From Sediminispirochaeta bajacaliforniensis DSM 16054 (GTDB taxonomy: Bacteria; Spirochaetota; Spirochaetia; DSM-16054; Sediminispirochaetaceae): a stretch of DNA of 64,000 nt. The position numbers and the translations under genes were made by a program. Where the stretch lies: the NCBI RefSeq assembly GCF_000378205.1, contig NZ_KB899414.1, positions 62,001 to 126,000 on the forward strand, read 5' to 3'. The notes beneath the pieces were generated by a model. The model made no database searches. It was not told the origin of the DNA and worked only from the letters and a program-made list of their open reading frames with translations. This document shows positions 1 to 64,000 of this stretch, one piece after another; the first letter of the stretch is position 1, and the number at the start of each line of letters is the position of its first letter.

Positions 1-1
1 C

Positions 2-343
2 CAAACACGGGGCAGCGGCTATACCGAAATTGTCGATGCTGAAAACGAACTCAGCGCCCGTTGTTACTACTTCGAACAGGAGGAGGAGACCGAGACAATG
101 GTGCTTCAGGTGGGGGTGCGTATCGACACAGTCAGCGCCGGGAAAGCAGTGGTGTGCCAATCGGAGCTTGCCCGCTATAACAGAGGGGAAAAAAGCCTTG
201 AGCTGATCGGTTCTCCGTCCGTAGAATGGAAGGGAGACGAATACCAGGCCGACAGGATTCTGATCAATATGGGAAACGACACCATTGTCATGGAGGGATC
301 TGTGTCAGGCTCTCTTACCGAAGAAGAGGAGAAGGCAGAGTGA
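2..343 (+). CDS. lptA: LptA/OstA-like LPS transport protein, C-terminal part (5' end outside window)
   Basis: The reading frame is open from base 2, so only the last 113 residues are present. The fragment alternates short beta-type segments (for example MVLQVGVRI, LELIGSPSVEW, DEYQADRILINMG), as expected for the beta-jellyroll OstA/LptA fold that forms the periplasmic bridge carrying lipopolysaccharide to the outer membrane. It ends in an acidic tail (EEEEKAE). The stop overlaps the GTG start of an LptB-type ATPase, and lptA-lptB-rpoN-hpf is a classic conserved order, which supports the call more than the sequence itself does. A larger LptC/LptA-type protein is possible because the N-terminus cannot be seen. 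Confidence 0.7.
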   Translation, partial: QTRGSGYTEIVDAENELSARCYYFEQEEETETMVLQVGVRIDTVSAGKAVVCQSELARYNRGEKSLELIGSPSVEWKGDEYQADRILINMGNDTIVMEGSVSGSLTEEEEKAE

Positions 344-1089
344 ATCAGTCTCAAAGCCCGCAATCGGATATATTACGAGTGGAGGGCCTTGTCAAACGCT
401 ACGGAAAGAAAAAGGTGGTATGTGACGTAGGGTTTTCCATGAAACGGGGAGAGATCGTGGGACTGCTGGGGCCGAATGGTGCCGGAAAAACCACCATCTT
501 CTACATGATTGCCGGTTTCCTCACCCCCTCGGCAGGAACTATTTTTCTGAACAACGATAAACTCACCCGTTTGCCCATGTTCAAGAGGGCCAGAAAGGGC
601 ATCAGCTATCTCCCTCAGGAAGCATCTGTATTTCGAAAACTCAGTGTCGAAAACAATATCATGGCTATCCTGGAAACAAGGAAAAAACTGAGCAGGCGAG
701 AACGATTATTGCGCCTGGAATCGCTGCTCGATGAATTTGGGATTCAGGCAATACGAAAGCAGCCTGCCTATACCCTCTCTGGAGGAGAACGCAGGAGGAC
801 AGAAATTGCGAGGTCCCTGGCCATCGATCCAAAATTTCTTCTTTTGGACGAACCCCTTGCAGGAATCGATCCCATTGCCGTACATGAAATTAAAACCATT
901 ATTCGGGGTCTGTCGGAAAAATCCATTGGAGTTTTGATAACCGATCACAATGTCCGCGACACCTTGGAGATTACCAACCGGGCATACATTATCAACAGGG
1001 GAGAGCTCGTCGTGAGCGGAGACAGGGAGACCCTTCTGAACGATCCCATTGCCCGTCAGATCTATCTCGGTGATTCCTTTCGCATGTGA
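340..1089 (+). CDS. lptB: LPS export ABC transporter ATP-binding protein LptB
   Basis: This is the cytoplasmic ATPase that powers LPS extraction from the inner membrane with LptFG. The 249-residue product has Walker A GPNGAGKTT (about 44-52), the signature LSGGERRRTEIAR (about 147) and Walker B FLLLDEP (about 167) followed by LAGIDP. The LSGGERRR and LAGIDP forms are typical of LptB. The usual length is about 240. I chose the GTG at 340 because an open frame further upstream only overlaps lptA, and because GTGA overlaps the lptA stop with an AGAGGAGA-like ribosome site just upstream. This indicates translational coupling to the preceding gene. lptF and lptG are not in the window. Confidence 0.93.
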   Translation: MNQSQSPQSDILRVEGLVKRYGKKKVVCDVGFSMKRGEIVGLLGPNGAGKTTIFYMIAGFLTPSAGTIFLNNDKLTRLPMFKRARKGISYLPQEASVFRKLSVENNIMAILETRKKLSRRERLLRLESLLDEFGIQAIRKQPAYTLSGGERRRTEIARSLAIDPKFLLLDEPLAGIDPIAVHEIKTIIRGLSEKSIGVLITDHNVRDTLEITNRAYIINRGELVVSGDRETLLNDPIARQIYLGDSFRM

Positions 1090-1135
1090 ATGCAGCATTG
1101 ACAATTACCACTACCAGTAGCATCATACAGAAGTC

Positions 1136-2521
1136 GTGCAGTATCAGAAACCGGTATTAATACAGGAACAGAGACTCAAACTGAGCCCCCAGATGCTTCA
1201 GTCTATCCAGTTGATGGCCCTGCCGATCACCGAGCTTAAACTTCGTATAGCAGAGGAAATTGAACGGAACCCTGCTCTTGAAGTGCTTGAAGATCGTTCG
1301 CAGGTGAGCTACGACGAGATTGATCATTCTACAAGGTCTGAGGAGTACGATTTTTTCGAAAATAGTTCTGATCCCGGCTATTCGGAAAGCTACGACAGCG
1401 AAGCTTCGGATGCAAAGCAGAAATTTCTCGAAGGCGCCATTGCCCGCTCCGAGTCTCTCCATGATCACCTTTTGTGGCAGCTGCGGCTGCAGCCCCTCGA
1501 CAAGGAAGATTTTGCCGTTGGGGAAAAGCTTATCCTCAATCTCGATGACAATGGGTTTCACATCGAACCGATAGAAGAACTTTTTCAGGATTCCGAACGC
1601 CAGCGGGTCCGACGCATGATCGCTCTTATCCACGAGTTCGAACCGACGGGAATCTGTGTGGCCGACTTTCGTGAGTCCTTGCTTCTTCAGATTTCTCTTG
1701 ATCCGGAAGCCCCACCCTATGCAGACGACATTGTTGCAGACTATCTTCCCGCACTGGAGAAAAACAGGATACAGGAAATTGCCCGGGACCTTTCCGTTTC
1801 TGTCCAAGAGATAGAAGAGGCCGTTGCCTTTATTCGCCGCCTAACCCCCTTCCCCGGACGCCTCTACAGTAATGAAACACCCCACTATGTGGTCCCGGAT
1901 GTTTCGGTACGCTTGGAAGAGGGAGAGTTCAAGATCTATCTTAACGACATAGAGATTCCGGTCCTTGGCATCTCCGCATTCTACGCGGGCCTGCAAAACG
2001 GAAAAAAACATCATACCGCGGAACATGAGAAATCGGCTCAAAAATTTGCAGGCGATCATGTACGTGAAGCCGAATGGTTTATCAACTCGATACGGCAAAG
2101 AAATCGGTCGCTCATGAAAATAGCAAAAGCGATTATCGAATTTCAACGGGATTTTTTCCTAAAAGGCCCCAAGTACCTTGTGCCTCTCACCCTGAAAGAC
2201 ATTGCGGAAGAGGTTTCGGTTCACGAAACAACGGTCTCCCGCATTGCCAATGCAAAGTACATGCAAACCGAATGGGGAATCTATCCCATAAAGTATTTCT
2301 TCACGAACTCCATCAGCGGAGCAGGTTCTTCCGGTTCCCGTTTCTCAAAAGAAGGCGTAAAAGAGATGATCCGGGAAATTCTGGAAAACGATACCGGCAA
2401 GAAACGGCTTTCCGACCAAAAAATCAGCAACCTCTTGAAAGAGAAAGGGGTCTCCATAGCACGGCGTACCGTAGCAAAATACCGAAACGAACTCAATATC
2501 GATTCCTCCTTTGACCGCTAA
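1136..2521 (+). CDS. rpoN: RNA polymerase sigma-54 factor RpoN
   Basis: This is the alternative sigma factor that binds -24/-12 promoters and needs an AAA+ activator for melting. The 461-residue product shows the Gln/Leu-rich activator-interacting region at the N-terminus (LSPQMLQSIQLMALP, about 17-31), an acidic stretch around 60-95, the core-binding domain, an HTH near VHETTVSRIANAKYMQT, and the RpoN box ARRTVAKYRNEL close to the C-terminus. The start is GTG with only a weak ribosome site. It lies 46 bases after lptB. An NtrX-like activator with a sigma-54 interaction domain is encoded 4 kb downstream (6516-7880), a plausible partner. Confidence 0.95.
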   Translation: MQYQKPVLIQEQRLKLSPQMLQSIQLMALPITELKLRIAEEIERNPALEVLEDRSQVSYDEIDHSTRSEEYDFFENSSDPGYSESYDSEASDAKQKFLEGAIARSESLHDHLLWQLRLQPLDKEDFAVGEKLILNLDDNGFHIEPIEELFQDSERQRVRRMIALIHEFEPTGICVADFRESLLLQISLDPEAPPYADDIVADYLPALEKNRIQEIARDLSVSVQEIEEAVAFIRRLTPFPGRLYSNETPHYVVPDVSVRLEEGEFKIYLNDIEIPVLGISAFYAGLQNGKKHHTAEHEKSAQKFAGDHVREAEWFINSIRQRNRSLMKIAKAIIEFQRDFFLKGPKYLVPLTLKDIAEEVSVHETTVSRIANAKYMQTEWGIYPIKYFFTNSISGAGSSGSRFSKEGVKEMIREILENDTGKKRLSDQKISNLLKEKGVSIARRTVAKYRNELNIDSSFDR

Positions 2522-2583
2522 GTTTGATTTTCATCATAGAAATACTTATCCTGTATATAGAAGAAACAGCTGAGGAGGTTCCT

Positions 2584-2904
2584 ATGAATCTGGAAATCAA
2601 AGGTGTTCATTACGATGTAAGTGACAGTACGAAGGAATTTATCACCAAGAAGCTGGAAAGAGTTGATTTTGCAAAAGAGTATATGGTCGATCTTGCCATC
2701 ACCATCACCAAAGAAAAGCCGGGATATACGGTAGAGGCATCGGTCCATTTTCGTTGGGGGCACTCTTCACATGTAACGGCCCCCCCGACACATGAATTGT
2801 ATGAAGGAATAGAACAAATGATCGATAAACTCGAGCATGTTGTACGAAAAGAGAAAGATAGGATCAAAGACCATCCCAAACCACAGGATGACGTGATAGA
2901 ATAG
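2584..2904 (+). CDS. hpf: Ribosome hibernation-promoting factor, short form (HPF/YfiA family)
   Basis: The 106-residue protein binds the small ribosomal subunit near the decoding centre and stabilises inactive ribosomes during slow growth. The N-terminus MNLEIKGVHYDVSDSTKEF followed by beta strands and two helices matches the S30AE/HPF fold. There is no long C-terminal dimerisation domain, so it is the short type. An upstream in-frame extension exists from 2524, but the ATG at 2584 follows a strong GAGGAGG site and gives the normal family N-terminus. Its place between rpoN and hprK mirrors the rpoN-hpf-ptsN order of proteobacteria. Confidence 0.92.
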   Translation: MNLEIKGVHYDVSDSTKEFITKKLERVDFAKEYMVDLAITITKEKPGYTVEASVHFRWGHSSHVTAPPTHELYEGIEQMIDKLEHVVRKEKDRIKDHPKPQDDVIE

Positions 2905-2910
2905 GAGGCC

Positions 2911-3894
2911 ATGAGAAGCTATACGGTATTAGACCTTCTTGATCTTGATCTGAAGGAACATAATGCCCTCGATTTGAGGTGCATAGGAGGGAGGCCCGGT
3001 CTTGCCCGTACCATCTCGGAACAGGAAATTAATCGGCCGGGTCTTTCTCTCAGTGGTTATTTTGAAGAATTCGCAAACAACAGAATCCAACTATTTGGAA
3101 TGGGTGAGGCATCGTATCTCACTAAGCTCGAGGCTGAGAATCAGATGGAAACGGTAAATAAGATGTTTACCTATCCTATTCCCTGTGTCATCTTCACTCA
3201 TGGCAACCAACCGGGAAAACGATTTATGGAATGTGCGGAAAAGTCCGGCTGCCCGGTACTTCAGACGCACCTTCCGTCCGGTGAGTTCAGCATGCGGCTC
3301 ATGCGTGCGCTCAACGACATGTTCGCACCGAGAAAATCGATTCATGGGGTTCTTGTCGAGGTATACGGTATCGGTGTGTTGCTTTCTGGTGACAGCGGCG
3401 TAGGCAAGAGCGAGACGGCATTGGAGCTGATCGAGCGAGGTCACCGCCTTATTTCCGACGATATGGTGGAAATCCGTTGTATGAACGGAAACATCCTTAT
3501 GGGGGCCGGCAGGAATCCGGTCCTTGCCCACCACATGGAGATCCGCGGTCTCGGAATTATCAACGTCAGTAATCTTTTCGGTGTCGGAGCGATTCGAGAT
3601 AAGAAACAAATTCAGCTTATTGTGGAGCTGGAGGAGTGGGATTCTTCAAAAAATTATGACAGAATTGGTACGGGAGAGATGTCACGGGAAATTCTCGGTG
3701 TTAAGGTTCCGCTTCTGCAGGTTCCGGTAAAGCCGGGACGAAATATCCCGATTATCATCGAGACGGCGGCTATGAATGAACGCCTGAAAAAGATGGGTTA
3801 CCATTCTGCTCAGGAGTTTAACCAGAACGTCTTGAAGTGGCTGGAGAGTGAGAATGCCCGGAACCTCTATTTCAACAAAAAGGATACGTTTTAG
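2911..3894 (+). CDS. hprK: HPr kinase/phosphorylase
   Basis: This bifunctional enzyme phosphorylates and dephosphorylates Ser46 of HPr in response to energy state. The 327-residue product has an N-terminal HPrK domain and a C-terminal catalytic domain with P-loop GDSGVGKSE (about 161-169), followed by the ISDDMVEI segment and the family signature MEIRGLGIINV. A good AGGAGG lies just before the ATG, six bases after hpf. The target, an HPr with Ser46, is the next gene. This is established family knowledge; whether the host has a functional PTS cannot be judged here. Confidence 0.96.
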   Translation: MRSYTVLDLLDLDLKEHNALDLRCIGGRPGLARTISEQEINRPGLSLSGYFEEFANNRIQLFGMGEASYLTKLEAENQMETVNKMFTYPIPCVIFTHGNQPGKRFMECAEKSGCPVLQTHLPSGEFSMRLMRALNDMFAPRKSIHGVLVEVYGIGVLLSGDSGVGKSETALELIERGHRLISDDMVEIRCMNGNILMGAGRNPVLAHHMEIRGLGIINVSNLFGVGAIRDKKQIQLIVELEEWDSSKNYDRIGTGEMSREILGVKVPLLQVPVKPGRNIPIIIETAAMNERLKKMGYHSAQEFNQNVLKWLESENARNLYFNKKDTF

Positions 3895-3902
3895 GAACAC
3901 CG

Positions 3903-4169
3903 ATGATTGAGAAGAGCGTTACTATCATGAACCGTGCGGGAATTCATGCACGACCGGCGGCCCTTATTGTGCAGACCGCCAATAATTTTACCTCTGACAT
4001 TTTTTTTGAAAAAGAAGATGTACGCATAAACGGAAAGTCTATCATGGGAATCATTACCCTTGGTGCCGGTTATAAAAGCACCCTGCAGGTTATTGCCGAT
4101 GGGGACGATGAACAGGAGGCCGTTGATGCCATCGTCCGGCTCTTCGAAAATCGCTTCGAAGAGGAATAG
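3903..4169 (+). CDS. ptsH: Phosphocarrier protein HPr
   Basis: An 88-residue HPr with the active-site motif AGIHARPAA giving His15, and the regulatory site NGKSIMGI giving Ser46 exactly at the canonical positions. Both phosphorylation sites are therefore present. It follows hprK by eight bases, so enzyme and substrate are cotranscribed. No Enzyme I or Enzyme II genes are in the window, so a regulatory rather than transport role is possible (inference). Its end overlaps the start of the DUF4390 gene by 44 bases. Confidence 0.95.
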   Translation: MIEKSVTIMNRAGIHARPAALIVQTANNFTSDIFFEKEDVRINGKSIMGIITLGAGYKSTLQVIADGDDEQEAVDAIVRLFENRFEEE

Positions 4170-4731
4170 GAAACGCTCAGCGACCGGACTGTTTTGGTGT
4201 ATGCTGTTTCTGCTTGTTGCTCAGACAGCTGCAGGCCAAGGAGCACTGTTGACGGCTCGATTAAAAGGCGATGTCGCGGTTGTGTCGTTAAGTATGGTAG
4301 AGGCCTCAGAAAAACTTCTCGTAAAGAGTGCTTATGATGGGCAAATGGCTCAGGTTCGCTTCGACCTGCGAATCTATCACAAAGGGAAGGGTTTCCTCGG
4401 CATTGCGGGGGATAGAATCATCCGGGAAAAAAGTATCGAACAATATGGCCGCTGGGATCCCTTTTCCGGTCGCTTCATCATTACCGATACCGAAGGCCAC
4501 CAATGGACCACCCCACGTGCCGAAGAATATACAAGAAGGCTGCTTTCCCTTTCAGATACGGTCATTACGGGGATAGCCCGGGACGAGGAGTCGTATCTTC
4601 TGGCCAGGGTAGGCTTGAAACGGGTAAAGCTTCAGGTCCCTTTTAATCTTCTGGATCTTTTTCTTCCCGAAACAAAAATTGTAAGTCCCTGGGTCCGATG
4701 GGATTTCAATTTCGGGGAGCAAAGTCGATGA
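4126..4731 (+). CDS. Exported DUF4390-like protein
   Basis: A 201-residue protein of unknown function. The chosen ATG at 4126 has a perfect AGGAGG six bases upstream, inside ptsH, and gives a convincing signal peptide: basic start (KIASKRNRKR), hydrophobic core (LFWCMLFLLVAQ) and small-residue end (TAAGQ). The mature part is beta-rich, with features such as FDLRIYHKGKG and GRWDPFSGRF that resemble the DUF4390 family. That family is often found directly upstream of NtrY-type kinases, as here. Its stop overlaps the kinase start as ATGA. A sensory or envelope accessory role is an inference from context only. Confidence 0.75.
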   Translation: MPSSGSSKIASKRNRKRSATGLFWCMLFLLVAQTAAGQGALLTARLKGDVAVVSLSMVEASEKLLVKSAYDGQMAQVRFDLRIYHKGKGFLGIAGDRIIREKSIEQYGRWDPFSGRFIITDTEGHQWTTPRAEEYTRRLLSLSDTVITGIARDEESYLLARVGLKRVKLQVPFNLLDLFLPETKIVSPWVRWDFNFGEQSR

Positions 4732-6515
4732 AGCAAAGACGAAAAGGCGGAGACCTTCCCGTGGCCTCCCTCTCCGCAATAGCATTCCTCTATCTTTTCC
4801 TTATCGGTTTGCTTCTTTTTTTCTCCCGTCAGGTTCTTCAGGATCTGGCAGAGGGAGAGACCCTTACCCGTTTGGTCTTCATCCCCCTCGGTATTGCACT
4901 ACCTATCTTTCTCTTTTTCTCTTTTGCCATCCAGTTCTTTCGTCTCATCCGGGATAATAGAGAAGGCCGACCGGGAAGCCGGTTCAAAACACGGCTTACC
5001 GGTTTCTTTCTTTTCATCACGCTTTTTGCCTCAATTCCCCAGGGGATTCTTACCATCACCTTCATCTCATCTGCCCTTGAGGCGTGGTTCAATACAGAAA
5101 TGGAAGATGCTCTCGAAGGAGGTCTTTCGGTCGCACTGCGCTATAACAACGAAGCGGTGGCAGAATTGGAATCACTCTCCACTTCACTGGTTTTCGGCAA
5201 CATGCTGGAAGCCGACGAAGGGTATGGAGAAGCGAAACTGTGGCACTCTTTGACGGCAATCGCTCCGGAGCTTTCGGGACTCCAGCTCTTCGATACGGAT
5301 GGCCGGTCGATCGCCTTCTTTGGTGCGCCGGAAGCAATGATCAACGGCCCCTTGCCGGAGGGACCCGAAGGGGCCGTCGGAAGATATCAGGCAGGGGGAA
5401 GGACCTATCTGCGGGCACTAAGAAAGTACCCTGTTTTCCGGAAGGAAGAGGTCCATACGGGCCAGGCATTGCTCACCAGAGCGATGCCGGTGGGCTTCGA
5501 AGAGGATGGAAAGGCTCTCACCGATGCCATTCAAGTCTTCGGCCAATACCGTTCCTACCGTTCTTCCTTCTCGATTGCCCTTATTCTGCTCTATACCATC
5601 TTTGCCGTTCCCCTTCTTTTGATAGCCCTGCTTACTGCATTCCATACCGGTAACGAAATTGTTAAACCGCTGGTACATCTCGAAGAGGCCATGAGGAGGG
5701 TGATGGAAGGTGACTATTCCATCAGGCTTCTTTCAGAAGGGCGCGACGAGTTATCAATATTGGTAACCTCGTTCAATGAGATGCTCTCCGAACTGGAACT
5801 CTCAAGAGCGAAACTGCTGCAAACCGAAAAGGTAACGGCCTGGCAGGAGATTGCCCAAAGGCTTGCTCATGAAATAAAAAACCCTCTTACCCCCATCAGA
5901 CTTTCTGCGGAACGAATTCTCAGAACCTATCATAATAGTCCTGAACAGTTGGGAAGAATCGTCGAACGGTCCGTCGACTCCATCATACAGGAGGTAGATG
6001 GACTTACCACCATGCTGCAGGAGTTCAGAGACTTTGCACGGCTTCCCGCACCCCGCCTTAAAAACATTGCATTATTGCCTCTCATCGAGGAAGTCGCCGC
6101 TATCTATGCTCCTGTATATCCCAATACGGATTTTAGCATTGCCTCCCTGGATCCGAATGCAACAATCTCGGCCGATTCGGCACAGATCAAACGTGTTTTC
6201 TCAAATTTACTGAAAAATGCATTTGAGTCGGTGGCGGATAAAGAAAGGGGAAAGATCACCGTCGGAAGCGATCTTGTCAGAAAGGGGAATACCCATTACT
6301 GTAGGATACATATTGAAGACAACGGCGGAGGCATTCCGGAGCACCTGAAAGAAAAGGTGTTTCAACCCTACGTCACAACGAAAAAAAACGGTACAGGACT
6401 GGGCTTACCCATTGTGGAGCGTATCATTGCCGACCATAGGGGACAAATCTGGTTCGAAACAGAAATCGGCGTAGGAACAACCTTCTTTTTAGATCTGCCG
6501 ACGGAGAATTCCTAA
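4728..6515 (+). CDS. NtrY-like membrane sensor histidine kinase
   Basis: A 595-residue kinase with about three N-terminal membrane segments (residues 15-115), an extracytoplasmic region, a further membrane segment (about 285-305), a HAMP-like linker (NEIVKPLVHLEEAM), the H-box AHEIKNPLTP (His about 381), the N-box NLLKNAFESV and the G-boxes DNGGGIP and GTGLGLP. I see no clear PAS domain between HAMP and the H-box, unlike typical NtrY. The start overlaps the upstream stop (ATGA) behind GGGGAG. It is followed immediately by its likely partner, an NtrX-like activator. The signal sensed is not evident; nitrogen control should not be assumed. Confidence 0.9.
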   Translation: MKQRRKGGDLPVASLSAIAFLYLFLIGLLLFFSRQVLQDLAEGETLTRLVFIPLGIALPIFLFFSFAIQFFRLIRDNREGRPGSRFKTRLTGFFLFITLFASIPQGILTITFISSALEAWFNTEMEDALEGGLSVALRYNNEAVAELESLSTSLVFGNMLEADEGYGEAKLWHSLTAIAPELSGLQLFDTDGRSIAFFGAPEAMINGPLPEGPEGAVGRYQAGGRTYLRALRKYPVFRKEEVHTGQALLTRAMPVGFEEDGKALTDAIQVFGQYRSYRSSFSIALILLYTIFAVPLLLIALLTAFHTGNEIVKPLVHLEEAMRRVMEGDYSIRLLSEGRDELSILVTSFNEMLSELELSRAKLLQTEKVTAWQEIAQRLAHEIKNPLTPIRLSAERILRTYHNSPEQLGRIVERSVDSIIQEVDGLTTMLQEFRDFARLPAPRLKNIALLPLIEEVAAIYAPVYPNTDFSIASLDPNATISADSAQIKRVFSNLLKNAFESVADKERGKITVGSDLVRKGNTHYCRIHIEDNGGGIPEHLKEKVFQPYVTTKKNGTGLGLPIVERIIADHRGQIWFETEIGVGTTFFLDLPTENS

Positions 6516-7880
6516 ATGAAAGAGCATACTATCCTGATCATCGATGATGAACCGGGCATCCGAGCGGTTCTCACCGACATTCTCGAAGACGAGGGGTACT
6601 CGGTCCGAAGCGCGGGAGACGGCATTGAAGGTCTTTTAATGCTTGACGATGGCGGTGTCGATGTGGTGATCCTGGACGTATGGCTGCCGAATAAAGGCGG
6701 TATCGATGTTCTCAAGGAGATCAAAGAAAAGCAGCCGGAAGTGGAGGTCATTATCATATCCGGCCATGCCAATATCGATCTTGCGGTCAAGGCCGTCAAG
6801 CTTGGGGCCTTCGATTTCCTTGAGAAACCGCTTGCCCTCGAACGCGTCATTACCATTACGAAAAATGCCCTTGCAATCGAGAGCCTAAAAAAGGAAAACA
6901 AACGTCTGAAAGCGGAAATAGCCCCCGAGGATGAGATGATCGGGAGCAGCAAGGCAATAAACGCCGTACGGGAACGGATTGAGCAAAGTGCGCCAAGTGA
7001 CGCAAAGGTCCTGATAACAGGAGAAAACGGGACAGGGAAAGAGCTGGTAGCACGTCAGCTGCATAGATTGAGTAAGCGATCGAACGGCCCCTTTATCGAG
7101 GTAAATTGTGCCGCCATACCGGATACGCTTCTTGAAAGTGAATTATTTGGTCATGAGAAGGGGGCCTTCACCTCAGCCGTTGCCAGGCGGAAGGGAAAAT
7201 TCGAGATTGCCGACGGGGGTACACTTTTTCTCGACGAAATTGCCGATATGAGCCTCAGTGCACAGGCAAAGGTGCTGCGGGTGATACAGGAACAGAAATT
7301 TGAGCGGGTCGGAGGAAACGAATTACTCAATGTGGATATACGGCTGATTGCCGCCACAAACCAGGACATTCAGGAGGCCATAGCCTCAGGAGCCTTTCGC
7401 GAGGATCTCTTCTACCGCCTCAATGTCGTACCAATCGTTGTGCCTCCTTTGCGGGAACGAAAAGAAGACATTCCCCTCTTGTGCAGTTATTTTCTTGAAA
7501 AGTTTTCCGTAAAGGAATCTATCCGTTCCATCTCGGCTGCGGGAATGGAGTTGCTTCTTGCATATCGTTGGCCGGGAAATGTCCGGGAATTGAAAAATTT
7601 CGTCGAACGTATTACGATAATGAGTGATGAAGAAGAGGTCTCTTCGGAAACTGTCGGCTTTTTTCTCAATGAAAAACGGAAAACTGTTCGGCCGGAAGAG
7701 ATGAAACCCTTTGCCGGAATGAAACTTTCCGAGGCCAGGGATGCCTTCGAACGCCGTTTTATCGAAATGAAATTGAAAGAGCACGAATATAATGTCAGTA
7801 AATGCGCGGAGGCTATAGGCGTCTATCCTAGTAATCTCCATGGAAAAATAAAGAAATTTGGGATAGAGCTGAAGCGATGA
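6516..7880 (+). CDS. NtrX/NtrC-like sigma-54-dependent response regulator
   Basis: A 454-residue activator. It has a receiver domain with phosphoacceptor Asp54 in ILDVWLP, an AAA+ domain with Walker A GENGTGKE (about 169-176) and Walker B GGTLFLDE, and a C-terminal Fis-type HTH (KCAEAIGVYPSNLHGKIK). The sigma-54 contact loop reads GAFTSA rather than GAFTGA (about 216-221). It begins one base after the kinase stop and overlaps lexA by ATGA. Pairing with the upstream kinase and with RpoN of this window is likely. The target promoters were not identified. Confidence 0.92.
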   Translation: MKEHTILIIDDEPGIRAVLTDILEDEGYSVRSAGDGIEGLLMLDDGGVDVVILDVWLPNKGGIDVLKEIKEKQPEVEVIIISGHANIDLAVKAVKLGAFDFLEKPLALERVITITKNALAIESLKKENKRLKAEIAPEDEMIGSSKAINAVRERIEQSAPSDAKVLITGENGTGKELVARQLHRLSKRSNGPFIEVNCAAIPDTLLESELFGHEKGAFTSAVARRKGKFEIADGGTLFLDEIADMSLSAQAKVLRVIQEQKFERVGGNELLNVDIRLIAATNQDIQEAIASGAFREDLFYRLNVVPIVVPPLRERKEDIPLLCSYFLEKFSVKESIRSISAAGMELLLAYRWPGNVRELKNFVERITIMSDEEEVSSETVGFFLNEKRKTVRPEEMKPFAGMKLSEARDAFERRFIEMKLKEHEYNVSKCAEAIGVYPSNLHGKIKKFGIELKR

Positions 7881-8491
7881 AAGAACTAACGGAACGACAG
7901 CAGGAGGTCCTCGGTTTTCTCGGTTGCTTTATAGAAGAGCATCAATATCCTCCGACGATGCGGGAGATCGCCGCCCATTTTGATATCTCCGTGAGGGCTG
8001 CATATGATCATATCAAGGCACTTGAGAAGAAAAACGCTATTCGGACCGATCTTAACCGCTCCCGTGCGATTGAGGTGCTCAATCGTGAAGTCTCTCCCGA
8101 AGCCCAGCCGGAGCTGATAGATGTTCCTCTTTTGGGAAATGTTGCGGCAGGTCAGCCTCTTATTGCCGAGGAAAACTGTGAGCGGGTATTGAAGATTCCC
8201 GCATCGGCACTTCGTCCGGGAAGATATTTTGCACTCAGGGTCAAGGGTGACAGCATGCTGAACGCCGGCATCCTGGACGGCGATACGGCGATCATACAGC
8301 AAACGGAACAGGCACGAAACGGGGATATCGTCGTTGCAAGGGTCAACGACGAAGCTGTTACGCTGAAACGGTTTTATCGGGAAACAAACAGAATCAGATT
8401 GAAAGCGGAAAATCCTGTTTATCCGCCCATCTTTACCCAGCACGCCAGAATTCTCGGCAAACTCTGTTTTATTATTCGGGATTACACCTGA
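7877..8491 (+). CDS. lexA: SOS repressor LexA
   Basis: A 204-residue LexA. The N-terminal winged helix (LTERQQEVLGFL, PPTMREIAAHF) is followed by the autocleavage domain with scissile Ala91-Gly92 (NVAAGQPL), nucleophile Ser126 (GDSMLNAG) and general base Lys164 (VTLKRF). All catalytic elements of RecA-stimulated self-cleavage are present. Unusually, it has no promoter region of its own: the start overlaps the response-regulator stop (ATGA) and its own stop overlaps the holA start. It thus seems cotranscribed with the NtrY/NtrX-like pair unless an internal promoter exists. Confidence 0.94.
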   Translation: MKELTERQQEVLGFLGCFIEEHQYPPTMREIAAHFDISVRAAYDHIKALEKKNAIRTDLNRSRAIEVLNREVSPEAQPELIDVPLLGNVAAGQPLIAEENCERVLKIPASALRPGRYFALRVKGDSMLNAGILDGDTAIIQQTEQARNGDIVVARVNDEAVTLKRFYRETNRIRLKAENPVYPPIFTQHARILGKLCFIIRDYT

Positions 8492-9519
8492 TGGCTGCAA
8501 AAAAAGGCTCGATTCCTCCGGCGTTTCTTCTTCTTGGACCGGAAGAAGGAGAAAAGGCATCTTTCATAGCAGAGATAAAAAAGCGCATTGCGGCGGAAGA
8601 TCCCGGCTATGAATCCACACGTTTTTATCCTTATGAAACGGAAATCTCAAGCATTGTCGGAGTCTTGCGAAACGGTTCCCTCTTTTCCAGCAAAAAAGTG
8701 GTGATCCTCCAAAACGTGGAGGCGGTCAAGCGGGATGATGCTGCGCTCCTCGGGGAATATCTTAAGAATCCTTCGGCCGATGCTACATTGATCATGGTAA
8801 GCAACGGTATGGAGCGGGACATTGCCAAGGCTATAGCCTCGGCCGTTCCCAAAGAGCATAAGAAAATGTTTTGGGAACTCTTCGAAAATCAAAAACGCTC
8901 TTGGCTGGCAAACTATTTTGGACGACAACAGATTGAGGTAAGTCCGGAAGCACTGGACCTCATTCTCGAATTGGTGGAGAACAATACCCGTGAAATGAAG
9001 ATTGCCTGTGATCAGCTCGCTCTTCATTTTGGTCCCGGCAGCTGTATCGACGAAGAAGATGTGGATGCCTTTATCTTCCATTCCAAGGAAGAAAATGTTT
9101 TTACCCTTTTCGCCAAAATAGGCGAATGTGATTTTTCCGGCGCCATCGAAACCCTTCGGAAACTGCTTCTCTCGGGTGAGGGGAATCCCATACAGCTTTT
9201 TGCAGGGCTCTTATGGCAGTTCAAGCGGCTTCTAAGCCTTTCCGGCCTGACAGACCTTCAATATGCACCACAAGAGGCCTGTACCAAGGTGGGGATCCGA
9301 GGTAAACGAAACCAAAGTAATTACATTGTTGCCAACAAAAACTACTCAACCGATGAACTAAAACATATTATCGTGCTTATCGCCCGCTTTGACTCTCTGG
9401 TCAGAGAAACAAGGGTGGAAATGCAAACGGTTCTTACCGAACTCTTTCTTTATTATGTCATCATAAAAAAGGGTGCGGTACCCGAAGCCTACTGCGCCAT
9501 AGGGAACCGCACCGCATAA
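8491..9519 (+). CDS. holA: DNA polymerase III delta subunit
   Basis: The clamp-loader subunit that opens the beta ring. The 342-residue length is normal. The N-terminus PPAFLLLGPEEGEKASFIAEI, the segment GSLFSSKKVVILQNVE and the middle helical bundle (AGLLWQFKRLLSL) match HolA of the non-proteobacterial type. It lacks a functional Walker A, as expected for delta. The start overlaps the lexA stop (TGATG), indicating coupling. The gene ends facing a convergent minus-strand operon. Confidence 0.88.
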   Translation: MAAKKGSIPPAFLLLGPEEGEKASFIAEIKKRIAAEDPGYESTRFYPYETEISSIVGVLRNGSLFSSKKVVILQNVEAVKRDDAALLGEYLKNPSADATLIMVSNGMERDIAKAIASAVPKEHKKMFWELFENQKRSWLANYFGRQQIEVSPEALDLILELVENNTREMKIACDQLALHFGPGSCIDEEDVDAFIFHSKEENVFTLFAKIGECDFSGAIETLRKLLLSGEGNPIQLFAGLLWQFKRLLSLSGLTDLQYAPQEACTKVGIRGKRNQSNYIVANKNYSTDELKHIIVLIARFDSLVRETRVEMQTVLTELFLYYVIIKKGAVPEAYCAIGNRTA

Positions 9520-9535
9520 AGCTCATTAATTGCCT

Positions 9536-10495
9536 TTACGGGGCGAGTAGCGAGCCGTCGACAAGGTCTTCATAGCGATATTCGGTATCGATGAGAGAGT
9601 GGGACAGCAACCACCTGACAACCTCACGGACCTCGTTCTCGGCAGGGGGACGGGCAGGGGTATAGGAAGGAAAGTGGAGTACTCCCCTGACACCTTCGGG
9701 AAAGCCCATTACCTTGATGATATCGTCAAGCTCGGCTTCCGAGAGTTCCCCATTCAGATAGGTCACGGCATGGTTGTAGGCACCAAAAAAGGCCTTTATT
9801 TGATCGGCTCTTTTGTTTCTGGCATCGGAGGAGAAGGCAAGAACTCCCGGGTTAATACCAAGTCTCTCTGCGGATCCAAGCACCGTTGCACCCGATGCTA
9901 CGGCAGATGAGGCCAGAGGCTCCGGCAGGGTTGCCCCCGCGAGCTTCCCACTGTTGAGCATCTCCAGTCGTACGGGAATCTGCGGGATCGAAACCCTTTC
10001 AATGAAGTCCGAATCCTTTCCCTCGGCAGCAAGGATTCGATCGGTGGAATATTCAATAATCGTATTTCGGGATAGGGCAACATTTTTTCCTTCCAAGGCG
10101 TCAATGCCCTCAATGCCGAGGGCACTACTCCCCAAAAGTACATAATCGCCATCGGTTTTTGCCACCGCGGCGAGGTGAAAGCCCCCCTTCCTGGCAAAGG
10201 CGACGGCAAGCAAATCGGAAACCGCACCGTCGATCTCTTCGGCCTGAAGGGCTGCATCCCGATTCATGGGGTTCTTAAAGGAGACAAGTTCGACATCAAC
10301 CCCAGCATCCTTGTAATACCCCAGCTTTTCAGCCATCACAAGCGGAACGGAATCGACATCCGGCATGATACCGATTCTCAGAGCCGACGCCCCGTTCCCA
10401 TCTGCTTTTTCGGAAACCCCGCCTGCAAAAAGCGGAGATACCGAACACAACAATATGGCCGCCGTCGACAAGGCGGCATAGACAACCTTTCTCAT
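9536..10495 (-). CDS. ABC transporter substrate-binding protein, NitT/TauT (NMT1-like) type
   Basis: A 319-residue periplasmic binding protein with a Sec signal peptide (basic MRKVV, hydrophobic core, LFAGG cleavage region). The start of the mature protein, LRIGIMPDVDSVPLVMAEKLGYYKDAGVDVEL, in fragments fits the type-2 binding-protein family that binds small organic ions such as taurine, nitrate or pyrimidine precursors. The start overlaps the ubiX stop (ATGA), so it is the last gene of a ubiD-ubiA-ubiX-binding protein operon. The cognate ATPase and permease are probably 13535-15018, transcribed divergently. Substrate unknown; an aromatic quinone precursor is proposed from context. Confidence 0.85.
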   Translation of the reverse strand: MRKVVYAALSTAAILLCSVSPLFAGGVSEKADGNGASALRIGIMPDVDSVPLVMAEKLGYYKDAGVDVELVSFKNPMNRDAALQAEEIDGAVSDLLAVAFARKGGFHLAAVAKTDGDYVLLGSSALGIEGIDALEGKNVALSRNTIIEYSTDRILAAEGKDSDFIERVSIPQIPVRLEMLNSGKLAGATLPEPLASSAVASGATVLGSAERLGINPGVLAFSSDARNKRADQIKAFFGAYNHAVTYLNGELSEAELDDIIKVMGFPEGVRGVLHFPSYTPARPPAENEVREVVRWLLSHSLIDTEYRYEDLVDGSLLAP

Positions 10496-11103
10496 AGTTC
10501 TTCTCCCCAGGAGTGTATAAGTTCTCTTCCGACTCCGAGCTGTTCCATGACCCTTCCCACGGTCTGCAAAACAAGCTCTTCAACGGTGGTCGGGTGATGA
10601 TAAAAACCGGGAGTCGGAGGCACAATAACGGCACCAGCCTCGGCAAGTGTTGTAAGATTTCTAAGATGGATAAGGTTCATGGGACTCTCCCGGGGAACAA
10701 GGACCAAGGGACGCCGTTCTTTCAAGGTGACGTCGGCCGCACGGCCGAGCAGGTTTGAGACTGCTCCGGAAGCGAGAGCACCCAGGGTTCCCATTGAGCA
10801 GGGGACGATGGCCATGCCCTCACAATGAAAACTGCCGCTGGCAGGAGCTGCAAAAAAATCATCAGGCTCATGGACGATGAAACGTCCTACGGTACCGGGC
10901 TTATCATTCTCTTCTTCGGCCCTGTTCAATATTTCGTCGATGGCTTCATCAAGTCCCATACCGATCTCATAGTCGAACACCTTGAGGCCGTTGGCAGAAG
11001 GTAGCACATGGACCTCGACGCCCCTCTTTACCATTGCTTCCAGCAACACTCTGGCATATACGGCACCGCTGGCACCGCTTATTCCGACAAGATATCGTTT
11101 CAA
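10492..11103 (-). CDS. ubiX: UbiX flavin prenyltransferase
   Basis: UbiX makes prenylated FMN from FMN and dimethylallyl phosphate, the cofactor that UbiD-type decarboxylases need. The 203-residue product shows the Rossmann-like start GISGASGAVYA, the conserved VPCSMGTLGALASG segment, and the PRESPMNLIHLRN motif near the dimethylallyl-phosphate site. The start overlaps the ubiA stop and the stop overlaps the binding-protein start, both as ATGA. The adjacent ubiD supports function in the same pathway. Confidence 0.94.
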   Translation of the reverse strand: MKRYLVGISGASGAVYARVLLEAMVKRGVEVHVLPSANGLKVFDYEIGMGLDEAIDEILNRAEEENDKPGTVGRFIVHEPDDFFAAPASGSFHCEGMAIVPCSMGTLGALASGAVSNLLGRAADVTLKERRPLVLVPRESPMNLIHLRNLTTLAEAGAVIVPPTPGFYHHPTTVEELVLQTVGRVMEQLGVGRELIHSWGEEL

Positions 11104-11999
11104 AACAAACCTCCCCGCAATAGGAAATCACCGACAACGGCGATAAAAAAGACAAGGCCCACAATCTGGTTCACGGTATAGGACGCAAAGAATACCTTTT
11201 CGAGCCACCCGGGCCGCACAAGACGATGCTGATAGAGGAACAGTCCCCCAATCACTCCTACACCAAGGTAATAGAAAAGCCCAAGGCCGACCACTATTCC
11301 GAATCCAATCAGCAAAAGTAGTGTGAAAAAATGCGCAACAGCAGCAAAGACGAGGGCAAGGGTAACGCCGAAGACTGAAGGAATTGAATAAAGCCCCACA
11401 ATCCGGTCATGTTCGGCATCGCTGGTGGCATAGATGATATCGAAGCCCATGACCCAGAGGGCATTGGCGGCCCCGAGAAGAAGAACCTGCCAGGAAACAG
11501 CCCCGGTAACGGCCACCCACCCTCCCACAGAGGCAGCGGCACAGGTGGCTCCAAGAAAAAGATGACAGAGCCAGGTAAATCGTTTAGTAAAGCTGTACAG
11601 AAGGAAAAGGGCTCCGGCCAAAGGAAGAAGATAGACACAGGTACGATTCAAACGAAAAGCGGCAAAGACAAGAAGACCGAAGAAAAAGAGGGCGAGGAGT
11701 GTCGCTTCCGCAAGAGAAACCGTGCCTGAAGGAAGGTGTCGCCCCGCTGTTCTCGGATTCTCCGCATCGATCTTCCGATCAACGATTCGGTTCACGGCAT
11801 TTGCGCTATTCCTGCCCCCAAGGAATGCAACGACCACCCACAGCAGTGTATTCCAACCGGGAAAGCCCTTTGGAGTAGTCAGCGCCCCTGCAAGGGCAAA
11901 GGGAAGGCTGAACACGGTATGGCTGAACATCACCATTCGCCCGTAGACAAGCAGCCTGTTTTGTCGTTTTTCTGCTCTCAAATCCCGTATTCCTTCCAT
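11100..11999 (-). CDS. UbiA-family aromatic prenyltransferase (UbiA/MqnP-like)
   Basis: A 299-residue polytopic membrane enzyme that attaches a polyprenyl chain to an aromatic acid. The first Asp-rich motif is NRIVDRKIDAENPRTAGRHL (about 66-85), the second DIIYATSDAEHD, both magnesium-diphosphate sites. About eight hydrophobic segments are visible. With UbiX and UbiD adjacent, it may act as the prenyltransferase of a menaquinone (futalosine, MqnP) or related quinone route; 4-hydroxybenzoate as substrate is less likely in a presumed anaerobe (inference). The start overlaps the end of ubiD by 22 bases. Confidence 0.92.
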   Translation of the reverse strand: MEGIRDLRAEKRQNRLLVYGRMVMFSHTVFSLPFALAGALTTPKGFPGWNTLLWVVVAFLGGRNSANAVNRIVDRKIDAENPRTAGRHLPSGTVSLAEATLLALFFFGLLVFAAFRLNRTCVYLLPLAGALFLLYSFTKRFTWLCHLFLGATCAAASVGGWVAVTGAVSWQVLLLGAANALWVMGFDIIYATSDAEHDRIVGLYSIPSVFGVTLALVFAAVAHFFTLLLLIGFGIVVGLGLFYYLGVGVIGGLFLYQHRLVRPGWLEKVFFASYTVNQIVGLVFFIAVVGDFLLRGGLF

Positions 12000-13417
12000 C
12001 GTTGATTGACAAGGGCACGGATATCCTCGCTCATGGTGATTTCATCTGGCCAAAGCCTATCGTGGCCCTCTTCGGGCAGGGTTTTGGTGGCGTCGATTCC
12101 CAGCCTGGTCCCGTAATGGGGCAGGGGCGAGGAGTGATCGAGCGCATCCAGGGGCCCTTTACTCAAAACCAGGTCCCGGGATGCATCGATATTGTTGAAC
12201 ACCTTCCAGGCAACCGTAGAATAATCGTCAGGCTTAACATCTTCGTCTACCACGACAATCATCTTGGTATACATCATCTGCCCCATTCCCCAGAGGGCAT
12301 TCATCACCTTACCGGCGTGGCCCGGATATCGTTTTTTGATGGAAACGATAACGCAGCCGTGGAAAACCCCTTCAAAGGGAAAGGAAATATCGACAATCTC
12401 CGGCAACTGTAACTTTATCAGAGGCAAGAAGAGACGCTCGGTTGCTTTTCCTATAAAGCAATCCTCCATGGGCGGCTTGCCGACCACGGTGGCTGGATAG
12501 ACGGGATGCTTTCGCCGGGTCATACGTTCAAGATGAAAGACAGGATACTGGTCCGCCAAGGAGTAATACCCTGTGTGATCACCAAAGGGCCCTTCGGTCC
12601 GAAGGGGTTCCGCGGGATCAACATACCCTTCAAGTATGAACTCCGCCCCCGAGGGAACACGAATATCGTTGCTTCGGCACTTGGTAGTGGTAACGGGAAG
12701 GCGGCGAAGGAAACCCGCAAAGGCAAGCTCGTCGATTCCTGAGGGAAGCGGGGCTGTCGCCGAGTAGATGATCGAAGGATCGCAGCCGAGAGCAACCGAA
12801 ACGGGCATCTTCTCTCCCCGCATGCGATATTTCTCCCAGAGCATACGCCCGTCCTTGTGAAGGTGCCAGTGCATCCCGGTGGTAGTTTTGTCGAAAACCT
12901 GCATGCGATACATCCCCATGTTCTGCTGTCCGGTATCGGGATCCATGGTGATGACCAGGGGAAGGGTAAGAAATCGCCCCGCATCTCCGGGCCAGCAGGT
13001 AAGCACGGGAAGCTTATCCAGATCAGGCTCCTCCTCCACCGCCTGGCAGGGAGCGGTCGCCGAACCGAGGGGAAAGACCGCCGCAAACCGGGAAAGATCG
13101 GGAAGGGATCGAACGGCTTCCAGGGGATTACGGTAACGGGAAAGATCGAAGATCTTATTCATACTCTCTTCAAGCCGATCAATCGAATCGACTCCCAGGG
13201 CGAGGGCCATTCGCTTCATGCTACCGAAAAGATTAATGGCTACCGGAAACTCGGCCCCCCGGGGATGCTCAAAAAGAAGGGCCGGCCCTTCGGCTTTCAC
13301 CACCCGATCGTATATTTCGCTTATTTCGAGATGGGGATCCACTTCTGCGGAAACCCGCTTCAGTTCCCCCTGTTTTTCCAGGGTCGATATAAAATCCTGT
13401 ATGCCTTTATATGCCAT
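11978..13417 (-). CDS. ubiD: UbiD-family prenyl-FMN-dependent decarboxylase
   Basis: A 479-residue decarboxylase of aromatic or alpha,beta-unsaturated acids. Recognisable segments are GMYRMQVFDKTTTGMHWHLHKDG (quoted in part; the cofactor and substrate region), LEGYVDP and EGPFGDHTGYYS, which carries the catalytic Glu. The ATG at 13417 has a CGGAG site about eight bases upstream and gives the family start MAYKGIQDFI; the frame runs on upstream but crosses the divergent promoter region. It heads the minus-strand operon. UbiX next door supplies the cofactor. Classical UbiD and the menaquinone-pathway homologue cannot be separated by eye. Confidence 0.92.
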   Translation of the reverse strand: MAYKGIQDFISTLEKQGELKRVSAEVDPHLEISEIYDRVVKAEGPALLFEHPRGAEFPVAINLFGSMKRMALALGVDSIDRLEESMNKIFDLSRYRNPLEAVRSLPDLSRFAAVFPLGSATAPCQAVEEEPDLDKLPVLTCWPGDAGRFLTLPLVITMDPDTGQQNMGMYRMQVFDKTTTGMHWHLHKDGRMLWEKYRMRGEKMPVSVALGCDPSIIYSATAPLPSGIDELAFAGFLRRLPVTTTKCRSNDIRVPSGAEFILEGYVDPAEPLRTEGPFGDHTGYYSLADQYPVFHLERMTRRKHPVYPATVVGKPPMEDCFIGKATERLFLPLIKLQLPEIVDISFPFEGVFHGCVIVSIKKRYPGHAGKVMNALWGMGQMMYTKMIVVVDEDVKPDDYSTVAWKVFNNIDASRDLVLSKGPLDALDHSSPLPHYGTRLGIDATKTLPEEGHDRLWPDEITMSEDIRALVNQRWKEYGI

Positions 13418-13534
13418 GAGTGCACTCCGATTATTCGTTTCGATGACTATTTTTATCATGATTGTATCTATTCTTCCCTTTTCCGTGTAGCCCTCGGTAG
13501 ACCCAAAAGCTTCCACCGCCCTATACTTTTGTTT
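13418..13534. promoter_or_regulatory. Divergent promoter region between ubiD and the ABC ATPase
   Basis: These 117 bases separate the ubiD operon from the divergent transporter genes. On the plus strand TATACT (13522-13527) could be a -10 element, with a weak TAGACC (13498-13503) as -35 at 18-base spacing; the ATG would then be only a few bases downstream of the start point. No strong promoter or palindrome was found for the minus strand. The shared spacer suggests coordinated control of both halves, but this is inferred. Confidence 0.35.
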
Positions 13535-14281
13535 ATGCTGGAATTGAAGCATTGTAGATATGCCTATCCTGAACATAGCGATACGGCTGTTTTTCAAGAT
13601 ATCTCTTTTATCGCAGAAAGGGGTAAGACCATAGCGATTCTCGGTCCTTCGGGCTGTGGCAAGAGTACCCTTATCGCCATGATCGCCGGCATTCTGCGTG
13701 GAGAGGGAGAGGGTATGATCAGCCTCGACAGCCGACCTATAGAACGAGGGCATAGGGGCATAGGTCTTATTCCCCAGCATTTCGGCCTGCTTCCCTGGCT
13801 TAGCGTCGAAAAGAATATCGAAGTGGGATTGCAGTTACGTCGGGTGGCAAAAAAAGTGCGCATGGCAAAGGCAGCCGAGGCCGCACGAACCGCGGGCATA
13901 GATCGATACCTCGACCGCTATCCGGAGGCTTTAAGCGGCGGAGAGCAGCAGAGGGTGGCCCTTGCCAGGGCCTTGGTTACCGAACCCGAATTACTGCTCC
14001 TCGACGAACCCTTTTCAAGCCTTGATGCGATCACCAGAGAGGGGCTCCAGGAACTACTCGCCTCCATCACAGACGAGAAGATGATCGTCGTACTGGTGAC
14101 CCACAGCATCGAAGAGGCGGCATATCTGGCCGACGCCACCTTGGTGATGTCTCCCGGTCCGGAGAGCAGCGGCAATCTGATAGAACTACCGCCGAAAGGT
14201 GAGAAAAGCCAACGAAGCTCTCAGTCGTATTTTGATCGATGCAGGTTGCTGCGAAATGCCCTTGAGGAGGCATGCCGATGA
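13535..14281 (+). CDS. ABC transporter ATP-binding protein, SsuB/TauB type
   Basis: A 248-residue importer ATPase with Walker A GPSGCGKST, Q-loop LIPQHFGLLPW, signature LSGGEQQRVALARAL and Walker B LLLLDEPFSSLD, the form typical of nitrate/sulfonate/taurine-type importers. I start at the ATG at 13535 (MLELKHCRYAYP), which gives the normal N-terminus; the longer open frame upstream is antisense to ubiD. The stop overlaps the permease start. With the minus-strand binding protein it completes an importer. Confidence 0.92.
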   Translation: MLELKHCRYAYPEHSDTAVFQDISFIAERGKTIAILGPSGCGKSTLIAMIAGILRGEGEGMISLDSRPIERGHRGIGLIPQHFGLLPWLSVEKNIEVGLQLRRVAKKVRMAKAAEAARTAGIDRYLDRYPEALSGGEQQRVALARALVTEPELLLLDEPFSSLDAITREGLQELLASITDEKMIVVLVTHSIEEAAYLADATLVMSPGPESSGNLIELPPKGEKSQRSSQSYFDRCRLLRNALEEACR

Positions 14282-15018
14282 AGCGCTTCTTTTCCGGTCC
14301 AATCATCGGCCTCGGCGTGGTCATCGTGCTGTGGGCCGCGCTCAGCTCCTTCCGCCCGGAAATCATTCCGCCGCCGCTTTCAACCTTTGCGCTCTTTTTT
14401 GCTCTCCTACCTGGGGCCCTGTTGGTCCATGCCGGGGCCACCATGCTTCGGGCTGTTACGGCAATTGTCGTTACCTCGATTATCGCCGTTCCTCTCGGGA
14501 TCGCAGCCGGACGTTGCAGACTGATCGACCGCGTCCTCAGCCCGGTCAGCTACCTGCTCTACCCCATTCCCAAGGTGGCCCTGTTACCAGTAGTCATGCT
14601 GCTTTTCGGTCTTGGAAACCAAGCAAAGGTGATCCTTTTGATTTTGGTACTCTTTTTCCAGATGATGTTGGCGATACGGGATGCTGCCGCCAACATTCCC
14701 GATCAGTACTTTACCACCATAGAGGTCCTGGGCGGCGGTCCTTTGGCGAAACTACGATATGTCATTATTCCTGCGGGATTGCCCCGATATATAACGGCCC
14801 TCAGGGTGGGAACGGGAACGGCCCTTGCCGCTCTTTTCTTCAGTGAAACCTTCGCCACCCATTACGGCCTTGGTTTTTTTATCATGGACAGCTGGATGCG
14901 GATAAACTATCCGGAAATGTTTGCAGGGATCATTGCCATGGGTGTAGTCGGCGGTATAATGTTTGCCTTCATTGATCTGGCTGAATATCTGCTTATTCCC
15001 TGGAACCGACAAAAATAA
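14278..15018 (+). CDS. ABC transporter permease, SsuC/TauC type
   Basis: A 246-residue inner-membrane permease with about six transmembrane segments. The cytoplasmic coupling loop lies around EVLGGGPLAKLRYVIIPAGLPRY (quoted in part), matching the EAA-type motif of this family. The ATG at 14278 overlaps the ATPase stop (ATGA) with AGGAGG seven bases upstream; the nearer ATG at 14272 is too close to that site. A terminator hairpin lies 55 bases downstream. It is likely the partner of the binding protein 9536-10495. Confidence 0.92.
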   Translation: MKRFFSGPIIGLGVVIVLWAALSSFRPEIIPPPLSTFALFFALLPGALLVHAGATMLRAVTAIVVTSIIAVPLGIAAGRCRLIDRVLSPVSYLLYPIPKVALLPVVMLLFGLGNQAKVILLILVLFFQMMLAIRDAAANIPDQYFTTIEVLGGGPLAKLRYVIIPAGLPRYITALRVGTGTALAALFFSETFATHYGLGFFIMDSWMRINYPEMFAGIIAMGVVGGIMFAFIDLAEYLLIPWNRQK

Positions 15019-15073
15019 TAGTATCGGCACTCCCTTGCCTATCGGCCGGATTTTCTCGCTTCGATGGGCAAAA

Positions 15074-15098
15074 AAAAGCCGGCGCATCGCCGGCTTTT
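15074..15098. terminator. Bidirectional intrinsic terminator
   Basis: A perfect stem of 11 pairs with a three-base loop (arms 15074-15084 and 15088-15098, core GCCGGCG). On the minus strand it is followed by seven T, on the plus strand by four. It would end the plus-strand permease transcript and, more strongly, a minus-strand transcript coming from uvrC and the small frames at 15146-15246. Confidence 0.88.
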
Positions 15099-15145
15099 AG
15101 GGGCTTGTAGGATCCGGCCTAAAAGCCTTAAACCTAATCAACGCC

Positions 15146-15226
15146 TCACTTTGTTTTGAAAGAGAAACGCAGAACGTTTCCCGTCACTATGTTCTTCTTT
15201 TCTCCGCCGGGGCTCAAACCCGGCAT
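15146..15226 (-). CDS. Possible small peptide gene downstream of uvrC (26 aa)
   Basis: A very short frame that begins MPGLSPGG, contains NIVTGN and ends LRFSFKTK; it is basic and not recognised. It has only a weak ribosome site of its own. Immediately upstream and overlapping it, a strong AAGGAGG (about 15254-15260) precedes ATG at 15246, which opens the ten-residue frame MKPPYGICRV (15214-15246). Initiation there with re-initiation or a -1 shift could feed the second frame. A strong minus-strand terminator follows 48 bases later. The layout of ribosome site, short frame and terminator looks gene-like, but coding is unproven. Confidence 0.3.
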   Translation of the reverse strand: MPGLSPGGEKKNIVTGNVLRFSFKTK

Positions 15227-15246
15227 ATTCCGTAAGGTGGCTTCAT
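15214..15246 (-). CDS. Possible ten-residue leader frame MKPPYGICRV
   Basis: The ATG at 15246 sits seven bases behind AAGGAGG, the best ribosome site in this gap, about 50 bases after the uvrC stop. The frame ends at a TGA that lies in the loop of a small hairpin (CCGGG ... CCCGG). It overlaps the 26-residue frame at 15146-15226 in a different phase. It may be a leader, an attenuating peptide, or the true start of one gene split by a frameshift. Function unknown. Confidence 0.3.
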   Translation of the reverse strand: MKPPYGICRV

Positions 15247-15297
15247 GATCATTCCTCCTTATCAGTGATAGAAATGTACTACTCCTATGTACGGAAG

Positions 15298-17103
15298 TCA
15301 AATTTCACGCTGCTTTTTTTTAACAATATTCTGTACCGCCTGAAGCACATCCGCAGCCCCATCCTGGCCGTTTCCGGCTATCTCTGCAATCTTGTCGACA
15401 CTTGCCTCGGCAATGGCCTCCAAGGAACCAAAAGTGCTGAGAAGCGCCGCGGCCCGCTTAGGTCCTATTCCGGGAATCGACTCGAGGGAAGAAAGCTTTA
15501 CCCCTTTCTTTCGAAGATGCTTATTGAACCCAGTTGCAAAACGATGACTTTCATCCCGGACAGCCTGGAGGACCCGCAGGGCCTCATTACCTTCGGGAAG
15601 TCGCACCGGTTCGCCGCTTCCCGGGAAGTGAATCTCTTCAAACTGCTTGGCAAGGCCAATCACCGCCACATCTTTCAGCCCCACGGCATTGAGGATGCCT
15701 CTGGCGGCGTTCACCTGCCCCTTTCCCCCGTCGATCAGCACCAGATCGGGGCGTTCAAGTCCCTCGTTGACCACCCTGGTATAACGGCGGGCAACAACCT
15801 CACGGATCGCCTCGTAATCGTCGATTTTCCCTTCGAGGGTTTTTATGTGAAAACGACGGTAACTGCCTTTATCGGGGTTTCCATTATAAAAAGATACCAT
15901 GGATGCAACGGGATATGTTCCGGAAAGCTGGGCGATGTCAAAGCCTTCGATCCGGCGAGGCAGCTTCTTCAAACCGAGAATTGTACGGAGCTCTTCCAGA
16001 CCGGGGATATTGGCCTCAGCCTTGAGCCGTTTTTCCAGATCGTGCAGAGCATTATCCAGCACCATACGCAAGATACGGGAATGTTTCCCCTCCTCGGGGA
16101 TGATGATGGAGACCTCTTTGTTCCGTTCATTCTTAAAAAAGGTGGCTACCAGCTTCGTGTCGAAGCCGCCGGAGGTAAAGACCGTTTCCGGAATATCCTT
16201 GAGTTCTCCGTAATAACGGAGAAAAAACTGAGAAAAGGCCTCATCTTCACTCGAAAGGGCCCGTCCGCGATAAAGATCCCGTCCAACTAATTTACCATCC
16301 CGCATGCGAAAGACGGCAAAAGAACAGAGTGAATCGTTCATGGCACAGGCAACATAGTCCCTGCTCTCTGAGCTGAAGTCGACCACTTCCTGGTCCTTGC
16401 CCACCGTTTCAACAGCGGAGATGGTATCCCGCAGTTCCGCTGCCTTTTCAAAATCGAGAAGGGAGGCAGCCTCCTCCATGCGCCGTCGGAGCCCGGCAAG
16501 GAGTTCTTCGGTCTCTCCCGAAAGCAGACGCCGCGCCCCATCCACATGGCGTAAATAACTCTCTCGATCGATTTTCCCGCAGCAGGGTGCAGAACAGCGG
16601 CCGATGTGGTAGTAGAGACAGGGGTGTTCACGCTTTTTGACCTTCCCTTTGCATTTGCGTAAAGGGAAAAGCCGTTCGATCAGATCAAGATAGACATCAA
16701 TATCCCCCACATTGGTGTAAGGGCCGAAGTATTCCGATCCATCCTGAATGATCCGGCGGGTACGAAAGATCCTGGGGAAGGGCTCTGCGGTAATACGAAT
16801 GACTGGATAGCTTTTTCCATCCTTCAGGTTGATGTTGTAGCGGGGCGTATGCTCTTTGATCAGGTTGTTCTCGAGCAGCAGAGCCTCATACTCATTGCCG
16901 GTGGTGATATACTCGATCCTGTCGATCCGATCGACGAGGACCCGTGTTTTGACATCCTTGTTTCCGGTAAAGTAGCTGGAGACCCGTTTTTTCAGGTTTT
17001 TCGCCTTGCCGATGTAGATAATCACACCGCCGGTGTCCCGCATAAGGTAGACACCGGGGCTTCCGGGAAAATCCCGCACCGTGGCTTTCAACGCTTCGTA
17101 CAC
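15298..17103 (-). CDS. uvrC: Excinuclease ABC subunit C
   Basis: The nucleotide-excision-repair nuclease that cuts both sides of a lesion. The 601-residue product has the N-terminal GIY-YIG domain (SPGVYLMRD, VIIYIGKAKNLKKRV), a UVR motif (LDFEKAAELRD), the C-terminal RNase-H-like nuclease part (DLVLIDGGKGQV) and a helix-hairpin-helix end (IPGIGPKRAAALL). The start is GTG at 17103, giving the normal family N-terminus VYEALKATVRDFPGSPGVY. Its ribosome site GGCGGGAG forms the 3' arm of the upstream terminator hairpin, so translation and transcription signals overlap. The frame runs on upstream but only into the gguB gene. Confidence 0.95.
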   Translation of the reverse strand: MYEALKATVRDFPGSPGVYLMRDTGGVIIYIGKAKNLKKRVSSYFTGNKDVKTRVLVDRIDRIEYITTGNEYEALLLENNLIKEHTPRYNINLKDGKSYPVIRITAEPFPRIFRTRRIIQDGSEYFGPYTNVGDIDVYLDLIERLFPLRKCKGKVKKREHPCLYYHIGRCSAPCCGKIDRESYLRHVDGARRLLSGETEELLAGLRRRMEEAASLLDFEKAAELRDTISAVETVGKDQEVVDFSSESRDYVACAMNDSLCSFAVFRMRDGKLVGRDLYRGRALSSEDEAFSQFFLRYYGELKDIPETVFTSGGFDTKLVATFFKNERNKEVSIIIPEEGKHSRILRMVLDNALHDLEKRLKAEANIPGLEELRTILGLKKLPRRIEGFDIAQLSGTYPVASMVSFYNGNPDKGSYRRFHIKTLEGKIDDYEAIREVVARRYTRVVNEGLERPDLVLIDGGKGQVNAARGILNAVGLKDVAVIGLAKQFEEIHFPGSGEPVRLPEGNEALRVLQAVRDESHRFATGFNKHLRKKGVKLSSLESIPGIGPKRAAALLSTFGSLEAIAEASVDKIAEIAGNGQDGAADVLQAVQNIVKKKQREI

Positions 17104-17140
17104 AAAAAAACTCCCGCCGAAAAGATACTTCCGACGGGAG
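17104..17140 (-). terminator. Intrinsic terminator of the chvE-ggu operon overlapping the uvrC ribosome site
   Basis: On the minus strand CTCCCGTCG (17132-17140) pairs with CGGCGGGAG (17111-17119) around a 12-base loop, nine pairs including one G-T, followed by seven T (17104-17110). The GTG of uvrC follows directly. The 3' arm doubles as the uvrC Shine-Dalgarno, so in any read-through transcript this site would be sequestered. Confidence 0.82.
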
Positions 17141-17147
17141 CCTATGA

Positions 17148-18344
17148 TCAACCCAAACCGGACTTTCTTCTCGTATAGATATCGTAGAAGACGGCAAGCA
17201 AGAGAACCAAAGCCTTCACGACATACTGCCAATCGGCCCCGATATTCATAAGAGACATACCGTTGTTGATGACACCCATAACCAGACCACCGGTAATGGC
17301 GCCGATGATGGTTCCGATACCGCCGGTAGCGGAAGCACCACCGATAAAGCAGGATGCAATGGCATCAAGCTCAAAGAGATTACCGGCCTGAGGCAGCGCC
17401 GAGTTCATGTATCCGGTAAAAACCAATCCGGAAAGACCGGTAAGGCCGCCCATGATAACATGGACAACGAAAGTAACTTGTTCCGAGTTGATGCCCGAAA
17501 GCTTTGCCGAACGAGCGTTACCACCGACTGCATAGATATATCGTCCGATTACGGTGTTTTTCGTGATAAAAACGAAGACGGCAATGACAATACCAAGCAC
17601 CACGGCAATCATGGGAATTCCCCGGTAATCGGCAAATTTATAAGAGAGAAGACCGATCATGGCGATGATGAAGGCCTGCTTCAAGGCAAAGTAACGCATG
17701 GGAAGAACATCAAATCCCCGTCGCAGCTTTGCCTTTCTTGCATGAAAACTGCTAAAGAGGAAAAGGATAATCAAAACCGCCCCGACAATCAGAGCAAGGG
17801 TATGGAGTCCTCCGATATTAAGTGATTCAATGGTAATCGAACCGGATGTGATACGCTTAAAGCCGTCGTCCCGCAAACTGATCGGGGTCACATTGGTGAT
17901 GATGTAGGTAAGCCCTCGGAACAGAAGCATGCCGGCCAGGGTCACGATAAAAGCAGGGATCCTGACATAGGCCACCCAAAAACCCTGCCAAACCCCTGCC
18001 ACAAGGCCCACTACAATAGTAAGAAAGATGGTAGGAATGATGGGGATTCCGGCATTATAGATCATTGCGCTGATAGCGCCGATAAAGGCACAAAGCGATC
18101 CGACCGAAAGATCTATATTTCCGATGATGATGACCAGCACCATGCCCACCGCAAGGATGAGGATGTAGCTGTTCTGAATGAATATGTTGGTGATATTCCG
18201 CGAGGTAAAGTTCACGCCCCCGGTAAGAATGGAAAATACTACAAAAATCAACCCGAGCATGATAAACATCGAGTAGTTTCTGATATTCTCCTTTGCAAGC
18301 TGCAGGAACGTCACTTGCCCGCTGCCGTTTGTTGCTTTCGCCAT
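17148..18344 (-). CDS. gguB: Multiple-monosaccharide ABC transporter permease (GguB/MmsB, XylH family)
   Basis: A 398-residue inner-membrane permease with roughly ten hydrophobic segments. The segment VGMVLVIIIGNIDLSVGSL is the signature region of XylH/RbsC-like permeases, and the length equals the longer GguB/XylH type rather than RbsC. It follows the ATPase gene by 16 bases and ends in an intrinsic terminator. The paired binding protein is ChvE-like, which favours the multiple-sugar (xylose, glucose, arabinose) importer rather than a xylose-only system. Confidence 0.92.
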   Translation of the reverse strand: MAKATNGSGQVTFLQLAKENIRNYSMFIMLGLIFVVFSILTGGVNFTSRNITNIFIQNSYILILAVGMVLVIIIGNIDLSVGSLCAFIGAISAMIYNAGIPIIPTIFLTIVVGLVAGVWQGFWVAYVRIPAFIVTLAGMLLFRGLTYIITNVTPISLRDDGFKRITSGSITIESLNIGGLHTLALIVGAVLIILFLFSSFHARKAKLRRGFDVLPMRYFALKQAFIIAMIGLLSYKFADYRGIPMIAVVLGIVIAVFVFITKNTVIGRYIYAVGGNARSAKLSGINSEQVTFVVHVIMGGLTGLSGLVFTGYMNSALPQAGNLFELDAIASCFIGGASATGGIGTIIGAITGGLVMGVINNGMSLMNIGADWQYVVKALVLLLAVFYDIYTRRKSGLG

Positions 18345-18360
18345 CTATTTACTCCTGAAA

Positions 18361-19884
18361 TCAGTTTTCAAGTGCCATATGCATAATCTTTTCCTGAGTC
18401 GCCTCGCTCCGGTCGAGTACCCCCTTTATCTTTCCCTCGTTCATTACATAGATCCGGTCCGCCATTCCGATTGCCTCCGGCATTTCGGAGGACACCATGA
18501 TGACGCTTTTGCCCTGGCTCGCCAGGGTATTTAGGATCGTGTAAATCTCATATTTGGCGCCTACATCGATGCCACGGGTCGGCTCATCCACAACAAAAAT
18601 TTCCGGATCGGCAAGCAGACAGCGACTGAGTACGACCTTCTGCTGGTTTCCTCCGCTTAGGTTCCGAACGAGCTGCATGATGGTCGGGGTCTTTATATTA
18701 AGCGATTTACGATAACGCTCGGCGGCATGGATCTCTTCAAAGTTATTGACGATGCCAAGCTTTGAAAGTTTATCCAGGCTTGAGTTGGAAATATTTGTCT
18801 TAACATCCTGAATCAGGATAAGCCCAAGATCCTTTCGATCTTCGGAAACATAACCGAGTCCATGCCGTATGGCCTCATGGGGAGAGGCGAAAGAGTGAGA
18901 CTCGCCGTTGATAAAAAGCTCCCCCTCGCAGGAAGAGCCGTAGGATTTTCCGAAAATGCTCATCATCAATTCGGTCCGGCCTGCACCCATAGGTCCGCAA
19001 AAGGCAAGGATTTCTCCCTTGCGCAGAAAAAATGAAGCGTTATCCACAACCTTCAGAGTGTGGTATTCAGGATGATAGACCGTCCAGTTTTTCACCTCGA
19101 ACACCACATCCCCAATATTGGGCGTCTTTGGGGGATACAGATGGGTCATATCCCGTCCAACCATATCTTTTATAATCATCGCTTTATCGACTTTTTCCTG
19201 CCTGGTGTCGTAGCTGCGGATCGATTTCCCATCGCGAAGAACGGTTATTGAATCGGCAATTTTCAGGACCTCATCGAGCTTATGGCTGATCATGATACAG
19301 GTAAGGCCACTCTTTTTCAGCTCAAGGATCAATTCCAAGAGTTTTTCACTTTCGTCGTCGTTGAGAGAGGAGGTCGGCTCGTCGAGAATCAGCAATTCGG
19401 TCCGCTTGGAAAGGGCCCGTGCGATTTCAACTAGTTGCTGTTTCCCTACTCCCATCTTGCTTACGATGGTTTCAGGTTTTTCTGTCAAACCGACTTTTTT
19501 CAAAAGGGGGGCCGATTCGACAAGCATCTGGTTCCAATCAACGATCCCCATTTTGGTTTTTGCATGACCTAAGAAGATATTTTCATAGATTGAAAGATAA
19601 GGACTGAGAGACAACTCCTGGTGGACTATGGTAAGCCCCGCCTTTTCACTGTCGCGGATACTTCGGAACGAGGTTTCCTTCCCATGCATGAAAACCGTTC
19701 CTTCGTAGTCACCCTTGGGGTATACCCCGCTGACCACCCCCATCAGGGTCGACTTACCGGCTCCATTTTCTCCGCAGAGGCAGTGGATCTCTCCCTTTCG
19801 GACGTTGAAGCTCACCTGGTCGAGGGCCCTGACTCCGGGAAAGTCCTTTGTAACATTTTGCACTTCGAGTATATATTCGCTCAC
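18361..19884 (-). CDS. gguA: Multiple-monosaccharide ABC transporter ATPase with two nucleotide-binding domains (GguA/MmsA)
   Basis: A 507-residue tandem ATPase of the RbsA/XylG class. The first domain has Walker A GENGAGKST and Walker B LLILDEPTSSL; the second has the degenerate P-loop GPMGAGRTE, signature LSGGNQQKV and Walker B IFVVDEPTRG, as usual for this class, where the second site is less active. It starts at GTG (19884) with a weak ribosome site, after an intercistronic hairpin that separates it from the chvE gene. Cotranscribed with the permease. Confidence 0.94.
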   Translation of the reverse strand: MSEYILEVQNVTKDFPGVRALDQVSFNVRKGEIHCLCGENGAGKSTLMGVVSGVYPKGDYEGTVFMHGKETSFRSIRDSEKAGLTIVHQELSLSPYLSIYENIFLGHAKTKMGIVDWNQMLVESAPLLKKVGLTEKPETIVSKMGVGKQQLVEIARALSKRTELLILDEPTSSLNDDESEKLLELILELKKSGLTCIMISHKLDEVLKIADSITVLRDGKSIRSYDTRQEKVDKAMIIKDMVGRDMTHLYPPKTPNIGDVVFEVKNWTVYHPEYHTLKVVDNASFFLRKGEILAFCGPMGAGRTELMMSIFGKSYGSSCEGELFINGESHSFASPHEAIRHGLGYVSEDRKDLGLILIQDVKTNISNSSLDKLSKLGIVNNFEEIHAAERYRKSLNIKTPTIMQLVRNLSGGNQQKVVLSRCLLADPEIFVVDEPTRGIDVGAKYEIYTILNTLASQGKSVIMVSSEMPEAIGMADRIYVMNEGKIKGVLDRSEATQEKIMHMALEN

Positions 19885-19913
19885 ACCGTTACCCTGTTAC
19901 CCGTCATACGCAC

Positions 19914-19943
19914 GACAACGGTACCCCCAAGGGTACCGTTGTC
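19914..19943 (-). other. Perfect 13-bp intercistronic hairpin between chvE and gguA
   Basis: Arms 19914-19926 and 19931-19943 (GACAACGGTACCC and its exact complement) close a four-base loop. There is no T-run after it on the minus strand, so it is more likely a 3' end stabiliser or partial attenuator that raises binding-protein mRNA above the rest of the operon than a full terminator. Confidence 0.8.
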
Positions 19944-19959
19944 ATGACCTATTCGACTG

Positions 19960-21057
19960 TTAATCGAGATCGCTTGCGGAATAGTAACCGCTGTCGATCA
20001 TGATTTCCTGATAGTTGTCCTTGGTAACATTGACCGGCTCAAGAAGGTAAGATTTTACAATCTTTTTGCCGGTATCGTAGGTCTCTTCATCAAGACGGGC
20101 GCCCTTGATGTTGGGGGTCTCACCTTTCAGAAGAGCATCGGCCAGCTCGATGGCGGCGGTTGCAAGGTTTCTGGTATCTTTAAATACGGTCATGTACTGT
20201 TTTCCATCCCGAATATACTGAATGGAGGCTATCTCTCCATCCTGACCGGTTACAACAGGAAGCTTGTCCACCGTGTTGTACTTGGCATCGGTCGAAAGCG
20301 CTTCGATGATGGCCCTGGCGAGGGTATCGTTGGGGGCAAGAACGGCATCAAGTACCACACCTTTGGCATCGTTGTTGAGGAGATTCTCCATCCTGGCCTT
20401 GGCAAGATCGGGCCTCCAGTTTTCGGTAGCAATTCTGGTAAAATCGGCATCGGAAGATGAAAGGGGAGCAGGTCCGACGATTTCAAGAGAGCCCTTTTCT
20501 ACGTAGGGGCGAAGAACCGACATAGCACCGTCGAAAAAGAAGTTTGCGTTGTTGTCGGTGGGAGACCCGGCAAAAAGGGTGATGTATTTCGGATTATCAC
20601 TGCTGACACTCCCAAGGCCAAGAGCCTTTTCGATGGCAGCGCCCTGAAACTGACCAACCTTGAAGTTATCAAAGGTGATGTAGTAGTCGTAGTCATCGGA
20701 ACCGGTAATAAGGCGGTCATATGCGATGGTGATGATGTCTTCCTTTCCAGCATCTTCGATAACCGAAACAACACCCTCGTTGACCGACCCGACGATGAGA
20801 AGTTTTGCACCCTTGGTGATAAAATCCTCGATTTGTTGATTCTGCTTGCTTTGGTCGGCATCGCCGTAGGCAACCTCTGCGGTGTACCCCTTGGCGGTAG
20901 CATCCTCAAGAAGTGCGGCACCATCTTTCTGCCACCGTTCAACATGGGTCTCCGGCATGGCAAGACCGATATCCAGCTTCTCTTTGGAACTGCAGGATGT
21001 AAACATGGTTACAGCAGCCACCAGAAGGACAGCAACACCAGCAACAATTCTTTTCAT
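19960..21057 (-). CDS. chvE: ChvE-like multiple-sugar-binding lipoprotein
   Basis: A 365-residue type-1 periplasmic binding protein with a lipoprotein signal (hydrophobic VAVLLVAAVTMF then FTSC, Cys about 21). Segments IGLAMPETHVERWQKDG, IAYDRLITGSDDYDYYITFDNF (quoted in part) and NWRPDLAKARMENLL match ChvE/XylF-type sugar receptors. A CGGAGGAG site precedes the ATG. It is the first gene of the importer operon; the 137-base gap upstream (21058-21194) should hold the operon promoter, perhaps controlled by the YesN-type regulator encoded just upstream. No clear -35/-10 was found there. Confidence 0.93.
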   Translation of the reverse strand: MKRIVAGVAVLLVAAVTMFTSCSSKEKLDIGLAMPETHVERWQKDGAALLEDATAKGYTAEVAYGDADQSKQNQQIEDFITKGAKLLIVGSVNEGVVSVIEDAGKEDIITIAYDRLITGSDDYDYYITFDNFKVGQFQGAAIEKALGLGSVSSDNPKYITLFAGSPTDNNANFFFDGAMSVLRPYVEKGSLEIVGPAPLSSSDADFTRIATENWRPDLAKARMENLLNNDAKGVVLDAVLAPNDTLARAIIEALSTDAKYNTVDKLPVVTGQDGEIASIQYIRDGKQYMTVFKDTRNLATAAIELADALLKGETPNIKGARLDEETYDTGKKIVKSYLLEPVNVTKDNYQEIMIDSGYYSASDLD

Positions 21058-21194
21058 TTAAACTCCTCCGAACATGAATGGTTTTCTTCAGTATGGAGGG
21101 GATATGAACATCTGCACACAGGAGAAATTTGTCGACTACTTCAGATATTTTACCTGTATCACTATGAAAACAACATAATAGGATAATTTTGTGG

Positions 21195-22253
21195 TCAAAA
21201 TTCTCCTTGTTGGTCGCGATAGACATCTTCAACCGAGTGAAAACCGTCCCGAATCACCGTTTCATCCATATTTTCCTTAAAAACAGCCCGCGGCATCTCA
21301 ACGAAAAAAGGGATTTTGACCCCGCTGTCGTTCTCGATCATTCGATCGGGATCGGGCATCTCGCCTTTCGCCAGTTCAACGGAAAGAGCTGCCGCCCTGC
21401 TCGCCAGTTTCTCGATCGGTTTGTAGACGGTCATGAGCTGTAGCCCCTCGACAACCCGTTGGCACGAGAGGAGATCCGCATCCTGGCCCACTACAGCCAC
21501 ATCTCCGGCCATGCGACGTTCGGCAAGAAGCTGTATCGCGGCATTTGCAATCTGATCATTTCCAGCCGAGATGGCATCGATATCGGTAGTCCGCTCAAGC
21601 ACCTCTCGGACCCTGACCGCGGCTTCGTCGCCACTCCACTGTTCAAGCCACAGCTCATCGACGATGTTGATCTGCCCCGCCTCGATATAGGGATCGATAA
21701 TCTCATGCAGCCCGTCATTCACTTCATAGCTGTTGTTATCCCGTATCGAGCCGTTGACAATCAGATAGTTTCCCCGAGGTACCTTTGCCGTCAAAGCCTT
21801 TCCGAAAAGACGCCCGACCTCGCGGTTGTCGAAAGAGATATAGGCGTTCACCGGTACCCCCATGATCAGGCGATCGTAGGCCAACACCGGGATACGACGA
21901 TCTCGCACTTCCTTAATGGCCCCCGCCAGCAAAGAGGTATCGTGGGCGAGAACCACCAGGATATCGATATCCTTTTCAAGCAAATAGTGAATTTGATCTA
22001 TCTGGGCCTTTGCACCGCCGGCCGAGAGTTGAAGTATCACTTCTGCTCCAAGGTTTTTTGCCGCTGTCGTAAAAATTTTGATGTCCTTATTCCACCGTTC
22101 GATGATGAAGGTATCAGTAGCAATGGAAAAGCCGATGGTTACCTTGCCATCATCTTTTTTCCCGCTCTCTTTCTCCCGCCCTCCCCAGCAGGATGATAAG
22201 AGAATGAGGATGGCAAACATACAAACTGATTGAAATCTAACGTTCTTCATCAT
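21195..22253 (-). CDS. XylF-like sugar-binding lipoprotein, probably sensory
   Basis: A 352-residue binding protein with a lipoprotein signal (SVCMFAILILLSSC). Conserved sugar-pocket segments include IATDTFIIERWNKD, VLAYDRLIMGVPVNAYISFDN (in part) and GNDQIANAAIQLL, close to xylose-binding proteins. The ATG at 22253 overlaps the regulator gene by 17 bases behind AGGAGC, so it belongs to the sensing operon and not to the transporter operon. This matches the known XylFII-LytS/YesN arrangement of clostridia, where a second xylose-binding protein signals to the kinase. A sensor role is inferred; supply of sugar to the importer is the alternative. Confidence 0.88.
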   Translation of the reverse strand: MMKNVRFQSVCMFAILILLSSCWGGREKESGKKDDGKVTIGFSIATDTFIIERWNKDIKIFTTAAKNLGAEVILQLSAGGAKAQIDQIHYLLEKDIDILVVLAHDTSLLAGAIKEVRDRRIPVLAYDRLIMGVPVNAYISFDNREVGRLFGKALTAKVPRGNYLIVNGSIRDNNSYEVNDGLHEIIDPYIEAGQINIVDELWLEQWSGDEAAVRVREVLERTTDIDAISAGNDQIANAAIQLLAERRMAGDVAVVGQDADLLSCQRVVEGLQLMTVYKPIEKLASRAAALSVELAKGEMPDPDRMIENDSGVKIPFFVEMPRAVFKENMDETVIRDGFHSVEDVYRDQQGEF

Positions 22254-23751
22254 CTTTTTGCTCCTGAAGAAAGCTGGTGGGGGGGATCCCTTTCTGTTTC
22301 CGAAAAATCCGACTGAAGTAGTTGGGATCCTGATACCCCACCGCATAGGCTATTTCTTTGATGGGTAGTCTGTTTTCCAGCAAAAGTTCCTCAGCGACAC
22401 GCATCCGAACAGAAGTAAGATAGTCGATAAACGAGGCTTCGAGATGCTCCGAAAAGAGGCGGCTGAGATAGCTTGGGGACACGCTGCAAAAGGAAGCGAC
22501 ATCGGAAAGCTGTAGGGGTTTCTCGTAGTTTCCCTGAATATAATAGACCGCTCGGGCAAGAACAGACGGAAGCTGCCGTTCCCGGCAGGGATTCTCAGCT
22601 TCAATTACAGCTCGAAGCGCTCGTCCCGCCCAGGCATCCCATTCCTCCTTTGTCGATAGAGCCATGATATCTCTGGCCGGTTCAAAGGGAAACGCCGGCG
22701 GTTGGTCTCCCCCGAGAGAACGGACAAGGTCATCAAGCAGGAGGGTAAAAAAGGCAACCATACGAGCTTTGGCAACATGGAAAGGAGAGGAACGAAATAC
22801 ATTTTCGCTATATCGGAAAAAAGAAGGATAAACATCATCCAAACCATGAGCCCTGGAAATTTGCCTTCGAAGTTCGAAGACCACCTCCCAATCCTCACCG
22901 ACCCCCTGCTCTTCATCATCTTCCGATACATACTGTAAGGCCTCACCGCAAGAACGAAAGAAAGAATCGAAGGGGTGGGGATTTCCCAAGCCGGTGGTGA
23001 CTCGTACTTCTTGGGGAACCGAACGCTTTACAATGGTGTCGAGAACGGAAAGAAGTCGCTCGGTCTCCAGATCACCGGGAAGAAAAACCAGTAGCTTTCC
23101 CAGATAGTCGGTGGAAAGCTGTTGATATTTGAGGGATATTTGCCTCACGATCTCCTCGTGCAAACGGCTGCGCTCTTTCACCTCCACCCCGGTAAGTTTG
23201 ATGAGGTACATCGAAGCGAGATCGCTATCGATGGAAAAAAGTTGCCGATATCGATCCCACTCCTTGCGGTGCAGCCCCTTCCAGGTCGCCAGCAAGAGAA
23301 AATTTTTCTCTTCCCAAACCCTGGAGTTCATACTTCCTTTTACATTGTCCAGCCTGAGGGCATTACGTTCCCGTTCCAGGTCAAGATGACGGCGGGCCTG
23401 CTCCAGGGTATCAAGAAATTTTTTCCGGGAGATCGGTTTAACAAGGTAATCAAAAACTCCGAGGGGAATTGCCTTTTTTGCAAGATCAAAACGCTCGTAC
23501 GCGGTAGAAAGCACAAACAACATGCCGGGATAGCTCCGCTGTAGCTCCTTTATGGTCTCCAGACCGTCGATGCCCGGCATGCCGATATCCATGAATACCA
23601 AATCGGGATGATTCTGGTGTGCCGAAGAGATGGCTTCGAATCCCGAATGAGCCTTTCCCGATACGGTAAAACCATCTGCAAGATGTTCGACCATATACGA
23701 AAAGCTATTGAGAACCGGTTCCTCATCATCGACGATCAGAACTTTATACAC
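22237..23751 (-). CDS. YesN-type response regulator with AraC DNA-binding domain
   Basis: A 504-residue regulator: receiver domain at residues 1-120 (phosphoacceptor Asp55 in LVFMDIGMPG, and the switch segment LGVFDYLVKPIS), a long middle linker, and a C-terminal AraC-type pair of HTH motifs (LSDVASFCSVSPSYLSRLF, IKEIAYAVGYQDPNYFSRIF in parts). It overlaps the kinase gene by about 16 bases and the downstream lipoprotein gene by 17. Likely target: the chvE-gguAB operon 3' of this locus (inference from position). Confidence 0.93.
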   Translation of the reverse strand: MYKVLIVDDEEPVLNSFSYMVEHLADGFTVSGKAHSGFEAISSAHQNHPDLVFMDIGMPGIDGLETIKELQRSYPGMLFVLSTAYERFDLAKKAIPLGVFDYLVKPISRKKFLDTLEQARRHLDLERERNALRLDNVKGSMNSRVWEEKNFLLLATWKGLHRKEWDRYRQLFSIDSDLASMYLIKLTGVEVKERSRLHEEIVRQISLKYQQLSTDYLGKLLVFLPGDLETERLLSVLDTIVKRSVPQEVRVTTGLGNPHPFDSFFRSCGEALQYVSEDDEEQGVGEDWEVVFELRRQISRAHGLDDVYPSFFRYSENVFRSSPFHVAKARMVAFFTLLLDDLVRSLGGDQPPAFPFEPARDIMALSTKEEWDAWAGRALRAVIEAENPCRERQLPSVLARAVYYIQGNYEKPLQLSDVASFCSVSPSYLSRLFSEHLEASFIDYLTSVRMRVAEELLLENRLPIKEIAYAVGYQDPNYFSRIFRKQKGIPPTSFLQEQKDDEER

Positions 23752-25217
23752 GGTTCCTCCTCCATGTCGATGGATATGACGACCTCTGTTCCACGATCAG
23801 GCCCCGACTGTATGGTGACAATATCCGGATTATCGGGATAGAAGAAATAGAGTCGCTGAATGACATTCTCCAGTCCCATCACCTTGGAAGTATGTTCCTG
23901 ATCCCAGGAATAACGTTTGAGAAGAGAATCCATCATCTCCTTTGCGATACCGATTCCATCATCACGGACCGACAGCATAATCATCTTTCCCTCTTTCCAT
24001 ACCTTCACCGAAATGCTCCCCTTTCGATGAACCCCTTTAAAGGCGTGTATAACCGAATTCTCTACGAGAGGTTGCAGAATCAGGGCTGGGACCGAACAGG
24101 AATCGAGGAGAGGTTCCGGGACATCAAGCCTGCAGTCAAGGGTTTTCGGAAATCGGATCTTGAGAATGTAAAAATAGGAACGCAGTCCTTCAATTTCATG
24201 CCGAAGCGGAACGATCAACTTACGCTCGCGAATGTTATGGCGGAAGAAGGTTGCCAGATGTTCCATAAATTCGGCAGTCTTTTCGGCATCTTCCACAATA
24301 GCAAGCTGAACACCGGTATTGATCGTGTTAAAAAGAAAATGGGGATTCATCTGAGCCTGCATGGTATAGAGCTCCATACGCTTGAGCAGCTGTTCCATCT
24401 TCAAATTTCGCAGCTTTTCGTTCATGTATCCCTGTTCTATACTTTTCTGACGCTGAATTTCGGCAATATTGTGCCGAATATCATTCTTCATATCATTAAA
24501 GGCCTCGACTACCGCCTCTACTTCGCTTACGGCAGAGATATGAATATCCTCGATCTCGAAGTTCCCGGCCGACAGTTCCCCGGCCATCTGGGCAAGGCGG
24601 TGCATCGGATCGGTAACCTTGTTGATGGAAAAGAGCATCCAGGTTAAAGAAAAGAGAAAGGAAAAGACAATCATCAGAAGGTTCCGCAGCTGTAATTCCC
24701 GCGAGACATCGATAACCGACTCGTAAACAGCCAACTGCTTCCGTATTCCGGAAAGGCTAATGGTATCGATCCTCGTCGTCAGGTAGGCATTCAGATTTTT
24801 CATCTCTTCATATTTACGTGTATACTCGCCGATGGACCTTCCCCGCTTAAAGGCGATGGATTCTTCCACAAGGTCAAGATAGTTTCTCAGCATAAAGAAA
24901 ATTTCCCGTTCGGCAAGCTGATATGCATCCGTCGTCACCGGGATTTCCTTTGGTATCATCTGGCGCAGTGTCTGTTCCCTGATAAGGAGTTCAGCCAATG
25001 CCTTGGAAGAACGGCTAGAAAGATAGGAGAGAATAGGGGTTCTGATTCGGGAAATTTCCAGCTGCAATTTCTGATAAAACTGCTCTTTACGAAATTGGGT
25101 GTCGACAATTTCCTGAAGTTCCATGGCGCTGAAAAAGACATACGACATGGAAAAAACAATGGTAACAAGGCCCAGAATGATATTGAGAAAGAGTTGCATC
25201 CGGAGAGAACGTTTCAT
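23736..25217 (-). CDS. LytS/YesM-type sensor histidine kinase
   Basis: A 493-residue membrane kinase: N-terminal membrane segment (about 10-32), an extracytoplasmic helical region, a second membrane segment (about 183-205), a HAMP region (VTDPMHRLAQMAGEL), the His_kinase motif MNPHFLFNTIN, and an ATPase domain with LQPLVENSVIHAF and DDGIGI. The gene overlaps the upstream binding protein gene by four bases and the regulator downstream. The small periplasmic part and the adjacent binding proteins suggest that it senses a liganded sugar-binding protein. Confidence 0.93.
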   Translation of the reverse strand: MKRSLRMQLFLNIILGLVTIVFSMSYVFFSAMELQEIVDTQFRKEQFYQKLQLEISRIRTPILSYLSSRSSKALAELLIREQTLRQMIPKEIPVTTDAYQLAEREIFFMLRNYLDLVEESIAFKRGRSIGEYTRKYEEMKNLNAYLTTRIDTISLSGIRKQLAVYESVIDVSRELQLRNLLMIVFSFLFSLTWMLFSINKVTDPMHRLAQMAGELSAGNFEIEDIHISAVSEVEAVVEAFNDMKNDIRHNIAEIQRQKSIEQGYMNEKLRNLKMEQLLKRMELYTMQAQMNPHFLFNTINTGVQLAIVEDAEKTAEFMEHLATFFRHNIRERKLIVPLRHEIEGLRSYFYILKIRFPKTLDCRLDVPEPLLDSCSVPALILQPLVENSVIHAFKGVHRKGSISVKVWKEGKMIMLSVRDDGIGIAKEMMDSLLKRYSWDQEHTSKVMGLENVIQRLYFFYPDNPDIVTIQSGPDRGTEVVISIDMEEEPCIKF

Positions 25218-26197
25218 TTTCCCTCCTCCACTTTCCGAAAGGCACTCACCTCGCTTTGCGTGACGATGGTGACACCCGTATCGACATAGCCGGCAGAGTG
25301 TCCGTTTCTCTTCAGCTCGAACAATACCTCGATTGCGTGATATCCGATGCTTCGGGGATTCGTCACAACGGTTCCTGCAAGAATGCCCTTCTCCACATAG
25401 TCGAGGATGGTCTCTTCTGCCCCAAAACCGATCAGTTGAACCGTTCCGACAAGGTTCATATCGATAAGTACCTGCGTCGCCGCAAGTGTATCCCTGGCGT
25501 CGGTAAATACGATGGTGGTAATCCCCGGTTCACTACGAAGCATCCGATAGGTCAGAGCCTCCGCATCCAGGGGATTCAGATTGGTCATTTTTGCAATAGG
25601 GGGAGACTCCAGCCTCTTGCCGAGAGCGGAGGTAATTCCCAAACCGACAAGATCCTTTTCCGCATAGATACCGGGAGATTTTTCACTGTAGACAACTGCT
25701 ATCTGAAGAGGATCGCTGCTTTGCAACGCTATCAATTCCCCGATCTTTCGTCCGATATCAAAATTATTCGTGCCGACAAAGGGCCATGGGGCATCATCGG
25801 AAATGGTATGTTCGACGAGAACCACTGAAATATTGTTGGCACTCAGCTGCTCAAGGATCGTCCGCACCTGTTGCTCCTCAATACTCGGATAGATTACCGC
25901 TCCGTCGATTCCTGAAAAATGGGCCATCGCGAGGTCGGGAGAGCCATAGCCGACAGGGTGAAAGGAAAGTGCACAGTTATATTCCGTAGCAGCGGTTCGG
26001 GCCCCCTGGGCCACCTGATGAAAAAAGCTGTAGGACTCCTCGGGCAGAAAAAGAGCAAAGTGATACTGAGCACTTTCACCTGCACTTTCGTCGCTGGTAA
26101 TTCGTGCAAGATCGACGATCGTGTGGAGCGAGAGGACAAAAAACGTAAGAAACAGGAAACCGAATAATGCCATCGGCAACCTTGCAAAACGATTCAT
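25214..26197 (-). CDS. Membrane-anchored periplasmic sugar-binding protein (sensor component)
   Basis: A 327-residue protein with an N-terminal membrane segment (LPMALFGFLFLTFFVLSL) lacking an obvious cleavage site or lipobox, followed by a RbsB/LacI-like type-1 binding fold (IDGAVIYPS, NNISVVLVEHT, GTNNFDIGRKIGELI, TIVFTDARDTLAATQVL). Anchoring by an uncleaved helix suits a signalling receptor rather than a transport receptor. It is the first gene of the four-gene sensing operon, overlapping the kinase start (ATGA). Ligand unknown; a monosaccharide is likely. Confidence 0.87.
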   Translation of the reverse strand: MNRFARLPMALFGFLFLTFFVLSLHTIVDLARITSDESAGESAQYHFALFLPEESYSFFHQVAQGARTAATEYNCALSFHPVGYGSPDLAMAHFSGIDGAVIYPSIEEQQVRTILEQLSANNISVVLVEHTISDDAPWPFVGTNNFDIGRKIGELIALQSSDPLQIAVVYSEKSPGIYAEKDLVGLGITSALGKRLESPPIAKMTNLNPLDAEALTYRMLRSEPGITTIVFTDARDTLAATQVLIDMNLVGTVQLIGFGAEETILDYVEKGILAGTVVTNPRSIGYHAIEVLFELKRNGHSAGYVDTGVTIVTQSEVSAFRKVEEGK

Positions 26198-26237
26198 AAC
26201 ATTAGTCCAAAATAGTCAGGATTATTAGTTCAGCGGC

Positions 26238-26243
26238 ATTATA
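26238..26243 (-). promoter_or_regulatory. Possible -10 element for the sensing operon
   Basis: The minus strand reads TATAAT about 40 bases before the ATG at 26197. No good -35 hexamer is seen at 16-18 bases upstream (the position reads TCCTCC), so this would be an activator-dependent or weak promoter, or a chance match. Confidence 0.35.
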
Positions 26244-26280
26244 TCATACATTAGGAGAGCGGAGGACTCGAAGAGAGGGT

Positions 26281-26308
26281 TTTACTTCCGGCAAAAAGCG
26301 TCGATAAT
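26281..26308 (+). promoter_or_regulatory. Promoter of the LamG-TPR-HDOD-MBL operon
   Basis: TTTACT (26281-26286) and GATAAT (26303-26308) are separated by 16 bases. Transcription would start near 26315, only about six bases before the GTG at 26321, so the message would be nearly leaderless; no ribosome site is visible. Confidence 0.5.
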
Positions 26309-26320
26309 AGATACAAAGCT

Positions 26321-27892
26321 GTGAAAACAAGAGACGTTCTATTGAACCAAATAGTGAGAATAGTATTTCTCACCGCAGTATGGGCTACCCTCCCCTTCCC
26401 CCTTATCGCCTCGGAAGTATTGATAGGCCGTTCCGCAGGGTGGGCTTCCTTACACCTTTTATCAGGTACGACACTGAGGGTCCCTTCGGACAGTGGGGAA
26501 ACAGTTATCGGTGGCAACCGGATTAGCTTTGAAGAGAAATCTCAACAGGTTCTGATGCTCGACGAAGATTCTTATAGGCCGGATACAAATACCGACCTAC
26601 TCCTTCATTTCGATAGAAAAAACGAGGTAAACGGCGGCTACTATCGTCTTATGGAAGACGGGGCCCATTATCCCCGGACAGAACGAAAATTCGGGCCGGG
26701 AGCGGCACTATTCCGCAAGACGGAAAATGAGATAGCGTTGGTGCCTGAAGCCTCTTCACTCCTGTACCCTGATACTCTTTGGAGCGACTTTACCATAGAG
26801 TTCTGGCTCAGGCCCCAATACCTTGAACAGGGAGAAACGATACTGCTGTGGCAGAGCAGCCGTCAGATCGAAAAGGAAATAGCGGCCCAGGAGATCCAGG
26901 TGTATGTCTCCGGCAGGAGCCTCACATGGCGCTTTGACAACATCTTTCTTCCTCCGGGAAATGGTCCGCTTTCTATAGAGATCGAGGGAAGAACACCTCT
27001 GGTACCGGAACAATGGCACCACCACAGCCTCTGTTTTAACGCAAAAACGGGAATGCTCCTTTATCAAGTCGATGGCAAGGATGAGGCAATTCGCTACATA
27101 ACGGCTACAGGGCAGGAGGGATCATCGGTATTTCTTCCCTACATAGGCGGTCCGGAAGCCGAGCCTTTACGCCTGGGAACGGGTTATACCGGCTTTCTCG
27201 ATGAACTGAGGATCAGCAAGTCCCTTATTGAAAAATCACATCTAAAACCCTATCCGCTGAAACGTGGAACGGCAGAGACCATTCCCATCGATTTGGGCGG
27301 TAAACACGCCAGGGTGGTATCCATCGAAGCAGACAGCAGCATCGAAGGGATGAGCAGGATAGGATACTTCTACCGACAAAGTGATACGAAAAGCGATTAT
27401 GAAGAACTTGAAGGGGCATGGAAACCATTTGTTCCGGGTATGCCATTCCCGGTAGAAAGCAAGGGACGTTTTCTTCAACTTCGCTTTGAATTCTTTCCCG
27501 ACAGTACGGGAAGCAAAAGTCCAATGCTTTCGGAAGTACACATCTTGTATGAACAAGACCCTCCACCAGTCCCCCCCTCACTCATCAATGTTGTTCCGGA
27601 AGACGGATCTCTGACAATAAGCTGGAATGCCGTATCCGCACACGATCTCTCCGGCTATCTCCTTTTGTACGGAACGGCCCCGGATGATTATCGGGGTAGT
27701 TCCGCACATGAGGGTATCAGCCCCATTAATGTAGGGGAAAATACCAGTATAACACTCACGGGCCTGGAAAACGGAACCCTCTATTTTTTTAGAATCGCAG
27801 CCTTCGATAACGACGATCCCCAGAGACCCGGCCCCTTAAGCCGGGAAGTGTACGGACGTCCAACACAAAACAACACGCAAGGAAGACCATAA
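26321..27892 (+). CDS. Exported protein with LamG-like lectin fold and fibronectin type III domain
   Basis: A 523-residue protein with a signal peptide (VRIVFLTAVWATLPFPLIAS). Residues about 90-310 look like a LamG/concanavalin-type sandwich (DLLLHFDRKNEV, DFTIEFWLRPQ, TPLVPEQWHHHSLCFNAKTG, YTGFLDELRISK in parts). Residues about 415-515 form a fibronectin type III domain (PPSLINVVPEDGSLTISWNAV, LTGLENGTLYFFRIAAFDNDDP in parts). It is probably in the periplasm or on the outer surface and may bind glycans or protein. The start is GTG. The TPR gene follows after two bases, so the four genes to 32125 form one operon. Confidence 0.8.
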   Translation: MKTRDVLLNQIVRIVFLTAVWATLPFPLIASEVLIGRSAGWASLHLLSGTTLRVPSDSGETVIGGNRISFEEKSQQVLMLDEDSYRPDTNTDLLLHFDRKNEVNGGYYRLMEDGAHYPRTERKFGPGAALFRKTENEIALVPEASSLLYPDTLWSDFTIEFWLRPQYLEQGETILLWQSSRQIEKEIAAQEIQVYVSGRSLTWRFDNIFLPPGNGPLSIEIEGRTPLVPEQWHHHSLCFNAKTGMLLYQVDGKDEAIRYITATGQEGSSVFLPYIGGPEAEPLRLGTGYTGFLDELRISKSLIEKSHLKPYPLKRGTAETIPIDLGGKHARVVSIEADSSIEGMSRIGYFYRQSDTKSDYEELEGAWKPFVPGMPFPVESKGRFLQLRFEFFPDSTGSKSPMLSEVHILYEQDPPPVPPSLINVVPEDGSLTISWNAVSAHDLSGYLLLYGTAPDDYRGSSAHEGISPINVGENTSITLTGLENGTLYFFRIAAFDNDDPQRPGPLSREVYGRPTQNNTQGRP

Positions 27893-27894
27893 CA

Positions 27895-30327
27895 GTGACG
27901 CCCCGGGAACTTTACGAGCTGGCACGTGATGCCCTCAGCCTCCATGATTACGAAACAGCAAAGCAATATACCGACCAGCTTGAAAGCCTTTATCCGGACA
28001 ATCTCAGCGTGTTGATCCTTTCGGGAACAATAGCCATGAAGCGCGGGCGTTTTGCAGAGGCTGCGGGAACCTTCGAGCGCATTCTCTCTTTTGCCCCGGA
28101 TAATGTGGAGGCATTGAATAACCTTGGGGTTGCTCTACGAAGTACCGGTGATATGGACAGTGCCTTAACGTACCTCAAGCGTGCATACGAAGCAGGTCCT
28201 CAGAGGGCCGATGTTCAGTACAACATCGCAAACTGCCTCAAAAGCAAGAGAATCTACGATGAAGCAATCCGGTACTACCGTAATGCCATTTCTCTGAATC
28301 CCTCATTCAGTTTTGCTTATAACAATCTGGGAACCATCTACGAAAGCCAGGGCCACACGGACAGAGCCATTACAACATACGAAGAGGGACTTCAGTACGA
28401 TACAAACCATCCTACCCTTCGTTACAATTTGGGCATCTCCCTGGAGAGCCAGGGAGACTACGAGGCGGCCATTCGGGAATACAGGCGCAGTTTGAAGAGC
28501 CGCCCAGGATGGCCTTCGGGAATCAACAATCTTGGAGTGGCCCTTCAAAAAGCAGGCAAACTCGAAGAAGCCGAACGGACGTTTCGGGACCTGGTGAGGA
28601 TCGCTCCCGGCAGCGTAAAGGGAAACAATAACCTCGGAACTGTTCTCGCAGAACAGGGAAAGGCGGAGGAGGCCGAACGCTGCTACCGGAAGGCCCTTAG
28701 CCTGAATGCAGGCTACGGGAAAGCGGCCTTGAACCTGAGTTCCCTGAAGCGGGAAACCGAAAGCCCCGAAGAAGCATTAAAATCAATCCAGGCGCTGGCC
28801 GCCGAGTTTCCCGACGATGTTGCCCTCCAACTCCGTTTTGTCCAGGCATATATCGATGCAGGGAAGGTCCACAAGGCTGGGGTGATCCTTGCTCCTTTGC
28901 TGAAAAACGACCCGGACAACGGTGAAGCCCACTGTCTGATGGGAAGAATAAGAAGGCAACAAGGCAAAAAGGAACTTGCCGAACAACATTTCAAGCTCGC
29001 CCTAAAAAAAGATCCCCCGGCCATCGAAGCATGGCTTCATCTTGCATACATGGCAAAAGACGGTGGTGAGGTCGAGCAAGCAATGGGAGCGGTTGGGCGC
29101 TATCTTGAGGCAAAGGGGAATTCCCACGAAGGATCACTTTTACTTGCTGAACTACTTATTCAGAAGAACCTCTATACAGAAGCGTTGGAGATGTACCAGG
29201 AACTCTATGCAAAGAATTCTCTCGACCAGCGAATTCTTACAGGGCTGGTCAATGTGAATCGCATGATGGGCAATCAGGCCGAGGCCGTCCGTTTCGCAAA
29301 GGAACTTGTTCACACGAAAGAGGGGCTTGGGGACGATATAGAGATTGAGGAACTGGAGGAAAGTCTCGATCTCTATGACAAGATGACCGAAGAGTATGCC
29401 GAAGAACGGGAGAAAGAGTGGAAACAGCATCTTATGGCCCTGGCAAAGGAAGAGCACCAAGAACGGGAGGCCGAAAAGGAAACGGAGGAGGAGACTGAAA
29501 GCCTCATTGATGAAACCATTCCCGATTTCGGTCAGGATGAAGCATCAATCATCGATATCGGCGGCATTGAACCGGTTATTGCCATTGATGAAGAGGAAGA
29601 AGAGCTTGATCTTCGTGAGCTTGAAGAGGATATTTTCATCCCTGATGAACAAGATGAGAAGGATGAACCACCGGAACCCCTCAGAGAAGTGAAGTCCATC
29701 CAGGATGAGCCTCAACAGGTGCCGTCTCCCGGTGGAACGGAACGGTATGGAGCACCTCCTGCCCCCACAACTCCAGGCCCATCACCTCAACCATCAGAAA
29801 CTACGCAGGATCCCAAACAGTCGCTCATGACTCAGCTGAACACTCCGGTCATATATACTGGAAAACCGCTACGTAAAGCACATCAGAAAGGCAATGCAAC
29901 GGAAGAACCTATCGAAGAACTAAAACCGGTGGAGACAAGCGCTTCACACAAGAAAGAAAAAGAAGAACCGATTTCGGAGAATGCCGCAGAAGAATCGGCA
30001 GATTTACTTGCATACCTTGAAGGCTTGGCCCAATATCTGCCGGAGGAACTCCGGGAAAATTTTGAAGAAAGCGATATGCCGCTGAGAATGGAATCACTAC
30101 GGGCTAAACTGAAAGGAAAGGAAGGATTAATAAAACGCCTTTCCGGGCCGACCGCAGTGATAAAGCCGGAACCGCTTCCGGCCGAACCTCTTCGTAAGGC
30201 CAAGGTGAAGGACAGCTTCGCCTTCTTTGATGAATTGGCTTCCTATTTACCGGCAGAAGAGGTAAAAATATCCCTAAAACAGCGTATTGGAGCCATACTG
30301 AGACAAATCGACGGAGAGTCTGAATGA
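27895..30327 (+). CDS. Large tetratricopeptide-repeat protein
   Basis: An 810-residue protein without a signal peptide. Residues 1-500 hold about a dozen TPR units (for example AEAAGTFERILSFAPDNVEALNNLG in part, AIRYYRNAISLNPSFSFAYNNLG in part). Residues 500-660 are highly acidic and Glu/Pro rich, probably disordered. Two short folded motifs near the C-terminus repeat the theme DLLAYLEGLAQYLPEEL and FAFFDELASYLPAEE, an internal duplication that could be a docking module. It starts at GTG and overlaps the HDOD gene (ATGA). Likely a scaffold; partners unknown. Confidence 0.85.
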   Translation: MTPRELYELARDALSLHDYETAKQYTDQLESLYPDNLSVLILSGTIAMKRGRFAEAAGTFERILSFAPDNVEALNNLGVALRSTGDMDSALTYLKRAYEAGPQRADVQYNIANCLKSKRIYDEAIRYYRNAISLNPSFSFAYNNLGTIYESQGHTDRAITTYEEGLQYDTNHPTLRYNLGISLESQGDYEAAIREYRRSLKSRPGWPSGINNLGVALQKAGKLEEAERTFRDLVRIAPGSVKGNNNLGTVLAEQGKAEEAERCYRKALSLNAGYGKAALNLSSLKRETESPEEALKSIQALAAEFPDDVALQLRFVQAYIDAGKVHKAGVILAPLLKNDPDNGEAHCLMGRIRRQQGKKELAEQHFKLALKKDPPAIEAWLHLAYMAKDGGEVEQAMGAVGRYLEAKGNSHEGSLLLAELLIQKNLYTEALEMYQELYAKNSLDQRILTGLVNVNRMMGNQAEAVRFAKELVHTKEGLGDDIEIEELEESLDLYDKMTEEYAEEREKEWKQHLMALAKEEHQEREAEKETEEETESLIDETIPDFGQDEASIIDIGGIEPVIAIDEEEEELDLRELEEDIFIPDEQDEKDEPPEPLREVKSIQDEPQQVPSPGGTERYGAPPAPTTPGPSPQPSETTQDPKQSLMTQLNTPVIYTGKPLRKAHQKGNATEEPIEELKPVETSASHKKEKEEPISENAAEESADLLAYLEGLAQYLPEELRENFEESDMPLRMESLRAKLKGKEGLIKRLSGPTAVIKPEPLPAEPLRKAKVKDSFAFFDELASYLPAEEVKISLKQRIGAILRQIDGESE

Positions 30328-31205
30328 GTGAGGATCGAGAAAAAAATCTAAGAATCGTCGCGCTGTACATTAATAAAATGCCGAGTCTTCCGACAAGTGT
30401 TGCAAAGGTCATGGAGATCAGCAATGATCCGAATGCAAGCCCCGCCGATTTAAACCGAGTCATCAGCATTGATCCGGTTCTCATGGGTAGGGTCATGAAG
30501 CTTATTAATTCCGCTTATTACGGTCTTAATCAACGAATCACCAGCCTTGTTCGGGCGATCATCATGCTCGGCATCAACACCGTAAAGAATCTTGCCCTCT
30601 CTACGGCCATTCTGGGAAACCTAGGCGGCAAAGAGCATTTCCAGGCTCTCAACATGGATGGATTCTGGCGCCACAGCCTCTGTGTCGGCGTTACCGCCAA
30701 ACAGATAGCGAAAAAAAGGAAGGTCGATCCGAGAAAGATAGAAGAATTTTTCGTCGCGGGCTTGCTTCATGATATTGGAAAGATTCCCTTGAACAATCGT
30801 CTGTCGGATCAGTATTTTCTTGCAATGAGTACCGCGGATCGGGAAACAATGCCCCTTTATAAGGCGGAAAAGCGGGCAATGGCGATACATCACTGTGAAG
30901 CCGGACAACTTATTGCAAAGACCTGGAATCTCGGCCAGGAGATCAGCGACGCCATTATCTACCATCACACACCCTCAGCGTATGAGGGGAAGCACCGGGA
31001 GATGGTGCTGACCATAGCCGCCGCCAACTACCTTGCGAACTTCCTGGAGATAGGCTTCTCCGGCGACCGCTACCCGGAGAAGCTAGCTCTTGAGCTTTTT
31101 GACGAAATAGGCGTCAGCTTCGACTGGCTCGAGGAGATCGAAGAGGTAGTGAACGAGGAAATCGAGAGGGCGAGGATATTCCTCAAATTGGGAGGTGAAG
31201 CATGA
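30324..31205 (+). CDS. HDOD-domain protein with retained HD motif
   Basis: A 293-residue cytoplasmic protein consisting of one HDOD domain (MPSLPTSVAKVMEISNDP, VLMGRVMKLINSAYYG, IIMLGINTVKNLALS). Many HDOD domains have lost catalytic residues, but this one keeps a metal-type HD motif (GLLHDIGKIPL) and later histidines (IHHCEAGQLIA, IYHHTPS). It has no GYP motif, so a cyclic-di-GMP phosphodiesterase cannot be claimed. HDOD proteins usually serve in signalling. The start overlaps the TPR stop and the end overlaps the metallo-hydrolase start. Confidence 0.88.
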   Translation: MSEDREKNLRIVALYINKMPSLPTSVAKVMEISNDPNASPADLNRVISIDPVLMGRVMKLINSAYYGLNQRITSLVRAIIMLGINTVKNLALSTAILGNLGGKEHFQALNMDGFWRHSLCVGVTAKQIAKKRKVDPRKIEEFFVAGLLHDIGKIPLNNRLSDQYFLAMSTADRETMPLYKAEKRAMAIHHCEAGQLIAKTWNLGQEISDAIIYHHTPSAYEGKHREMVLTIAAANYLANFLEIGFSGDRYPEKLALELFDEIGVSFDWLEEIEEVVNEEIERARIFLKLGGEA

Positions 31206-32125
31206 TGAAGGTTCGTTTGTGGGGGGTTCGCGGTTCCATCCCTTGCCCCGGCCCAACAACGGTCCGGTACGGAGGCAATACCGCCTGTATCGAACTGAGA
31301 GTCGGCGATGACGAACGCCTTTTCATTATCGATGCGGGTAGCGGTATCCGTCAGCTTGGTGATTATCTTATGAAAAACGACCTTCCCAAAGGGCCGATTA
31401 GAACAAAGATCTTTCTCAGCCACACCCATTGGGACCACATCATGGGCTTTCCCTTTTTCACCCCCATTTTCATTCCGGGAAGTGAGCTGGAAATCTACGG
31501 TCCCGTCACATACGAAGACGAGGGGCTGGATCGAATCGTCGGCGATCAGCTTCGATATCGTTACTTTCCGGTAAAGCATAGTGAATTGGCCGCAAAGATC
31601 ACCTATCATCCGCTGAAAGAACGCAGCATGGAACTCGGAGACGGGCTCTGGCTCACCACCAAGTACCTCAATCATCCGATTCTTTGCCTTGGATATCGCT
31701 TTGAGTATAAGGGAAAGGTCTTTTGTACTGCCTATGATACCGAACCTTTTCGTAACGTATTCCCCGAGGATCCGGAGGATCCCAATTACGACTCTGCCGC
31801 GGCAGAAGAGGGAGCCTTGGCTGCACGGGAAGAAAATGAGAAGATTCTTCGCTTTTTCCAGGGGGCCGACCTCCTTATTCATGACTCCCAGTACACCCTC
31901 GAGGAGTACAAAAACGGTAAGGTCGGCTGGGGACACTCCACCTTCGAATATGCCATCAATGCTGCACACAAGGCAGGCGTGAAGAAACTGCTGCTTTTCC
32001 ATCACGATCCGAACAGAAGCGATGATCAATTGGAAACGATAGTGGACGAATACCGATCGAAAATTACAGGGAAAAGCGAACTCATTATCGAAATCGCACG
32101 GGAAGGTTCCCTCTATTCGATTTAA
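31202..32125 (+). CDS. Metallo-beta-lactamase-fold hydrolase
   Basis: A 307-residue protein with the family start VRLWGVRGSIPCPGPTTVRYGGNT and the metal motif SHTHWDHIMGFP, later LLIHDSQYT and LLLFHHDP as metal ligands. The N-terminal pattern is that of the MBL group related to phosphoribosyl cyclic phosphodiesterase and to proteins often linked with signalling domains. GGAGG lies six bases before the ATG, which overlaps the HDOD stop. Substrate unknown; a nucleotide second messenger or phosphodiester would fit the context (inference). Confidence 0.88.
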   Translation: MMKVRLWGVRGSIPCPGPTTVRYGGNTACIELRVGDDERLFIIDAGSGIRQLGDYLMKNDLPKGPIRTKIFLSHTHWDHIMGFPFFTPIFIPGSELEIYGPVTYEDEGLDRIVGDQLRYRYFPVKHSELAAKITYHPLKERSMELGDGLWLTTKYLNHPILCLGYRFEYKGKVFCTAYDTEPFRNVFPEDPEDPNYDSAAAEEGALAAREENEKILRFFQGADLLIHDSQYTLEEYKNGKVGWGHSTFEYAINAAHKAGVKKLLLFHHDPNRSDDQLETIVDEYRSKITGKSELIIEIAREGSLYSI

Positions 32126-32129
32126 TTAC

Positions 32130-32157
32130 TTGCGATAAGTTTTCTGCGGGATATAAT
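32130..32157 (+). promoter_or_regulatory. Promoter of the GntR-SplB operon
   Basis: TTGCGA (32130-32135) and TATAAT (32152-32157) at 16-base spacing lie directly upstream of the regulator gene, with AAGGAG before its TTG start. A good vegetative promoter by eye. Confidence 0.62.
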
Positions 32158-32178
32158 TGGAAAGATAAGGAGATGTAG

Positions 32179-32895
32179 TTGGCGTTTAAAAGCGTGCACC
32201 GCAAACGAAACCTTTCTCATGAAATAGCTGCGTCCATTCGAGAAGCGATTTTTCAGGGGGATTATCCGGAAGGAAGCGCCATCCCACCGGAGCCGGAATT
32301 GGCCGATCAGTTTGGTGTCAGCAGGGCCGTCATACGGGACGCCACACGGATTCTCGAAGCACGGGGTATGATCGAGATCATCCAGGGCAAAGGCATGTTT
32401 GTCACCCCCGATGCAAACGAAGCCTTCGCAGAGGTTTTGCTGAATGCCCTAAAAAAGAGGGGAGCCGCCACAGCCGATGTGGAGGGTGTAATCAGATATC
32501 TGCTTCCCGAAGCCTGTGGAATGTTGATCGCACAAGAAAACGAAAAATCCCTTGATGAGGTGGCAAAGGCCATCACAGCGTATCAAACCCTTCGGCTCAA
32601 GGGGACTGAGGGGGCTAAGCTTACAGTCGCCTACCGTAACGTTGTTTCTCTCATTTTTCTGCTGAGCGGAAACAGGGTCATGGGCCTCATCGGGCCAGCA
32701 CTTCTGAAACTGACCCCTTCCCGAATCGCCGACGAGGGTGAAGAGCGCTTTTCGGACCTCTTCCTTACGCTGCTCGGGTCGGTAAACTCATATACGGCAC
32801 GAGAACGAATACGGGAGCTGTTGCGTAGCGATTCTCAGGGTGGGCTTCTTGCACAGGCCTCGGAATTACGCCAGGAGGAGCTGCTGCTTCCGTGA
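32179..32895 (+). CDS. GntR-family (FadR-like) transcriptional regulator
   Basis: A 238-residue regulator with an N-terminal winged HTH (LSHEIAASIREAIFQGDYPEGSAIPPEPELADQFGVSRAVIRDATRILEARGMIE in consecutive parts), typical of FadR/FCD-type GntR proteins. The C-terminal helical ligand domain is less well conserved. It begins with TTG, supported by AAGGAGATG at proper distance. Its stop overlaps the GTG of the radical SAM gene (GTGA), so both are expressed together. Ligand unknown. Confidence 0.88.
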   Translation: MAFKSVHRKRNLSHEIAASIREAIFQGDYPEGSAIPPEPELADQFGVSRAVIRDATRILEARGMIEIIQGKGMFVTPDANEAFAEVLLNALKKRGAATADVEGVIRYLLPEACGMLIAQENEKSLDEVAKAITAYQTLRLKGTEGAKLTVAYRNVVSLIFLLSGNRVMGLIGPALLKLTPSRIADEGEERFSDLFLTLLGSVNSYTARERIRELLRSDSQGGLLAQASELRQEELLLP

Positions 32896-34226
32896 AAGCA
32901 CCTCCGTCGGCACATATCTTTCCCGAAACTGAACAATATTGTTCCCTTTCCCATGAAGAACGTCGTTTTCTGAAATCGGTATGGGTACGATATCGTTTTA
33001 CCTTTCAGGAGATAAAACAGCTCATCGACTTTGCATCCGATGTGGAAATGTGGAATGAGGGGGAGCTCTCCTCTCTATGGAACCCCGATCTCATTGCCCG
33101 CAACTATCCAAAGCTATCGGGAAAACCACTAAGAAGAAAGCTGATTGAGGGAGCGGAAGAAGTATGGGAGCGCTTACGGAAAGGGCCTAAAAGCTACGAC
33201 ACCTTCTCTCCTCCTGCTTCATCGGATCTGGGAGGAAAAAGCATACCGATAGACGCTCCGCACCAGGGTGAGATCCTCGGCACCTGCCCGGTTGCAAGCG
33301 AGCGGACACGCTGCTGCAATCTCGAGACCCTCGATGTGGTAAAACAGTGCGGTTTTGCCTGTTCCTATTGCAGTATTCAATCATTCTATGATCAGGGCCG
33401 GGTCTATTTTGTCGACAACCTCGACGAAAAGCTTGAAGAACTGGAACGACGATTTATCGCCGAACGGAAAAGCGGAGAAACGAGGCTGCGTCATATCGGA
33501 ACCGGACAATCATCCGACTCCCTTATGTGGGGTAACAGAAACGGGCTACTGGAAAAGCTAAGTGGCTTTGCAGAGCGAAATCCCGAAATCATTCTCGAAC
33601 TGAAAACAAAATCGGCCAATACATCCTGGCTGGAAGGGCACCAGCTTCCTTCGAACATTCTTGCAACATGGTCCCTTAATCCACAAACCATCATCGATGC
33701 GGAAGAACACCTGACATCATCTCTGGATGACAGACTTGCCGCTGCCCGACGATGTGCTGATAAAGGAATAGCCGTCGGATTTCATTTTCATCCCATCGTC
33801 CATTACGACCGTTGGAAACAAGAATACGGTGAACTTTTCAGACAGGTGCAGGAGCTTTTCTTACCGGAAGAGGTGGTCACCATAAGCTTCGGGACCCTGA
33901 CCTTCATTCGCCCCGTCATTCGACAACTTCGGCGTCGAAAGCTGCGAAGTAAAATTTTGCAGATGCCTCTTAGCGATGCAGAGGGAAAACAAAGTTATCC
34001 CTTTGAGATAAAACGTGAGCTTTTTTCCTATGCCTACAACAGCTTTTCAGGAGCATGGAAGAGCGGTGTCTTCTTCTACCTCTGTATGGAGGAAATCGAC
34101 TTATGGGAGCCGGTTTTCGGCCGTAGCTATTCGGACAATGAGGCCTTTGAAAGGGATATGAAGCAATCCTATCGCAAGAAAATGGATTCGATCGCCTACT
34201 TGAAAAAAGCTTCCAAAATGGTATAA
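32892..34226 (+). CDS. Spore-photoproduct-lyase-like radical SAM protein
   Basis: A 444-residue protein with the radical SAM cluster motif CGFACSYC (CxxxCxxC) in KQCGFACSYCSIQSF, preceded by ERTRCCNLETLDVV. The catalytic-domain segments TGQSSDSLMW, LELKTKSAN, LATWSLNPQ and VGFHFHPIVHYD are those of SplB-family enzymes. Bacillus SplB, about 340 residues, repairs the spore photoproduct of thymine. This protein is longer, with an N-terminal extension of about 100 residues. Spirochaetes do not form spores, so a DNA-repair or unrelated radical role is open. The start is GTG overlapping the GntR stop. Confidence 0.85.
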   Translation: MKAPPSAHIFPETEQYCSLSHEERRFLKSVWVRYRFTFQEIKQLIDFASDVEMWNEGELSSLWNPDLIARNYPKLSGKPLRRKLIEGAEEVWERLRKGPKSYDTFSPPASSDLGGKSIPIDAPHQGEILGTCPVASERTRCCNLETLDVVKQCGFACSYCSIQSFYDQGRVYFVDNLDEKLEELERRFIAERKSGETRLRHIGTGQSSDSLMWGNRNGLLEKLSGFAERNPEIILELKTKSANTSWLEGHQLPSNILATWSLNPQTIIDAEEHLTSSLDDRLAAARRCADKGIAVGFHFHPIVHYDRWKQEYGELFRQVQELFLPEEVVTISFGTLTFIRPVIRQLRRRKLRSKILQMPLSDAEGKQSYPFEIKRELFSYAYNSFSGAWKSGVFFYLCMEEIDLWEPVFGRSYSDNEAFERDMKQSYRKKMDSIAYLKKASKMV

Positions 34227-34227
34227 T
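34200..34227 (+). promoter_or_regulatory. Promoter of tRNA-Ala
   Basis: TTGAAA (34200-34205) and TATAAT (34222-34227) with 16-base spacing, overlapping the 3' end of the preceding gene. Transcription would begin about eight bases before the mature tRNA end at 34243. Confidence 0.7.
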
Positions 34228-34242
34228 TTCTTCGCATTACAG

Positions 34243-34316
34243 GGGGCTGTAGCTCAGCTGGATAGAGCGGTTGGTTCGCAATCAACAGGTCGTGGGTTCG
34301 ACTCCCATCAGCTCCA
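34243..34316 (+). tRNA. tRNA-Ala, anticodon CGC
   Basis: A full cloverleaf can be drawn. The acceptor arm is GGGGCTG with CAGCTCC, the D-arm GCTC/GAGC, the anticodon loop TTCGCAA, and the T-arm loop carries GTTCGACTC. The anticodon CGC reads GCG (alanine). The acceptor holds a G3-U70 wobble pair, the alanine identity element, and the discriminator base is A. CCA is not encoded. Confidence 0.95.
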
Positions 34317-34331
34317 TTATCCTGTACCCAG

Positions 34332-34364
34332 AAAACCGGTGAGCCTTGCGCGGCCGGTTTTTTT
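34332..34364 (+). terminator. Intrinsic terminator after tRNA-Ala
   Basis: AAAACCGG (34332-34339) pairs with CCGGTTTT (34353-34360) around a GC-rich loop, followed by more T. It sits 16 bases after the tRNA and upstream of the alcohol dehydrogenase gene. Confidence 0.8.
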
Positions 34365-34390
34365 CTATCGAATTACAATGGGGGCACGTC

Positions 34391-35554
34391 TTGAACTTTT
34401 CCGTCAACACATTTCACTTCATCCTTCCGACAGAAATTCGCTACGGTAAAGGAATCATTCACGAGCTGCCAGTAGTGCTCAAAGAAACCTCGGTCAGAAG
34501 GGTTATGCTGATCACCGATACGGCCATTCGCCGCCAGCCTTTCTGTCAGGAAATCATCAACCAGCTCAAAAATGGAGGAATTGAGGTACACCTGTTTGAC
34601 GGTGTCGAGGCCAACCCCAAGGATCACAACGTGGAAGAAGCGGCACGGCTTGCCACCGATTTGCATGTCGAAGCCTTGGTTGCCCTCGGAGGCGGGAGCC
34701 CCATTGATTGCGCCAAGGCTGTCGGCGTCGTTGCAAGCCACGGAGGAGCGGCTCGTACGTATGAAGATCGGAATCTGATAGTAAAGCCGACCTTGCCGCT
34801 GTATACCATTCCCACCACGGCAGGAACAGGAAGCGAAGTGACCTTCAGTTCAGTCATCACGGACAGCCGGGAACGATTCAAGTTCACCATAAAGTCTCCC
34901 GCCATCGCCCCGAAGATAGCCTTTATCGATCCTGCATATACCCACTCCATGCCTGCCGGACTCACCGCAGCAACGGGACTGGATGCACTTACCCACGCTA
35001 TCGAGGCCTTTACCGCCAAGGTTGCAACTCCCTTATCCGACGCGGCTGCCCTTTATGCTATTGAACTTATCAACAGCAATCTCAAACAGGCGGTCTTCGA
35101 AGGGGAGAATGCTCAGGCCAGAGAGGCCATGATGATGGGAAGTCTTCTGGCGGGAATTGCTTTCAGCCATTCGGATGTTGCGTCCGTTCACTGTATTGCG
35201 GAGGCCTTAGGCGGTAAGTACGATGCCCCACATGGAGTTTGCAACGCAATCGCCCTTCCCGTTGTGATGGAGTACAATCTCGCTTTTGCTGCTGAACGTT
35301 ACGCACGTGTGGCAAAAGCCATGGGTTTTCACTTTTCCACGGAACAGGAAGGAGCAGAAATCGCTGTCAGGCGGGTACAGCAGCTGGCAAAGGAAATCGG
35401 ACTTCCCGAATTTCGTTCTCTTGGGGTCCGGCCTGAGGATCTGGACGAGCTTGCGGAACACGCGATGCAAAACGGAAGCAACAGGGACAACCCCAGGCCG
35501 ATGGAAAAGAGCGACTACCTCTGCCTTCTGAAGACTCTTATGAATCAGAAGTAG
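34391..35554 (+). CDS. Iron-containing alcohol dehydrogenase
   Basis: A 387-residue group III dehydrogenase that oxidises or reduces alcohols/aldehydes with NAD(P). The NAD-binding GGGSPIDCAKA, TTAGTGSEVT, and the metal ligands in DALTHAIEAF and the His-rich HCIAEALGG ... PHGVCNAI are all present. The TTG at 34391 is preferred because it gives the normal length and the frame upstream runs into the tRNA terminator; a GGGGGC stretch precedes it. A fermentative role is likely but the substrate is not defined. No obvious partner gene is adjacent. Confidence 0.9.
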   Translation: MNFSVNTFHFILPTEIRYGKGIIHELPVVLKETSVRRVMLITDTAIRRQPFCQEIINQLKNGGIEVHLFDGVEANPKDHNVEEAARLATDLHVEALVALGGGSPIDCAKAVGVVASHGGAARTYEDRNLIVKPTLPLYTIPTTAGTGSEVTFSSVITDSRERFKFTIKSPAIAPKIAFIDPAYTHSMPAGLTAATGLDALTHAIEAFTAKVATPLSDAAALYAIELINSNLKQAVFEGENAQAREAMMMGSLLAGIAFSHSDVASVHCIAEALGGKYDAPHGVCNAIALPVVMEYNLAFAAERYARVAKAMGFHFSTEQEGAEIAVRRVQQLAKEIGLPEFRSLGVRPEDLDELAEHAMQNGSNRDNPRPMEKSDYLCLLKTLMNQK

Positions 35555-35932
35555 CTACTGCATCTCTTCGCGGCCGCGTTCGATGACACAACCGGTGTGG
35601 TTGAAAATGCCGCCGATGGGCGCAGCCGGCTTTTTTACCGTCACTTTCACCCTGGATGCAGGGGTATCGGTAAAAACCTCTTCGATAATGCGATAGGCAA
35701 TCCGCTGAATCAATTTGTGTTCCTCATTTTCGACAACCCTTTTGGCAGCCTTAAAAAGGGCCACATAGCTAATCTCCCATACAAATTCATCCTGTTCGCA
35801 CATATCGGTCATATCGATCAACGCTTCAATATCTACAATAAACTCCTGCCCCAACTTATTTTCTTCGGGGAAATAGCCGTGAGTCCCCCAGAAACGCATT
35901 CCTTCAACAAGCAGAATATCCTCTTTTCGCAT
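35555..35932 (-). CDS. folB: Dihydroneopterin aldolase family protein
   Basis: A 125-residue FolB-type protein of folate synthesis. The N-terminus EDILLVEGMRFWGTHGYFPEE and the C-terminal VKVTVKKPAAPIGGIFNHTGCVIER (in parts) fit the family, including the tunnelling-fold KP(x)AP segment. GGAGGTCGG lies before the ATG. It meets the dehydrogenase gene tail to tail with no gap. No other folate gene is nearby. Confidence 0.88.
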   Translation of the reverse strand: MRKEDILLVEGMRFWGTHGYFPEENKLGQEFIVDIEALIDMTDMCEQDEFVWEISYVALFKAAKRVVENEEHKLIQRIAYRIIEEVFTDTPASRVKVTVKKPAAPIGGIFNHTGCVIERGREEMQ

Positions 35933-35986
35933 AAACCGACCTCCGTGAAGATGATCATCGCATCATAGAGATTTCGGTCTAAAGGT

Positions 35987-36874
35987 TCAAGATGTAGATG
36001 TCTGTACAAGATGAGCAACCTCCTGGAGCACGGCTTGCGATTCGGGAAGGGGAAGCATGATGCCGGGATGTACCAGGCCTTCGATCTCATGAAGCTCGAC
36101 ATTACTCCCGACTTCCATCCCTTTTTGGCGCAGACGACGGCAGTCGGCAAGGAGCATATCGTTGGTTCCGACAAAGATGGTAATTGGGGGAAGAGACTTC
36201 AAATCTCCGTAAAGGGGGCTTACGAGGAAATGGGCCGGATCAGTGCTTCCCGCATAGGAGAGCCCGGCCGACTTAAGGCCGGATCGGTTAAGACAGGGGT
36301 CGCGGGAATCCAGCTCGGCAATGTCGGGATTTGTCATGGTGACATCCACCCATGGCGCAAATAAAATGAGGCGGCAAGGGGCACGAAGCCCTTCATCTCT
36401 GGCCTTCTGGGCCAGAGCAAGGGAAAGCCCCCCTCCTGCAGAATCCCCCATCAGGATAATATGCTCATATCGGGCGGAAATATCGCGATAGAGAGGTAGA
36501 ATCAAATCGAAAACATCCTTCACCGTCGACCTTGGAGCCAGGGGATAATCCGGTGCAGTAACGCTAACTCCGAGGCTGCGGGCCAAGTTACCGATAAGAT
36601 GCCAATGAAGACGGTGGAATCCCATAATATAGGATCCACCATGAAAATAGATGATATGGATACTCCTGCTCCGCTGCTTTGGTGCGATGGTCCAGACATC
36701 GCTCCCCATCCTGGTCTCACAGGAGACGTCAAAATCCTTTCTCATCCGCTTGGAAGGTTTTGCATCGATAAAGTTCATGAACGCGTTGGTTAGGGGCATA
36801 AGACGTTTCGTACCGATGGCTCTGAAAAACCGCTCAGCCCGCTTGCTGTCGACACTCTGCCGCATTTTCTTCAT
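35987..36874 (-). CDS. Alpha/beta hydrolase, hormone-sensitive-lipase type
   Basis: A 295-residue esterase/lipase. The oxyanion motif HGG in IYFHGGSYIMGFHRLHW, the nucleophile motif GDSAGGGLSL, an Asp region VGTNDMLLADC and a late His in IEGLVHPGIM supply the catalytic set of the HSL family. No signal peptide, so it is cytoplasmic. I start at ATG 36874 behind GGGGA. Substrate unknown; a small acyl ester is typical. Confidence 0.88.
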   Translation of the reverse strand: MKKMRQSVDSKRAERFFRAIGTKRLMPLTNAFMNFIDAKPSKRMRKDFDVSCETRMGSDVWTIAPKQRSRSIHIIYFHGGSYIMGFHRLHWHLIGNLARSLGVSVTAPDYPLAPRSTVKDVFDLILPLYRDISARYEHIILMGDSAGGGLSLALAQKARDEGLRAPCRLILFAPWVDVTMTNPDIAELDSRDPCLNRSGLKSAGLSYAGSTDPAHFLVSPLYGDLKSLPPITIFVGTNDMLLADCRRLRQKGMEVGSNVELHEIEGLVHPGIMLPLPESQAVLQEVAHLVQTSTS

Positions 36875-36901
36875 CAAATCCCCGCTTGCCCAAATTTGTG
36901 T

Positions 36902-38053
36902 TCACCGTTTAAGGGTATACTCACCTCGCCTGTGTTGTCTGATTCCTTTAATCAACAAATATGCGGCAAAGATCACCGTTAACGGAACCACTATGTATAA
37001 CACAAGTCGAATAAACAGGAAAAGATGGGGGCTTGCCGCCGCATCGAGGATAAGATATGCGATGTAGATACAATAGTAGAGAACAAAAGCGACACCTTCA
37101 CCGCGGCTGATCTTGTGACTTGTAAGAAAAACGGGGAGACAGGCCAGAGCGGAAAAAATCATAACAGGCAGGTCCACATGCAACGTGGAAGAAGCAACAG
37201 GTACCCCCGAAGGAGACGCAAGGCCAGATAATCCCAAAACGGCAAGGATATTGAAAAGACTGCTGCCGACGGCATTACCTACAGCAATATCCCGCTCTCC
37301 CCTAATACCGGCCATGATACTGGTGGCAAGTTCGGGGAGGCTGGTCCCTATCGAAACGATGGTAAGGCCGATAATAAGATCGCTGACTCCAAAGAGCTCC
37401 GCGATAGCGACCGCACCATTAACAAGCACATTACTTCCGAAAATAAGCATCCCGACGCCGATACAGAGAAGAAACAGATTCACAAACACGGCTTTCGGAC
37501 CGGTTTGTTTGAGACCAGGTACCTCATCAGGAATAGAATGATCATGTTCTTCTCCGAATCGCTGACCATATTCGTCAGAAACATCGGAAGATTCTCTTCG
37601 ACTCGAATGGATCGACCACCAGGTGTATGCAACAATCAAAACAAAAAGAAGTACACCGTCCCATCGGGAGATCACACCGTCAAGGGAGAGCACCAGAAGC
37701 AAAAAAGAGGCTCCGACCAGTAGGGGAACCTCCTTACGGATCACCTGAGCGTGTACCACAAGGGGTGCAATTAACGATGCAACACCGAGAACAACAAAAG
37801 TATTGAAGATATTGCTTCCGACCACATTACCGACTGTGATCCCCACCTTACCGATCAAAGCAGATTTAAGGCTTACCGCAGCCTCCGGTGCACTCGTACC
37901 GAAAGCGACCACTGTCAAACCGACTACCAGCGGAGAAATACCAACTAAAAGAGCAAGTCGTCCTGCCCCTTTTACCAAAAGATCAGCACCGTAGGTAAGC
38001 AAGATAAAGCCTATAAGAATCATTCCAAGAGATAGCAGCATGATGATCTCCAT
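36902..38053 (-). CDS. Na+/Ca2+ antiporter family (CaCA) protein
   Basis: A 383-residue inner-membrane exchanger with about ten to eleven hydrophobic segments and two inverted alpha-repeats. The repeats carry the ion-binding signatures GTSAPEAAVSLKSAL and GTSLPELATSIMAGI, both with following GNxVGS(N/S) motifs (GNVVGSNIFNTF, GNAVGSSLFNIL). A charged cytoplasmic loop with many His, Glu and Asp sits between the halves. Sodium-driven calcium export is the usual role; potassium-dependent variants exist. Confidence 0.93.
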   Translation of the reverse strand: MEIIMLLSLGMILIGFILLTYGADLLVKGAGRLALLVGISPLVVGLTVVAFGTSAPEAAVSLKSALIGKVGITVGNVVGSNIFNTFVVLGVASLIAPLVVHAQVIRKEVPLLVGASFLLLVLSLDGVISRWDGVLLFVLIVAYTWWSIHSSRRESSDVSDEYGQRFGEEHDHSIPDEVPGLKQTGPKAVFVNLFLLCIGVGMLIFGSNVLVNGAVAIAELFGVSDLIIGLTIVSIGTSLPELATSIMAGIRGERDIAVGNAVGSSLFNILAVLGLSGLASPSGVPVASSTLHVDLPVMIFSALACLPVFLTSHKISRGEGVAFVLYYCIYIAYLILDAAASPHLFLFIRLVLYIVVPLTVIFAAYLLIKGIRQHRRGEYTLKR

Positions 38054-38115
38054 TAAGCATTCAGTTACGACTCTTTATATAGAGTATGCTTCACCGATCT
38101 CAAGGTCAACAGGAG

Positions 38116-39003
38116 CTAAAGAACTACAACCACCCCGGCTTGAATAAGATCATCGACGAGATGACGCTCCTCTATGGGGTTGCCTCGAAGATTTACGAAT
38201 CGCAAGGCAGATAGCTCAAGAAGAGGCGCGATATCCTCAATCTCGTTGTCTTCAAGATCGATAATCTCAAGGGAAGAAATTCCTGCAAGCGGTGTAATAT
38301 CACATATACTATTGCCTGCAAGATAGAGTTCCACCAAATGGTCTGAAGAGCCGAGTTCCCCAACCGATGTGAGATTGTTCCAAGAAGCATCAAGGGCAGA
38401 GATGTTGGTACAGAATTCAAAACCGTCCAGATCATAAAGGCCGTAATGGGAAACATCGAGAGGACCATCGAGATGGGAAAACTCAAAAGGAGAGATCTCA
38501 ATATCGAGATTCCCCACCGAATCAAACTTTACGGCATCCAGAAAAGAGAGTCCCTCAGCATCTTCCCATCGGCTCTCAACATCGGCATCATCGACACATC
38601 CCCATATGCCGTCATCCCATATATGCTCCTCTCTGTAATCCCGGATATCGAAATCGACACGCCGTTTCGGCACCGAGGCGCTTCGACGAAAAGCAAGAAG
38701 AGAAGATAATTTTTCCAGGGCCTGCACATCCTCCCGTTCTATGGCAGATCGAAAATCTTCACATAGATGAGGGAGCTTGTCAGGATGTACCATAGCCACA
38801 ATCCGATAAAAAAGGGTCCTTGCCGGAGCAGAAACCACTTCCGGCCCAAACCCCGCCCGCTCGGCATAGGCTCGCAAAAGCGCGACATCCCCACCGCGGT
38901 GGGCTTCGATGACCAGCCGTGTAAGCTCCTGAAGCCGAGCACTCGTCAATTGTTTTTCAACGGATTCCTTCAATGTTGCTATCGGTGATACAGGGTCAGC
39001 CAT
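38116..39003 (-). CDS. Leucine-rich repeat protein
   Basis: A 295-residue protein. The N-terminal half is helical and unfamiliar (ARLQELTRLVIEAHRGGD, MVHPDKLPHLCEDFRSAIE). From about residue 190 it has consecutive leucine-rich repeats (LDASWNNLTSVGELG, LVELYLAGNSICDITPLAG, LEIIDLEDNEIEDIAPLLE, LRFVNLRGNPIEE) of the SDS22/internalin-like type with about 22 residues each. No signal peptide, so a cytoplasmic binding protein is likely. ATG at 39003 follows GGGAG. It starts divergent from the ArfB-like gene. Confidence 0.82.
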   Translation of the reverse strand: MADPVSPIATLKESVEKQLTSARLQELTRLVIEAHRGGDVALLRAYAERAGFGPEVVSAPARTLFYRIVAMVHPDKLPHLCEDFRSAIEREDVQALEKLSSLLAFRRSASVPKRRVDFDIRDYREEHIWDDGIWGCVDDADVESRWEDAEGLSFLDAVKFDSVGNLDIEISPFEFSHLDGPLDVSHYGLYDLDGFEFCTNISALDASWNNLTSVGELGSSDHLVELYLAGNSICDITPLAGISSLEIIDLEDNEIEDIAPLLELSALRFVNLRGNPIEERHLVDDLIQAGVVVVL

Positions 39004-39096
39004 AAACACTCCCGAAAGACGGCAAAGGGTACTGCCTTATAGAATATATATGTCAGAAATATTGAGCCATAGGTCTAAGCATGATACCCTTTTTTC

Positions 39097-39510
39097 ATGG
39101 AAAATGGAATTCTTGCCGATCTGATTCGTGCGGTGGCAAGTCAACAATTTGCAAGGTCCTCCGGACCGGGAGGCCAAAATGTCAACAAGGTCAATACAAA
39201 GGTCCTGTTGCGTATTCCCCTGGAAAAACTTGGCCTTTCCGAAAGCCAGCTTGCCCGTCTCAGAAGCAAACTTGGTAAGCGAATCACCGGTGACGACGAA
39301 CTTATCATAGAAAGTAGTGGGTCGAGAAGCCAAGAGGCAAACAGGAAAGAAGCCATAGGCCGGGCTGCAAGAATCATATCCGCCGCCATTGTTCCGCCCC
39401 GGCCAAGGCATCCCACCCGGCCGACAAAGGCATCACGACAGCGGCGTTTGGAAAAAAAGCGCGCTTCCTCCCGAAAAAAGCAGCTTCGTCGGCCTCCTGC
39501 GGAGGAATAG
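39097..39510 (+). CDS. arfB: ArfB-like peptidyl-tRNA hydrolase (ribosome rescue)
   Basis: A 137-residue class-I release-factor relative. It carries the catalytic GGQ in SSGPGGQNVNKVNTKVLL, lacks the codon-recognition domain, and ends in a basic tail (SRQRRLEKKRASSRKKQLRR) that in ArfB/YaeJ enters the empty mRNA channel to release stalled ribosomes. Length and layout fit this family rather than RF1/RF2. It stops just before the left repeat of the proposed island. Confidence 0.92.
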   Translation: MENGILADLIRAVASQQFARSSGPGGQNVNKVNTKVLLRIPLEKLGLSESQLARLRSKLGKRITGDDELIIESSGSRSQEANRKEAIGRAARIISAAIVPPRPRHPTRPTKASRQRRLEKKRASSRKKQLRRPPAEE

Positions 39511-39518
39511 GCTCGGCT

Positions 39519-39571
39519 TCAGTGCCCTTCCGACAGAGCCCTAACCTCCGGAAGGGTAGCAGGGAAGCCTT
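39519..39571 (-). pseudogene. Stranded 3' end of a GNAT acetyltransferase gene
   Basis: The minus strand reads GFPATLPEVRALSEGH-stop, matching the C-terminus ATLPEVRALSDE-stop of the intact GNAT gene at 46407-46973. Upstream codons lose similarity within a few residues and the frame runs into the CBM9-like gene. It is therefore a gene-end remnant, not a full gene. It forms the left direct repeat of the proposed island. Confidence 0.68.
39530..39560. repeat. Left direct repeat of the proposed island
   Basis: This 31-base block is identical at 30 positions to 46415-46445, in the same orientation. Its centre (CCTCCGGAAGG) is quasi-palindromic. Patchy similarity runs on for about 14 more bases into the island side (39561-39574). 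Confidence 0.85.
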
Positions 39572-39573
39572 GA

Positions 39574-40224
39574 TTATGGTTGTTCAAACACAACTGTTCC
39601 AAAGGATTCAGGCCTATGGAAATCGGGATGAGCACTTTCAATTTTGAACATACTAAGAAAGTGTGGATCTTTCAATTCGTCCCCACATTTATAGAAGTTG
39701 GCCCTAAACGCTTTTCCTCCTGGTTCATGTAACGGTGTACCCTGAAAAAGTTTCAAAGGGATATCGACCGTGATGGTCCATTCTTTTATGTGCTTTTCTT
39801 CAAAGGGCTCCCTTCCTATAGAAGACAGGGATGTTATAGTTGTTGCTTCTGCCATCGGCCTACTGTCCGCTCTACACGTCCCGTATCCTAAATAGACAGT
39901 CCCGATTGAATTCATTTCTATATTAAAATAGCTGCCGTTGCCAGGATCAATGAAAAATTCAATACAACTATCCAAATGAACGGGATCATTCGCCATCCGG
40001 AATTTCGCCCTGGTCGTCCTTTCGCGAACGGTAAATTTCAGATAGAGGTCATTATCACTCCACCCTGTCCCGACCGTTACCTCAGGCTTATAAGAATACT
40101 CCTTCCAAGACGCAATACAAATAGGTTCAGGCAGGATATTTTCATTCATATATGCATCAATTTCATCGAAATTCCTATTGCATCCAGAGAAATCTAAGTA
40201 TTTGAAAACACTGTTTCTTCCCAT
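39574..40224 (-). CDS. CBM9-like carbohydrate-binding protein
   Basis: A 216-residue protein resembling family 9 carbohydrate-binding modules / cellulose-xylan-binding-domain proteins: WSDNDLYLKFTVRE, DSCIEFFIDPGNGSYFNIEMNSIG (in parts), WTITVDIPLKLF, FRANFYKCGDEL. No signal peptide, which is odd for a wall-glycan binder; cytoplasmic CBM9-like proteins do occur beside oxidoreductases. ATG at 40224 lies just inside the end of the preceding gene, so they are coupled. The 3' end abuts the GNAT remnant. Confidence 0.75.
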   Translation of the reverse strand: MGRNSVFKYLDFSGCNRNFDEIDAYMNENILPEPICIASWKEYSYKPEVTVGTGWSDNDLYLKFTVRERTTRAKFRMANDPVHLDSCIEFFIDPGNGSYFNIEMNSIGTVYLGYGTCRADSRPMAEATTITSLSSIGREPFEEKHIKEWTITVDIPLKLFQGTPLHEPGGKAFRANFYKCGDELKDPHFLSMFKIESAHPDFHRPESFGTVVFEQP

Positions 40225-40231
40225 TATATTT

Positions 40232-41230
40232 CTATACCTCAATTATTTTGTGATCTTTAGCAGAAACATGAATTGCATCAATTATTTTTGTTATGTATTC
40301 ACCATGGATATGGTCGGATTCAGGTTTTTTCCCTTTTCGAATATGGTCTATAAAATCAAATAACATGAGGCTCGGAGCTCCCAGCATCCTGCCATCTACC
40401 GAATATCCAAGGGTATGAAGATTCTTATATTCTCCTCCATACTGCCTGACCATTTGATCCTGCAGGTCGATGTAATAACTATTTTTAGATCCGATAATCT
40501 CTACTTTTAAATCATACACAAGTGGCAGTGTATTTTGTAGTGTCCATGTGCTGTTGAAACTTGCAGCAAAACCTGAATTAAATTCCAAAAGTGCCTTCAT
40601 AGAATCATAGGTTTCAATCCCCATTGTTTTAAGAACCCCCTCTCCAGCCCAACCGTAAATGCGTTTGATTTGATCGCCGGTCAGCCAGCACACCAGGTCA
40701 ATGGCATGGGGAAATAAAAACCAGCCGGGAGATGAGAGCTTCGCCCAAGGTAACATCTCCGTGGGCACAAAAATAGTGTCATTCAGTGTAAAATTAATCG
40801 AAACGACCTTACCAAGGTTACCCAAAGCAATTTCATTTTTCACTGCAACGAAAGGGGCATTCCACCGGTTCTCAAAAGCAACCATACAGAGTACGTCATG
40901 TTCCGTTATGGTTTTTGCTATTAAAGAAGCATCCTCACTAGTGGTTGCCAGAGGTTTTTCTACCAAAATATGACAACCGGCCTCAGCCGCACAGAGAGCG
41001 GGTTCGAGATGGAGGAAGTCGGGTGTTGCAATAATAACGGCATTGAGGTTTGCATCATCAAACATCTTTTTATAATCGTCGTACGTCCTTATTCCCTGCT
41101 GACCGAATTTCCCAAGTTTTCTCTGATCGGCATCGCAGATTGCTGTTAATTCAGCATAAGAGTTTTGCGAGAGTGTATCGGCATACATAGATCCTCTAAT
41201 TCCCGCTCCGATAATTCCAAAATGAATCAT
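40232..41230 (-). CDS. Gfo/Idh/MocA family oxidoreductase
   Basis: A 332-residue NAD(P)-dependent sugar or inositol-type dehydrogenase. The start MIHFGIIGAGIRGSMYADTL holds the nucleotide-binding GxGxxG, and HILVEKPLATTSEDA holds the conserved EKP motif. ATG at 41230 is preceded by AAGGAG; the longer frame upstream is within the permease gene. It sits behind the ABC importer genes and likely acts on the imported sugar or its derivative. Substrate not predictable by eye. Confidence 0.93.
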   Translation of the reverse strand: MIHFGIIGAGIRGSMYADTLSQNSYAELTAICDADQRKLGKFGQQGIRTYDDYKKMFDDANLNAVIIATPDFLHLEPALCAAEAGCHILVEKPLATTSEDASLIAKTITEHDVLCMVAFENRWNAPFVAVKNEIALGNLGKVVSINFTLNDTIFVPTEMLPWAKLSSPGWFLFPHAIDLVCWLTGDQIKRIYGWAGEGVLKTMGIETYDSMKALLEFNSGFAASFNSTWTLQNTLPLVYDLKVEIIGSKNSYYIDLQDQMVRQYGGEYKNLHTLGYSVDGRMLGAPSLMLFDFIDHIRKGKKPESDHIHGEYITKIIDAIHVSAKDHKIIEV

Positions 41231-41244
41231 ATCGATCTCCTTTG

Positions 41245-42075
41245 TTATTGCTTTACGGCGCCAGCCGTCATACCGCTGATGAGGTATTTTTGTAGTACAA
41301 GAAAAAGGAACACAATCGGCAAAGCGATAAAAACAGACCCTGCCATAATAGTTGACCAGTCCGTAGTATACTGGCCTTGGAAACTGGAAATCCCCAAAGA
41401 AAGGGTCCATTTGCTATACGATTTCATGAAAACACTGGCAAAGATGTATTCATTCCAGCCAGTGATAAATGAAAATACAGATGTCACCGCAATTCCCGGG
41501 ATGGTTAAAGGCAAAATAACCCGGGAAAAAACCTGAAACATATTGCAGCCCTCAACGATGGCTGATTCATCAAGAGTACTCGGAATAGCATTAAAAAATC
41601 CTTTTATCATCCATGTACAAAAAGGCACGGCAAAGGTGATATACGCAAGAGCAAGCCCAAACAAAGTATTCAAAAGATGTAATTTTCCCATTAAGAAATA
41701 AAAGGGAATAATCATAACCGACCCCGGCAGAACCTGAGAAATAAGGATGATATAGCCAATAGTCTGTTTGCCTTTAAAAGAATAACGGGACAAAGCATAT
41801 CCACCGGGAAGAGCGATGATCATCGAAAAAATTGTAGTCAGTAAAGAAACCACAAAACTATTCCAAGCCCAGCGGAGAAAGCTAAAATTACTTTGGCCAT
41901 TACTAAACAGAATATTCTTATATCCTGCAACAGAAGGCTCGTTCGGTATAATCCTCGGCGGATAAGCATAGACTTCTCCAGCCGGTTTAAAAGAAGTTGA
42001 TACCATCCAAATAAATGGAAACAAAGTGAAAAGGAGAACTATTATGACACCTATATATATCAATGATCTTTTCAT
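41245..42075 (-). CDS. Carbohydrate ABC transporter permease, MalG type
   Basis: A 276-residue permease with six membrane segments and the EAA loop (STLDESAIVEGCNMFQVFSRVILPLTIP in parts). It starts two bases after the MalF-type permease stop. Together with 42078-42956 and the binding protein it makes a CUT1-type importer. No ATPase gene is present at this locus, so a shared ATPase encoded elsewhere must serve it (inference). Confidence 0.93.
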   Translation of the reverse strand: MKRSLIYIGVIIVLLFTLFPFIWMVSTSFKPAGEVYAYPPRIIPNEPSVAGYKNILFSNGQSNFSFLRWAWNSFVVSLLTTIFSMIIALPGGYALSRYSFKGKQTIGYIILISQVLPGSVMIIPFYFLMGKLHLLNTLFGLALAYITFAVPFCTWMIKGFFNAIPSTLDESAIVEGCNMFQVFSRVILPLTIPGIAVTSVFSFITGWNEYIFASVFMKSYSKWTLSLGISSFQGQYTTDWSTIMAGSVFIALPIVFLFLVLQKYLISGMTAGAVKQ

Positions 42076-42077
42076 AC

Positions 42078-42956
42078 TTATGCACTCTCCAAATCACGCA
42101 TATAAAATACCGTAAAAAGCAATGAGAATAACAAGAGAACAAAACCTCCTGCCGCAGCAACCCCAAAATCAAAATATTTAAACGATGTTTTATACACATA
42201 TATGGTTAAGATTTCGGTTGCCCGAGAAGGTCCCCCCTCCGCCAAAAGATACGCAATAGCGAAATCCTTCATTGTCCAGATAATCAATAAAAGAAATACA
42301 ACCTTTGAAACTGGTTTTAACATGGGAACGGTGATATTTCTGAATTTCTGAAATCCGGAAGCGCCGTCTACCGTGGCCGCTTCATACAGTTCTTTGGGAA
42401 TGCTTTGGAGTCCTGCTAATATCATGATGGCAACAAATGGAAATCCTTTCCAAATATTTACAACCATAGCCGCCGGCAGGGCCGTTCCTGGATCCTCAAG
42501 AAATCGAACATTTTCATGAAGTATATGAAAATTTGTTATGATATAATTGATAATTCCAAATTCCTGATCATACATGAGTATCCATACTAGACATGCAACG
42601 ACTTCCGGTATTGCCCACGGAATTATTATTAATGCCCGTGCAAGTGCCCTTCCTTTAAATTTCAGATCTAAAAGAAAAGCAACAAGATAGCCTAATACAA
42701 ATCGGAAAAATACCGTTACAGTAATATAAATAAATGTTTTTCCCAAAGATGATAGAAACGCTTTATCAGAAAAAAGATGGAAGAAATTCTTCAGTCCGAC
42801 AAAAGTTGTATTCGGTCCTTTTTTAGGAAGATACCAATACTGTATGCTCATCAAAACTGTTTTCGAAATCGGATAAATTAAGAAAACGAGAATGACTATG
42901 ATGAGAAGGAAAAGAAATCCCGTTGGGAATTTATTAAAGATGCGGGAATCACTCAT
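42078..42956 (-). CDS. Carbohydrate ABC transporter permease, MalF type
   Basis: A 292-residue permease with six hydrophobic segments. The EAA motif KELYEAATVDGASGFQKF and following ITVPMLKPV identify the CUT1 family. It is separated from the binding-protein gene upstream by 69 bases containing a strong stem-loop. Partner: MalG-type permease immediately downstream. Confidence 0.93.
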   Translation of the reverse strand: MSDSRIFNKFPTGFLFLLIIVILVFLIYPISKTVLMSIQYWYLPKKGPNTTFVGLKNFFHLFSDKAFLSSLGKTFIYITVTVFFRFVLGYLVAFLLDLKFKGRALARALIIIPWAIPEVVACLVWILMYDQEFGIINYIITNFHILHENVRFLEDPGTALPAAMVVNIWKGFPFVAIMILAGLQSIPKELYEAATVDGASGFQKFRNITVPMLKPVSKVVFLLLIIWTMKDFAIAYLLAEGGPSRATEILTIYVYKTSFKYFDFGVAAAGGFVLLLFSLLFTVFYMRDLESA

Positions 42957-42986
42957 GAACGCTCCTTCTAAACCTGGTGCTGTAAG

Positions 42987-43017
42987 GGCTACAGGATGCT
43001 TTTAGCATCCTGTAGCC
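42987..43017 (-). other. Perfect 14-bp intercistronic hairpin after the binding-protein gene
   Basis: Arms 42987-43000 and 43004-43017 (GGCTACAGGATGCT and its complement) with a three-base loop. No T-run follows on the minus strand. As in the chvE locus, it probably stabilises the upstream binding-protein mRNA or partly attenuates the permease genes. Confidence 0.8.
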
Positions 43018-43025
43018 GATAATAT

Positions 43026-44345
43026 TTAGCGCTCCATTACCACCTGCATCTCTTTCTTGGCATCTTCCAAAATAGCCGCCGCATCTGCATCTGCTGATGA
43101 AAAAATACGCTGAGTTGCTTCTATCATGATTTGCTGCAATTCCCCGATCTGAGGAATGGATGGATCACTGATCAGAGGATCATAGTAATTGGCGATAAAA
43201 TCATAAAACTGATAAGCAAGCTTATGTGTAGCTTTATAATTCGACTCGGTTACATATGATTTGCTGTTGGGAATCATACCGCATTCGGCAATGATCTCCT
43301 GAGCCTCTTTCGATGCCATCCATTTAAGAAAATCCCAAGCTTCTTCCTGGTGTTTGCAATTTTTGCTGATGACCGTGATAAGGGGATATTGAGAAGGATT
43401 GGGCCTATATGTCTTACCTTCATATTCCACAGCAGGCTGTGGAATGAGACCTACATCCTCAAGAAGAGCAGGATCACGTGATTCGGTCATGCCAATAAAC
43501 CAAGGTCCATCAAGATTAAATGCGATCTTCCCATTCCAGAATAATTCACGCACATCTTTTTTATCTTTAAGAACCCTGGCCGATTTATCCTGAAGGATCA
43601 TATTTTGCCACCATTCTGCCGCCCAGATATTGGCCGGATCAGCTACATTTATGCGATCCGGCGTGAAAGGTCCTTTTTCCCCGGGAAAATAGAGGCCTCC
43701 TGAAATAACCCTGGCTATAAATCGTGCCCATTCGGAAACGACAAAGCTATGCGAAGAAACCAAAACTCCAAATCCTGATACATTGTCGTTTGTAAGTTTC
43801 AAGCTTGCGTTCCTAAAATCCTCCATACTTTTAATCGATGAAGGATCCACACCTGCCCTTTCTAATATTGATTTTCGATAAAACAGCCCAGTTGTTCCCC
43901 AAGCATAATTGGAAAACGCAACATAATCACCGTCATATTTACACTCGTCCTGTCCGACCAAATCTTTCTCATAGGATGTCCCTACGATTTTATCGTTCAG
44001 ATTTAGAAATGTTCCCTCCGGTCGAAGTGCATGGTATTGTGCAATATTCGAAGTATACATCTGAATAATGTCAGCCTCATTATTACTCAGTATCTCCGTA
44101 GTCATATTGTCCCAAAAACTGCTCCACCCCGCTCCATAAACCTCTATCTCAACATTCGGGTTTTGTGCATTGTAGGTGCTAATCAATTTGTCGATTACAG
44201 CCTTATGCGGAGCTTCAACATAAATTGAAGTAGCGAAGGATAGCTTTATCTTCCCTCCATCATCATCCTGATTACCGCTTGCAAACAGCATAGTTGATAC
44301 CGACAACAAAACGATAATCAATGTTCCTACAAGTGTTTTTTTCAT
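43026..44345 (-). CDS. Carbohydrate ABC transporter substrate-binding protein (family 1)
   Basis: A 439-residue binding protein with a Sec signal (KKTLVGTLIIVLLSVSTMLFASG). Family traits include LISTYNAQNPNVEIEVYG, DIIQMYTSN and FNLDGPWFIGMTE. It lacks a clear lipobox Cys, so it is probably soluble in the periplasm. The ATG at 44345 is behind AAGGAGG; longer upstream starts run into the promoter region. It heads the importer operon and is divergent from the two-component genes. Confidence 0.92.
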   Translation of the reverse strand: MKKTLVGTLIIVLLSVSTMLFASGNQDDDGGKIKLSFATSIYVEAPHKAVIDKLISTYNAQNPNVEIEVYGAGWSSFWDNMTTEILSNNEADIIQMYTSNIAQYHALRPEGTFLNLNDKIVGTSYEKDLVGQDECKYDGDYVAFSNYAWGTTGLFYRKSILERAGVDPSSIKSMEDFRNASLKLTNDNVSGFGVLVSSHSFVVSEWARFIARVISGGLYFPGEKGPFTPDRINVADPANIWAAEWWQNMILQDKSARVLKDKKDVRELFWNGKIAFNLDGPWFIGMTESRDPALLEDVGLIPQPAVEYEGKTYRPNPSQYPLITVISKNCKHQEEAWDFLKWMASKEAQEIIAECGMIPNSKSYVTESNYKATHKLAYQFYDFIANYYDPLISDPSIPQIGELQQIMIEATQRIFSSADADAAAILEDAKKEMQVVMER

Positions 44346-44480
44346 TGCGACCTCCTTTTTAGCGATTTTGTATAGCATAGTACGATCAGTCATCATCATT
44401 AACAATAAACAAAAGTACTAAAAAGACAGGACATTAATACTAATTTCATTTTCAAGGATATGGATGAGGATCTCTTTCTT

Positions 44481-44508
44481 TTGTAAGAAAATAGCTCTGT
44501 GGTATAAT
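44481..44508 (+). promoter_or_regulatory. Promoter of the LiaS-like/NarL-like two-component operon
   Basis: TTGTAA (44481-44486) and TATAAT (44503-44508) are 16 bases apart. The predicted start lies only one to three bases before the ATG at 44517, so the kinase message would be leaderless. Confidence 0.6.
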
Positions 44509-44516
44509 ACTGAAAG

Positions 44517-45782
44517 ATGAAACATGCTAATAATTATGTTGATGCCAAAATCTCCCTAACCAGTATTACTCTTATCATTCATATCGTTTGCATTTTTCAA
44601 TACCATCAAACATCGAAATTCTCAGGAATGCCGTTATTTTATATACAGAGCGTACTTGTTCTTCTTTTTATTGATGCCGTCATAGCAATAATCAACATCA
44701 TAAAGCTTTTAACCATACCCAATCTTGCTCTGTTTTATCTCCGGGGTTTTATCATTCTCATCATCTCTTATACCATACAAGATGATTTTCTACTGGAAAT
44801 TCTTCTATACATAGACTATTCCATTCCTACCCGTTACCGAAACAACTGGAAATACAGCATCATTTATTTATCCGTGTATTTATGCCTTTTAGCCTTACTT
44901 CAGTTCCCCAATCCCCTATTTGGTACAGCTTTTCTTTCATGGGATTTTAAGGTTCCATTGTTTTGGGACTACTCAATGTTCTTGCTTCTGACTATTCTCT
45001 TCACAACATGCCTGTTTCTCATGATATATTATCGTGAACAGTTGATTCGGCTCCACAGAGAACTATCTTTGGAAAAGTCAATTAAATCAAAACTACTGCG
45101 GCTGAATCAGCGATTTCAAGATTATGCCTATACCGCTGAAAATAACGCAAAACGAAAAGAACGCAGAGCAATCACCCAGAAAATTCACGACTCCACGGGC
45201 TATAGCTTTACTAATATTATCTCGTTGATGGACGTTGCGATAAGTCTCGGAGATGAAGATTTTGATCGTCTTACCGAGATCCATATGACAGCAAAAAAAG
45301 AAGCAAAAAATGGATTGAAGCAGACTCGAAAAATACTTACATATACCCGAAATCAGGAACAGCCCAATAACGCCGAGGATGAAGCCAGCATTCTTCATTT
45401 AATACAAACTTTTAGAAAGGTCACAGATATCGAAACACACTTGGAGATAATAAATTCCAAGCAATCCTATGGAAAGGTGACAGATGCTATCCTTTTTTCT
45501 ATCGTTCGTGAAGCCTTGACCAATATTTTGCAGCATAGTAATGCAGATAAGGTCTTCATCTACTTCGGTGAAGTAAGAGAGGATATTTTACTCTACATCA
45601 GAGATAATGGCAGAAATTATGGAGAAACAAGCTTTGGTATCGGACTGACTGGAGTCCAAGAACGAGTAGCGAACGTAGGGGGACGGGTAACATTTCAATA
45701 CTCTATTGACGGGTTCAGCATCAAGGCGGAGATTCCCATACATAAAGGGGGGAAAAAATATGATCAGGGTACTTATAGCTGA
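44517..45782 (+). CDS. Membrane sensor histidine kinase, HisKA_3 (LiaS/NarX) type
   Basis: A 421-residue kinase. The N-terminal 180 residues are six to seven hydrophobic segments. A coiled region (LIRLHRELSLEKSIKSKLLRL in parts) leads to the HisKA_3 H-box ITQKIHDSTGYSF (His about 224) and the ATPase domain with LQHSNADK, IRDNG and FGIGLTGVQERV. No extracytoplasmic sensor domain is visible, so membrane-segment sensing is likely. No ribosome site precedes the ATG. It overlaps the regulator gene by 23 bases. Confidence 0.88.
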   Translation: MKHANNYVDAKISLTSITLIIHIVCIFQYHQTSKFSGMPLFYIQSVLVLLFIDAVIAIINIIKLLTIPNLALFYLRGFIILIISYTIQDDFLLEILLYIDYSIPTRYRNNWKYSIIYLSVYLCLLALLQFPNPLFGTAFLSWDFKVPLFWDYSMFLLLTILFTTCLFLMIYYREQLIRLHRELSLEKSIKSKLLRLNQRFQDYAYTAENNAKRKERRAITQKIHDSTGYSFTNIISLMDVAISLGDEDFDRLTEIHMTAKKEAKNGLKQTRKILTYTRNQEQPNNAEDEASILHLIQTFRKVTDIETHLEIINSKQSYGKVTDAILFSIVREALTNILQHSNADKVFIYFGEVREDILLYIRDNGRNYGETSFGIGLTGVQERVANVGGRVTFQYSIDGFSIKAEIPIHKGGKKYDQGTYS

Positions 45783-46404
45783 CGATCAGGAACTTTTTGC
45801 GGAAAGTCTAAAAACTCTTTTAACAACATATACTGATGATATTGAAATCGTTGGAATCGCAGAAAATGGTCAAAAAGCTATTTCTTGGGTGGAGAACACT
45901 ACCATTGACATCATCCTCATGGATGTGAAAATGCCGGAACTTGACGGGGTTGAAGCCACAAAAATCATTCTGCAATCACATAAGTCAATCAAAGTCGTTA
46001 TGCTTTCTACCTTCAAAGAAATAGATTTTGTCAAAAAGGCATTACGCTATGGAGCTCTTGGGTATCTGCTGAAAGATATCTCGCCTACCGAATTAATTGC
46101 ATCAATACGAGCCGCTTATAACGGAGCAACACAAATTTCCCCTGCAATAGCGGCCAATATAGTAGAATCAAAATATACCGACAAAGACAATAATGGAACA
46201 TCCATAGAATGGTACAAAGATCTTACCAGACGGGAAAAGGAAATATTTAAACTGATCTCCCGGGGATATGATAATACCGAAATCGCCGATGAACTTTGTA
46301 TCGCGTACCAGACAGTACGAAATTATGTAAGTTCAATTATATCAAAGCTCAGTATTAAGAACCGCTATGAGATAATTAAACTGGCTAACAGGATGTTGAA
46401 GTAG
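45760..46404 (+). CDS. NarL/LuxR-type response regulator
   Basis: A 214-residue regulator: receiver domain (MIRVLIADDQ, phosphoacceptor Asp55 in IILMDVKMP, KALRYGALGYLLKD) and a C-terminal LuxR HTH (LTRREKEIFKLISRGYDNTEIADEL in parts). ATG at 45760 follows a GGGGGG stretch and lies within the kinase end. The likely target is the adjacent divergent importer operon (44345 and on). It ends two bases before the convergent GNAT gene. Confidence 0.93.
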   Translation: MIRVLIADDQELFAESLKTLLTTYTDDIEIVGIAENGQKAISWVENTTIDIILMDVKMPELDGVEATKIILQSHKSIKVVMLSTFKEIDFVKKALRYGALGYLLKDISPTELIASIRAAYNGATQISPAIAANIVESKYTDKDNNGTSIEWYKDLTRREKEIFKLISRGYDNTEIADELCIAYQTVRNYVSSIISKLSIKNRYEIIKLANRMLK

Positions 46405-46406
46405 TA

Positions 46407-46973
46407 TCACTCATCCGACAGCGCCCTAACCTCCGGAAGGGTAGCGGTAAAGTCCCGATCGAGCATCTCCATGTAGATCTCGTCGAAATAGCGGCCACCG
46501 ATGCAAACACATTCGCTTCTCCTTCCAATTTCGCGAAAGCCAAGCTTTCGGTAGCAACGCTGTGCAACTTCGTTAAAGGAGCGGACCCTAAGCATAACAT
46601 TGTGCAGGTTAAGGAGGTGGAAGGCATACGATAGAAGCAGACCGATGGCCTCTCCCCCAAAGCCCTTTCCCCGCTGCGATTTTTCTCCAATGAAGATTCC
46701 CATTTCACCTCGGCTTTGGATTAGATCGACATCCATCAGGCCGCAGCTGCCGATCAACTGATCATTTTCCTTAAGAACGATACTGAAGTTGTAGCCATCC
46801 TGTAACTTCTGAAGCATATCACGCTCTTTATCCCGGGATATGATGCCTGCGGCAAGCTGCAGGTTCAGTGTAGTTTCGAGATCATTCACCCATGAGGTAT
46901 AGAGCTCAAGGCCATCATCGGAAACAGGAGAAAGGTAAAGACGTTCTCCCACAAGCTTTTGATAATAGGACAC
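46407..46973 (-). CDS. GNAT family N-acetyltransferase
   Basis: A 188-residue acetyltransferase of the RimJ/RimL-like type. LVGERLYLSPVSDDGLELYTSW starts the fold, the acetyl-CoA loop is EKSQRGKGFGGEAIGLLL, and NLHNVMLRVRSFNEVAQRCYRKLGFREIGR (in parts) is the typical final motif. It starts at GTG behind GGGAGG. Its last codons (46407-46459) are duplicated as a remnant at 39519-39571, so this gene end seems to be the insertion target. Substrate unknown. Confidence 0.92.
   Translation of the reverse strand: MSYYQKLVGERLYLSPVSDDGLELYTSWVNDLETTLNLQLAAGIISRDKERDMLQKLQDGYNFSIVLKENDQLIGSCGLMDVDLIQSRGEMGIFIGEKSQRGKGFGGEAIGLLLSYAFHLLNLHNVMLRVRSFNEVAQRCYRKLGFREIGRRSECVCIGGRYFDEIYMEMLDRDFTATLPEVRALSDE
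46415..46445. repeat. Right direct repeat of the proposed island (inside the GNAT gene end)
   Basis: Identical to 39530-39560 at 30 of 31 positions and in the same orientation. It codes for the last residues of the acetyltransferase, which stays intact on this side. Confidence 0.85.
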
Positions 46974-47080
46974 CGGTAACCTCCCTTCAGGAATTTACAC
47001 TATCGTATCAAATTCCTACTGTTCCGAATATTGCTGATATTGACGTATATTCTTTTTCACTAGTATGGTGACGGCGACCA

Positions 47081-47854
47081 ATGGAAGCATATGACGACGA
47101 TTTTGCAGAGCTGCTCAGAAGCCATATACGGTACATCTACACGGTAGCCTTCCGCTTCTGCGCCGATGCTCATGATGCTGAAGATCTCGCACAGCAGGCT
47201 CTTCTCTCCGCATGGGAAAAGCGAAGCCAGCTTGCGGAACCTGCAAAAATCTCCGCTTGGCTCAGACGAATTTGTCTGAATCTTTACCTTGATGCACAGA
47301 GGAAGGCGAGACACATTATCCAGATCGAAGACGGTTTTGAGGATATGCTCACAGATATCGGCCCACTGCCGGAACAGGAGCTTTTAGTTGATGAATCGGT
47401 ACGGGAGCTGCAGGACGGCTGTTTTACCGCAATGGCATCTCGCCTCACTTTGGCCCAGCGTAGCTCATTTATCCTGGTGGATATGTTTGGTCTTTCAATT
47501 GAAGAGGCGGCCGAAATCCTAAAGCTTTCTCAATCATCAATTAAATCTCTTCTTTTTCGCGCTCGTAAAAACCTAAATGCTTTTTTTGGGCATCACTGCC
47601 AGTGGGTTCTGCCGGAAAACTCATGCAGCTGCAAAGCGTGGTATGAATTCTCCAGACGAAGAGAGGATTTACGGGAAGAAGTACGAAAGCATGGCGGACC
47701 TCCGGATTTTGCCGATCCCGAATATGCGGCAAAAAGCGATCCGTCTACCATGAGAAAGGTTCTTTCACTTTTCAGGAATTTACCGGAACGAAGACCCGAT
47801 GCATCCTGGTACAGCAAAACGGCATATCTTGTCGGTTCGCTGTTAAAAAAATAG
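47081..47854 (+). CDS. ECF-type sigma factor with C-terminal Cys/His extension
   Basis: A 257-residue sigma-70 family protein. Region 2 spans about 10-80 (YIYTVAFRFCADAHDAEDLAQQALLSAWEK in parts) and region 4 about 120-170 (LAQRSSFILVDMFGLSIEEAAEILKLSQSSIKSLLFRARK in parts). A C-terminal extension of about 85 residues starts with HHCQWVLPENSCSCKAW, a Cys/His cluster that could bind metal or sense redox. No anti-sigma gene is adjacent. A Cys-rich DUF3795 gene follows after 64 bases. No convincing promoter was seen upstream. Confidence 0.87.
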   Translation: MEAYDDDFAELLRSHIRYIYTVAFRFCADAHDAEDLAQQALLSAWEKRSQLAEPAKISAWLRRICLNLYLDAQRKARHIIQIEDGFEDMLTDIGPLPEQELLVDESVRELQDGCFTAMASRLTLAQRSSFILVDMFGLSIEEAAEILKLSQSSIKSLLFRARKNLNAFFGHHCQWVLPENSCSCKAWYEFSRRREDLREEVRKHGGPPDFADPEYAAKSDPSTMRKVLSLFRNLPERRPDASWYSKTAYLVGSLLKK

Positions 47855-47921
47855 AAAAAAGAGATCCTACCCGCATCTTTGAAGCTTCTTCTGCATCTTT
47901 ATTTGTATAAGGAGAATTATG

Positions 47922-48365
47922 ATGAAACGAACAGAAATTCTTGGCAAACTGGCCCCATGCGGGCTCGACTGTTCCCGTTGCGCATCTTTCAAAGGGGGCC
48001 CGATAGCGAGGCAGAGTCGCACACTTCTGGAAGCTTTAGGCGACTACCAACGGATGGCACAAAAGATGACCGCTTTTTTCGAACCCTTTGCCCACTTTGA
48101 TTCTTTTCAAGAGATTCTTCGCTTCTTTGCAGATGCGAAATGCGACGGATGTCGATCGGGCGACAGCAGATATCCAGATTGTGCGGCAAAAAGCTGTTTC
48201 AAAGAAATGAAGGGCGACTTTTGCGGAGAATGTAAGGAATTCCCCTGTTCAAGAAATCGATACAATGAAGACCTCCATAAGCGTTGGCTTGCAAACGGTG
48301 AATTCATAAGAACAAAGGGAATCGAATCATTCTACGATATGCAGGCTGGCAAACCCAGATATTAA
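47922..48365 (+). CDS. DUF3795-like cysteine-rich protein
   Basis: A 147-residue soluble protein of unknown function with Cys clusters: APCGLDCSRCASF near the N-terminus, then CDGCRSG, DCAAKSC and FCGECKEFPCSRN. This spacing is typical of DUF3795 proteins, probably metal-binding. ATG 47922 has AAGGAG at good distance (47919 is a nearer alternative). It lies behind the Cys-bearing ECF gene, which hints at a shared stress response (inference). It overlaps the panE-like gene tail to tail by four bases. Confidence 0.82.
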   Translation: MKRTEILGKLAPCGLDCSRCASFKGGPIARQSRTLLEALGDYQRMAQKMTAFFEPFAHFDSFQEILRFFADAKCDGCRSGDSRYPDCAAKSCFKEMKGDFCGECKEFPCSRNRYNEDLHKRWLANGEFIRTKGIESFYDMQAGKPRY

Positions 48366-49282
48366 ACGGGTACTTCCACCACTTGATTCAAAAAGGAAAG
48401 CTGATCTGCAAGGGCTGCGACAAGGGGCAAATCGGCTCCGTTCTTTCGTGCTTCCTGCAGAGGCTTCCGATACATATATTCAACTTCCATAGGCCTCTTA
48501 TGATCATAATCAAGTTTCATACTCGGGTCATAAGGGGCCATCGTCTGGGTAGATTCCAGCATACCCGCAATTGAGCCGGAAGGGAGATTGCAGCCGCAGG
48601 CACTCGCCCCACGAGAAACCTCTTCCATAAGTCTTTGTGCAAGGGATAAACCATAAGGATTATCCATAATCTCTTTTGTGTTGGCATTCAGGACAACCGA
48701 GAGCCCGTTAAACGGTATATTCCATAAAAGCTTTCCCCAACGGGCATGCTTCAGGTTCCTGCTCAGCGTCATCTCAATTCCCGCCTGTACAAAATCGGAC
48801 CGCAACTTTTCGGCGATAGGTAAAGCACTCTCATGCAATGGGGCGGCGGTAATCGGCCCTTTATCGAGATGAACAATATATCCCGGCCCCCGCTTCTGGG
48901 AACAGATAAAACACATCCCGCCAATCACGACGGCATGGGGAAACTGTTTCTGCAGCTCCTCTTCCATTCCCAAACCGTTTTGTAAGACAAAAATTACCGT
49001 TCCCTTTTTCACAATAGGCAATAGAAGTTCGGAGAGGTTTTCATTTGCCGTTGTTTTCATCGATACGATGACAACATCCGTATCCGGCAAATTCTCCACG
49101 GAATCATAAACATCAAGCTCCCTCAGAATAAAATCGCCCTTTATGGAGTCAATCATAAGGCCATGTTCTTTTATGTACTGATAATCACTGCGGGCAAGAA
49201 AATCAACAGGAAGACCGCTCTTTCGAAGCATACCTCCGTAATAACCGCCTATGGCTCCAGTTCCAAGTACAGTATATTTCAC
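48362..49282 (-). CDS. 2-dehydropantoate 2-reductase (PanE/ApbA family)
   Basis: A 306-residue NADPH-dependent ketopantoate reductase. The start VKYTVLGTGAIGGYYGGML has GxGxxG; VIVSMKTTANENL, FVLQNGLG and GKLLWNIPFNGLSVVLN are family segments with the catalytic Lys and substrate-binding Asn. It starts at GTG behind GAGG. Many organisms have several PanE paralogues with other 2-keto acids as substrates, so the symbol is withheld; no other pantothenate gene is near. Confidence 0.88.
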   Translation of the reverse strand: MKYTVLGTGAIGGYYGGMLRKSGLPVDFLARSDYQYIKEHGLMIDSIKGDFILRELDVYDSVENLPDTDVVIVSMKTTANENLSELLLPIVKKGTVIFVLQNGLGMEEELQKQFPHAVVIGGMCFICSQKRGPGYIVHLDKGPITAAPLHESALPIAEKLRSDFVQAGIEMTLSRNLKHARWGKLLWNIPFNGLSVVLNANTKEIMDNPYGLSLAQRLMEEVSRGASACGCNLPSGSIAGMLESTQTMAPYDPSMKLDYDHKRPMEVEYMYRKPLQEARKNGADLPLVAALADQLSFLNQVVEVPV

Positions 49283-49339
49283 AACAGTTACCTCGGGATG
49301 GTAGGATATCGTTATTAAAGACCAAAGCCGTCGCCCAAG

Positions 49340-49903
49340 TCAACAAGAGCGGATAAAGAGGTGCAGCCCGTTCCTCAACTGATCCCAATCCGCCGCCCCG
49401 CCCTCGACAGCGGTAAGAGAGAGAAAACCGAAGAAAAGCTGCATCGCGGCATTATATCCGGCTTCTCCGAAGATTTTCCGAAAAAGGCCCCGATAGCGAT
49501 CGATAACGCTGTTTGCGGACCGGCCGGCACCATCTTCCCTGGCGAAATCGACCAATAGTCCCAGCTCATCAAGATAATCGGGAAGAAGCTTCTTTCCATA
49601 GGAAATCAGCATCTCGATAAGGGCCTGAGTATCGGTTTCTGTCACGGCAGAAGAAGAGACCAAGGCAAGCTCTCGTTCAAGCATGTCGGTCAAGAGCTCC
49701 CCACAGAAATGAAAAAGTTCCTCTTTTCCTGCAAAATAGTGATAAAAACCGCTTTTTGAGATCCCCAATTCCGCGACAAGTGTTCTTAAACTTAAAGAGC
49801 GATAGCCATAACGGCGAAAAAGCGCAAGCGCCTTTGTCGCCAGGGCTGTCCGAACCTCATCTTTATTCACTATTTTCGGCACCACCCCTCCTTTTTCGTC
49901 CAT
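49340..49903 (-). CDS. TetR/AcrR family transcriptional regulator
   Basis: A 187-residue regulator with an N-terminal TetR HTH (ALALFRRYGYRSLSLRTLVAELGISKSGFYHYFAGKEELF in parts) and a variable helical ligand domain. The ATG at 49903 is the natural start because it gives the HTH near the N-terminus; the frame continues upstream only antisense to the next gene. It is divergent from the SDR gene, with a palindromic operator between them, so it probably represses both genes. Confidence 0.9.
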   Translation of the reverse strand: MDEKGGVVPKIVNKDEVRTALATKALALFRRYGYRSLSLRTLVAELGISKSGFYHYFAGKEELFHFCGELLTDMLERELALVSSSAVTETDTQALIEMLISYGKKLLPDYLDELGLLVDFAREDGAGRSANSVIDRYRGLFRKIFGEAGYNAAMQLFFGFLSLTAVEGGAADWDQLRNGLHLFIRSC

Positions 49904-49948
49904 TTGGACTATATCACTTGCAAAACAAGGATCCAAGTAGTATATTTT

Positions 49949-49970
49949 ATTTAGACCGTTTGGACTAAAT
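49949..49970. promoter_or_regulatory. Probable TetR operator
   Basis: ATTTAGACC (49949-49957) and GGACTAAAT (49962-49970) form an inverted repeat with one mismatch around four bases, just upstream of the SDR gene ribosome site. A related TTTGGACTA copy lies at about 49904-49912 next to the regulator start. Confidence 0.68.
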
Positions 49971-49981
49971 AAGGAGATTAC

Positions 49982-50866
49982 ATGAGAATTCTTATAGCCG
50001 GAGCCAGCGGATATCTTGGCAGACATGTAAGCGAAGAAGCGAAGAAAGTGGGTTTCACGGTCAGGGTGCTTCTGAGAACAGAAAGCCAGGCCGCATCGTT
50101 TTCTTCCCTTGCCGATGAAATCATCGTTGGTGAGGCGACAAAACCAGCCGATCTCGAAGGGCTCGCGGAAAACTGCGATATTGTCTTCAGCAGCCTCGGC
50201 ATAACCCGACAAAAGGACGGGTTAACCTATGAACAGGTCGACTATCAGGCAAACGCGAACCTTTTGGCAGAGGCTGAGCGATCAAAATGTGCTCTTTTTT
50301 GCTATGTTTCGGTCTTCAAAGGACAAGATCTGCGTTGGGTAAAACTGGTGAAGGCAAAGGAGCACTTCGTCGACCTTCTCGCCCAATCGACAATTCCCTC
50401 TGCGATAATCAGACCGACGGGATTCTTCTCCGACATGGCCGATTTTTTTAACATGGCCCAGGCCGGCCGGGTTTTTCTTTTCGGAAAAGGCACGGGGCGT
50501 TTCAATCCGATATCGGGCAAAGATCTTGCTGTGGAGATCATTCGCAGCTGCAGGGCTCAGATAGACCGTGGGGAAAGGTTCAGCGAACTGGAGATTGGAG
50601 GTCCCGATACGCTCAGTCTGAACCAGATTGCGTGCCTTGCCCTAAAAGCCTCGGGGAAACCGGAAAAGATCCTACATTTGCCCGATGTGCTTCGCCGCAT
50701 AACCCTGGCCGTATTACCCCGCATCACCCCGTTATCGGTTTACGGACCGCTACAATTTTTTCTTGCCGTAATGGGTATTTCAGATCTTGCCGCCCCCGAA
50801 TACGGAAGCGACCATCTGTCGGATTTTTATCGGCAACTTGCAGAAGGAGCGAATGAAAAACAGTAA
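49982..50866 (+). CDS. NAD(P)-binding SDR/NmrA-like protein
   Basis: A 294-residue atypical short-chain dehydrogenase. MRILIAGASGYLGRHV holds the GxxGxxG nucleotide site; VFSSLGITRQK and IPSAIIRPTGFFSDM follow the NmrA/YwnB-like pattern, without the classic YxxxK pair. AAGGAG precedes the ATG. It is divergent from, and likely controlled by, the TetR gene. Such proteins act as reductases or redox sensors; the substrate is unknown. Confidence 0.87.
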   Translation: MRILIAGASGYLGRHVSEEAKKVGFTVRVLLRTESQAASFSSLADEIIVGEATKPADLEGLAENCDIVFSSLGITRQKDGLTYEQVDYQANANLLAEAERSKCALFCYVSVFKGQDLRWVKLVKAKEHFVDLLAQSTIPSAIIRPTGFFSDMADFFNMAQAGRVFLFGKGTGRFNPISGKDLAVEIIRSCRAQIDRGERFSELEIGGPDTLSLNQIACLALKASGKPEKILHLPDVLRRITLAVLPRITPLSVYGPLQFFLAVMGISDLAAPEYGSDHLSDFYRQLAEGANEKQ

Positions 50867-50888
50867 GGCCACCCTACGGAAAACGATT

Positions 50889-51794
50889 CTAGTTCCAGAG
50901 TCGTTCGGGGTACACGCCCTCCCGAACAAGATGCCGTATGGCCTCGACAACTGCGGGCCGGTCCTCCTGATAGGTGATGCCAAACCAGTGTGCGTCCGAT
51001 CGAAGCACCGCCATTGAGGCACCGAGTTCTTTGACAACCCTGTTTGCAACGGTCGGTATGTAAAATTCGGCCTTCGGCTCATGGATATGTTCACGCAGGA
51101 AATCGGCAAAAATCCTTTCCATGTCGGGCAACACATGAGGAGTAAACCCGAAAAGATTCATACTTACCGGTTCTTCTCCTGAGAATTTCAGCTCCCTTCC
51201 ATCCGGTACATAGCTCATCACACCATCGGAAAGCTTTTCCAGGCGGGTGTGCTCTTCCATGCCTGTCAGCATCCCCTTCTCATCGGTTTCGCAAATTCCC
51301 CGGGAAACGGTACCATGCTCACTAACCGTATTCTTAAGTTTATACCCCACCATACAGTAGCGATCTTCCTCATTTGCCCGCTGTGAAAGAAAGTCCCCAA
51401 TAACCTTAAAGGCATCTCTTCCGTAAAAGTCGTCGGCATTGATAACGGCAAAGGGTTCGGCTATTTCTTTTCGGGCGGCAAGAACCGCATGTGCCGTTCC
51501 CCAAGGCTTCTTCCGCTCCCGAGGGAGTGAAAACCCCTCAGGGAGGTCGTCCATATGCTGAAAAACAAAACTACAAGGGATGCTCGAAGAAAAACGGGGC
51601 AATACATGCTTGGTAAAATCTTTCTCAATCTCTTCCCTGATGACGAAAATGGCCTTGCCGAAGCCCGCACGTATGGCATCAAAAAGAGAAAACTCCAGGA
51701 TGATTTCATCGTTGACGCCTACAGGCTCTATTTGTTTGATACCACCGTACCGGCTTCCAAGTCCGGCTGCAAGAATCACTAAGCTTGGTTTCAT
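50889..51794 (-). CDS. Sugar-phosphate nucleotidyltransferase
   Basis: A 301-residue NTP-transferase. LVILAAGLGSRYGGIKQIEPVG (in parts) holds the G-x-G-x-R nucleotide motif and a Lys, and AVINADDFYGRDAF the metal-binding Asp pair region. The length and spacing fit glucose-1-phosphate-type pyrophosphorylases. CGGAGGAT precedes the ATG at 51794. It is divergent from a LacI-controlled sugar importer and shares its regulatory gap. The exact sugar and nucleotide cannot be called by eye. Confidence 0.87.
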   Translation of the reverse strand: MKPSLVILAAGLGSRYGGIKQIEPVGVNDEIILEFSLFDAIRAGFGKAIFVIREEIEKDFTKHVLPRFSSSIPCSFVFQHMDDLPEGFSLPRERKKPWGTAHAVLAARKEIAEPFAVINADDFYGRDAFKVIGDFLSQRANEEDRYCMVGYKLKNTVSEHGTVSRGICETDEKGMLTGMEEHTRLEKLSDGVMSYVPDGRELKFSGEEPVSMNLFGFTPHVLPDMERIFADFLREHIHEPKAEFYIPTVANRVVKELGASMAVLRSDAHWFGITYQEDRPAVVEAIRHLVREGVYPERLWN

Positions 51795-51873
51795 ATCATC
51801 CTCCGTAGTTAGAGATATCGTGCAAGTATATAATAAAGTGTTTTTTTTTGCAGCATGGAAGCAGCCATAGAAG

Positions 51874-51892
51874 ATATGCAAACGTTTTCTCA
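51874..51892. promoter_or_regulatory. Possible second LacI-type operator
   Basis: ATGCAAACGTTTTCTCAT is a quasi-palindrome around AACGTT with the central CG typical of LacI-family sites. It lies about 97 bases upstream of the main operator (centre to centre), a distance that would allow looping, and between the nucleotidyltransferase and importer genes. Confidence 0.5.
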
Positions 51893-51940
51893 TAAAACAC
51901 CCATAATACAATGTAAAAATGTGCAAAAAACTATTTTTTC

Positions 51941-51969
51941 TTGACTTATACCCATATAAGCGTGATAAT
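51941..51969 (+). promoter_or_regulatory. Promoter of the LacI-controlled sugar importer operon
   Basis: TTGACT (51941-51946) and GATAAT (51964-51969) with an ideal 17-base spacer. The operator begins at the last -10 base, so repressor binding would block transcription directly. Confidence 0.83.
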
Positions 51970-51990
51970 TTGTGCAAGCGTTTGCGCAAA
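51969..51990. promoter_or_regulatory. LacI-family operator
   Basis: The 22-base palindrome with arms TTTGTGCAAGC and GTTTGCGCAAA matches its reverse complement at 18 of 22 positions, with a central CG. It overlaps the promoter start region of the operon that ends with a LacI gene (55150-56160). Confidence 0.8.
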
Positions 51991-52023
51991 TACATCAAAA
52001 ACGTATCATAGGAGGAGACACGA

Positions 52024-53301
52024 ATGAAAAAACTTCCACCATTGCTTTTGCTTATTGCCATTATTTCAACCTTTGCATCATCTTGCGGGAACCATCCACA
52101 AAAGGAAAAAGAAGGTAGCGAAGCAGGCCCTTCCAAAGCCCCAATCACCCTTGCACAAGGTAAACCGGAAATCGATGCCCAGCTCAAAGCTTTTGCAGCA
52201 ACCTGGTCGGAAAAAAGTGGTGTACCAGTTACCATTAAGTCCATCGGGGGAACAAGCGGAGGTCTCGGACCACAGTTGAAAGCCGACTATGCAGCAGGCG
52301 ATATGCCGGACATCTTTGCCATTAACGGTCTTGAGGATTACAAAGAGTGGTCGGGAATTGCTCTTGATCTTTCAAATGAGCAATGGGCCAAAGATACCTC
52401 TGTAGCTTTTACCTACGACGGAAAGATTTACGGTTTCCCCGTGGCTGTGGAAGGCTGGGGAATGGCCTATAATGCGGATATGCTCGCTAAGGCGGGAATT
52501 GATCCCGCAGGATTGGTCAATTACGATGGCTATAAAAAGGCCTTTGAGAAATTGAATTCGATGAAAGAAGAACTGGGGATCGATTCAGTTGTATCAATGG
52601 CAGCAGGGCCGGAAATGGGTTGGGTGACAGCCCATCATAATTTCAACTCCCTCCTTTCAAATGGACTTCCCTACGGCGACCTTTCGGTTGTCAACGACCT
52701 TCTTGCCGGCAAGGTAGACGAAACCCGACTAAAAGAATATGCCGACTGGGTGGAATTGCTTTTTACCTATGCAGACAAATCGGTCCTTACTACTGGCAAC
52801 TACGATGCACAAGTCGGTGCCTTTGCTGCAAAAAAAGCCGTCTTCCTTCATCAGGGCAATTGGGTCGATCCCAACATGGCAGCCGCAAAGGCTGATTTTC
52901 CCATGGCCTTTGCTCCCCACGGCTCCATGAAAAAGACAACGGAGGGAATTTTCGTTTCCGCCCCCTCCTTTTATCTTATCAACAAAGAGTCAAAGAATGT
53001 GGAAGCGGCAAAGCAGTTCCTGAATGATCTGGTGTATACCGAAGAAGGACAAAACTACATGGTAAACGAAGCAGGAATGATCCCTGCCTTCAGAAATATC
53101 AAGCTGAGCCCCGCCGGACAGCTTTCAAAATCAGTTCAGAAATGGGCAGGAGAGGGAAAAGTCTATAGTTGGGACCAGTACTACTTTTCCGGCGATTTTC
53201 GGGATCAGACCCTTGCGCCTATCTACAACCAATTCGCCAACGGCAACATTGACAAAGAAGGCTTCATCAAATTGATGAAAAAAGCCTTCGAAAATCGATA
53301 A
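52024..53301 (+). CDS. Carbohydrate ABC transporter substrate-binding lipoprotein (family 1)
   Basis: A 425-residue binding protein with a lipoprotein signal (LLLLIAIISTFASSC, Cys about 21). Family segments include AGDMPDIFAINGLEDYKEW, GKIYGFPVAVEGWGMAYNADML (in parts) and VFLHQGNWVDPNM. A strong GGAGGAG precedes the ATG. It heads the operon binding protein - two permeases - LacI under a clear promoter/operator. Likely an oligosaccharide binder; no adjacent glycosidase hints at the sugar. Confidence 0.93.
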   Translation: MKKLPPLLLLIAIISTFASSCGNHPQKEKEGSEAGPSKAPITLAQGKPEIDAQLKAFAATWSEKSGVPVTIKSIGGTSGGLGPQLKADYAAGDMPDIFAINGLEDYKEWSGIALDLSNEQWAKDTSVAFTYDGKIYGFPVAVEGWGMAYNADMLAKAGIDPAGLVNYDGYKKAFEKLNSMKEELGIDSVVSMAAGPEMGWVTAHHNFNSLLSNGLPYGDLSVVNDLLAGKVDETRLKEYADWVELLFTYADKSVLTTGNYDAQVGAFAAKKAVFLHQGNWVDPNMAAAKADFPMAFAPHGSMKKTTEGIFVSAPSFYLINKESKNVEAAKQFLNDLVYTEEGQNYMVNEAGMIPAFRNIKLSPAGQLSKSVQKWAGEGKVYSWDQYYFSGDFRDQTLAPIYNQFANGNIDKEGFIKLMKKAFENR

Positions 53302-53320
53302 GCTGACGAAGAGATGAAAA

Positions 53321-53350
53321 AGTCCGGCTCTCCACCTTTGGGGCCGGACT
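53321..53350 (+). other. Intercistronic hairpin after the binding-protein gene
   Basis: AGTCCGGC (53321-53328) pairs with GCCGGACT (53343-53350) around a 14-base loop that can add C-C/G-G pairs. No T-run follows. It lies 20 bases after the binding-protein stop and before the permease, as in the other two importers of the window. Confidence 0.72.
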
Positions 53351-53370
53351 CTCTTCTCAAGGATACTCAC

Positions 53371-54291
53371 ATGAAAAGAAAACAAGAAACACAACTTATT
53401 TTCTGGATTTTCCTCTGCCCTGTACTGATCGCCTTTCTTTTGGTCATTGTTATTCCCTTCTTTATGGGGGTATTTTATTCCTTCACAAACTGGAGCTCAT
53501 CCGCCAGGGCGGGAGTAAGTCTTCAATGTATTGGGCTTTCCAATTTTACCGAAAGTTTCGAAGACCCGGCCTTCCTTTATTCGTTTCTGCTTACATTGGT
53601 CTACACCGTGCTTAACATGATTGCGATAAATCTTACAGCATTCATCCTTGCAATTATAGTTACAAGCAAACTCAGGCTGCGTAATCTCTACCGGGTTGGT
53701 TTTTTCATTCCGAATCTGATAGGTGGTCTGATTTTAGGTTATGTCTGGCAATTTATTTTCAACAATGCCGTTCCCGCCATTGGGGAATCGCTGCCCTTTT
53801 TATCAGCCCTTGCCGATCCGGCCAATCTTATATTAAGCAAACGGAATTCTGCCCTCATGGCCCTGGTTGTAGTAGGAACGTGGCAGTATGCAGGGTATAT
53901 AATGATGATCTATGTCGCTGCTTTAGAGGGGGTCCCGGAAGAGCTACATGAAGCAGCTACCATCGATGGAGCCAACACATTCCAAAGAATCCGGCTTATT
54001 ACCATCCCGATGATTGCACAGGCCTTTACCATCACCATGTTCCTCACCCTGGTTCAGTCCTTCAAACAATTCGATGTAAATGTCTCTCTCACAGCAGGAG
54101 GACCGTCGGCTATGTTCATGGGGCAACCTATCTTCGGGACAGAACTACTGGCGTTGAATATTTACCAGACAGCGTTCACAGCAAACAACCTTGCCGAGGG
54201 ACAAGCACGGGCTGTTGTTTTCTTCATTGTTTTGATTATCATTTCCCTTGCCCAAGTCTCCGCCAATAAACGCAAGGAGATAGAACTATGA
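53371..54291 (+). CDS. Carbohydrate ABC transporter permease, MalF type
   Basis: A 306-residue permease with six membrane segments and EAA motif EELHEAATIDGANTFQRIRL followed by ITIPMI. The ATG at 53371 (KRKQETQLIFW) is preferred; the frame further upstream runs through the hairpin. It overlaps the next permease gene by four bases. No ATPase gene at the locus. Confidence 0.93.
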   Translation: MKRKQETQLIFWIFLCPVLIAFLLVIVIPFFMGVFYSFTNWSSSARAGVSLQCIGLSNFTESFEDPAFLYSFLLTLVYTVLNMIAINLTAFILAIIVTSKLRLRNLYRVGFFIPNLIGGLILGYVWQFIFNNAVPAIGESLPFLSALADPANLILSKRNSALMALVVVGTWQYAGYIMMIYVAALEGVPEELHEAATIDGANTFQRIRLITIPMIAQAFTITMFLTLVQSFKQFDVNVSLTAGGPSAMFMGQPIFGTELLALNIYQTAFTANNLAEGQARAVVFFIVLIIISLAQVSANKRKEIEL

Positions 54292-55145
54292 ACAAGAAAA
54301 GCAATCAAAACTATATCCTGGAATGTATTGCAGCACTCCTTTTCCTTGCCTTTATTTTCCCCTTCTTTATTGTACTTATCAATTCGGCAAAAGGATCTTT
54401 CGAGGTCACCCAACAGCCTATGAAGTTACCGGACGATTGGTCCATGATCCTCAAAAATATGGTATCGATCTGGACAAATCCAAATATTCAATATCAGAAC
54501 TCATTTATCTCTTCCTCGCTCATCACAGCAATCTCTTTAGTCGTCATCGTTATGTTTTCCAGTCAGGCAGCATGGGTGCTGGTACGGACAAAAACACGGA
54601 TAAGCAGGTTCTTTTTTTTCATTTTCGTCGCAGCCATGGTCATCCCTTTCCAGATCGTCATGTTCCCTCTTCTCTCATGGTTTCGTATGATCTATACGGT
54701 AACAGGAATACGTTTATTACGAACGTATCAGGGAATGATCCTTGCCTATCTTGGTTTCGGCCTTTCCCTCTCGATTTTTATGTATCATGGATTCATAAAA
54801 AGCATTCCCCTAGAATTAGAAGAAGCAGCAACTATCGACGGCTGCTCAAAAGCAAGAATTTTTTTCACCATAATATCTCCCATTCTCAAGCCGATTCATG
54901 CTACAGTAGTGGTGTTGAACGGTATCTGGATCTGGAATGACTATCTGCTTCCCCTTCTGATACTTGGCAAGGGTAATAGAGTACAAACAATTCCCCTTGC
55001 TGTTGCAAACTTTGCGGGGGCCTATGTCAAACAGTGGGACCTGATTCTAACAGCCATTCTTATGGCAATGATTCCGATCATCATATTTTTCCTTCTTGCC
55101 CAAAAACATATTATTCGGGGCATGGTAGCAGGCTCAATTAAATAG
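54288..55145 (+). CDS. Carbohydrate ABC transporter permease, MalG type
   Basis: A 285-residue permease with six membrane segments and the EAA loop PLELEEAATIDGCSKARIFF. It overlaps its partner permease (ATGA) and is followed after four bases by the LacI gene. Completes a CUT1-type membrane core. Confidence 0.93.
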   Translation: MNKKSNQNYILECIAALLFLAFIFPFFIVLINSAKGSFEVTQQPMKLPDDWSMILKNMVSIWTNPNIQYQNSFISSSLITAISLVVIVMFSSQAAWVLVRTKTRISRFFFFIFVAAMVIPFQIVMFPLLSWFRMIYTVTGIRLLRTYQGMILAYLGFGLSLSIFMYHGFIKSIPLELEEAATIDGCSKARIFFTIISPILKPIHATVVVLNGIWIWNDYLLPLLILGKGNRVQTIPLAVANFAGAYVKQWDLILTAILMAMIPIIIFFLLAQKHIIRGMVAGSIK

Positions 55146-55149
55146 CATA

Positions 55150-56160
55150 ATGGACAGCACTATTAGCGATGTGGCAAAATTAGCGAAGGTATCTCCCTCT
55201 ACGGTCAGCAGGGTCATTCATAACAGCCCAAGAATCAGCGATCAAACAAAAAATCGGGTAAGAGAGGCTATGAAAAGCCTTGGGTACCACCCCAATGCAG
55301 CCGCAAGAAGTCTAGTACGAGGTGAGACAAAGACTATAGGTCTCATTATCCCAAATTCCGAGAATGATCTTTTCTTTCGCCCCTTCTTTATCATGGCGAT
55401 GCGCGGAATCAGCATAGAAGCCCAGAAACAGGGGTATAATATCATGTATGCATTCTCAACCAGCCAGCCGGAAGAGGTTGAGTTCCTTCAGCGTTTTGTC
55501 CAGAGGAGTCTTGTTGACGGGATTATTCTGATGGCGGCAAGACAACACGACAGTTGCATGGAGTACCTCGAAAGTCGGGAGGTTCCTTACGCTGTCATCG
55601 GTCATCCAGGACATGAATATCCCAATGCAATGTGGGTCGATAACGATAATTTCAAGGCAATGTACGATGTAACTGCGACACTTTTCGGCCTAGGACTTCG
55701 CCGTATCGCTTTTCTCGGAGGCGTCCCTGAAATGAGCGTAACGAGGGACCGATTAAGGGGATATAAAGAGGCGTTTACCACCCATGAAATCGATATCGAT
55801 CAGGAACTGATACACACCTCAAGTGGTTTTCAGGAGGAAGATGGATATCAAGGAGCAAAGGAATTGCTAAAAAAAGCCGCCCCTGAAGCTTTTGCGGCTG
55901 CAGATGATCTCCTTGCTTTGGGAGCTTTGCAATACATGGAAGAAGAAAATATTAGGCTGCCAATTATAGGATTCAACAATACAATCAAAGGCTCGATACA
56001 GCACCCGACCCTAAGCTCGGTAGACATCCTCCCCGATCAACTTGGAATACAGGCGGCCGAGCTTCTCATTAAGAGGCTGAAAAATGAGCCGCTATCAACA
56101 AACTTCCGGATAGTGGACACATGCCTTATTGAACGGGAAACAACGCTTTTTTTCCGCTGA
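55150..56160 (+). CDS. LacI-family transcriptional regulator
   Basis: A 336-residue repressor. The N-terminal HTH with hinge reads STISDVAKLAKVSPSTVSRV, then NAAARSLVRGETKTIGLIIP into a type-1 ligand-binding core. No ribosome site is obvious, so translation may be coupled to the permease stop four bases upstream. The operator at 51969-51990 is the likely binding site, giving feedback on its own operon; the inducer is presumably the imported sugar. Confidence 0.93.
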   Translation: MDSTISDVAKLAKVSPSTVSRVIHNSPRISDQTKNRVREAMKSLGYHPNAAARSLVRGETKTIGLIIPNSENDLFFRPFFIMAMRGISIEAQKQGYNIMYAFSTSQPEEVEFLQRFVQRSLVDGIILMAARQHDSCMEYLESREVPYAVIGHPGHEYPNAMWVDNDNFKAMYDVTATLFGLGLRRIAFLGGVPEMSVTRDRLRGYKEAFTTHEIDIDQELIHTSSGFQEEDGYQGAKELLKKAAPEAFAAADDLLALGALQYMEEENIRLPIIGFNNTIKGSIQHPTLSSVDILPDQLGIQAAELLIKRLKNEPLSTNFRIVDTCLIERETTLFFR

Positions 56161-56213
56161 CATAAAGGTTGAAACCGTGTTCGCTCCAAGAGTATCGGTA
56201 TATACTTATGACT

Positions 56214-58649
56214 ATGGCAAAGCAGCCCCCAAAACGGTACCGTCCCGGAGAACTCGACCGAACACGAAACCGGATCGGTCCGCTTTCAAAAGAAGAAGCA
56301 CAACGGATGGCTGAGCTTCTCGGTGGAGAGGTTGGTATCGAGCGGGAAGACCCCCTTCTTGAAGAACGATACAGGAAATTAAAAGAGCGAGCCTACGGTG
56401 ACAGAATTCTCCAGGCGGATACCCTTTCGGTCTCAAAAACCAGGGAAAATCCAGGAATATCGAAAGCCGATGAGACTTTTTTCCGACAGGAAGGAGGAAT
56501 CAAACGAAGCTACACCAGCCGATTCAGAATCTGGTATCTTGCAAGCCGCCCCGAATTCGCCATCATGCGGAGACGCAACGCCTGGGCCGCTCTTTTGCCG
56601 TTCTCTCATCCACAGGAACTTCTCCATCCTAAATTTGTGCTTAACAGCAGTGAAATTTTTTACCGGCGGGTCGAGACTGTGGTGCTCTCACTTCGGGGTA
56701 TTCTCCGACGAGTGGAGAAAAACCGTATTCATCAGCTTCGCAGCCCTTTTTATCGACAGATTGCCGAATCCATCAAGGAATGGGAGATCGAGGCGCTTCA
56801 CCGGGAGCTTTCACGCATTCAGCTTCATCCCCGACACGTATCGATACGGGATTTTTCCAGGGTTGTCTTTTTTCTCTACCGTCCATTCATCCAGCTTCAG
56901 AAGCTGAGTCCCGTTACGATCCAGAGGGCGTTTCGCCACCTCTACGACCTTTCACTCCTGGAGCTTCCCAAAAGAAATCTTGAAGCGGATAGGATGCGGC
57001 GCTATTATGCGGCGGCGAGTAGCGAATTGTACTATATCTTTGAGACGCTCCCGGTGCGATGTTTTCCGCTCCTGCTTTTGCTTTTTGCAGAAAAGCCGGT
57101 GCAGTATCGGGAGTTACTCGACGAAAAGGAAGAGAAAATTCTGGAGTTTTTCCGCCTGAATAAGCAAGAAGTGATCGATCCCCCTGCGCCGAAGAGCGAG
57201 GGAAAGCCATCCGAGGAGGAAGAAGCCAAGCAAGCGGAAACGGAACATACGACGACGCAGGCAAGGGACGAAGAGCAAGAAACCTCCGACATCCCGGAAA
57301 CTGAGAGTATCGGTTTTCGTCGCAGCCTTTTGATGCTTGAGAGGCTCTTCCCCGGTTCGGGTTGGATGGGGCTTTCCGATCATCCGGATCTGTTCCCCTA
57401 TTTTGATCCGATTCTAAAACTTCCCCAAGAAAGCGGCCTCATACCTCCAGGGGACCCGATGCAGTATGTGGTAATTCTTACCGTAATATTGAGTGAACTG
57501 CTCTACGGCTTTCGCGAAGCAGAAATGGGAAGCTTCCTTGATGAAAAAGAGACACCTACGGAGATTGCTCCCATCTTTGAAGAGATCGAAGGAAACTGGC
57601 ATCGTTTCCTCGACGAGCTCATAGAAAAACAGTATCTTGGAACCTTACGTGATTATTGCCGGAATGTCGAACGATCCTTCGATTTTGTGCTTTCGGAATA
57701 CGGAAAGCGCATAGAGGCCGATATTCTCTTTCTCCGCCAACGATACCTGTTTCCAAACCTCCAACACTCCATCCCCAAATATCTACGTCCCAGGAACCTG
57801 CCGCCCATACCAAAGTTTTACGAATCGGTTTCACAACTGAAAACACTTTTTGCTTGTATGGCAATGGAAGAGGGAGCCCAATCCCTGAAAAACCCGGCAC
57901 AAACCTATCACTTTCCGGTACCCAATACTTTGAGCAGGCGTCTTGATACCATCCTCGACCAGGGAGAGGGGAGCCGATCGTTCAAGAACCTCGCCCGTTA
58001 CTCATACGCAGTTAGTCTCGTGCTCGACCGTATCTTGCGGCAGGAACATAGCGCCCCGACTCCCCTTTATCGACATGTCGACCAGCGGCAGGACCTGCCT
58101 GTTTACTCGGTTACCAGCCTCGATACCGGAAAACTTTTACGAAGATTCGAAGCAAGAAGATCGCCTGCTCCCGATATCGAAGATTTGACGGGCAATTATG
58201 ATGAACTTACCGGTCTTGCCGGAAATGGGTTGGTGGAGCGAGAACTCTGTGCCGTCCTGGCAGAAAGAAGCGGCAGTACGGCTGTTCTCCGTATCAGAAG
58301 CGGCTGCGAAAGGGCATTGGAATCGGCGAAACGGATCGAATCGGAATTGCGCCTCTTTCAGGATCAGCTTTTCAGGCTCTTCGGAAATGATTTCCTTGCA
58401 ATTCTCACCGAAACCGAAAAAGATACGGCCGTAGAAGTGGCAAAACGCATAGCACAACGACTGGAACTTCCCGAAAAGCCGGGACCGGTTATTTCCGTTC
58501 TTATTCCCCCGGAAAAAGAGGAGAAGGAGCAGACGGATGTAAAAGGACTCCTGGGAGAGATCGAGGCCTCGGTGCCTGCAGGAGCGCTTCCCATGGGAAG
58601 CAGGATCTACTTCTGGAATGGGGAAGAACAGAAACCGGAGTTGCTTTAA
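56214..58649 (+). CDS. Large uncharacterised protein with degenerate GGDEF-like C-terminus
   Basis: An 811-residue cytoplasmic protein, mostly helical, of a kind I do not recognise as a named family. The N-terminal two thirds are rich in Arg, Glu and Leu; residues about 345-375 form an acidic low-complexity linker. From about residue 661 it reads YDELTGLAGNGLVEREL, as GGDEF domains begin, and near 715-727 LFQDQLFRLFGNDFLAIL aligns with the usual RxxDxxxRxGGDEF block, with FGNDF in place of GGDEF. Catalysis is unlikely; a binding or structural role fits. The start is uncertain (56208 or 56214; a TTG at 56169 also exists) since no ribosome site is clear. Confidence 0.7.
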   Translation: MAKQPPKRYRPGELDRTRNRIGPLSKEEAQRMAELLGGEVGIEREDPLLEERYRKLKERAYGDRILQADTLSVSKTRENPGISKADETFFRQEGGIKRSYTSRFRIWYLASRPEFAIMRRRNAWAALLPFSHPQELLHPKFVLNSSEIFYRRVETVVLSLRGILRRVEKNRIHQLRSPFYRQIAESIKEWEIEALHRELSRIQLHPRHVSIRDFSRVVFFLYRPFIQLQKLSPVTIQRAFRHLYDLSLLELPKRNLEADRMRRYYAAASSELYYIFETLPVRCFPLLLLLFAEKPVQYRELLDEKEEKILEFFRLNKQEVIDPPAPKSEGKPSEEEEAKQAETEHTTTQARDEEQETSDIPETESIGFRRSLLMLERLFPGSGWMGLSDHPDLFPYFDPILKLPQESGLIPPGDPMQYVVILTVILSELLYGFREAEMGSFLDEKETPTEIAPIFEEIEGNWHRFLDELIEKQYLGTLRDYCRNVERSFDFVLSEYGKRIEADILFLRQRYLFPNLQHSIPKYLRPRNLPPIPKFYESVSQLKTLFACMAMEEGAQSLKNPAQTYHFPVPNTLSRRLDTILDQGEGSRSFKNLARYSYAVSLVLDRILRQEHSAPTPLYRHVDQRQDLPVYSVTSLDTGKLLRRFEARRSPAPDIEDLTGNYDELTGLAGNGLVERELCAVLAERSGSTAVLRIRSGCERALESAKRIESELRLFQDQLFRLFGNDFLAILTETEKDTAVEVAKRIAQRLELPEKPGPVISVLIPPEKEEKEQTDVKGLLGEIEASVPAGALPMGSRIYFWNGEEQKPELL

Positions 58650-58663
58650 TACGGCGCCAAGCG

Positions 58664-59503
58664 TCAAAGAGCAGGATCGTCCATTCCCAGTTTTGCAAAA
58701 AACTCCTTTCGTTCGCTTCCCTCTAGTCCGACGGAATTACCGGCAATCAGGCTGCGAAGGGCATCCAGCTCGGGAGCAGAAAAATTCTCGGCATTGAGCA
58801 CAAAATCACGAAAGGCTTCGGAGGCCAGGGGACAAACCCCCTCGACGATCTCAAGGATCACGGCGGCGTAGGCACGAATCTCTTTTTGGGCGTGCGCATC
58901 GAGGCGAAGCTTCAGAAAATGAAAAAGGTTATGGAGATCCATTTGCCAATACCATTCGGTGTAAAGGCTTAAGGGGAGATCGATTCGTGCTATCTCCCTT
59001 GCAATCCCCATATCGAGCATACGGTTATAACCATCCCACACCGCAGCCCTGCCGCTTTCAAACACTCCCCGGACCTCTTTCGCGACATCCGCTTCCACAG
59101 CCTCGTTTTGCCTTCCCTGTTTATTGTCGCTGCTTTGATACGCAATATCTTCATCCTGCGGAAGGTAGAATTCCTCTTTCATGATGCTGTATCGCCCGGA
59201 AATTTCATTTAACCGTCCGGTCCGGTGCCGTACCCACTGGCGGGCAACAAAGATGGGCATCTTTACATGGAAGGTAAAAACCACCTGTTCAAAGGGGCTG
59301 GTGTGCTGGTTTCTCATCAGGTAGCGAATCAATCCCCGGTCGCGGCGATAACTGGTCGTACCGCCTGCATAACTTACCCTGGCCGCCTCGACGATGCGCC
59401 TATCATCACCAAGATAATCGACAAGACAAACAAAGCCCTTGTCCAATACCGGAAATTCCTTATCAAGCAGCTTATCGGCTTCCTGATTCTCTAAACGTGC
59501 CAT
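58664..59503 (-). CDS. thyX: FAD-dependent thymidylate synthase ThyX
   Basis: A 279-residue enzyme making dTMP with methylenetetrahydrofolate and FAD. The signature RHRTGRLNEIS (residues 92-102, RHRx7S) is present, followed by GRYSIMKEEFYLP. It acts in place of ThyA; no thyA is in the window. ATG at 59503 follows GAGGAG. It converges with the preceding large gene and is divergent from the acyltransferase gene. Confidence 0.95.
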   Translation of the reverse strand: MARLENQEADKLLDKEFPVLDKGFVCLVDYLGDDRRIVEAARVSYAGGTTSYRRDRGLIRYLMRNQHTSPFEQVVFTFHVKMPIFVARQWVRHRTGRLNEISGRYSIMKEEFYLPQDEDIAYQSSDNKQGRQNEAVEADVAKEVRGVFESGRAAVWDGYNRMLDMGIAREIARIDLPLSLYTEWYWQMDLHNLFHFLKLRLDAHAQKEIRAYAAVILEIVEGVCPLASEAFRDFVLNAENFSAPELDALRSLIAGNSVGLEGSERKEFFAKLGMDDPAL

Positions 59504-59615
59504 CACAGTCTCCTCTCCGGATGTATTGTAGCCCATCAACGCAGAGATCAACAAGCCAGTCAACAAGGTCAGAATTCATTGACAGAGCCCCTCTCCATCG
59601 TGTAAGGATATGGGT

Positions 59616-60896
59616 ATGGACATACGCGAGGCACATGAACCTCAACAAGAGTTTCGCCTCGACAACGCGGCGAAGATTTTCCCCTCGTTGCTGACAAAAC
59701 AACAGACAACGATATTTCGCCTCTCGGCAAATATCGACAAAGCAGTGAATATTAGGATATTGCAGGAGAGCCTGTCGGCGATGCTTGTTCGTTGTCCCTA
59801 TTACAAGGTCCACCTGCGCAAGGGCCTTTTCTGGTATTATCTCGAACCGTGTGACAGCGAAGCGCGAATCGAGGCGGAAAGCAGGTATCCCTGCCTCTAT
59901 CTACCCTATAAAAAGCCGGGAGTCCTCCCCTTTCGGGTCCTCGCCTACCAAAACAGGATAGCATTCGAGATTGCCCACTTCATTACCGACGGGACCGGTG
60001 CTCTCAATTTTCTTAACGGCCTTCTGCTTGAATACCTCCGCCGCCGGGGGGAGAAGATCGATCCCGAAGGGCGTATCATCGAATGTACAGATCCACCCGA
60101 TCCCAAAGAAGGCGAGGACAGTTTTCGCATCCACTATGAAAAAGGGGTCCCCCAGGCAAAACAACTTCCTCCGGCCCTTCAGCTCGGTGGAAAACAGGAA
60201 AAGCCTCCCATTTTCCATGTTACGGAAGGGAGGATGGAGAGTGCCGATCTGAAACGGGAGGCTTCCCGCTACGGGGCAACTATCGGAGAGTTCATCACCG
60301 CCTTACTGATCGATGTGGCACAAGAGGTGATGGCACGCAGAAAGTTAAAACCGCGCCCTATTCGCATCAGCATCCCCATTAACCTCCGCAAGGTCTATCC
60401 CTCGATCACCATGCGCAATTTCGCCCTGTCGGTGGAACCGGAGATCGATCCGCGGCTTGGTGATTTTCAATTTGGCGATATTGTTGCAAAGGTTCACCAT
60501 TTTATGAAGATGGAACTCGATCAGCGGATGATCAAACGGCAGCTTGCCCGTAACATCGAAGGGGAAAAGAATCCTTTTGTCAGGATCACCCCGCTGCTCT
60601 TTAAAGATCCACTGCTTCGTCATTTTTACGGCATTTTCGGAAGAAAGGCCTTTACCTTGAGTTTTTCCAATCTGGGGCGAATCCAAATCCCCGAGCAGAT
60701 GAAACCCTTTATCAAGGCCTACCAATTTCTTCCACCGCCTCTTAAGCAAAGCGTCAATGCCACATCCGTCGCCTACGCCGGTAAGACCAGCCTTTTTATC
60801 ACCTCGACGGTCCAGGACCGTTCTGTCGAACGCCTGGTATACACCCGATTGCGGAAGATGGGCATCCGCGTATCTGTTACGACAAACAGGAGGTAA
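59616..60896 (+). CDS. Condensation-fold acyltransferase-like protein
   Basis: A 426-residue protein of the chloramphenicol-acetyltransferase/condensation superfamily. The catalytic HxxxDG motif appears as HFITDGTGA at about residue 119; LPFRVLAYQ and the later RISIPINLRKVYPS, RNFALSVEPEID and LSFSNLGRI match alcohol-acetyltransferase-like members. ATG 59616 has AAGGA at seven bases; 59610 is an alternative. The DUF6320 gene follows after four bases. Substrates unknown; transfer of an acyl group to a lipid or alcohol is the likely type of reaction. Confidence 0.82.
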   Translation: MDIREAHEPQQEFRLDNAAKIFPSLLTKQQTTIFRLSANIDKAVNIRILQESLSAMLVRCPYYKVHLRKGLFWYYLEPCDSEARIEAESRYPCLYLPYKKPGVLPFRVLAYQNRIAFEIAHFITDGTGALNFLNGLLLEYLRRRGEKIDPEGRIIECTDPPDPKEGEDSFRIHYEKGVPQAKQLPPALQLGGKQEKPPIFHVTEGRMESADLKREASRYGATIGEFITALLIDVAQEVMARRKLKPRPIRISIPINLRKVYPSITMRNFALSVEPEIDPRLGDFQFGDIVAKVHHFMKMELDQRMIKRQLARNIEGEKNPFVRITPLLFKDPLLRHFYGIFGRKAFTLSFSNLGRIQIPEQMKPFIKAYQFLPPPLKQSVNATSVAYAGKTSLFITSTVQDRSVERLVYTRLRKMGIRVSVTTNRR

Positions 60897-60900
60897 ACCT

Positions 60901-61764
60901 ATGGCATATTGTCCCCGCTGCGGGGTCGAAGTTGAAGACAGGCTCGAAGCCTGCCCCCTCTGCGATACCCCCATCCCCCAGGAAGTAAGAGAGCATCAGG
61001 AAAAGCCCGCCAGCTTTCCAAAGGATGTTATTCCGCCCAAACCTCTCTATCGAAAACTCACCGACCGACAGAAGAATATCCTTCGGGTCTCCCTTATTCT
61101 CTTTCTCGGTCTCTTCCCCATAGCTCTCACCGCAGGTATCGATCTTGCCAGAAACGGCGATGTCACCTGGTCCTACTATGTTGCAGTTCCCCTCATCGGT
61201 GGCGCAATCATCGCCTGGCTCTTTGTCAAATATGGGAAAAAGCCGCTCATCTCGGTTACTGCCATGATGCTTATCGTCCTGATCATCCAGCTATTGGTGG
61301 GGTATCGCAATGCCCCCGGCAGGTCCATCCATGCGTCGGAACTTCCCTATTTTCTGGCTTCGTTTGCGGCGGTGGAACTCTTTCTCCTCTACATCGTGAA
61401 ACGCAGGCCCCCGGTACTTTTACTACTGGCTTTCCTTGTTCTGGATGCAATCCTTCTAATTGTCGCGATCGAACTAATCACCTCTGCTACGCTTTCCTGG
61501 TCCCTGATCGTTGTATCCGCCCTTTTTCCCTTGGGACTCTACCTTGTCTATGCCCGGTACACAAAGAAAAAGGGACTAAACCTCGCCGGTTTTTTCTTTC
61601 TCGACCTCACGGTGATGATGATCGTTCTTAATCTCTCTATTCAGGGGAAATTGACCTGGTCATTGATTACAGCACTGATCTTTCTTCCCATATCGGCGTT
61701 CTTTTATGTGCTGCATGTGGTCTTGTTCAACGATACCGACTGGAAAAAAGCCCTTCATCTGTAG
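60901..61764 (+). CDS. Zinc-ribbon membrane protein (DUF6320-like)
   Basis: A 287-residue protein with an N-terminal zinc ribbon (AYCPRCGVEVEDRLEACPLCDTP, two CxxC pairs, in parts) and seven to eight hydrophobic segments from about residue 58 on. AGGAGG lies before the ATG. The pairing with the acyltransferase upstream is one I recall for this family and suggests a membrane complex; function unknown. Its 3' end overlaps rsmE of the other strand by 38 bases. Confidence 0.82.
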   Translation: MAYCPRCGVEVEDRLEACPLCDTPIPQEVREHQEKPASFPKDVIPPKPLYRKLTDRQKNILRVSLILFLGLFPIALTAGIDLARNGDVTWSYYVAVPLIGGAIIAWLFVKYGKKPLISVTAMMLIVLIIQLLVGYRNAPGRSIHASELPYFLASFAAVELFLLYIVKRRPPVLLLLAFLVLDAILLIVAIELITSATLSWSLIVVSALFPLGLYLVYARYTKKKGLNLAGFFFLDLTVMMIVLNLSIQGKLTWSLITALIFLPISAFFYVLHVVLFNDTDWKKALHL

Positions 61765-62500
61765 CAAGAAGAATGGCAAGGGCTGCAGTGGATGCTGTTT
61801 CTGTTCTCAAAATTCGCCCACCAAGCCCAGCAAAGCTCCATCCTGCTTTACTGAAAAGCTCCCGTTCGTGATCGCTCCAGCCCCGTTCGCTTCCCACCGC
61901 AAGCACAGCAGGCAGCTTTCCGGCAAATTCGAAAAGCGGTTTCGACGGAGCTATATTATCCAAGGTAATCCGCAGGTACTCCGGAGAAAATATGGCATCT
62001 GAAAGATAGCGATCGAGGCTCTCAAAGAGGCGGAGAGCAGGAATCATCGTGGCTGAAGCCTGGACGACTCCGTCGATCAGATAGCGTTCGGCCTCTCCCG
62101 AGCTCCAGAGCTTGGCTTCCCGATAGCTCCGCTCTCCGAGGTCCGTTCCGACAAAACTGATGGAGGAGACCCCCAGCATGGCAGCCTCCCGCAGGATACG
62201 TTTGGCGCAGATAGGCCTGACCTGACCGACAACAAGATCCAACAGAAAGGGGCCGATTCCGGCGGGCTCTTCCCTCTCCCCGGAATCGGGAACAAAGGAA
62301 AGCACTATACCATCTTCTTGTATCTCATCAACGGAAGCCTTCCCCCGGAGACCGTTTGCAATACCGGCCCTTACGGTATCGCCCTTTTTCGCCCCCAGGA
62401 TCTTAAGTAGATGGCGGGCCCGATCATCGGACAGAGGAAGAAAGAAATTGGATTGCCCCTTGTCGCTTCTATCGGAAGGGAAAAACAGTAGAATGTTCAT
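61727..62500 (-). CDS. rsmE: 16S rRNA m3U1498 methyltransferase RsmE
   Basis: A 257-residue SPOUT methyltransferase. The N-terminal PUA-like part carries SDDRARHLLKILGAKKGDTV, and the knot region VGSERGWSDHERELFSKAGWSFAGLGGRILRTETAS (in parts) is the SAM-binding signature. It lies alone, convergent with the DUF6320 gene (38-base overlap) and divergent from the ABC exporter. Confidence 0.92.
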   Translation of the reverse strand: MNILLFFPSDRSDKGQSNFFLPLSDDRARHLLKILGAKKGDTVRAGIANGLRGKASVDEIQEDGIVLSFVPDSGEREEPAGIGPFLLDLVVGQVRPICAKRILREAAMLGVSSISFVGTDLGERSYREAKLWSSGEAERYLIDGVVQASATMIPALRLFESLDRYLSDAIFSPEYLRITLDNIAPSKPLFEFAGKLPAVLAVGSERGWSDHERELFSKAGWSFAGLGGRILRTETASTAALAILLATDEGLFSSRYR

Positions 62501-62591
62501 GCCGTTCTACTATACGACCGATCTTCTCGTGCCGCAACGTGGTAGCCGACAAAAATCAAAACCCTTATATTGAAATGAAGCGAGGTTTTGT

Positions 62592-64000
62592 GTGCTGAAA
62601 GAGTTTAAGACCCTTTTACCCATGGTCAAGAAATATCGGTGGTGGTATGTTGCCGGACTTATCAGCCTTATCGTTACCGATGCCGGAGAGCTGTTGATTC
62701 CCCAGATGATAAAACGGGCCACGAATATCATTGCATCGGGAGGGTTTCTTCCGGCTGCGATTGCGACCCCGGTACTTATCATGATTGCCCTGGCGGCAAT
62801 CGTCGCCCTCTCCCGTTTCGGCTGGCGCTTTTTTCTTCATGGCGCTAGCAGACGCATCGAGCGGGACCTGCGAGGCAAGCTCTTTGCTCACCTGCTTACC
62901 CTCTCCCCATCATTCTACGGCACCATGAAGACCGGAGATATCATGGCAAGGGCGACAAACGATATGAATGCAATCCGCATGGCGACAGGGATGGCACTGG
63001 TTGCTTTCATGGACGGACTGTTCCTTACCCTTGCGATCCTCATCATCCTCTTTACGACTAATCCGGCTCTGGCCGCCGTAACGATTATCCCCCTTCCCCT
63101 GATCACCATCATCATCCTTGCCTTCGGTAGTGTCATAGGGCAACGATTCAAGGCCGTGCAGGAAGGGTTCAGCCGACTGAGCGAACATGTCCAGGAGACG
63201 CTTTCCGGTGTCCGGGTGTTAAAATCCTTCGTCCGGGAATCCTGGGCGCAGGAACGATTCGTCGATGCAAGCGATGCCTATATGCAAAAAAATATGCAGT
63301 TGGTAAAGCTTTGGGGCTTTTTCTTTCCCCTTATCATGTTCATTTCGGGACTCACCTCCCTGCTTTTGATGCGATTCGGCGGAGTAGCCGTTATGCTCGG
63401 TTCTTTCACACCTGGTGATTTTGTTGCCTTCCTTACCTACCTTTCGATGCTCCAGTGGCCCGTCATCGGTATGGGAATGACCGTAAACATGATCCAGCGG
63501 GGGGCGGCAAGCCTGGGCAGGATAAACATGATCCTCAACGAAAAACCGGACATCGTATCCCCCCCCAGGGGGCGCACGCACATCGCTCACACCGGTATCG
63601 AAATCAAGAAACTCAGCTTTTCCTATCCTGATTCGGAGATCAAGGCCCTGGATCAAGTCGATCTTATGCTTGAAGAAGGAAAAACCCTCGGCATCCTCGG
63701 AAGGACGGGAAGCGGAAAAAGTACTCTGGTCCGCATATTGCCGAGGCTTCTCGATCCCCCCTCCGGAACGGTTTTTCTCGGCGGTGTCGATATTCGGGAG
63801 TATGATCTTGAAACCTTAAGGAACGCGATAGCCCTTGTTCCCCAGGATACCTTTCTTTTCAGCGCATCGGTGCGGGAGAATATAAGCTTTGCGCGGCCGG
63901 ATGCCGACGAAAGTGAGATCATGGATGCCGCACGAATCAGCACCATAGACCGGGAAATAGAGAAATTTCCTAAAGGATGGGAAACAGAGGTGGGGGAACG
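62592..64000 (+). CDS. ABC exporter with fused membrane and ATPase domain, cut by window end
   Basis: The frame opens at GTG 62592 (GAGG six to seven bases upstream) and is still open at the last base, giving about 469 residues. The first 320 contain six hydrophobic segments of the MsbA/LmrA type; then KLSFSYPDSEIKALDQVD, Walker A GRTGSGKSTL, Q-loop LVPQDTFLFS and a start of the signature region follow. The signature motif and Walker B lie beyond the end. Such exporters form homo- or heterodimers; a second half gene may follow. Substrate unknown. Confidence 0.92.
   Translation, partial: MLKEFKTLLPMVKKYRWWYVAGLISLIVTDAGELLIPQMIKRATNIIASGGFLPAAIATPVLIMIALAAIVALSRFGWRFFLHGASRRIERDLRGKLFAHLLTLSPSFYGTMKTGDIMARATNDMNAIRMATGMALVAFMDGLFLTLAILIILFTTNPALAAVTIIPLPLITIIILAFGSVIGQRFKAVQEGFSRLSEHVQETLSGVRVLKSFVRESWAQERFVDASDAYMQKNMQLVKLWGFFFPLIMFISGLTSLLLMRFGGVAVMLGSFTPGDFVAFLTYLSMLQWPVIGMGMTVNMIQRGAASLGRINMILNEKPDIVSPPRGRTHIAHTGIEIKKLSFSYPDSEIKALDQVDLMLEEGKTLGILGRTGSGKSTLVRILPRLLDPPSGTVFLGGVDIREYDLETLRNAIALVPQDTFLFSASVRENISFARPDADESEIMDAARISTIDREIEKFPKGWETEVGE

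Follow-up and report, generated by a model that had tools for sequence, protein, structure and literature searches.

A putative four-component sugar-sensing operon with two binding proteins, a predicted xylose reader and a predicted adaptor, in Sediminispirochaeta bajacaliforniensis

The XylFII-LytS/YesN system of Clostridium beijerinckii, which is said to have been described together with XylFGH by Sun (2015) and Li (2017), reportedly uses XylFII as its sensor protein; among the genomes compared here, its locus was identified in G094/G104 by a 99% match to the XylFII sequence. A further arrangement is that of LevQRST (operon levTSRQ) in Streptococcus mutans, in which, according to PMC3043104, a histidine kinase (HK) and a response regulator (RR) are flanked by two ABC-type sugar-binding proteins, both being needed for full activation and both affecting sugar specificity. 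The locus considered here lies in a window of 64,000 nucleotides, i.e., the whole stretch of DNA of S. bajacaliforniensis DSM 16054 that was analysed, and consists of a quartet, SBP1-HK-RR-XylF, followed by the importer genes chvE-gguAB (Table 1).

In the list of open reading frames (ORFs) of the window, the genes for SBP1, HK, RR, XylF, ChvE, GguA and GguB are all on the minus strand, with overlaps of 4 nt between SBP1 and HK, 16 nt between HK and RR, and 17 nt between RR and XylF. The ORF of XylF is listed from 22346, and its lipoprotein start is the ATG at 22253 (or 22250), within the last RR codons. All of the genes named in the first-pass annotation were thus recovered, in the overlapping order and with chvE-gguAB downstream that it had described, although the range that it placed upstream of chvE (19960-26197) already takes in chvE itself. 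Its description of SBP1 as an RbsB-like protein was right as to a binding protein; the label is better given as XylFII/AraP-like, the best solved relatives being 6gq0 (E 1e-15), which we take to be the binding protein of a three-component system, and the C. beijerinckii XylFII structures 5xsj/5xss/5xsd (E 4e-13). SBP1 has a single N-terminal hydrophobic segment and lacks a lipobox (anchor statistics from 70 relatives), and the two binding proteins, which differ both in type and in how they are anchored, do belong to the sensor operon, as the first-pass annotation had claimed, xylF being joined to it by its overlap with yesN. GguB exceeds its NCBIfam equivalog cut-off, whereas GguA and ChvE are best matches below theirs. 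The gene order SBP1-HK-RR-XylF is found again and again in both Spirochaetota and Bacillota, and so is not a product of chance.

Table 1. Features of the putative sensor operon and the adjoining importer genes in the window
Feature	Position	Strand	Basis
SBP1, membrane-anchored XylFII/AraP-like binding protein	25214..26197	-	ORF; Peripla_BP_4 1e-23
HK, LytS/YesM-type histidine kinase	23736..25217	-	ORF and domains
RR, YesN-type response regulator, GTG start	22237..23751	-	ORF and domains
XylF, E. coli-type D-xylose-binding lipoprotein, sensor-linked clade	21195..22253	-	ORF; structure match; pocket; clade
Candidate operator site 1 CACAAAATTATCCTATT, directly past the xylF stop	21177..21193	-	Motif model
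Candidate operator site 2 GACAAATTTCTCCTGTG, 60 bp from site 1, equal orientation	21117..21133	-	Motif model
ChvE-type sugar-binding lipoprotein of the transporter	19960..21057	-	NCBIfam ChvE 370 bits, cut-off 460
GguA-type sugar ABC ATPase	18361..19884	-	NCBIfam GguA 764.5 bits, cut-off 810
GguB-type sugar permease	17148..18344	-	NCBIfam GguB 471.5 bits, cut-off 450

In HK, two membrane segments enclose a helical periplasmic domain (about residues 35-175) and are followed by HAMP, His_kinase and HATPase_c domains; RR consists of a receiver and an AraC-type DNA-binding domain. The structure model of HK (mean pLDDT 75.1, pTM 0.39) matched kinase domains only, GanS of Geobacillus stearothermophilus (6swk/6swj) being the closest, and the LytS sensor domain 5xsd was absent among the best 50 matches listed.

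XylF belongs to the D-xylose type of E. coli (3m9w, E 6e-69), which bears out the earlier naming of a XylF-like lipoprotein. Of 11 sugar-contact positions, ten are kept in 88/88 sensor-linked XylFs and N196 in 86/88, for a list of residues that we take to be those of the D-xylose pocket, with positions taken from the 3m9w alignment. In a quick tree, these 88 proteins fall on one side of a branch and the transport XylFs on the other. C22 is invariant in 12/12 spirochaete XylFs and the lipobox pattern used matched 46/88 XylFs; as the pattern was too strict or the starts were wrong, lipid anchoring is not claimed for the whole clade.

The distances of XylF among the 44 loci with all seven genes correlate with those of HK (r 0.92), SBP1 (0.81) and RR (0.85), and less with those of ChvE (0.46), GguA (0.50) and GguB (0.51), for which the partial r allowing for HK falls to 0.19, 0.08 and 0.21, respectively. 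This set was formed after dropping L061, L070, L072, L068, L135, L113 and L097, and leaves out every locus in which one or more of the seven genes was missing at the length limits used. Co-inheritance of a single operon can yield such correlations of XylF distances without contact between the proteins. The same ranking is seen within 22 close spirochaetes (HK 0.83, GguA 0.37) and 16 Firmicutes (HK 0.93, GguA 0.48). Moreover, among 80 XylF loci, RR lies ≤400 bp away in 69 of the 74 whose upstream sequence exceeds 0.7 kb, and a transporter gene ≤1 kb away in 56 of the 73 whose downstream sequence exceeds 1.2 kb, the ABC transporter, adjacent in the window, being absent from 11/80 within the stretch examined. 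Where the transporter lies upstream, has been displaced or is missing from the locus, XylF still accompanies the SBP1-HK-RR trio, and for 40 of the 44 close HKs in 394 genomes of the class, a same-strand XylF follows at a distance of ≤10 kb; in L111 and L105, no trio was found upstream of XylF within the available sequence. In L220 and L221, XylF adjoins a chemoreceptor without a transporter, which shows that the XylF family occurs in signalling settings. These comparisons support the view that XylF here evolves with the sensor genes and not with the transporter, and the gene linkage speaks against a lipoprotein serving only transport.

The pocket of SBP1 presents another picture. Its structure prediction was unusable (mean pLDDT 50), so the pocket was judged from alignment alone, using an RbsB residue list from PMC3676853 and PMC2630998 that was transferred to XylFII by our own alignment; the search of the open-access literature found no published pocket residues of XylF or XylFII. 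In this alignment, the SBP1 of the window deviates at the equivalents of H22, N13, F15, F16, D89, R141, D215 and Q235, and keeps a D at N190. Among the 70 relatives, the residue of the six-gene loci of C. beijerinckii type (hexads) is kept in only 1-12 at seven mapped positions (H22 3, N13 12, F15 6, D89 4, R141 3, D215 11, Q235 1), as against 16-17/17 of the hexads plus 6gq0. Conserved non-pocket columns have also dropped (mean kept 0.40 versus 0.20 for the pocket), so the loss at the pocket is only about twofold over background. Many different residues, mostly non-polar or variable, occupy R141 and Q235, and SBP1 evolves faster than HK, with SBP1/HK distance ratios of 1.33-1.36 in the seven-gene loci (heptads) versus 0.75-0.91 in hexads. 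From the pocket columns, the sugar pocket of SBP1 in the window is judged degenerate. The N190 equivalent is D in 61/70 and aromatics remain at F15/F16, so that a different ligand may be bound by SBP1. The fold motifs are kept, and close spirochaetes share some invariant residues in the region of the pocket.

The loss is not universal. A supplementary sample, comprising 20 of the 97 XylF rows from 398 genomes of the class Bacilli, yielded ten loci in which SBP1 could be evaluated. The SBP1 pocket is largely retained in six of these, all hexads, and lost in the quartet L208, whereas the SBP1s of the remaining three, the quartets L215, L216 and L218, and likewise that of the Bacilli quartet L145, retain R, D and Q at R141, D215 and Q235, with the D89 and N190 equivalents changed. 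The proposal of a degenerate SBP1 in all quartets was therefore dropped in its strict form, since pocket loss is not always coupled to the presence of XylF.

The operator model, trained on 27 sequences including that of the window, reached a log-likelihood of 147 versus 49-56 in 6 shuffles. Upstream of SBP1, the motif was absent in 25/26 loci, with one score above 10, and 8 distant spirochaete loci showed no clear operator. Applied to Firmicutes, the spirochaete model scored 7.0 versus 2.3 for shuffled sequences (maximum 3.7 of 50). A separate motif search of Firmicutes intergenic regions gave the T-run of a terminator and no operator. Terminators past xylF, between xylF and chvE, were detected in 13/21 Firmicutes loci (shuffled mean 0.2) and in only 3/27 spirochaete loci; none is shown in the window. 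For binding to the conserved predicted operator before chvE, the obvious candidate is YesN.

On this evidence, SBP1-HK-RR-XylF would be a sugar sensor operon of four components, and the importer encoded downstream, chvE-gguAB, would be under the control of YesN. XylF, lipid-anchored and with an intact D-xylose pocket, would be the part that reads the sugar, presumably xylose, and SBP1, tethered to the membrane, would most likely be an adaptor that keeps XylF attached to the helical domain of HK in the periplasm. XylF loaded with xylose could then alter the complex so that HK phosphorylates RR, which would bind the two repeats between xylF and chvE and induce chvE-gguAB. The identity of the ligand, the SBP1-XylF-HK contact, the phosphotransfer and the binding of RR to the operator are what we infer from sequence, and the reading with XylF as the xylose reader, SBP1 as an anchored adaptor and YesN as the inducer of chvE-gguAB is given a probability of about 0.48. 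As XylF keeps its sugar contacts and SBP1 few, one reader plus one adaptor fits better than two readers. It is also plausible, though somewhat less likely than not, that this is an ancient sensor across Spirochaetota and Bacillota, in which XylF was recruited into a XylFII-LytS/YesN operon and took over sugar reading, and SBP1 then lost its pocket and came to serve as an adaptor linking XylF to the kinase. Such a sensor would have one binding protein docked on another.

The alternative that deserves most weight, unlikely as it seems, is that XylF is a second transport binding protein feeding xylose to GguAB and that SBP1 alone senses, as in C. beijerinckii; basal XylF made with the sensor would then let some sugar in ahead of induction. 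In type, XylF is an orthologue of the transport XylFs, and its pocket is intact; a CUT2 transporter follows it in those 56/73 loci, and a full-length GguB-like permease is present somewhere in 13/15 genomes reached through selected loci. However, once HK is allowed for, XylF distances do not track those of ChvE, GguA or GguB, XylF remains with the trio where the transporter does not follow, and the terminators of Firmicutes part xylF from chvE. Two draft genomes with the quartet also argue against it: a full-length GguB-like permease is missing from G061, where the best score is 44.7 bits, and the one in G063 is weaker, at 126 bits.

The first-pass annotation had proposed that the operon integrates two sugars or that one binding protein competes with the other, and neither idea is favoured. 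Integration by HK of two signals, with both proteins sensing different ligands, appears improbable. In its favour, both are part of the sensor operon, the fold motifs of SBP1 are retained together with the D at N190, the aromatics and the residues invariant in close spirochaetes, which would accord with a new ligand, and both LevQRST proteins shape sugar specificity (PMC3043104), but the variable R141 and Q235 positions and an evolution faster than that of HK look more like relaxed constraint, and the pocket is mostly lost in SBP1 and kept in XylF. That XylF buffers or competes, its capture of xylose setting how much sugar is needed before SBP1 and HK fire, is very improbable; equal co-expression from an overlapping operon would fix the SBP1:XylF ratio, yet SBP1 would have to bind the same sugar, against which its few remaining contacts argue.

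If the reader-and-adaptor reading is true, the specificity of a sugar sensor would change by swapping in a separate reader, without remaking the sensor's own pocket, and genes annotated as xylose transport proteins could be sensors, which is a warning for annotation. The quartet also bears on signalling from periplasmic binding proteins to kinases, in phyla whose sugar sensing has received little study.

The window resembles the C. beijerinckii locus in its anchored XylFII-like protein, LytS kinase and YesN regulator, in equal order, and in an adjoining CUT2 importer. As the first-pass annotation had pointed out, it also differs from the clostridial system. In the latter, XylF is parted from yesN, lying 293-295 bp after it and directly with xylGH (L187, L188); in the window, xylF overlaps yesN by 17 nt. 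Moreover, C. beijerinckii XylFII retains the sugar contacts that SBP1 of the window mostly does not, the clostridial type has six genes without a separate ChvE, whereas ChvE serves the importer of the window, and the HKs of 44 heptads, the type of the window, separate from those of 15 hexads at one branch (support 100, again in a quick tree). Unlike E. coli-type transport XylF, with which it shares the D-xylose pocket residues, XylF of the window is not encoded with, and does not evolve with, xylGH. CuaDSR with CuaABC of Ruminiclostridium cellulolyticum likewise has a sensor binding protein beside HK-RR and a second, transport binding protein, but, according to PMC10384115, CuaD is the sole sensor, CuaA belongs to the transporter and the ligand is cellobiose. 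No description of the SBP1-HK-RR-XylF quartet was found in the open-access literature, subscription papers being mostly outside the search. LevQRST, according to PMC3043104, has inducers (fructose and mannose) and targets (fructanase and a PTS) of its own, a LevS for which as many as five membrane segments and only a small extracellular part are predicted, and no ABC transporter nearby, in contrast to the adjacent chvE-gguAB of the window. It is nevertheless a single operon in the order SBP-HK-RR-SBP, as is the quartet, a likeness of gene order; as a studied precedent for that order, it makes the quartet of the window a variation on a known sensor type.

In the window (G000:C9:62001-126000, from a 4.57 Mb draft genome), the genes claimed by the first-pass annotation are confirmed on the minus strand: overlapping genes for a membrane-anchored XylFII/AraP-like binding protein (SBP1), a LytS/YesM kinase (HK), a YesN/AraC regulator (RR) and a XylF lipoprotein (SBP1/HK, HK/RR and RR/XylF overlaps of 4, 16 and 17 nt), followed by chvE, gguA and gguB. 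By Pfam, the three binding proteins SBP1, XylF and ChvE share Peripla_BP_4; HK carries His_kinase, HATPase_c and HAMP, and RR a receiver and an AraC-type HTH domain. The closest solved structures are 6gq0 and C. beijerinckii XylFII for SBP1; for XylF they are 4ywh and 3m9w (E. coli), both of xylose-binding proteins. A xylose isomerase is encoded elsewhere in the genome (664.6 bits; cut-off 533.25). The only same-genus relative among the compared genomes, G001, is a single contig of 4.65 Mb. uvrC, which follows gguB with overlapping ORFs, lies directly 3' of xylF in the Lachnospiraceae locus L149, as if the importer had been lost or added.

To judge from sequence comparison, XylF follows the sensor genes, not the importer. 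Pairwise distances over 44 seven-gene loci fall into two blocks, SBP1, HK, RR and XylF (r 0.80-0.92) and ChvE, GguA and GguB (r 0.88-0.92), with r of 0.32-0.52 between them; the partial r is 0.90 for XylF and HK given GguA, and 0.08 for XylF and GguA given HK. The pattern recurs within 22 close spirochaetes and within 16 Firmicutes, and the difference stays at 0.36-0.51 when any single locus is dropped. Distances from the window are 0.37 (XylF), 0.28 (HK) and 1.26 (ChvE) to L063, and 0.42 (XylF) and 0.28 (ChvE) to L065, which suggests that the importer has been swapped beneath a constant sensor. In the XylF tree, all 88 sensor-linked XylFs lie on one side of a branch with support 93 (100 without L145), the other side holding those of E. 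coli, A. succinogenes, Tuberibacillus and the C. beijerinckii type. In Firmicutes, 13 of 21 loci have a hairpin resembling a terminator after xylF (0.2 expected), so that xylF closes the sensor unit. The draft genome G061 (locus L125) contains the four sensor-side genes, and no full-length GguB-like permease was found in it.

The association also holds from the kinase. Among 394 genomes of the class, HK matches at E 1e-70 or better comprise 46 rows in 44 genomes, and XylF lies downstream on the same strand in 40 of the rows, at 1.46-1.68 kb in 39 and at 6.9 kb in one (G568). The remaining six are G051, where XylF is there but full of stops, G346, G282 and G381, where HK is by position close to a contig end, and second matches in G008 and G440, with 28-32% identity. 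Of the XylF rows, 39 of the best 41 are linked; among the 33 weaker ones, a single row has a link to an HK found here, since the HK limit excludes distant kinases.

Close SBP1s (E 1e-70 or better) occur in 11 genomes among 60 relatives. The seven-gene order is present in G001, G033, G008, G020, G006, G052 and G045; the exceptions are G028, without ChvE beside XylF, G004, which ends at a contig end, and G051 (L069, contig C183), where HK and SBP1 are intact and XylF, ChvE, GguA and GguB are split into many short frames, by decay or assembly error. More distant versions occur in L071, L072, L073 and, as far as its contig end, L070. A scan of the XylF alignment over 84,980 species genomes, of which the best 80 loci were kept, gave Spirochaetota, Bacillota and one MAG filed as Holophagaceae, a selection by similarity to the XylFs of this study that is biased towards the sensor-linked clade. 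The MAG locus (L116, Acidobacteriota) has all seven genes and branches among spirochaetes, through transfer or mis-binning. RR lies within 400 bp of XylF in 69 of the 74 of these loci having more than 0.7 kb upstream, and SBP1-HK-RR is complete in 59 of 62 having more than 4.4 kb. The five without RR at that distance are L098, where an insert parts the three genes from XylF, L102, where HK and RR are likewise parted from it, L105 and L111, where no such trio was seen upstream in the stretches examined, and L135, which is a XylFGH operon of the usual kind. ChvE or GguA is encoded within 1 kb of XylF in 56 of 73 loci having more than 1.2 kb downstream; among the other 17, the importer is upstream of SBP1 in four (L117, L131, L139, L145), farther downstream in two (L093, L102), and was not seen in eleven within the stretch examined, some stretches being short.

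Coordinates of the features
Feature	Locus	Position	Strand	Remark
Candidate operator pair	window	21193 and 21133		sole pair in 64 kb at the chosen thresholds; window in training set
uvrC	window	15298-17232	minus	
Divergent gene, LamG-like and fibronectin type III domains	window	26321-27892	plus	shares intergenic stretch with SBP1
Chemoreceptor gene (HAMP, MCP signalling domain)	L220 (Bacilli)	7182-8891	minus	directly 5' of XylF
Chemoreceptor gene (HAMP, MCP signalling domain)	L221 (Bacilli)	7136-8848	minus	directly 5' of XylF
Insert between RR and XylF, ~7 kb	L102	2873-9824		XylF kept
Insert between RR and XylF, ~0.9 kb	L098	4804-5661		XylF kept
Two consecutive SBP1-like genes	L149 (Lachnospiraceae MAG)	933-3025		5' of kinase
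Displaced chvE	L102	18120		element pair immediately 5'

The putative operator is a 17-bp element, GTCAaAaaatTCCTgTt, common to 27 spirochaete xylF-chvE intergenic stretches, with a log-likelihood of 147.1 against 48.7-56.2 in six shuffles preserving base content only. By our own count, its two best copies are 59-62 bp apart in 16 of the 27. Five shuffles of the window gave no pairs at the same thresholds, and the element was not found upstream of SBP1, where one of 26 stretches scored above 10. L102 lies outside the training set.

The sugar pockets of the two binding proteins have fared differently. Ribose-binding protein contacts listed in PMC3676853 and, as a table, in PMC2630998 (N13, F15, F16, D89, R90, R141, N190, D215, Q235) and XylFII H22, which a passage of PMC9601137 places at sugar O4, were transferred by alignment. 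They are almost always kept in XylFIIs of the published clostridial layout with 6gq0 (n=17). Among 70 SBP1s of seven-gene loci, H22 is kept in 3, N13 in 12, F15 (Y) in 6, F16 (W) in 25, D89 in 4, R141 in 3, D215 in 11 and Q235 in 1, and 61 have D at the N190 position. Columns conserved in the clostridial layout are retained at a mean of 0.40 outside the pocket and 0.20 within it, so that SBP1 decay is general but heavier at the pocket; the SBP1/HK rate ratio is 1.33-1.36 in seven-gene loci and 0.75-0.91 in the clostridial layout. In XylF, the residues that we take to be sugar contacts, read from the alignment, are kept in 88 of 88 (R16, W17, D90, R91, D135, N137, W169, D197, D222, K242) or 86 of 88 (N196).

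However, SBP1s of four Bacilli loci with SBP1-HK-RR-XylF keep R141, D215 and Q235. Since such loci branch first where placed (L145, XylF tree), they may represent an intermediate in which XylF had been gained and the SBP1 pocket was still present; or the four-gene set may have arisen twice. In the mechanism proposed, XylF would read xylose, SBP1 would act as an anchored adaptor, HK and RR would relay the signal, and chvE-gguAB would be the target of RR. An ordinary transport role for XylF is possible. Two XylF genes lie beside chemoreceptor genes, with no importer within the L220 and L221 stretches, which makes signalling by XylF alone plausible; these could be xylose chemotaxis pairs. MCP genes are also close to the locus in L145, L123 and L189.

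The published clostridial system differs from the gene group of the window. Its locus, located with XylFII letters from PDB (99% identity in G094 and G104), encodes XylFII-LytS-YesN and, after a gap of 295 or 293 bp, XylF-XylG-XylH (L187, L188); in six other clostridial loci (L194-L199), SBP1-HK-RR precedes a ChvE-type protein with GguAB, a single binding protein with the importer. In the window, XylF is additional and overlaps yesN, and ChvE takes the transport place. The interpretation in the first-pass annotation is borne out in part. Its statement that a single binding protein does the sensing in the clostridial system is right, although a second, XylF, is encoded there for transport. The two-receptor layout is already known in kind from LevQRST, of the same gene order, where, according to PMC3043104, two binding proteins flank the kinase and regulator, both are required, and signalling is in its authors' view their sole function. 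What seems new is a XylFII-type SBP1 in such a layout, the decay of its pocket, and a spread across two phyla.

Follow-up and report, generated by a model that had tools for sequence, protein, structure and literature searches.

An AT-rich carbohydrate-uptake cluster between two copies of a GNAT gene end in Sediminispirochaeta

Elements moved by tyrosine recombinases are bounded by repeats of 8–60 bp, and the 3' ends of protein genes are common targets for them (PMC5704250). Decayed elements that have no integrase but have kept both attL and attR are known as CIMEs (PMC5704250). The segment described here is like a CIME in that direct repeats flank its cargo, the 3' end of an intact gene is completed by one of them, and mobility genes are absent. 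It differs in the lack of a recombinase relic, the lack of space for arm-type sites and a core palindrome that is not conserved. It is also old, being present in both species compared, and is known only as filled sites, neither empty nor circular. The cargo itself recalls the CUT1 (Maltose/UgpABE-type) importer operons, with which it shares a binding protein, two permeases, a sugar oxidoreductase, a kinase and a NarL/LuxR-type regulator. Unlike those operons, the cluster contains no gene for the ATPase of its importer; furthermore, its oxidoreductase, permeases and binding protein all fall below the curated equivalog cut-offs.

The window referred to below is the whole stretch of DNA that was analysed, 64,000 nucleotides on contig 9 of the 4.57-Mb draft genome of S. 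bajacaliforniensis. This is the closest named species to S. smaragdinae (PMC3035371), and the genome of S. smaragdinae SEBR 4228T (formerly Spirochaeta; 4,653,970 bp; PMC3035371) is the one with which the locus is compared.

The AT-rich segment and its genes

The segment has a GC content of 0.396, against 0.495 +/- 0.027 across 280 genomic windows of equal length, none of which is lower. Gene by gene, the GC content is 0.37–0.42 within the cluster and 0.47–0.53 in its neighbours, and both limits of the AT-rich segment coincide with the copies of a direct repeat. A preliminary description of this DNA had spoken of an AT-rich stretch of about 6.9 kb, which the computed base composition bears out. 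Atypical base composition is one of the marks by which genomic islands are recognized, and the segment carries it, lying below all 280 windows. The features of the locus, in window coordinates, are as follows.

39097–39510, plus strand: arfB, the peptidyl-tRNA hydrolase of ribosome rescue, intact, left neighbour of the segment (NCBIfam ArfB above cut-off; Pfam RF-1)
39525–39556, no strand: hairpin CCCTTCCG/CGGAAGGG around the left repeat copy, between the convergent arfB and CBM9 genes (sequence; folding)
39529–39560, minus strand: left repeat copy, a GNAT gene tail without gene body, reading ATLPEVRALSEGH and a stop (sequence, repeat search, tblastn)
39561–46413, no strand: AT-rich DNA enclosed by the two repeat copies, 6,853 bp, GC 0.396
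39574–40242, minus strand: CBM9_2 carbohydrate-binding protein, complete, with 13 bp between its stop codon and the repeat (PF16011, E 1e-50, profile 7–199 of 199)
40232–41230, minus strand: Gfo/Idh/MocA oxidoreductase (PF01408, E 1e-24; below the cut-off of every NCBIfam equivalog)
41245–42075, minus strand: sugar ABC permease, MalG-like (PF00528; best NCBIfam match MalG, below cut-off)
42078–42956, minus strand: sugar ABC permease, UgpA/MalF-like (PF00528; NCBIfam UgpA/MalF, below cut-off)
43026–44345, minus strand: sugar-binding protein of an ABC importer (PF01547, E 4e-31)
44517–45782, plus strand: membrane histidine kinase, transcribed divergently to the importer operon (HisKA_3 and HATPase_c, each scoring slightly under the Pfam gathering threshold; best NCBIfam matches are sensor kinases)
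45760–46404, plus strand: LuxR/NarL-type response regulator, complete, with its stop codon 9 bp from the repeat (PF00072 and PF00196)
46414–46445, minus strand: right repeat copy, the codons ATLPEVRALS of the GNAT gene (sequence, repeat search)
46407–46973, minus strand: intact GNAT acetyltransferase, 188 aa, whose 3' end is the right repeat copy (PF13302, E 2e-20)

The minus-strand operon is complete and comprises the binding protein, the two permeases, the Gfo/Idh/MocA oxidoreductase and the CBM9 protein. Judging from the gene order, the kinase and the regulator most likely respond to the substrate, or to an effect of it, by turning on the importer.

Patchy distribution, a further mark of genomic islands, is also seen. 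At E <= 1e-60 the binding protein occurs in only two of 148 Spirochaetia genomes, both of them Sediminispirochaeta, and by the same measure the cluster was not found in the other 146 sampled. Relatives of the CBM9 protein elsewhere in the class are about 30–42% identical and stand without this cluster. In a search for a donor, the matches of the oxidoreductase among plasmid proteins were distant, at most 33% identity.

The repeat copies in two species

The direct repeat, first described as 31 bases with 30 identical, measures 32 bp with 31 identical (39529–39560 and 46414–46445), and it can be extended to 39529–39574 and 46414–46459, which are 85% alike across 46 bp. That description took the right copy for the end of an intact GNAT gene and the left copy for an in-frame tail lacking the body of the gene, and both statements hold. 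On its minus strand the left copy is in the same reading frame as the GNAT tail, and tblastn of the GNAT protein against the segment returns the tail only (E 1e-4), with no GNAT body found beside it. Both copies have the same orientation and each lies between convergent genes. The pair is the sole exact direct repeat of at least 20 bp at more than 500 bp distance in the window, for copies up to 20 kb apart. A search for the core elsewhere, which had been proposed as a check, gave only these two places in the whole of its own genome at up to three mismatches, and the S. smaragdinae genome likewise has two copies only. A dispersed repeat was therefore rejected for both species. On the scale used to score end repeats the pair reaches 29, whereas the maximum among 4000 random junctions drawn from the same genomes is 11, so the end repeat of the segment is longer than chance would give.

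The hairpin that surrounds the left copy folds in both species, with modest z-scores of -1.0 to -2.1. In S. smaragdinae its loop is changed and its stem unchanged. Lying between convergent genes, it may be a bidirectional terminator, although it lacks a T run. An RNA structure common to both copies was also considered and rejected, as a clear hairpin is present in the left copy only.

The whole cluster is found in S. smaragdinae, in the same gene order and with both repeat copies at the identical spacing of 6,885 bp, and any insertion must therefore predate the split of the two species. DNA identity is ~95% through flanks and segment, and the GNAT proteins share 94% aa identity. Synonymous divergence between the species amounts to 0.19 per site for the segment, as against 0.14 for its flanks, and dN is well below dS in the cluster genes. 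As the divergence of segment and flanks is similar and dN is low relative to dS, the cluster was inherited from the common ancestor and kept. Recent acquisition was rejected, as divergence from the sister species resembles that of the flanks. A fully conserved gene order across the genus, cluster included, had been named in advance as something that would tell against insertion. Such an order is indeed seen in the two genomes, and its effect is to move the insertion back in time; it neither proves nor excludes one.

An empty site, with arfB followed directly by the GNAT gene, was not found in the genus, where the two genomes compared are both filled. Outside the genus no such site can be read because arfB and the GNAT gene lie on different contigs or in unrelated surroundings. 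In one genome of the same family, for example, the GNAT gene (64% identical) and arfB (44%) are on separate contigs, and these carry none of the neighbour genes of the window. The GNAT tail of the outgroup differs (VGSIAVERMS) and points to neither copy as the original. It is conceivable that the cluster is native here, or was brought by a larger rearrangement, and that the left copy arose separately, either as a small duplication of the GNAT tail or as what remains of a second, tandem GNAT gene; the repeat would then mark no insertion. The two Sediminispirochaeta genomes share the whole gene order, which is matched nowhere outside the genus, so that no comparison ties the arrival of the cluster to the repeat, and loci with two or three tandem GNAT genes are indeed carried by Paenibacillus. 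However, the repeat coincides with the limits of the AT-rich segment at both ends and no other GNAT sequence is left at the left copy, and we consider such an origin unlikely.

Two other parts of the window were noted during the comparison with S. smaragdinae. At 49340–50866, a TetR gene (in fragments relative to S. smaragdinae) and the neighbouring NAD-dependent gene have a dS of 0.45; for the sigma factor and DUF3795 genes nearby it is only 0.01–0.04. Positions 51809–56125 hold another sugar ABC operon with a LacI-type regulator (functions read from translations), present in the window only; its place in S. smaragdinae is taken by about 30 bp.

The two repeat copies have changed together. 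Both copies in the window read GAGGTTAGGGC and both copies in S. smaragdinae read GAGCTTAAGGC (on the minus strand, ...CCGGAGGTTAGGGC... and ...CCGGAGCTTAAGGC..., respectively), so that the copies agree within each species and differ between species at two identical positions. In the body of the GNAT gene 24 of 528 bases differ between the species. In simulations, two identical parallel changes arise by chance with a probability of 0.0004 at 5% divergence, 0.004 when the observed rates are used and 0.024 with generous ones. The copies have probably exchanged sequence since the split, although the case consists of two columns from a single pair of genomes and was noticed post hoc. The likely cause is gene conversion after the split, or else excision followed by re-insertion, and further columns at the edge of the repeat agree with the GNAT end having overwritten the left copy on the branch to S. 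smaragdinae. Gene conversion across only ~30 bp would be unusual.

Another way to keep the copies alike would be selection, if both served as one and the same kind of binding site or RNA signal, with no recombination between them. Their common orientation, their position between convergent genes and their likeness within each species agree with this. However, each of the coordinated changes replaces an amino acid of the GNAT protein (V to L and R to K), and in the left hairpin both affect the loop and leave the stem as it was; this hairpin is not shared by the right copy, and the repeat has no match in Rfam. We judge this explanation very improbable.

Integrases and the traffic of short-repeat segments

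Gene and domain annotation of the segment reveals no integrase, transposase or recombinase relic, in agreement with the earlier remark that no integrase is left inside. The quasi-palindromic centre of the repeat, on the other hand, had been read as a possible recombinase core, and this reading fails. The palindrome in the window has seven of nine pairs, and 6–8% of shuffles are as good; in both sister copies it is lost, the best there having five of eight pairs, which about 80% of shuffles equal. A conserved core with inverted arms, as expected of a recombinase site, is not seen. The cluster genes stop 13 bp (CBM9) and 9 bp (regulator) from the repeats, which leaves no intergenic room for arm-type sites. 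Several tyrosine recombinases are encoded elsewhere in each of the two genomes, and it is possible that an integrase acted in trans.

These observations bear directly on whether the segment could be a true CIME. In that case an element would have integrated site-specifically at the 3' end of the GNAT gene and left the repeats as its attL and attR, the integrase would have been lost and the cores would have been homogenised by later excision and re-integration. Direct repeats do stand at both ends and one of them restores the 3' end of the target gene; moreover, 32 bp is within the range for such elements, which commonly target the 3' ends of protein genes (PMC5704250), and within the core the concerted changes are near one another. 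However, besides the absence of a recombinase or its relic, the want of space for arm-type sites and a palindrome within chance, the core occurs nowhere else in either genome and has no exact-pattern match in the viral contigs of IMG/VR. The segment holds no relic of integration or transfer genes, and these searches for the core gave no relative that has them at this site. An origin as a CIME thus seems improbable.

Short repeats at the ends of segments are frequent between these two genomes. Comparison of 859 kb on three contigs with S. smaragdinae gave 22 clean indels of at least 120 bp, and in eight of the 22 the end repeats exceed the 99% level of random junctions, where 0.2 would be expected. 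In three of these eight the end repeats are 14, 20 and 31 bp long. Some of the 22 are accounted for by one IS and by MITEs with target duplications of their own. Two cases are of particular relevance.

L120:11410-12681: lipoprotein-like gene, 339 aa, S. smaragdinae only, with 31-bp end repeats
L038:3113-4472: SDR gene, 1,360 bp, at the 3' end of an LRR gene, S. smaragdinae only, with a 14-bp near-repeat of the LRR gene end

In the first, the repeats are copies of a terminator hairpin, 30 identical, around a single-gene segment of 1,272 bp with no integrase inside, and the empty site in the window genome is at L112:13326-13362. The empty site of the SDR gene is at about 38114–38127 of the window, ~1.4 kb from the left repeat copy. 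As cargo with a 31-bp repeat and no integrase exists elsewhere, a repeat of this size needs no integrase, and the base rate of repeat-ended indels makes cargo bounded by duplicated gene ends ordinary traffic between both genomes. The segment studied here resembles these indels, which have end repeats of 4–31 bp between the same two genomes, the 31-bp case being at a gene end and of similar size. It differs in that the cluster is filled in both genomes, the empty state being seen only at other loci, and in that its repeat is slightly longer than those of all 22.

Several mobile or repeated sequences also came to light. Two MITE-like inserts of ~150 bp in S. smaragdinae (L122:15153-15302 and L123:14697-14853) have short target duplications and related inverted ends, of which the best example is TAGTGTTCGGAATCCTGGTGG. 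An IS3-like insertion in S. smaragdinae with two overlapping ORFs (L121:11194-12843; G001:C1:4371194-4372843), assigned to its family by ORF layout only, has a 5-bp target duplication, CGTTC, and sits within a gene whose counterpart in the window genome is intact. A GC-rich exact direct repeat of 117 bp, with copies 7.06 kb apart (L101:10835-10951 and 17895-18011) and parts also in L103, is apparently a dispersed repeat family of its genome.

Origin of the cluster

The reading to which we lean, by a modest preference, is that the GNAT gene long ago received at its 3' end an insertion that duplicated the gene end, used no integrase of its own and left copies that later exchanged sequence. The AT-rich carbohydrate-uptake cluster would have entered in the ancestor of both Sediminispirochaeta species. 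The process, presumably recombination at short or gene-end homology and not the work of an integrase encoded by an element, would have duplicated the last 32–46 bp of the GNAT gene. One copy would then close the GNAT gene, and the other, left beside arfB, may have become part of the terminator-like hairpin. The divergent two-component system probably controls the carbohydrate-uptake genes. After the split there would have been one or more exchanges of sequence between the copies, probably by gene conversion, and most simply with the GNAT gene as donor and the left copy as recipient on the branch to S. smaragdinae.

The preliminary description had likewise proposed insertion at a gene 3' end. 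Its proposal is favoured by the foreign-like composition, the duplicated gene end, the restriction of the cluster to the genus and the intact GNAT gene, and it loses the argument from a recombinase core. Insertion is nevertheless not proven: a partial duplication beside a native cluster would also fit, both genomes of the genus being filled. A broader proposal, that the genus repeatedly captures cassettes at gene 3' ends with duplication of 14–32 bp of the tail, by a route with no element-encoded integrase and with tails that still recombine, as the 32-bp pair would do here by converting over 6.9 kb, seems to us quite doubtful.

The segment is an ordinary kind of island and fits the class of repeat-bounded indels. 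It illustrates that the footprint of an island at a gene end can resemble the att sites of an integrase and yet match ordinary segments bounded by short repeats. The mildly surprising property of this otherwise ordinary island is that 32-bp copies separated by 6.9 kb have apparently exchanged sequence. Should further strains confirm the coordinated changes, they would exemplify conversion between repeats of very small size, and such conversion would predict occasional loss of the sugar cluster.
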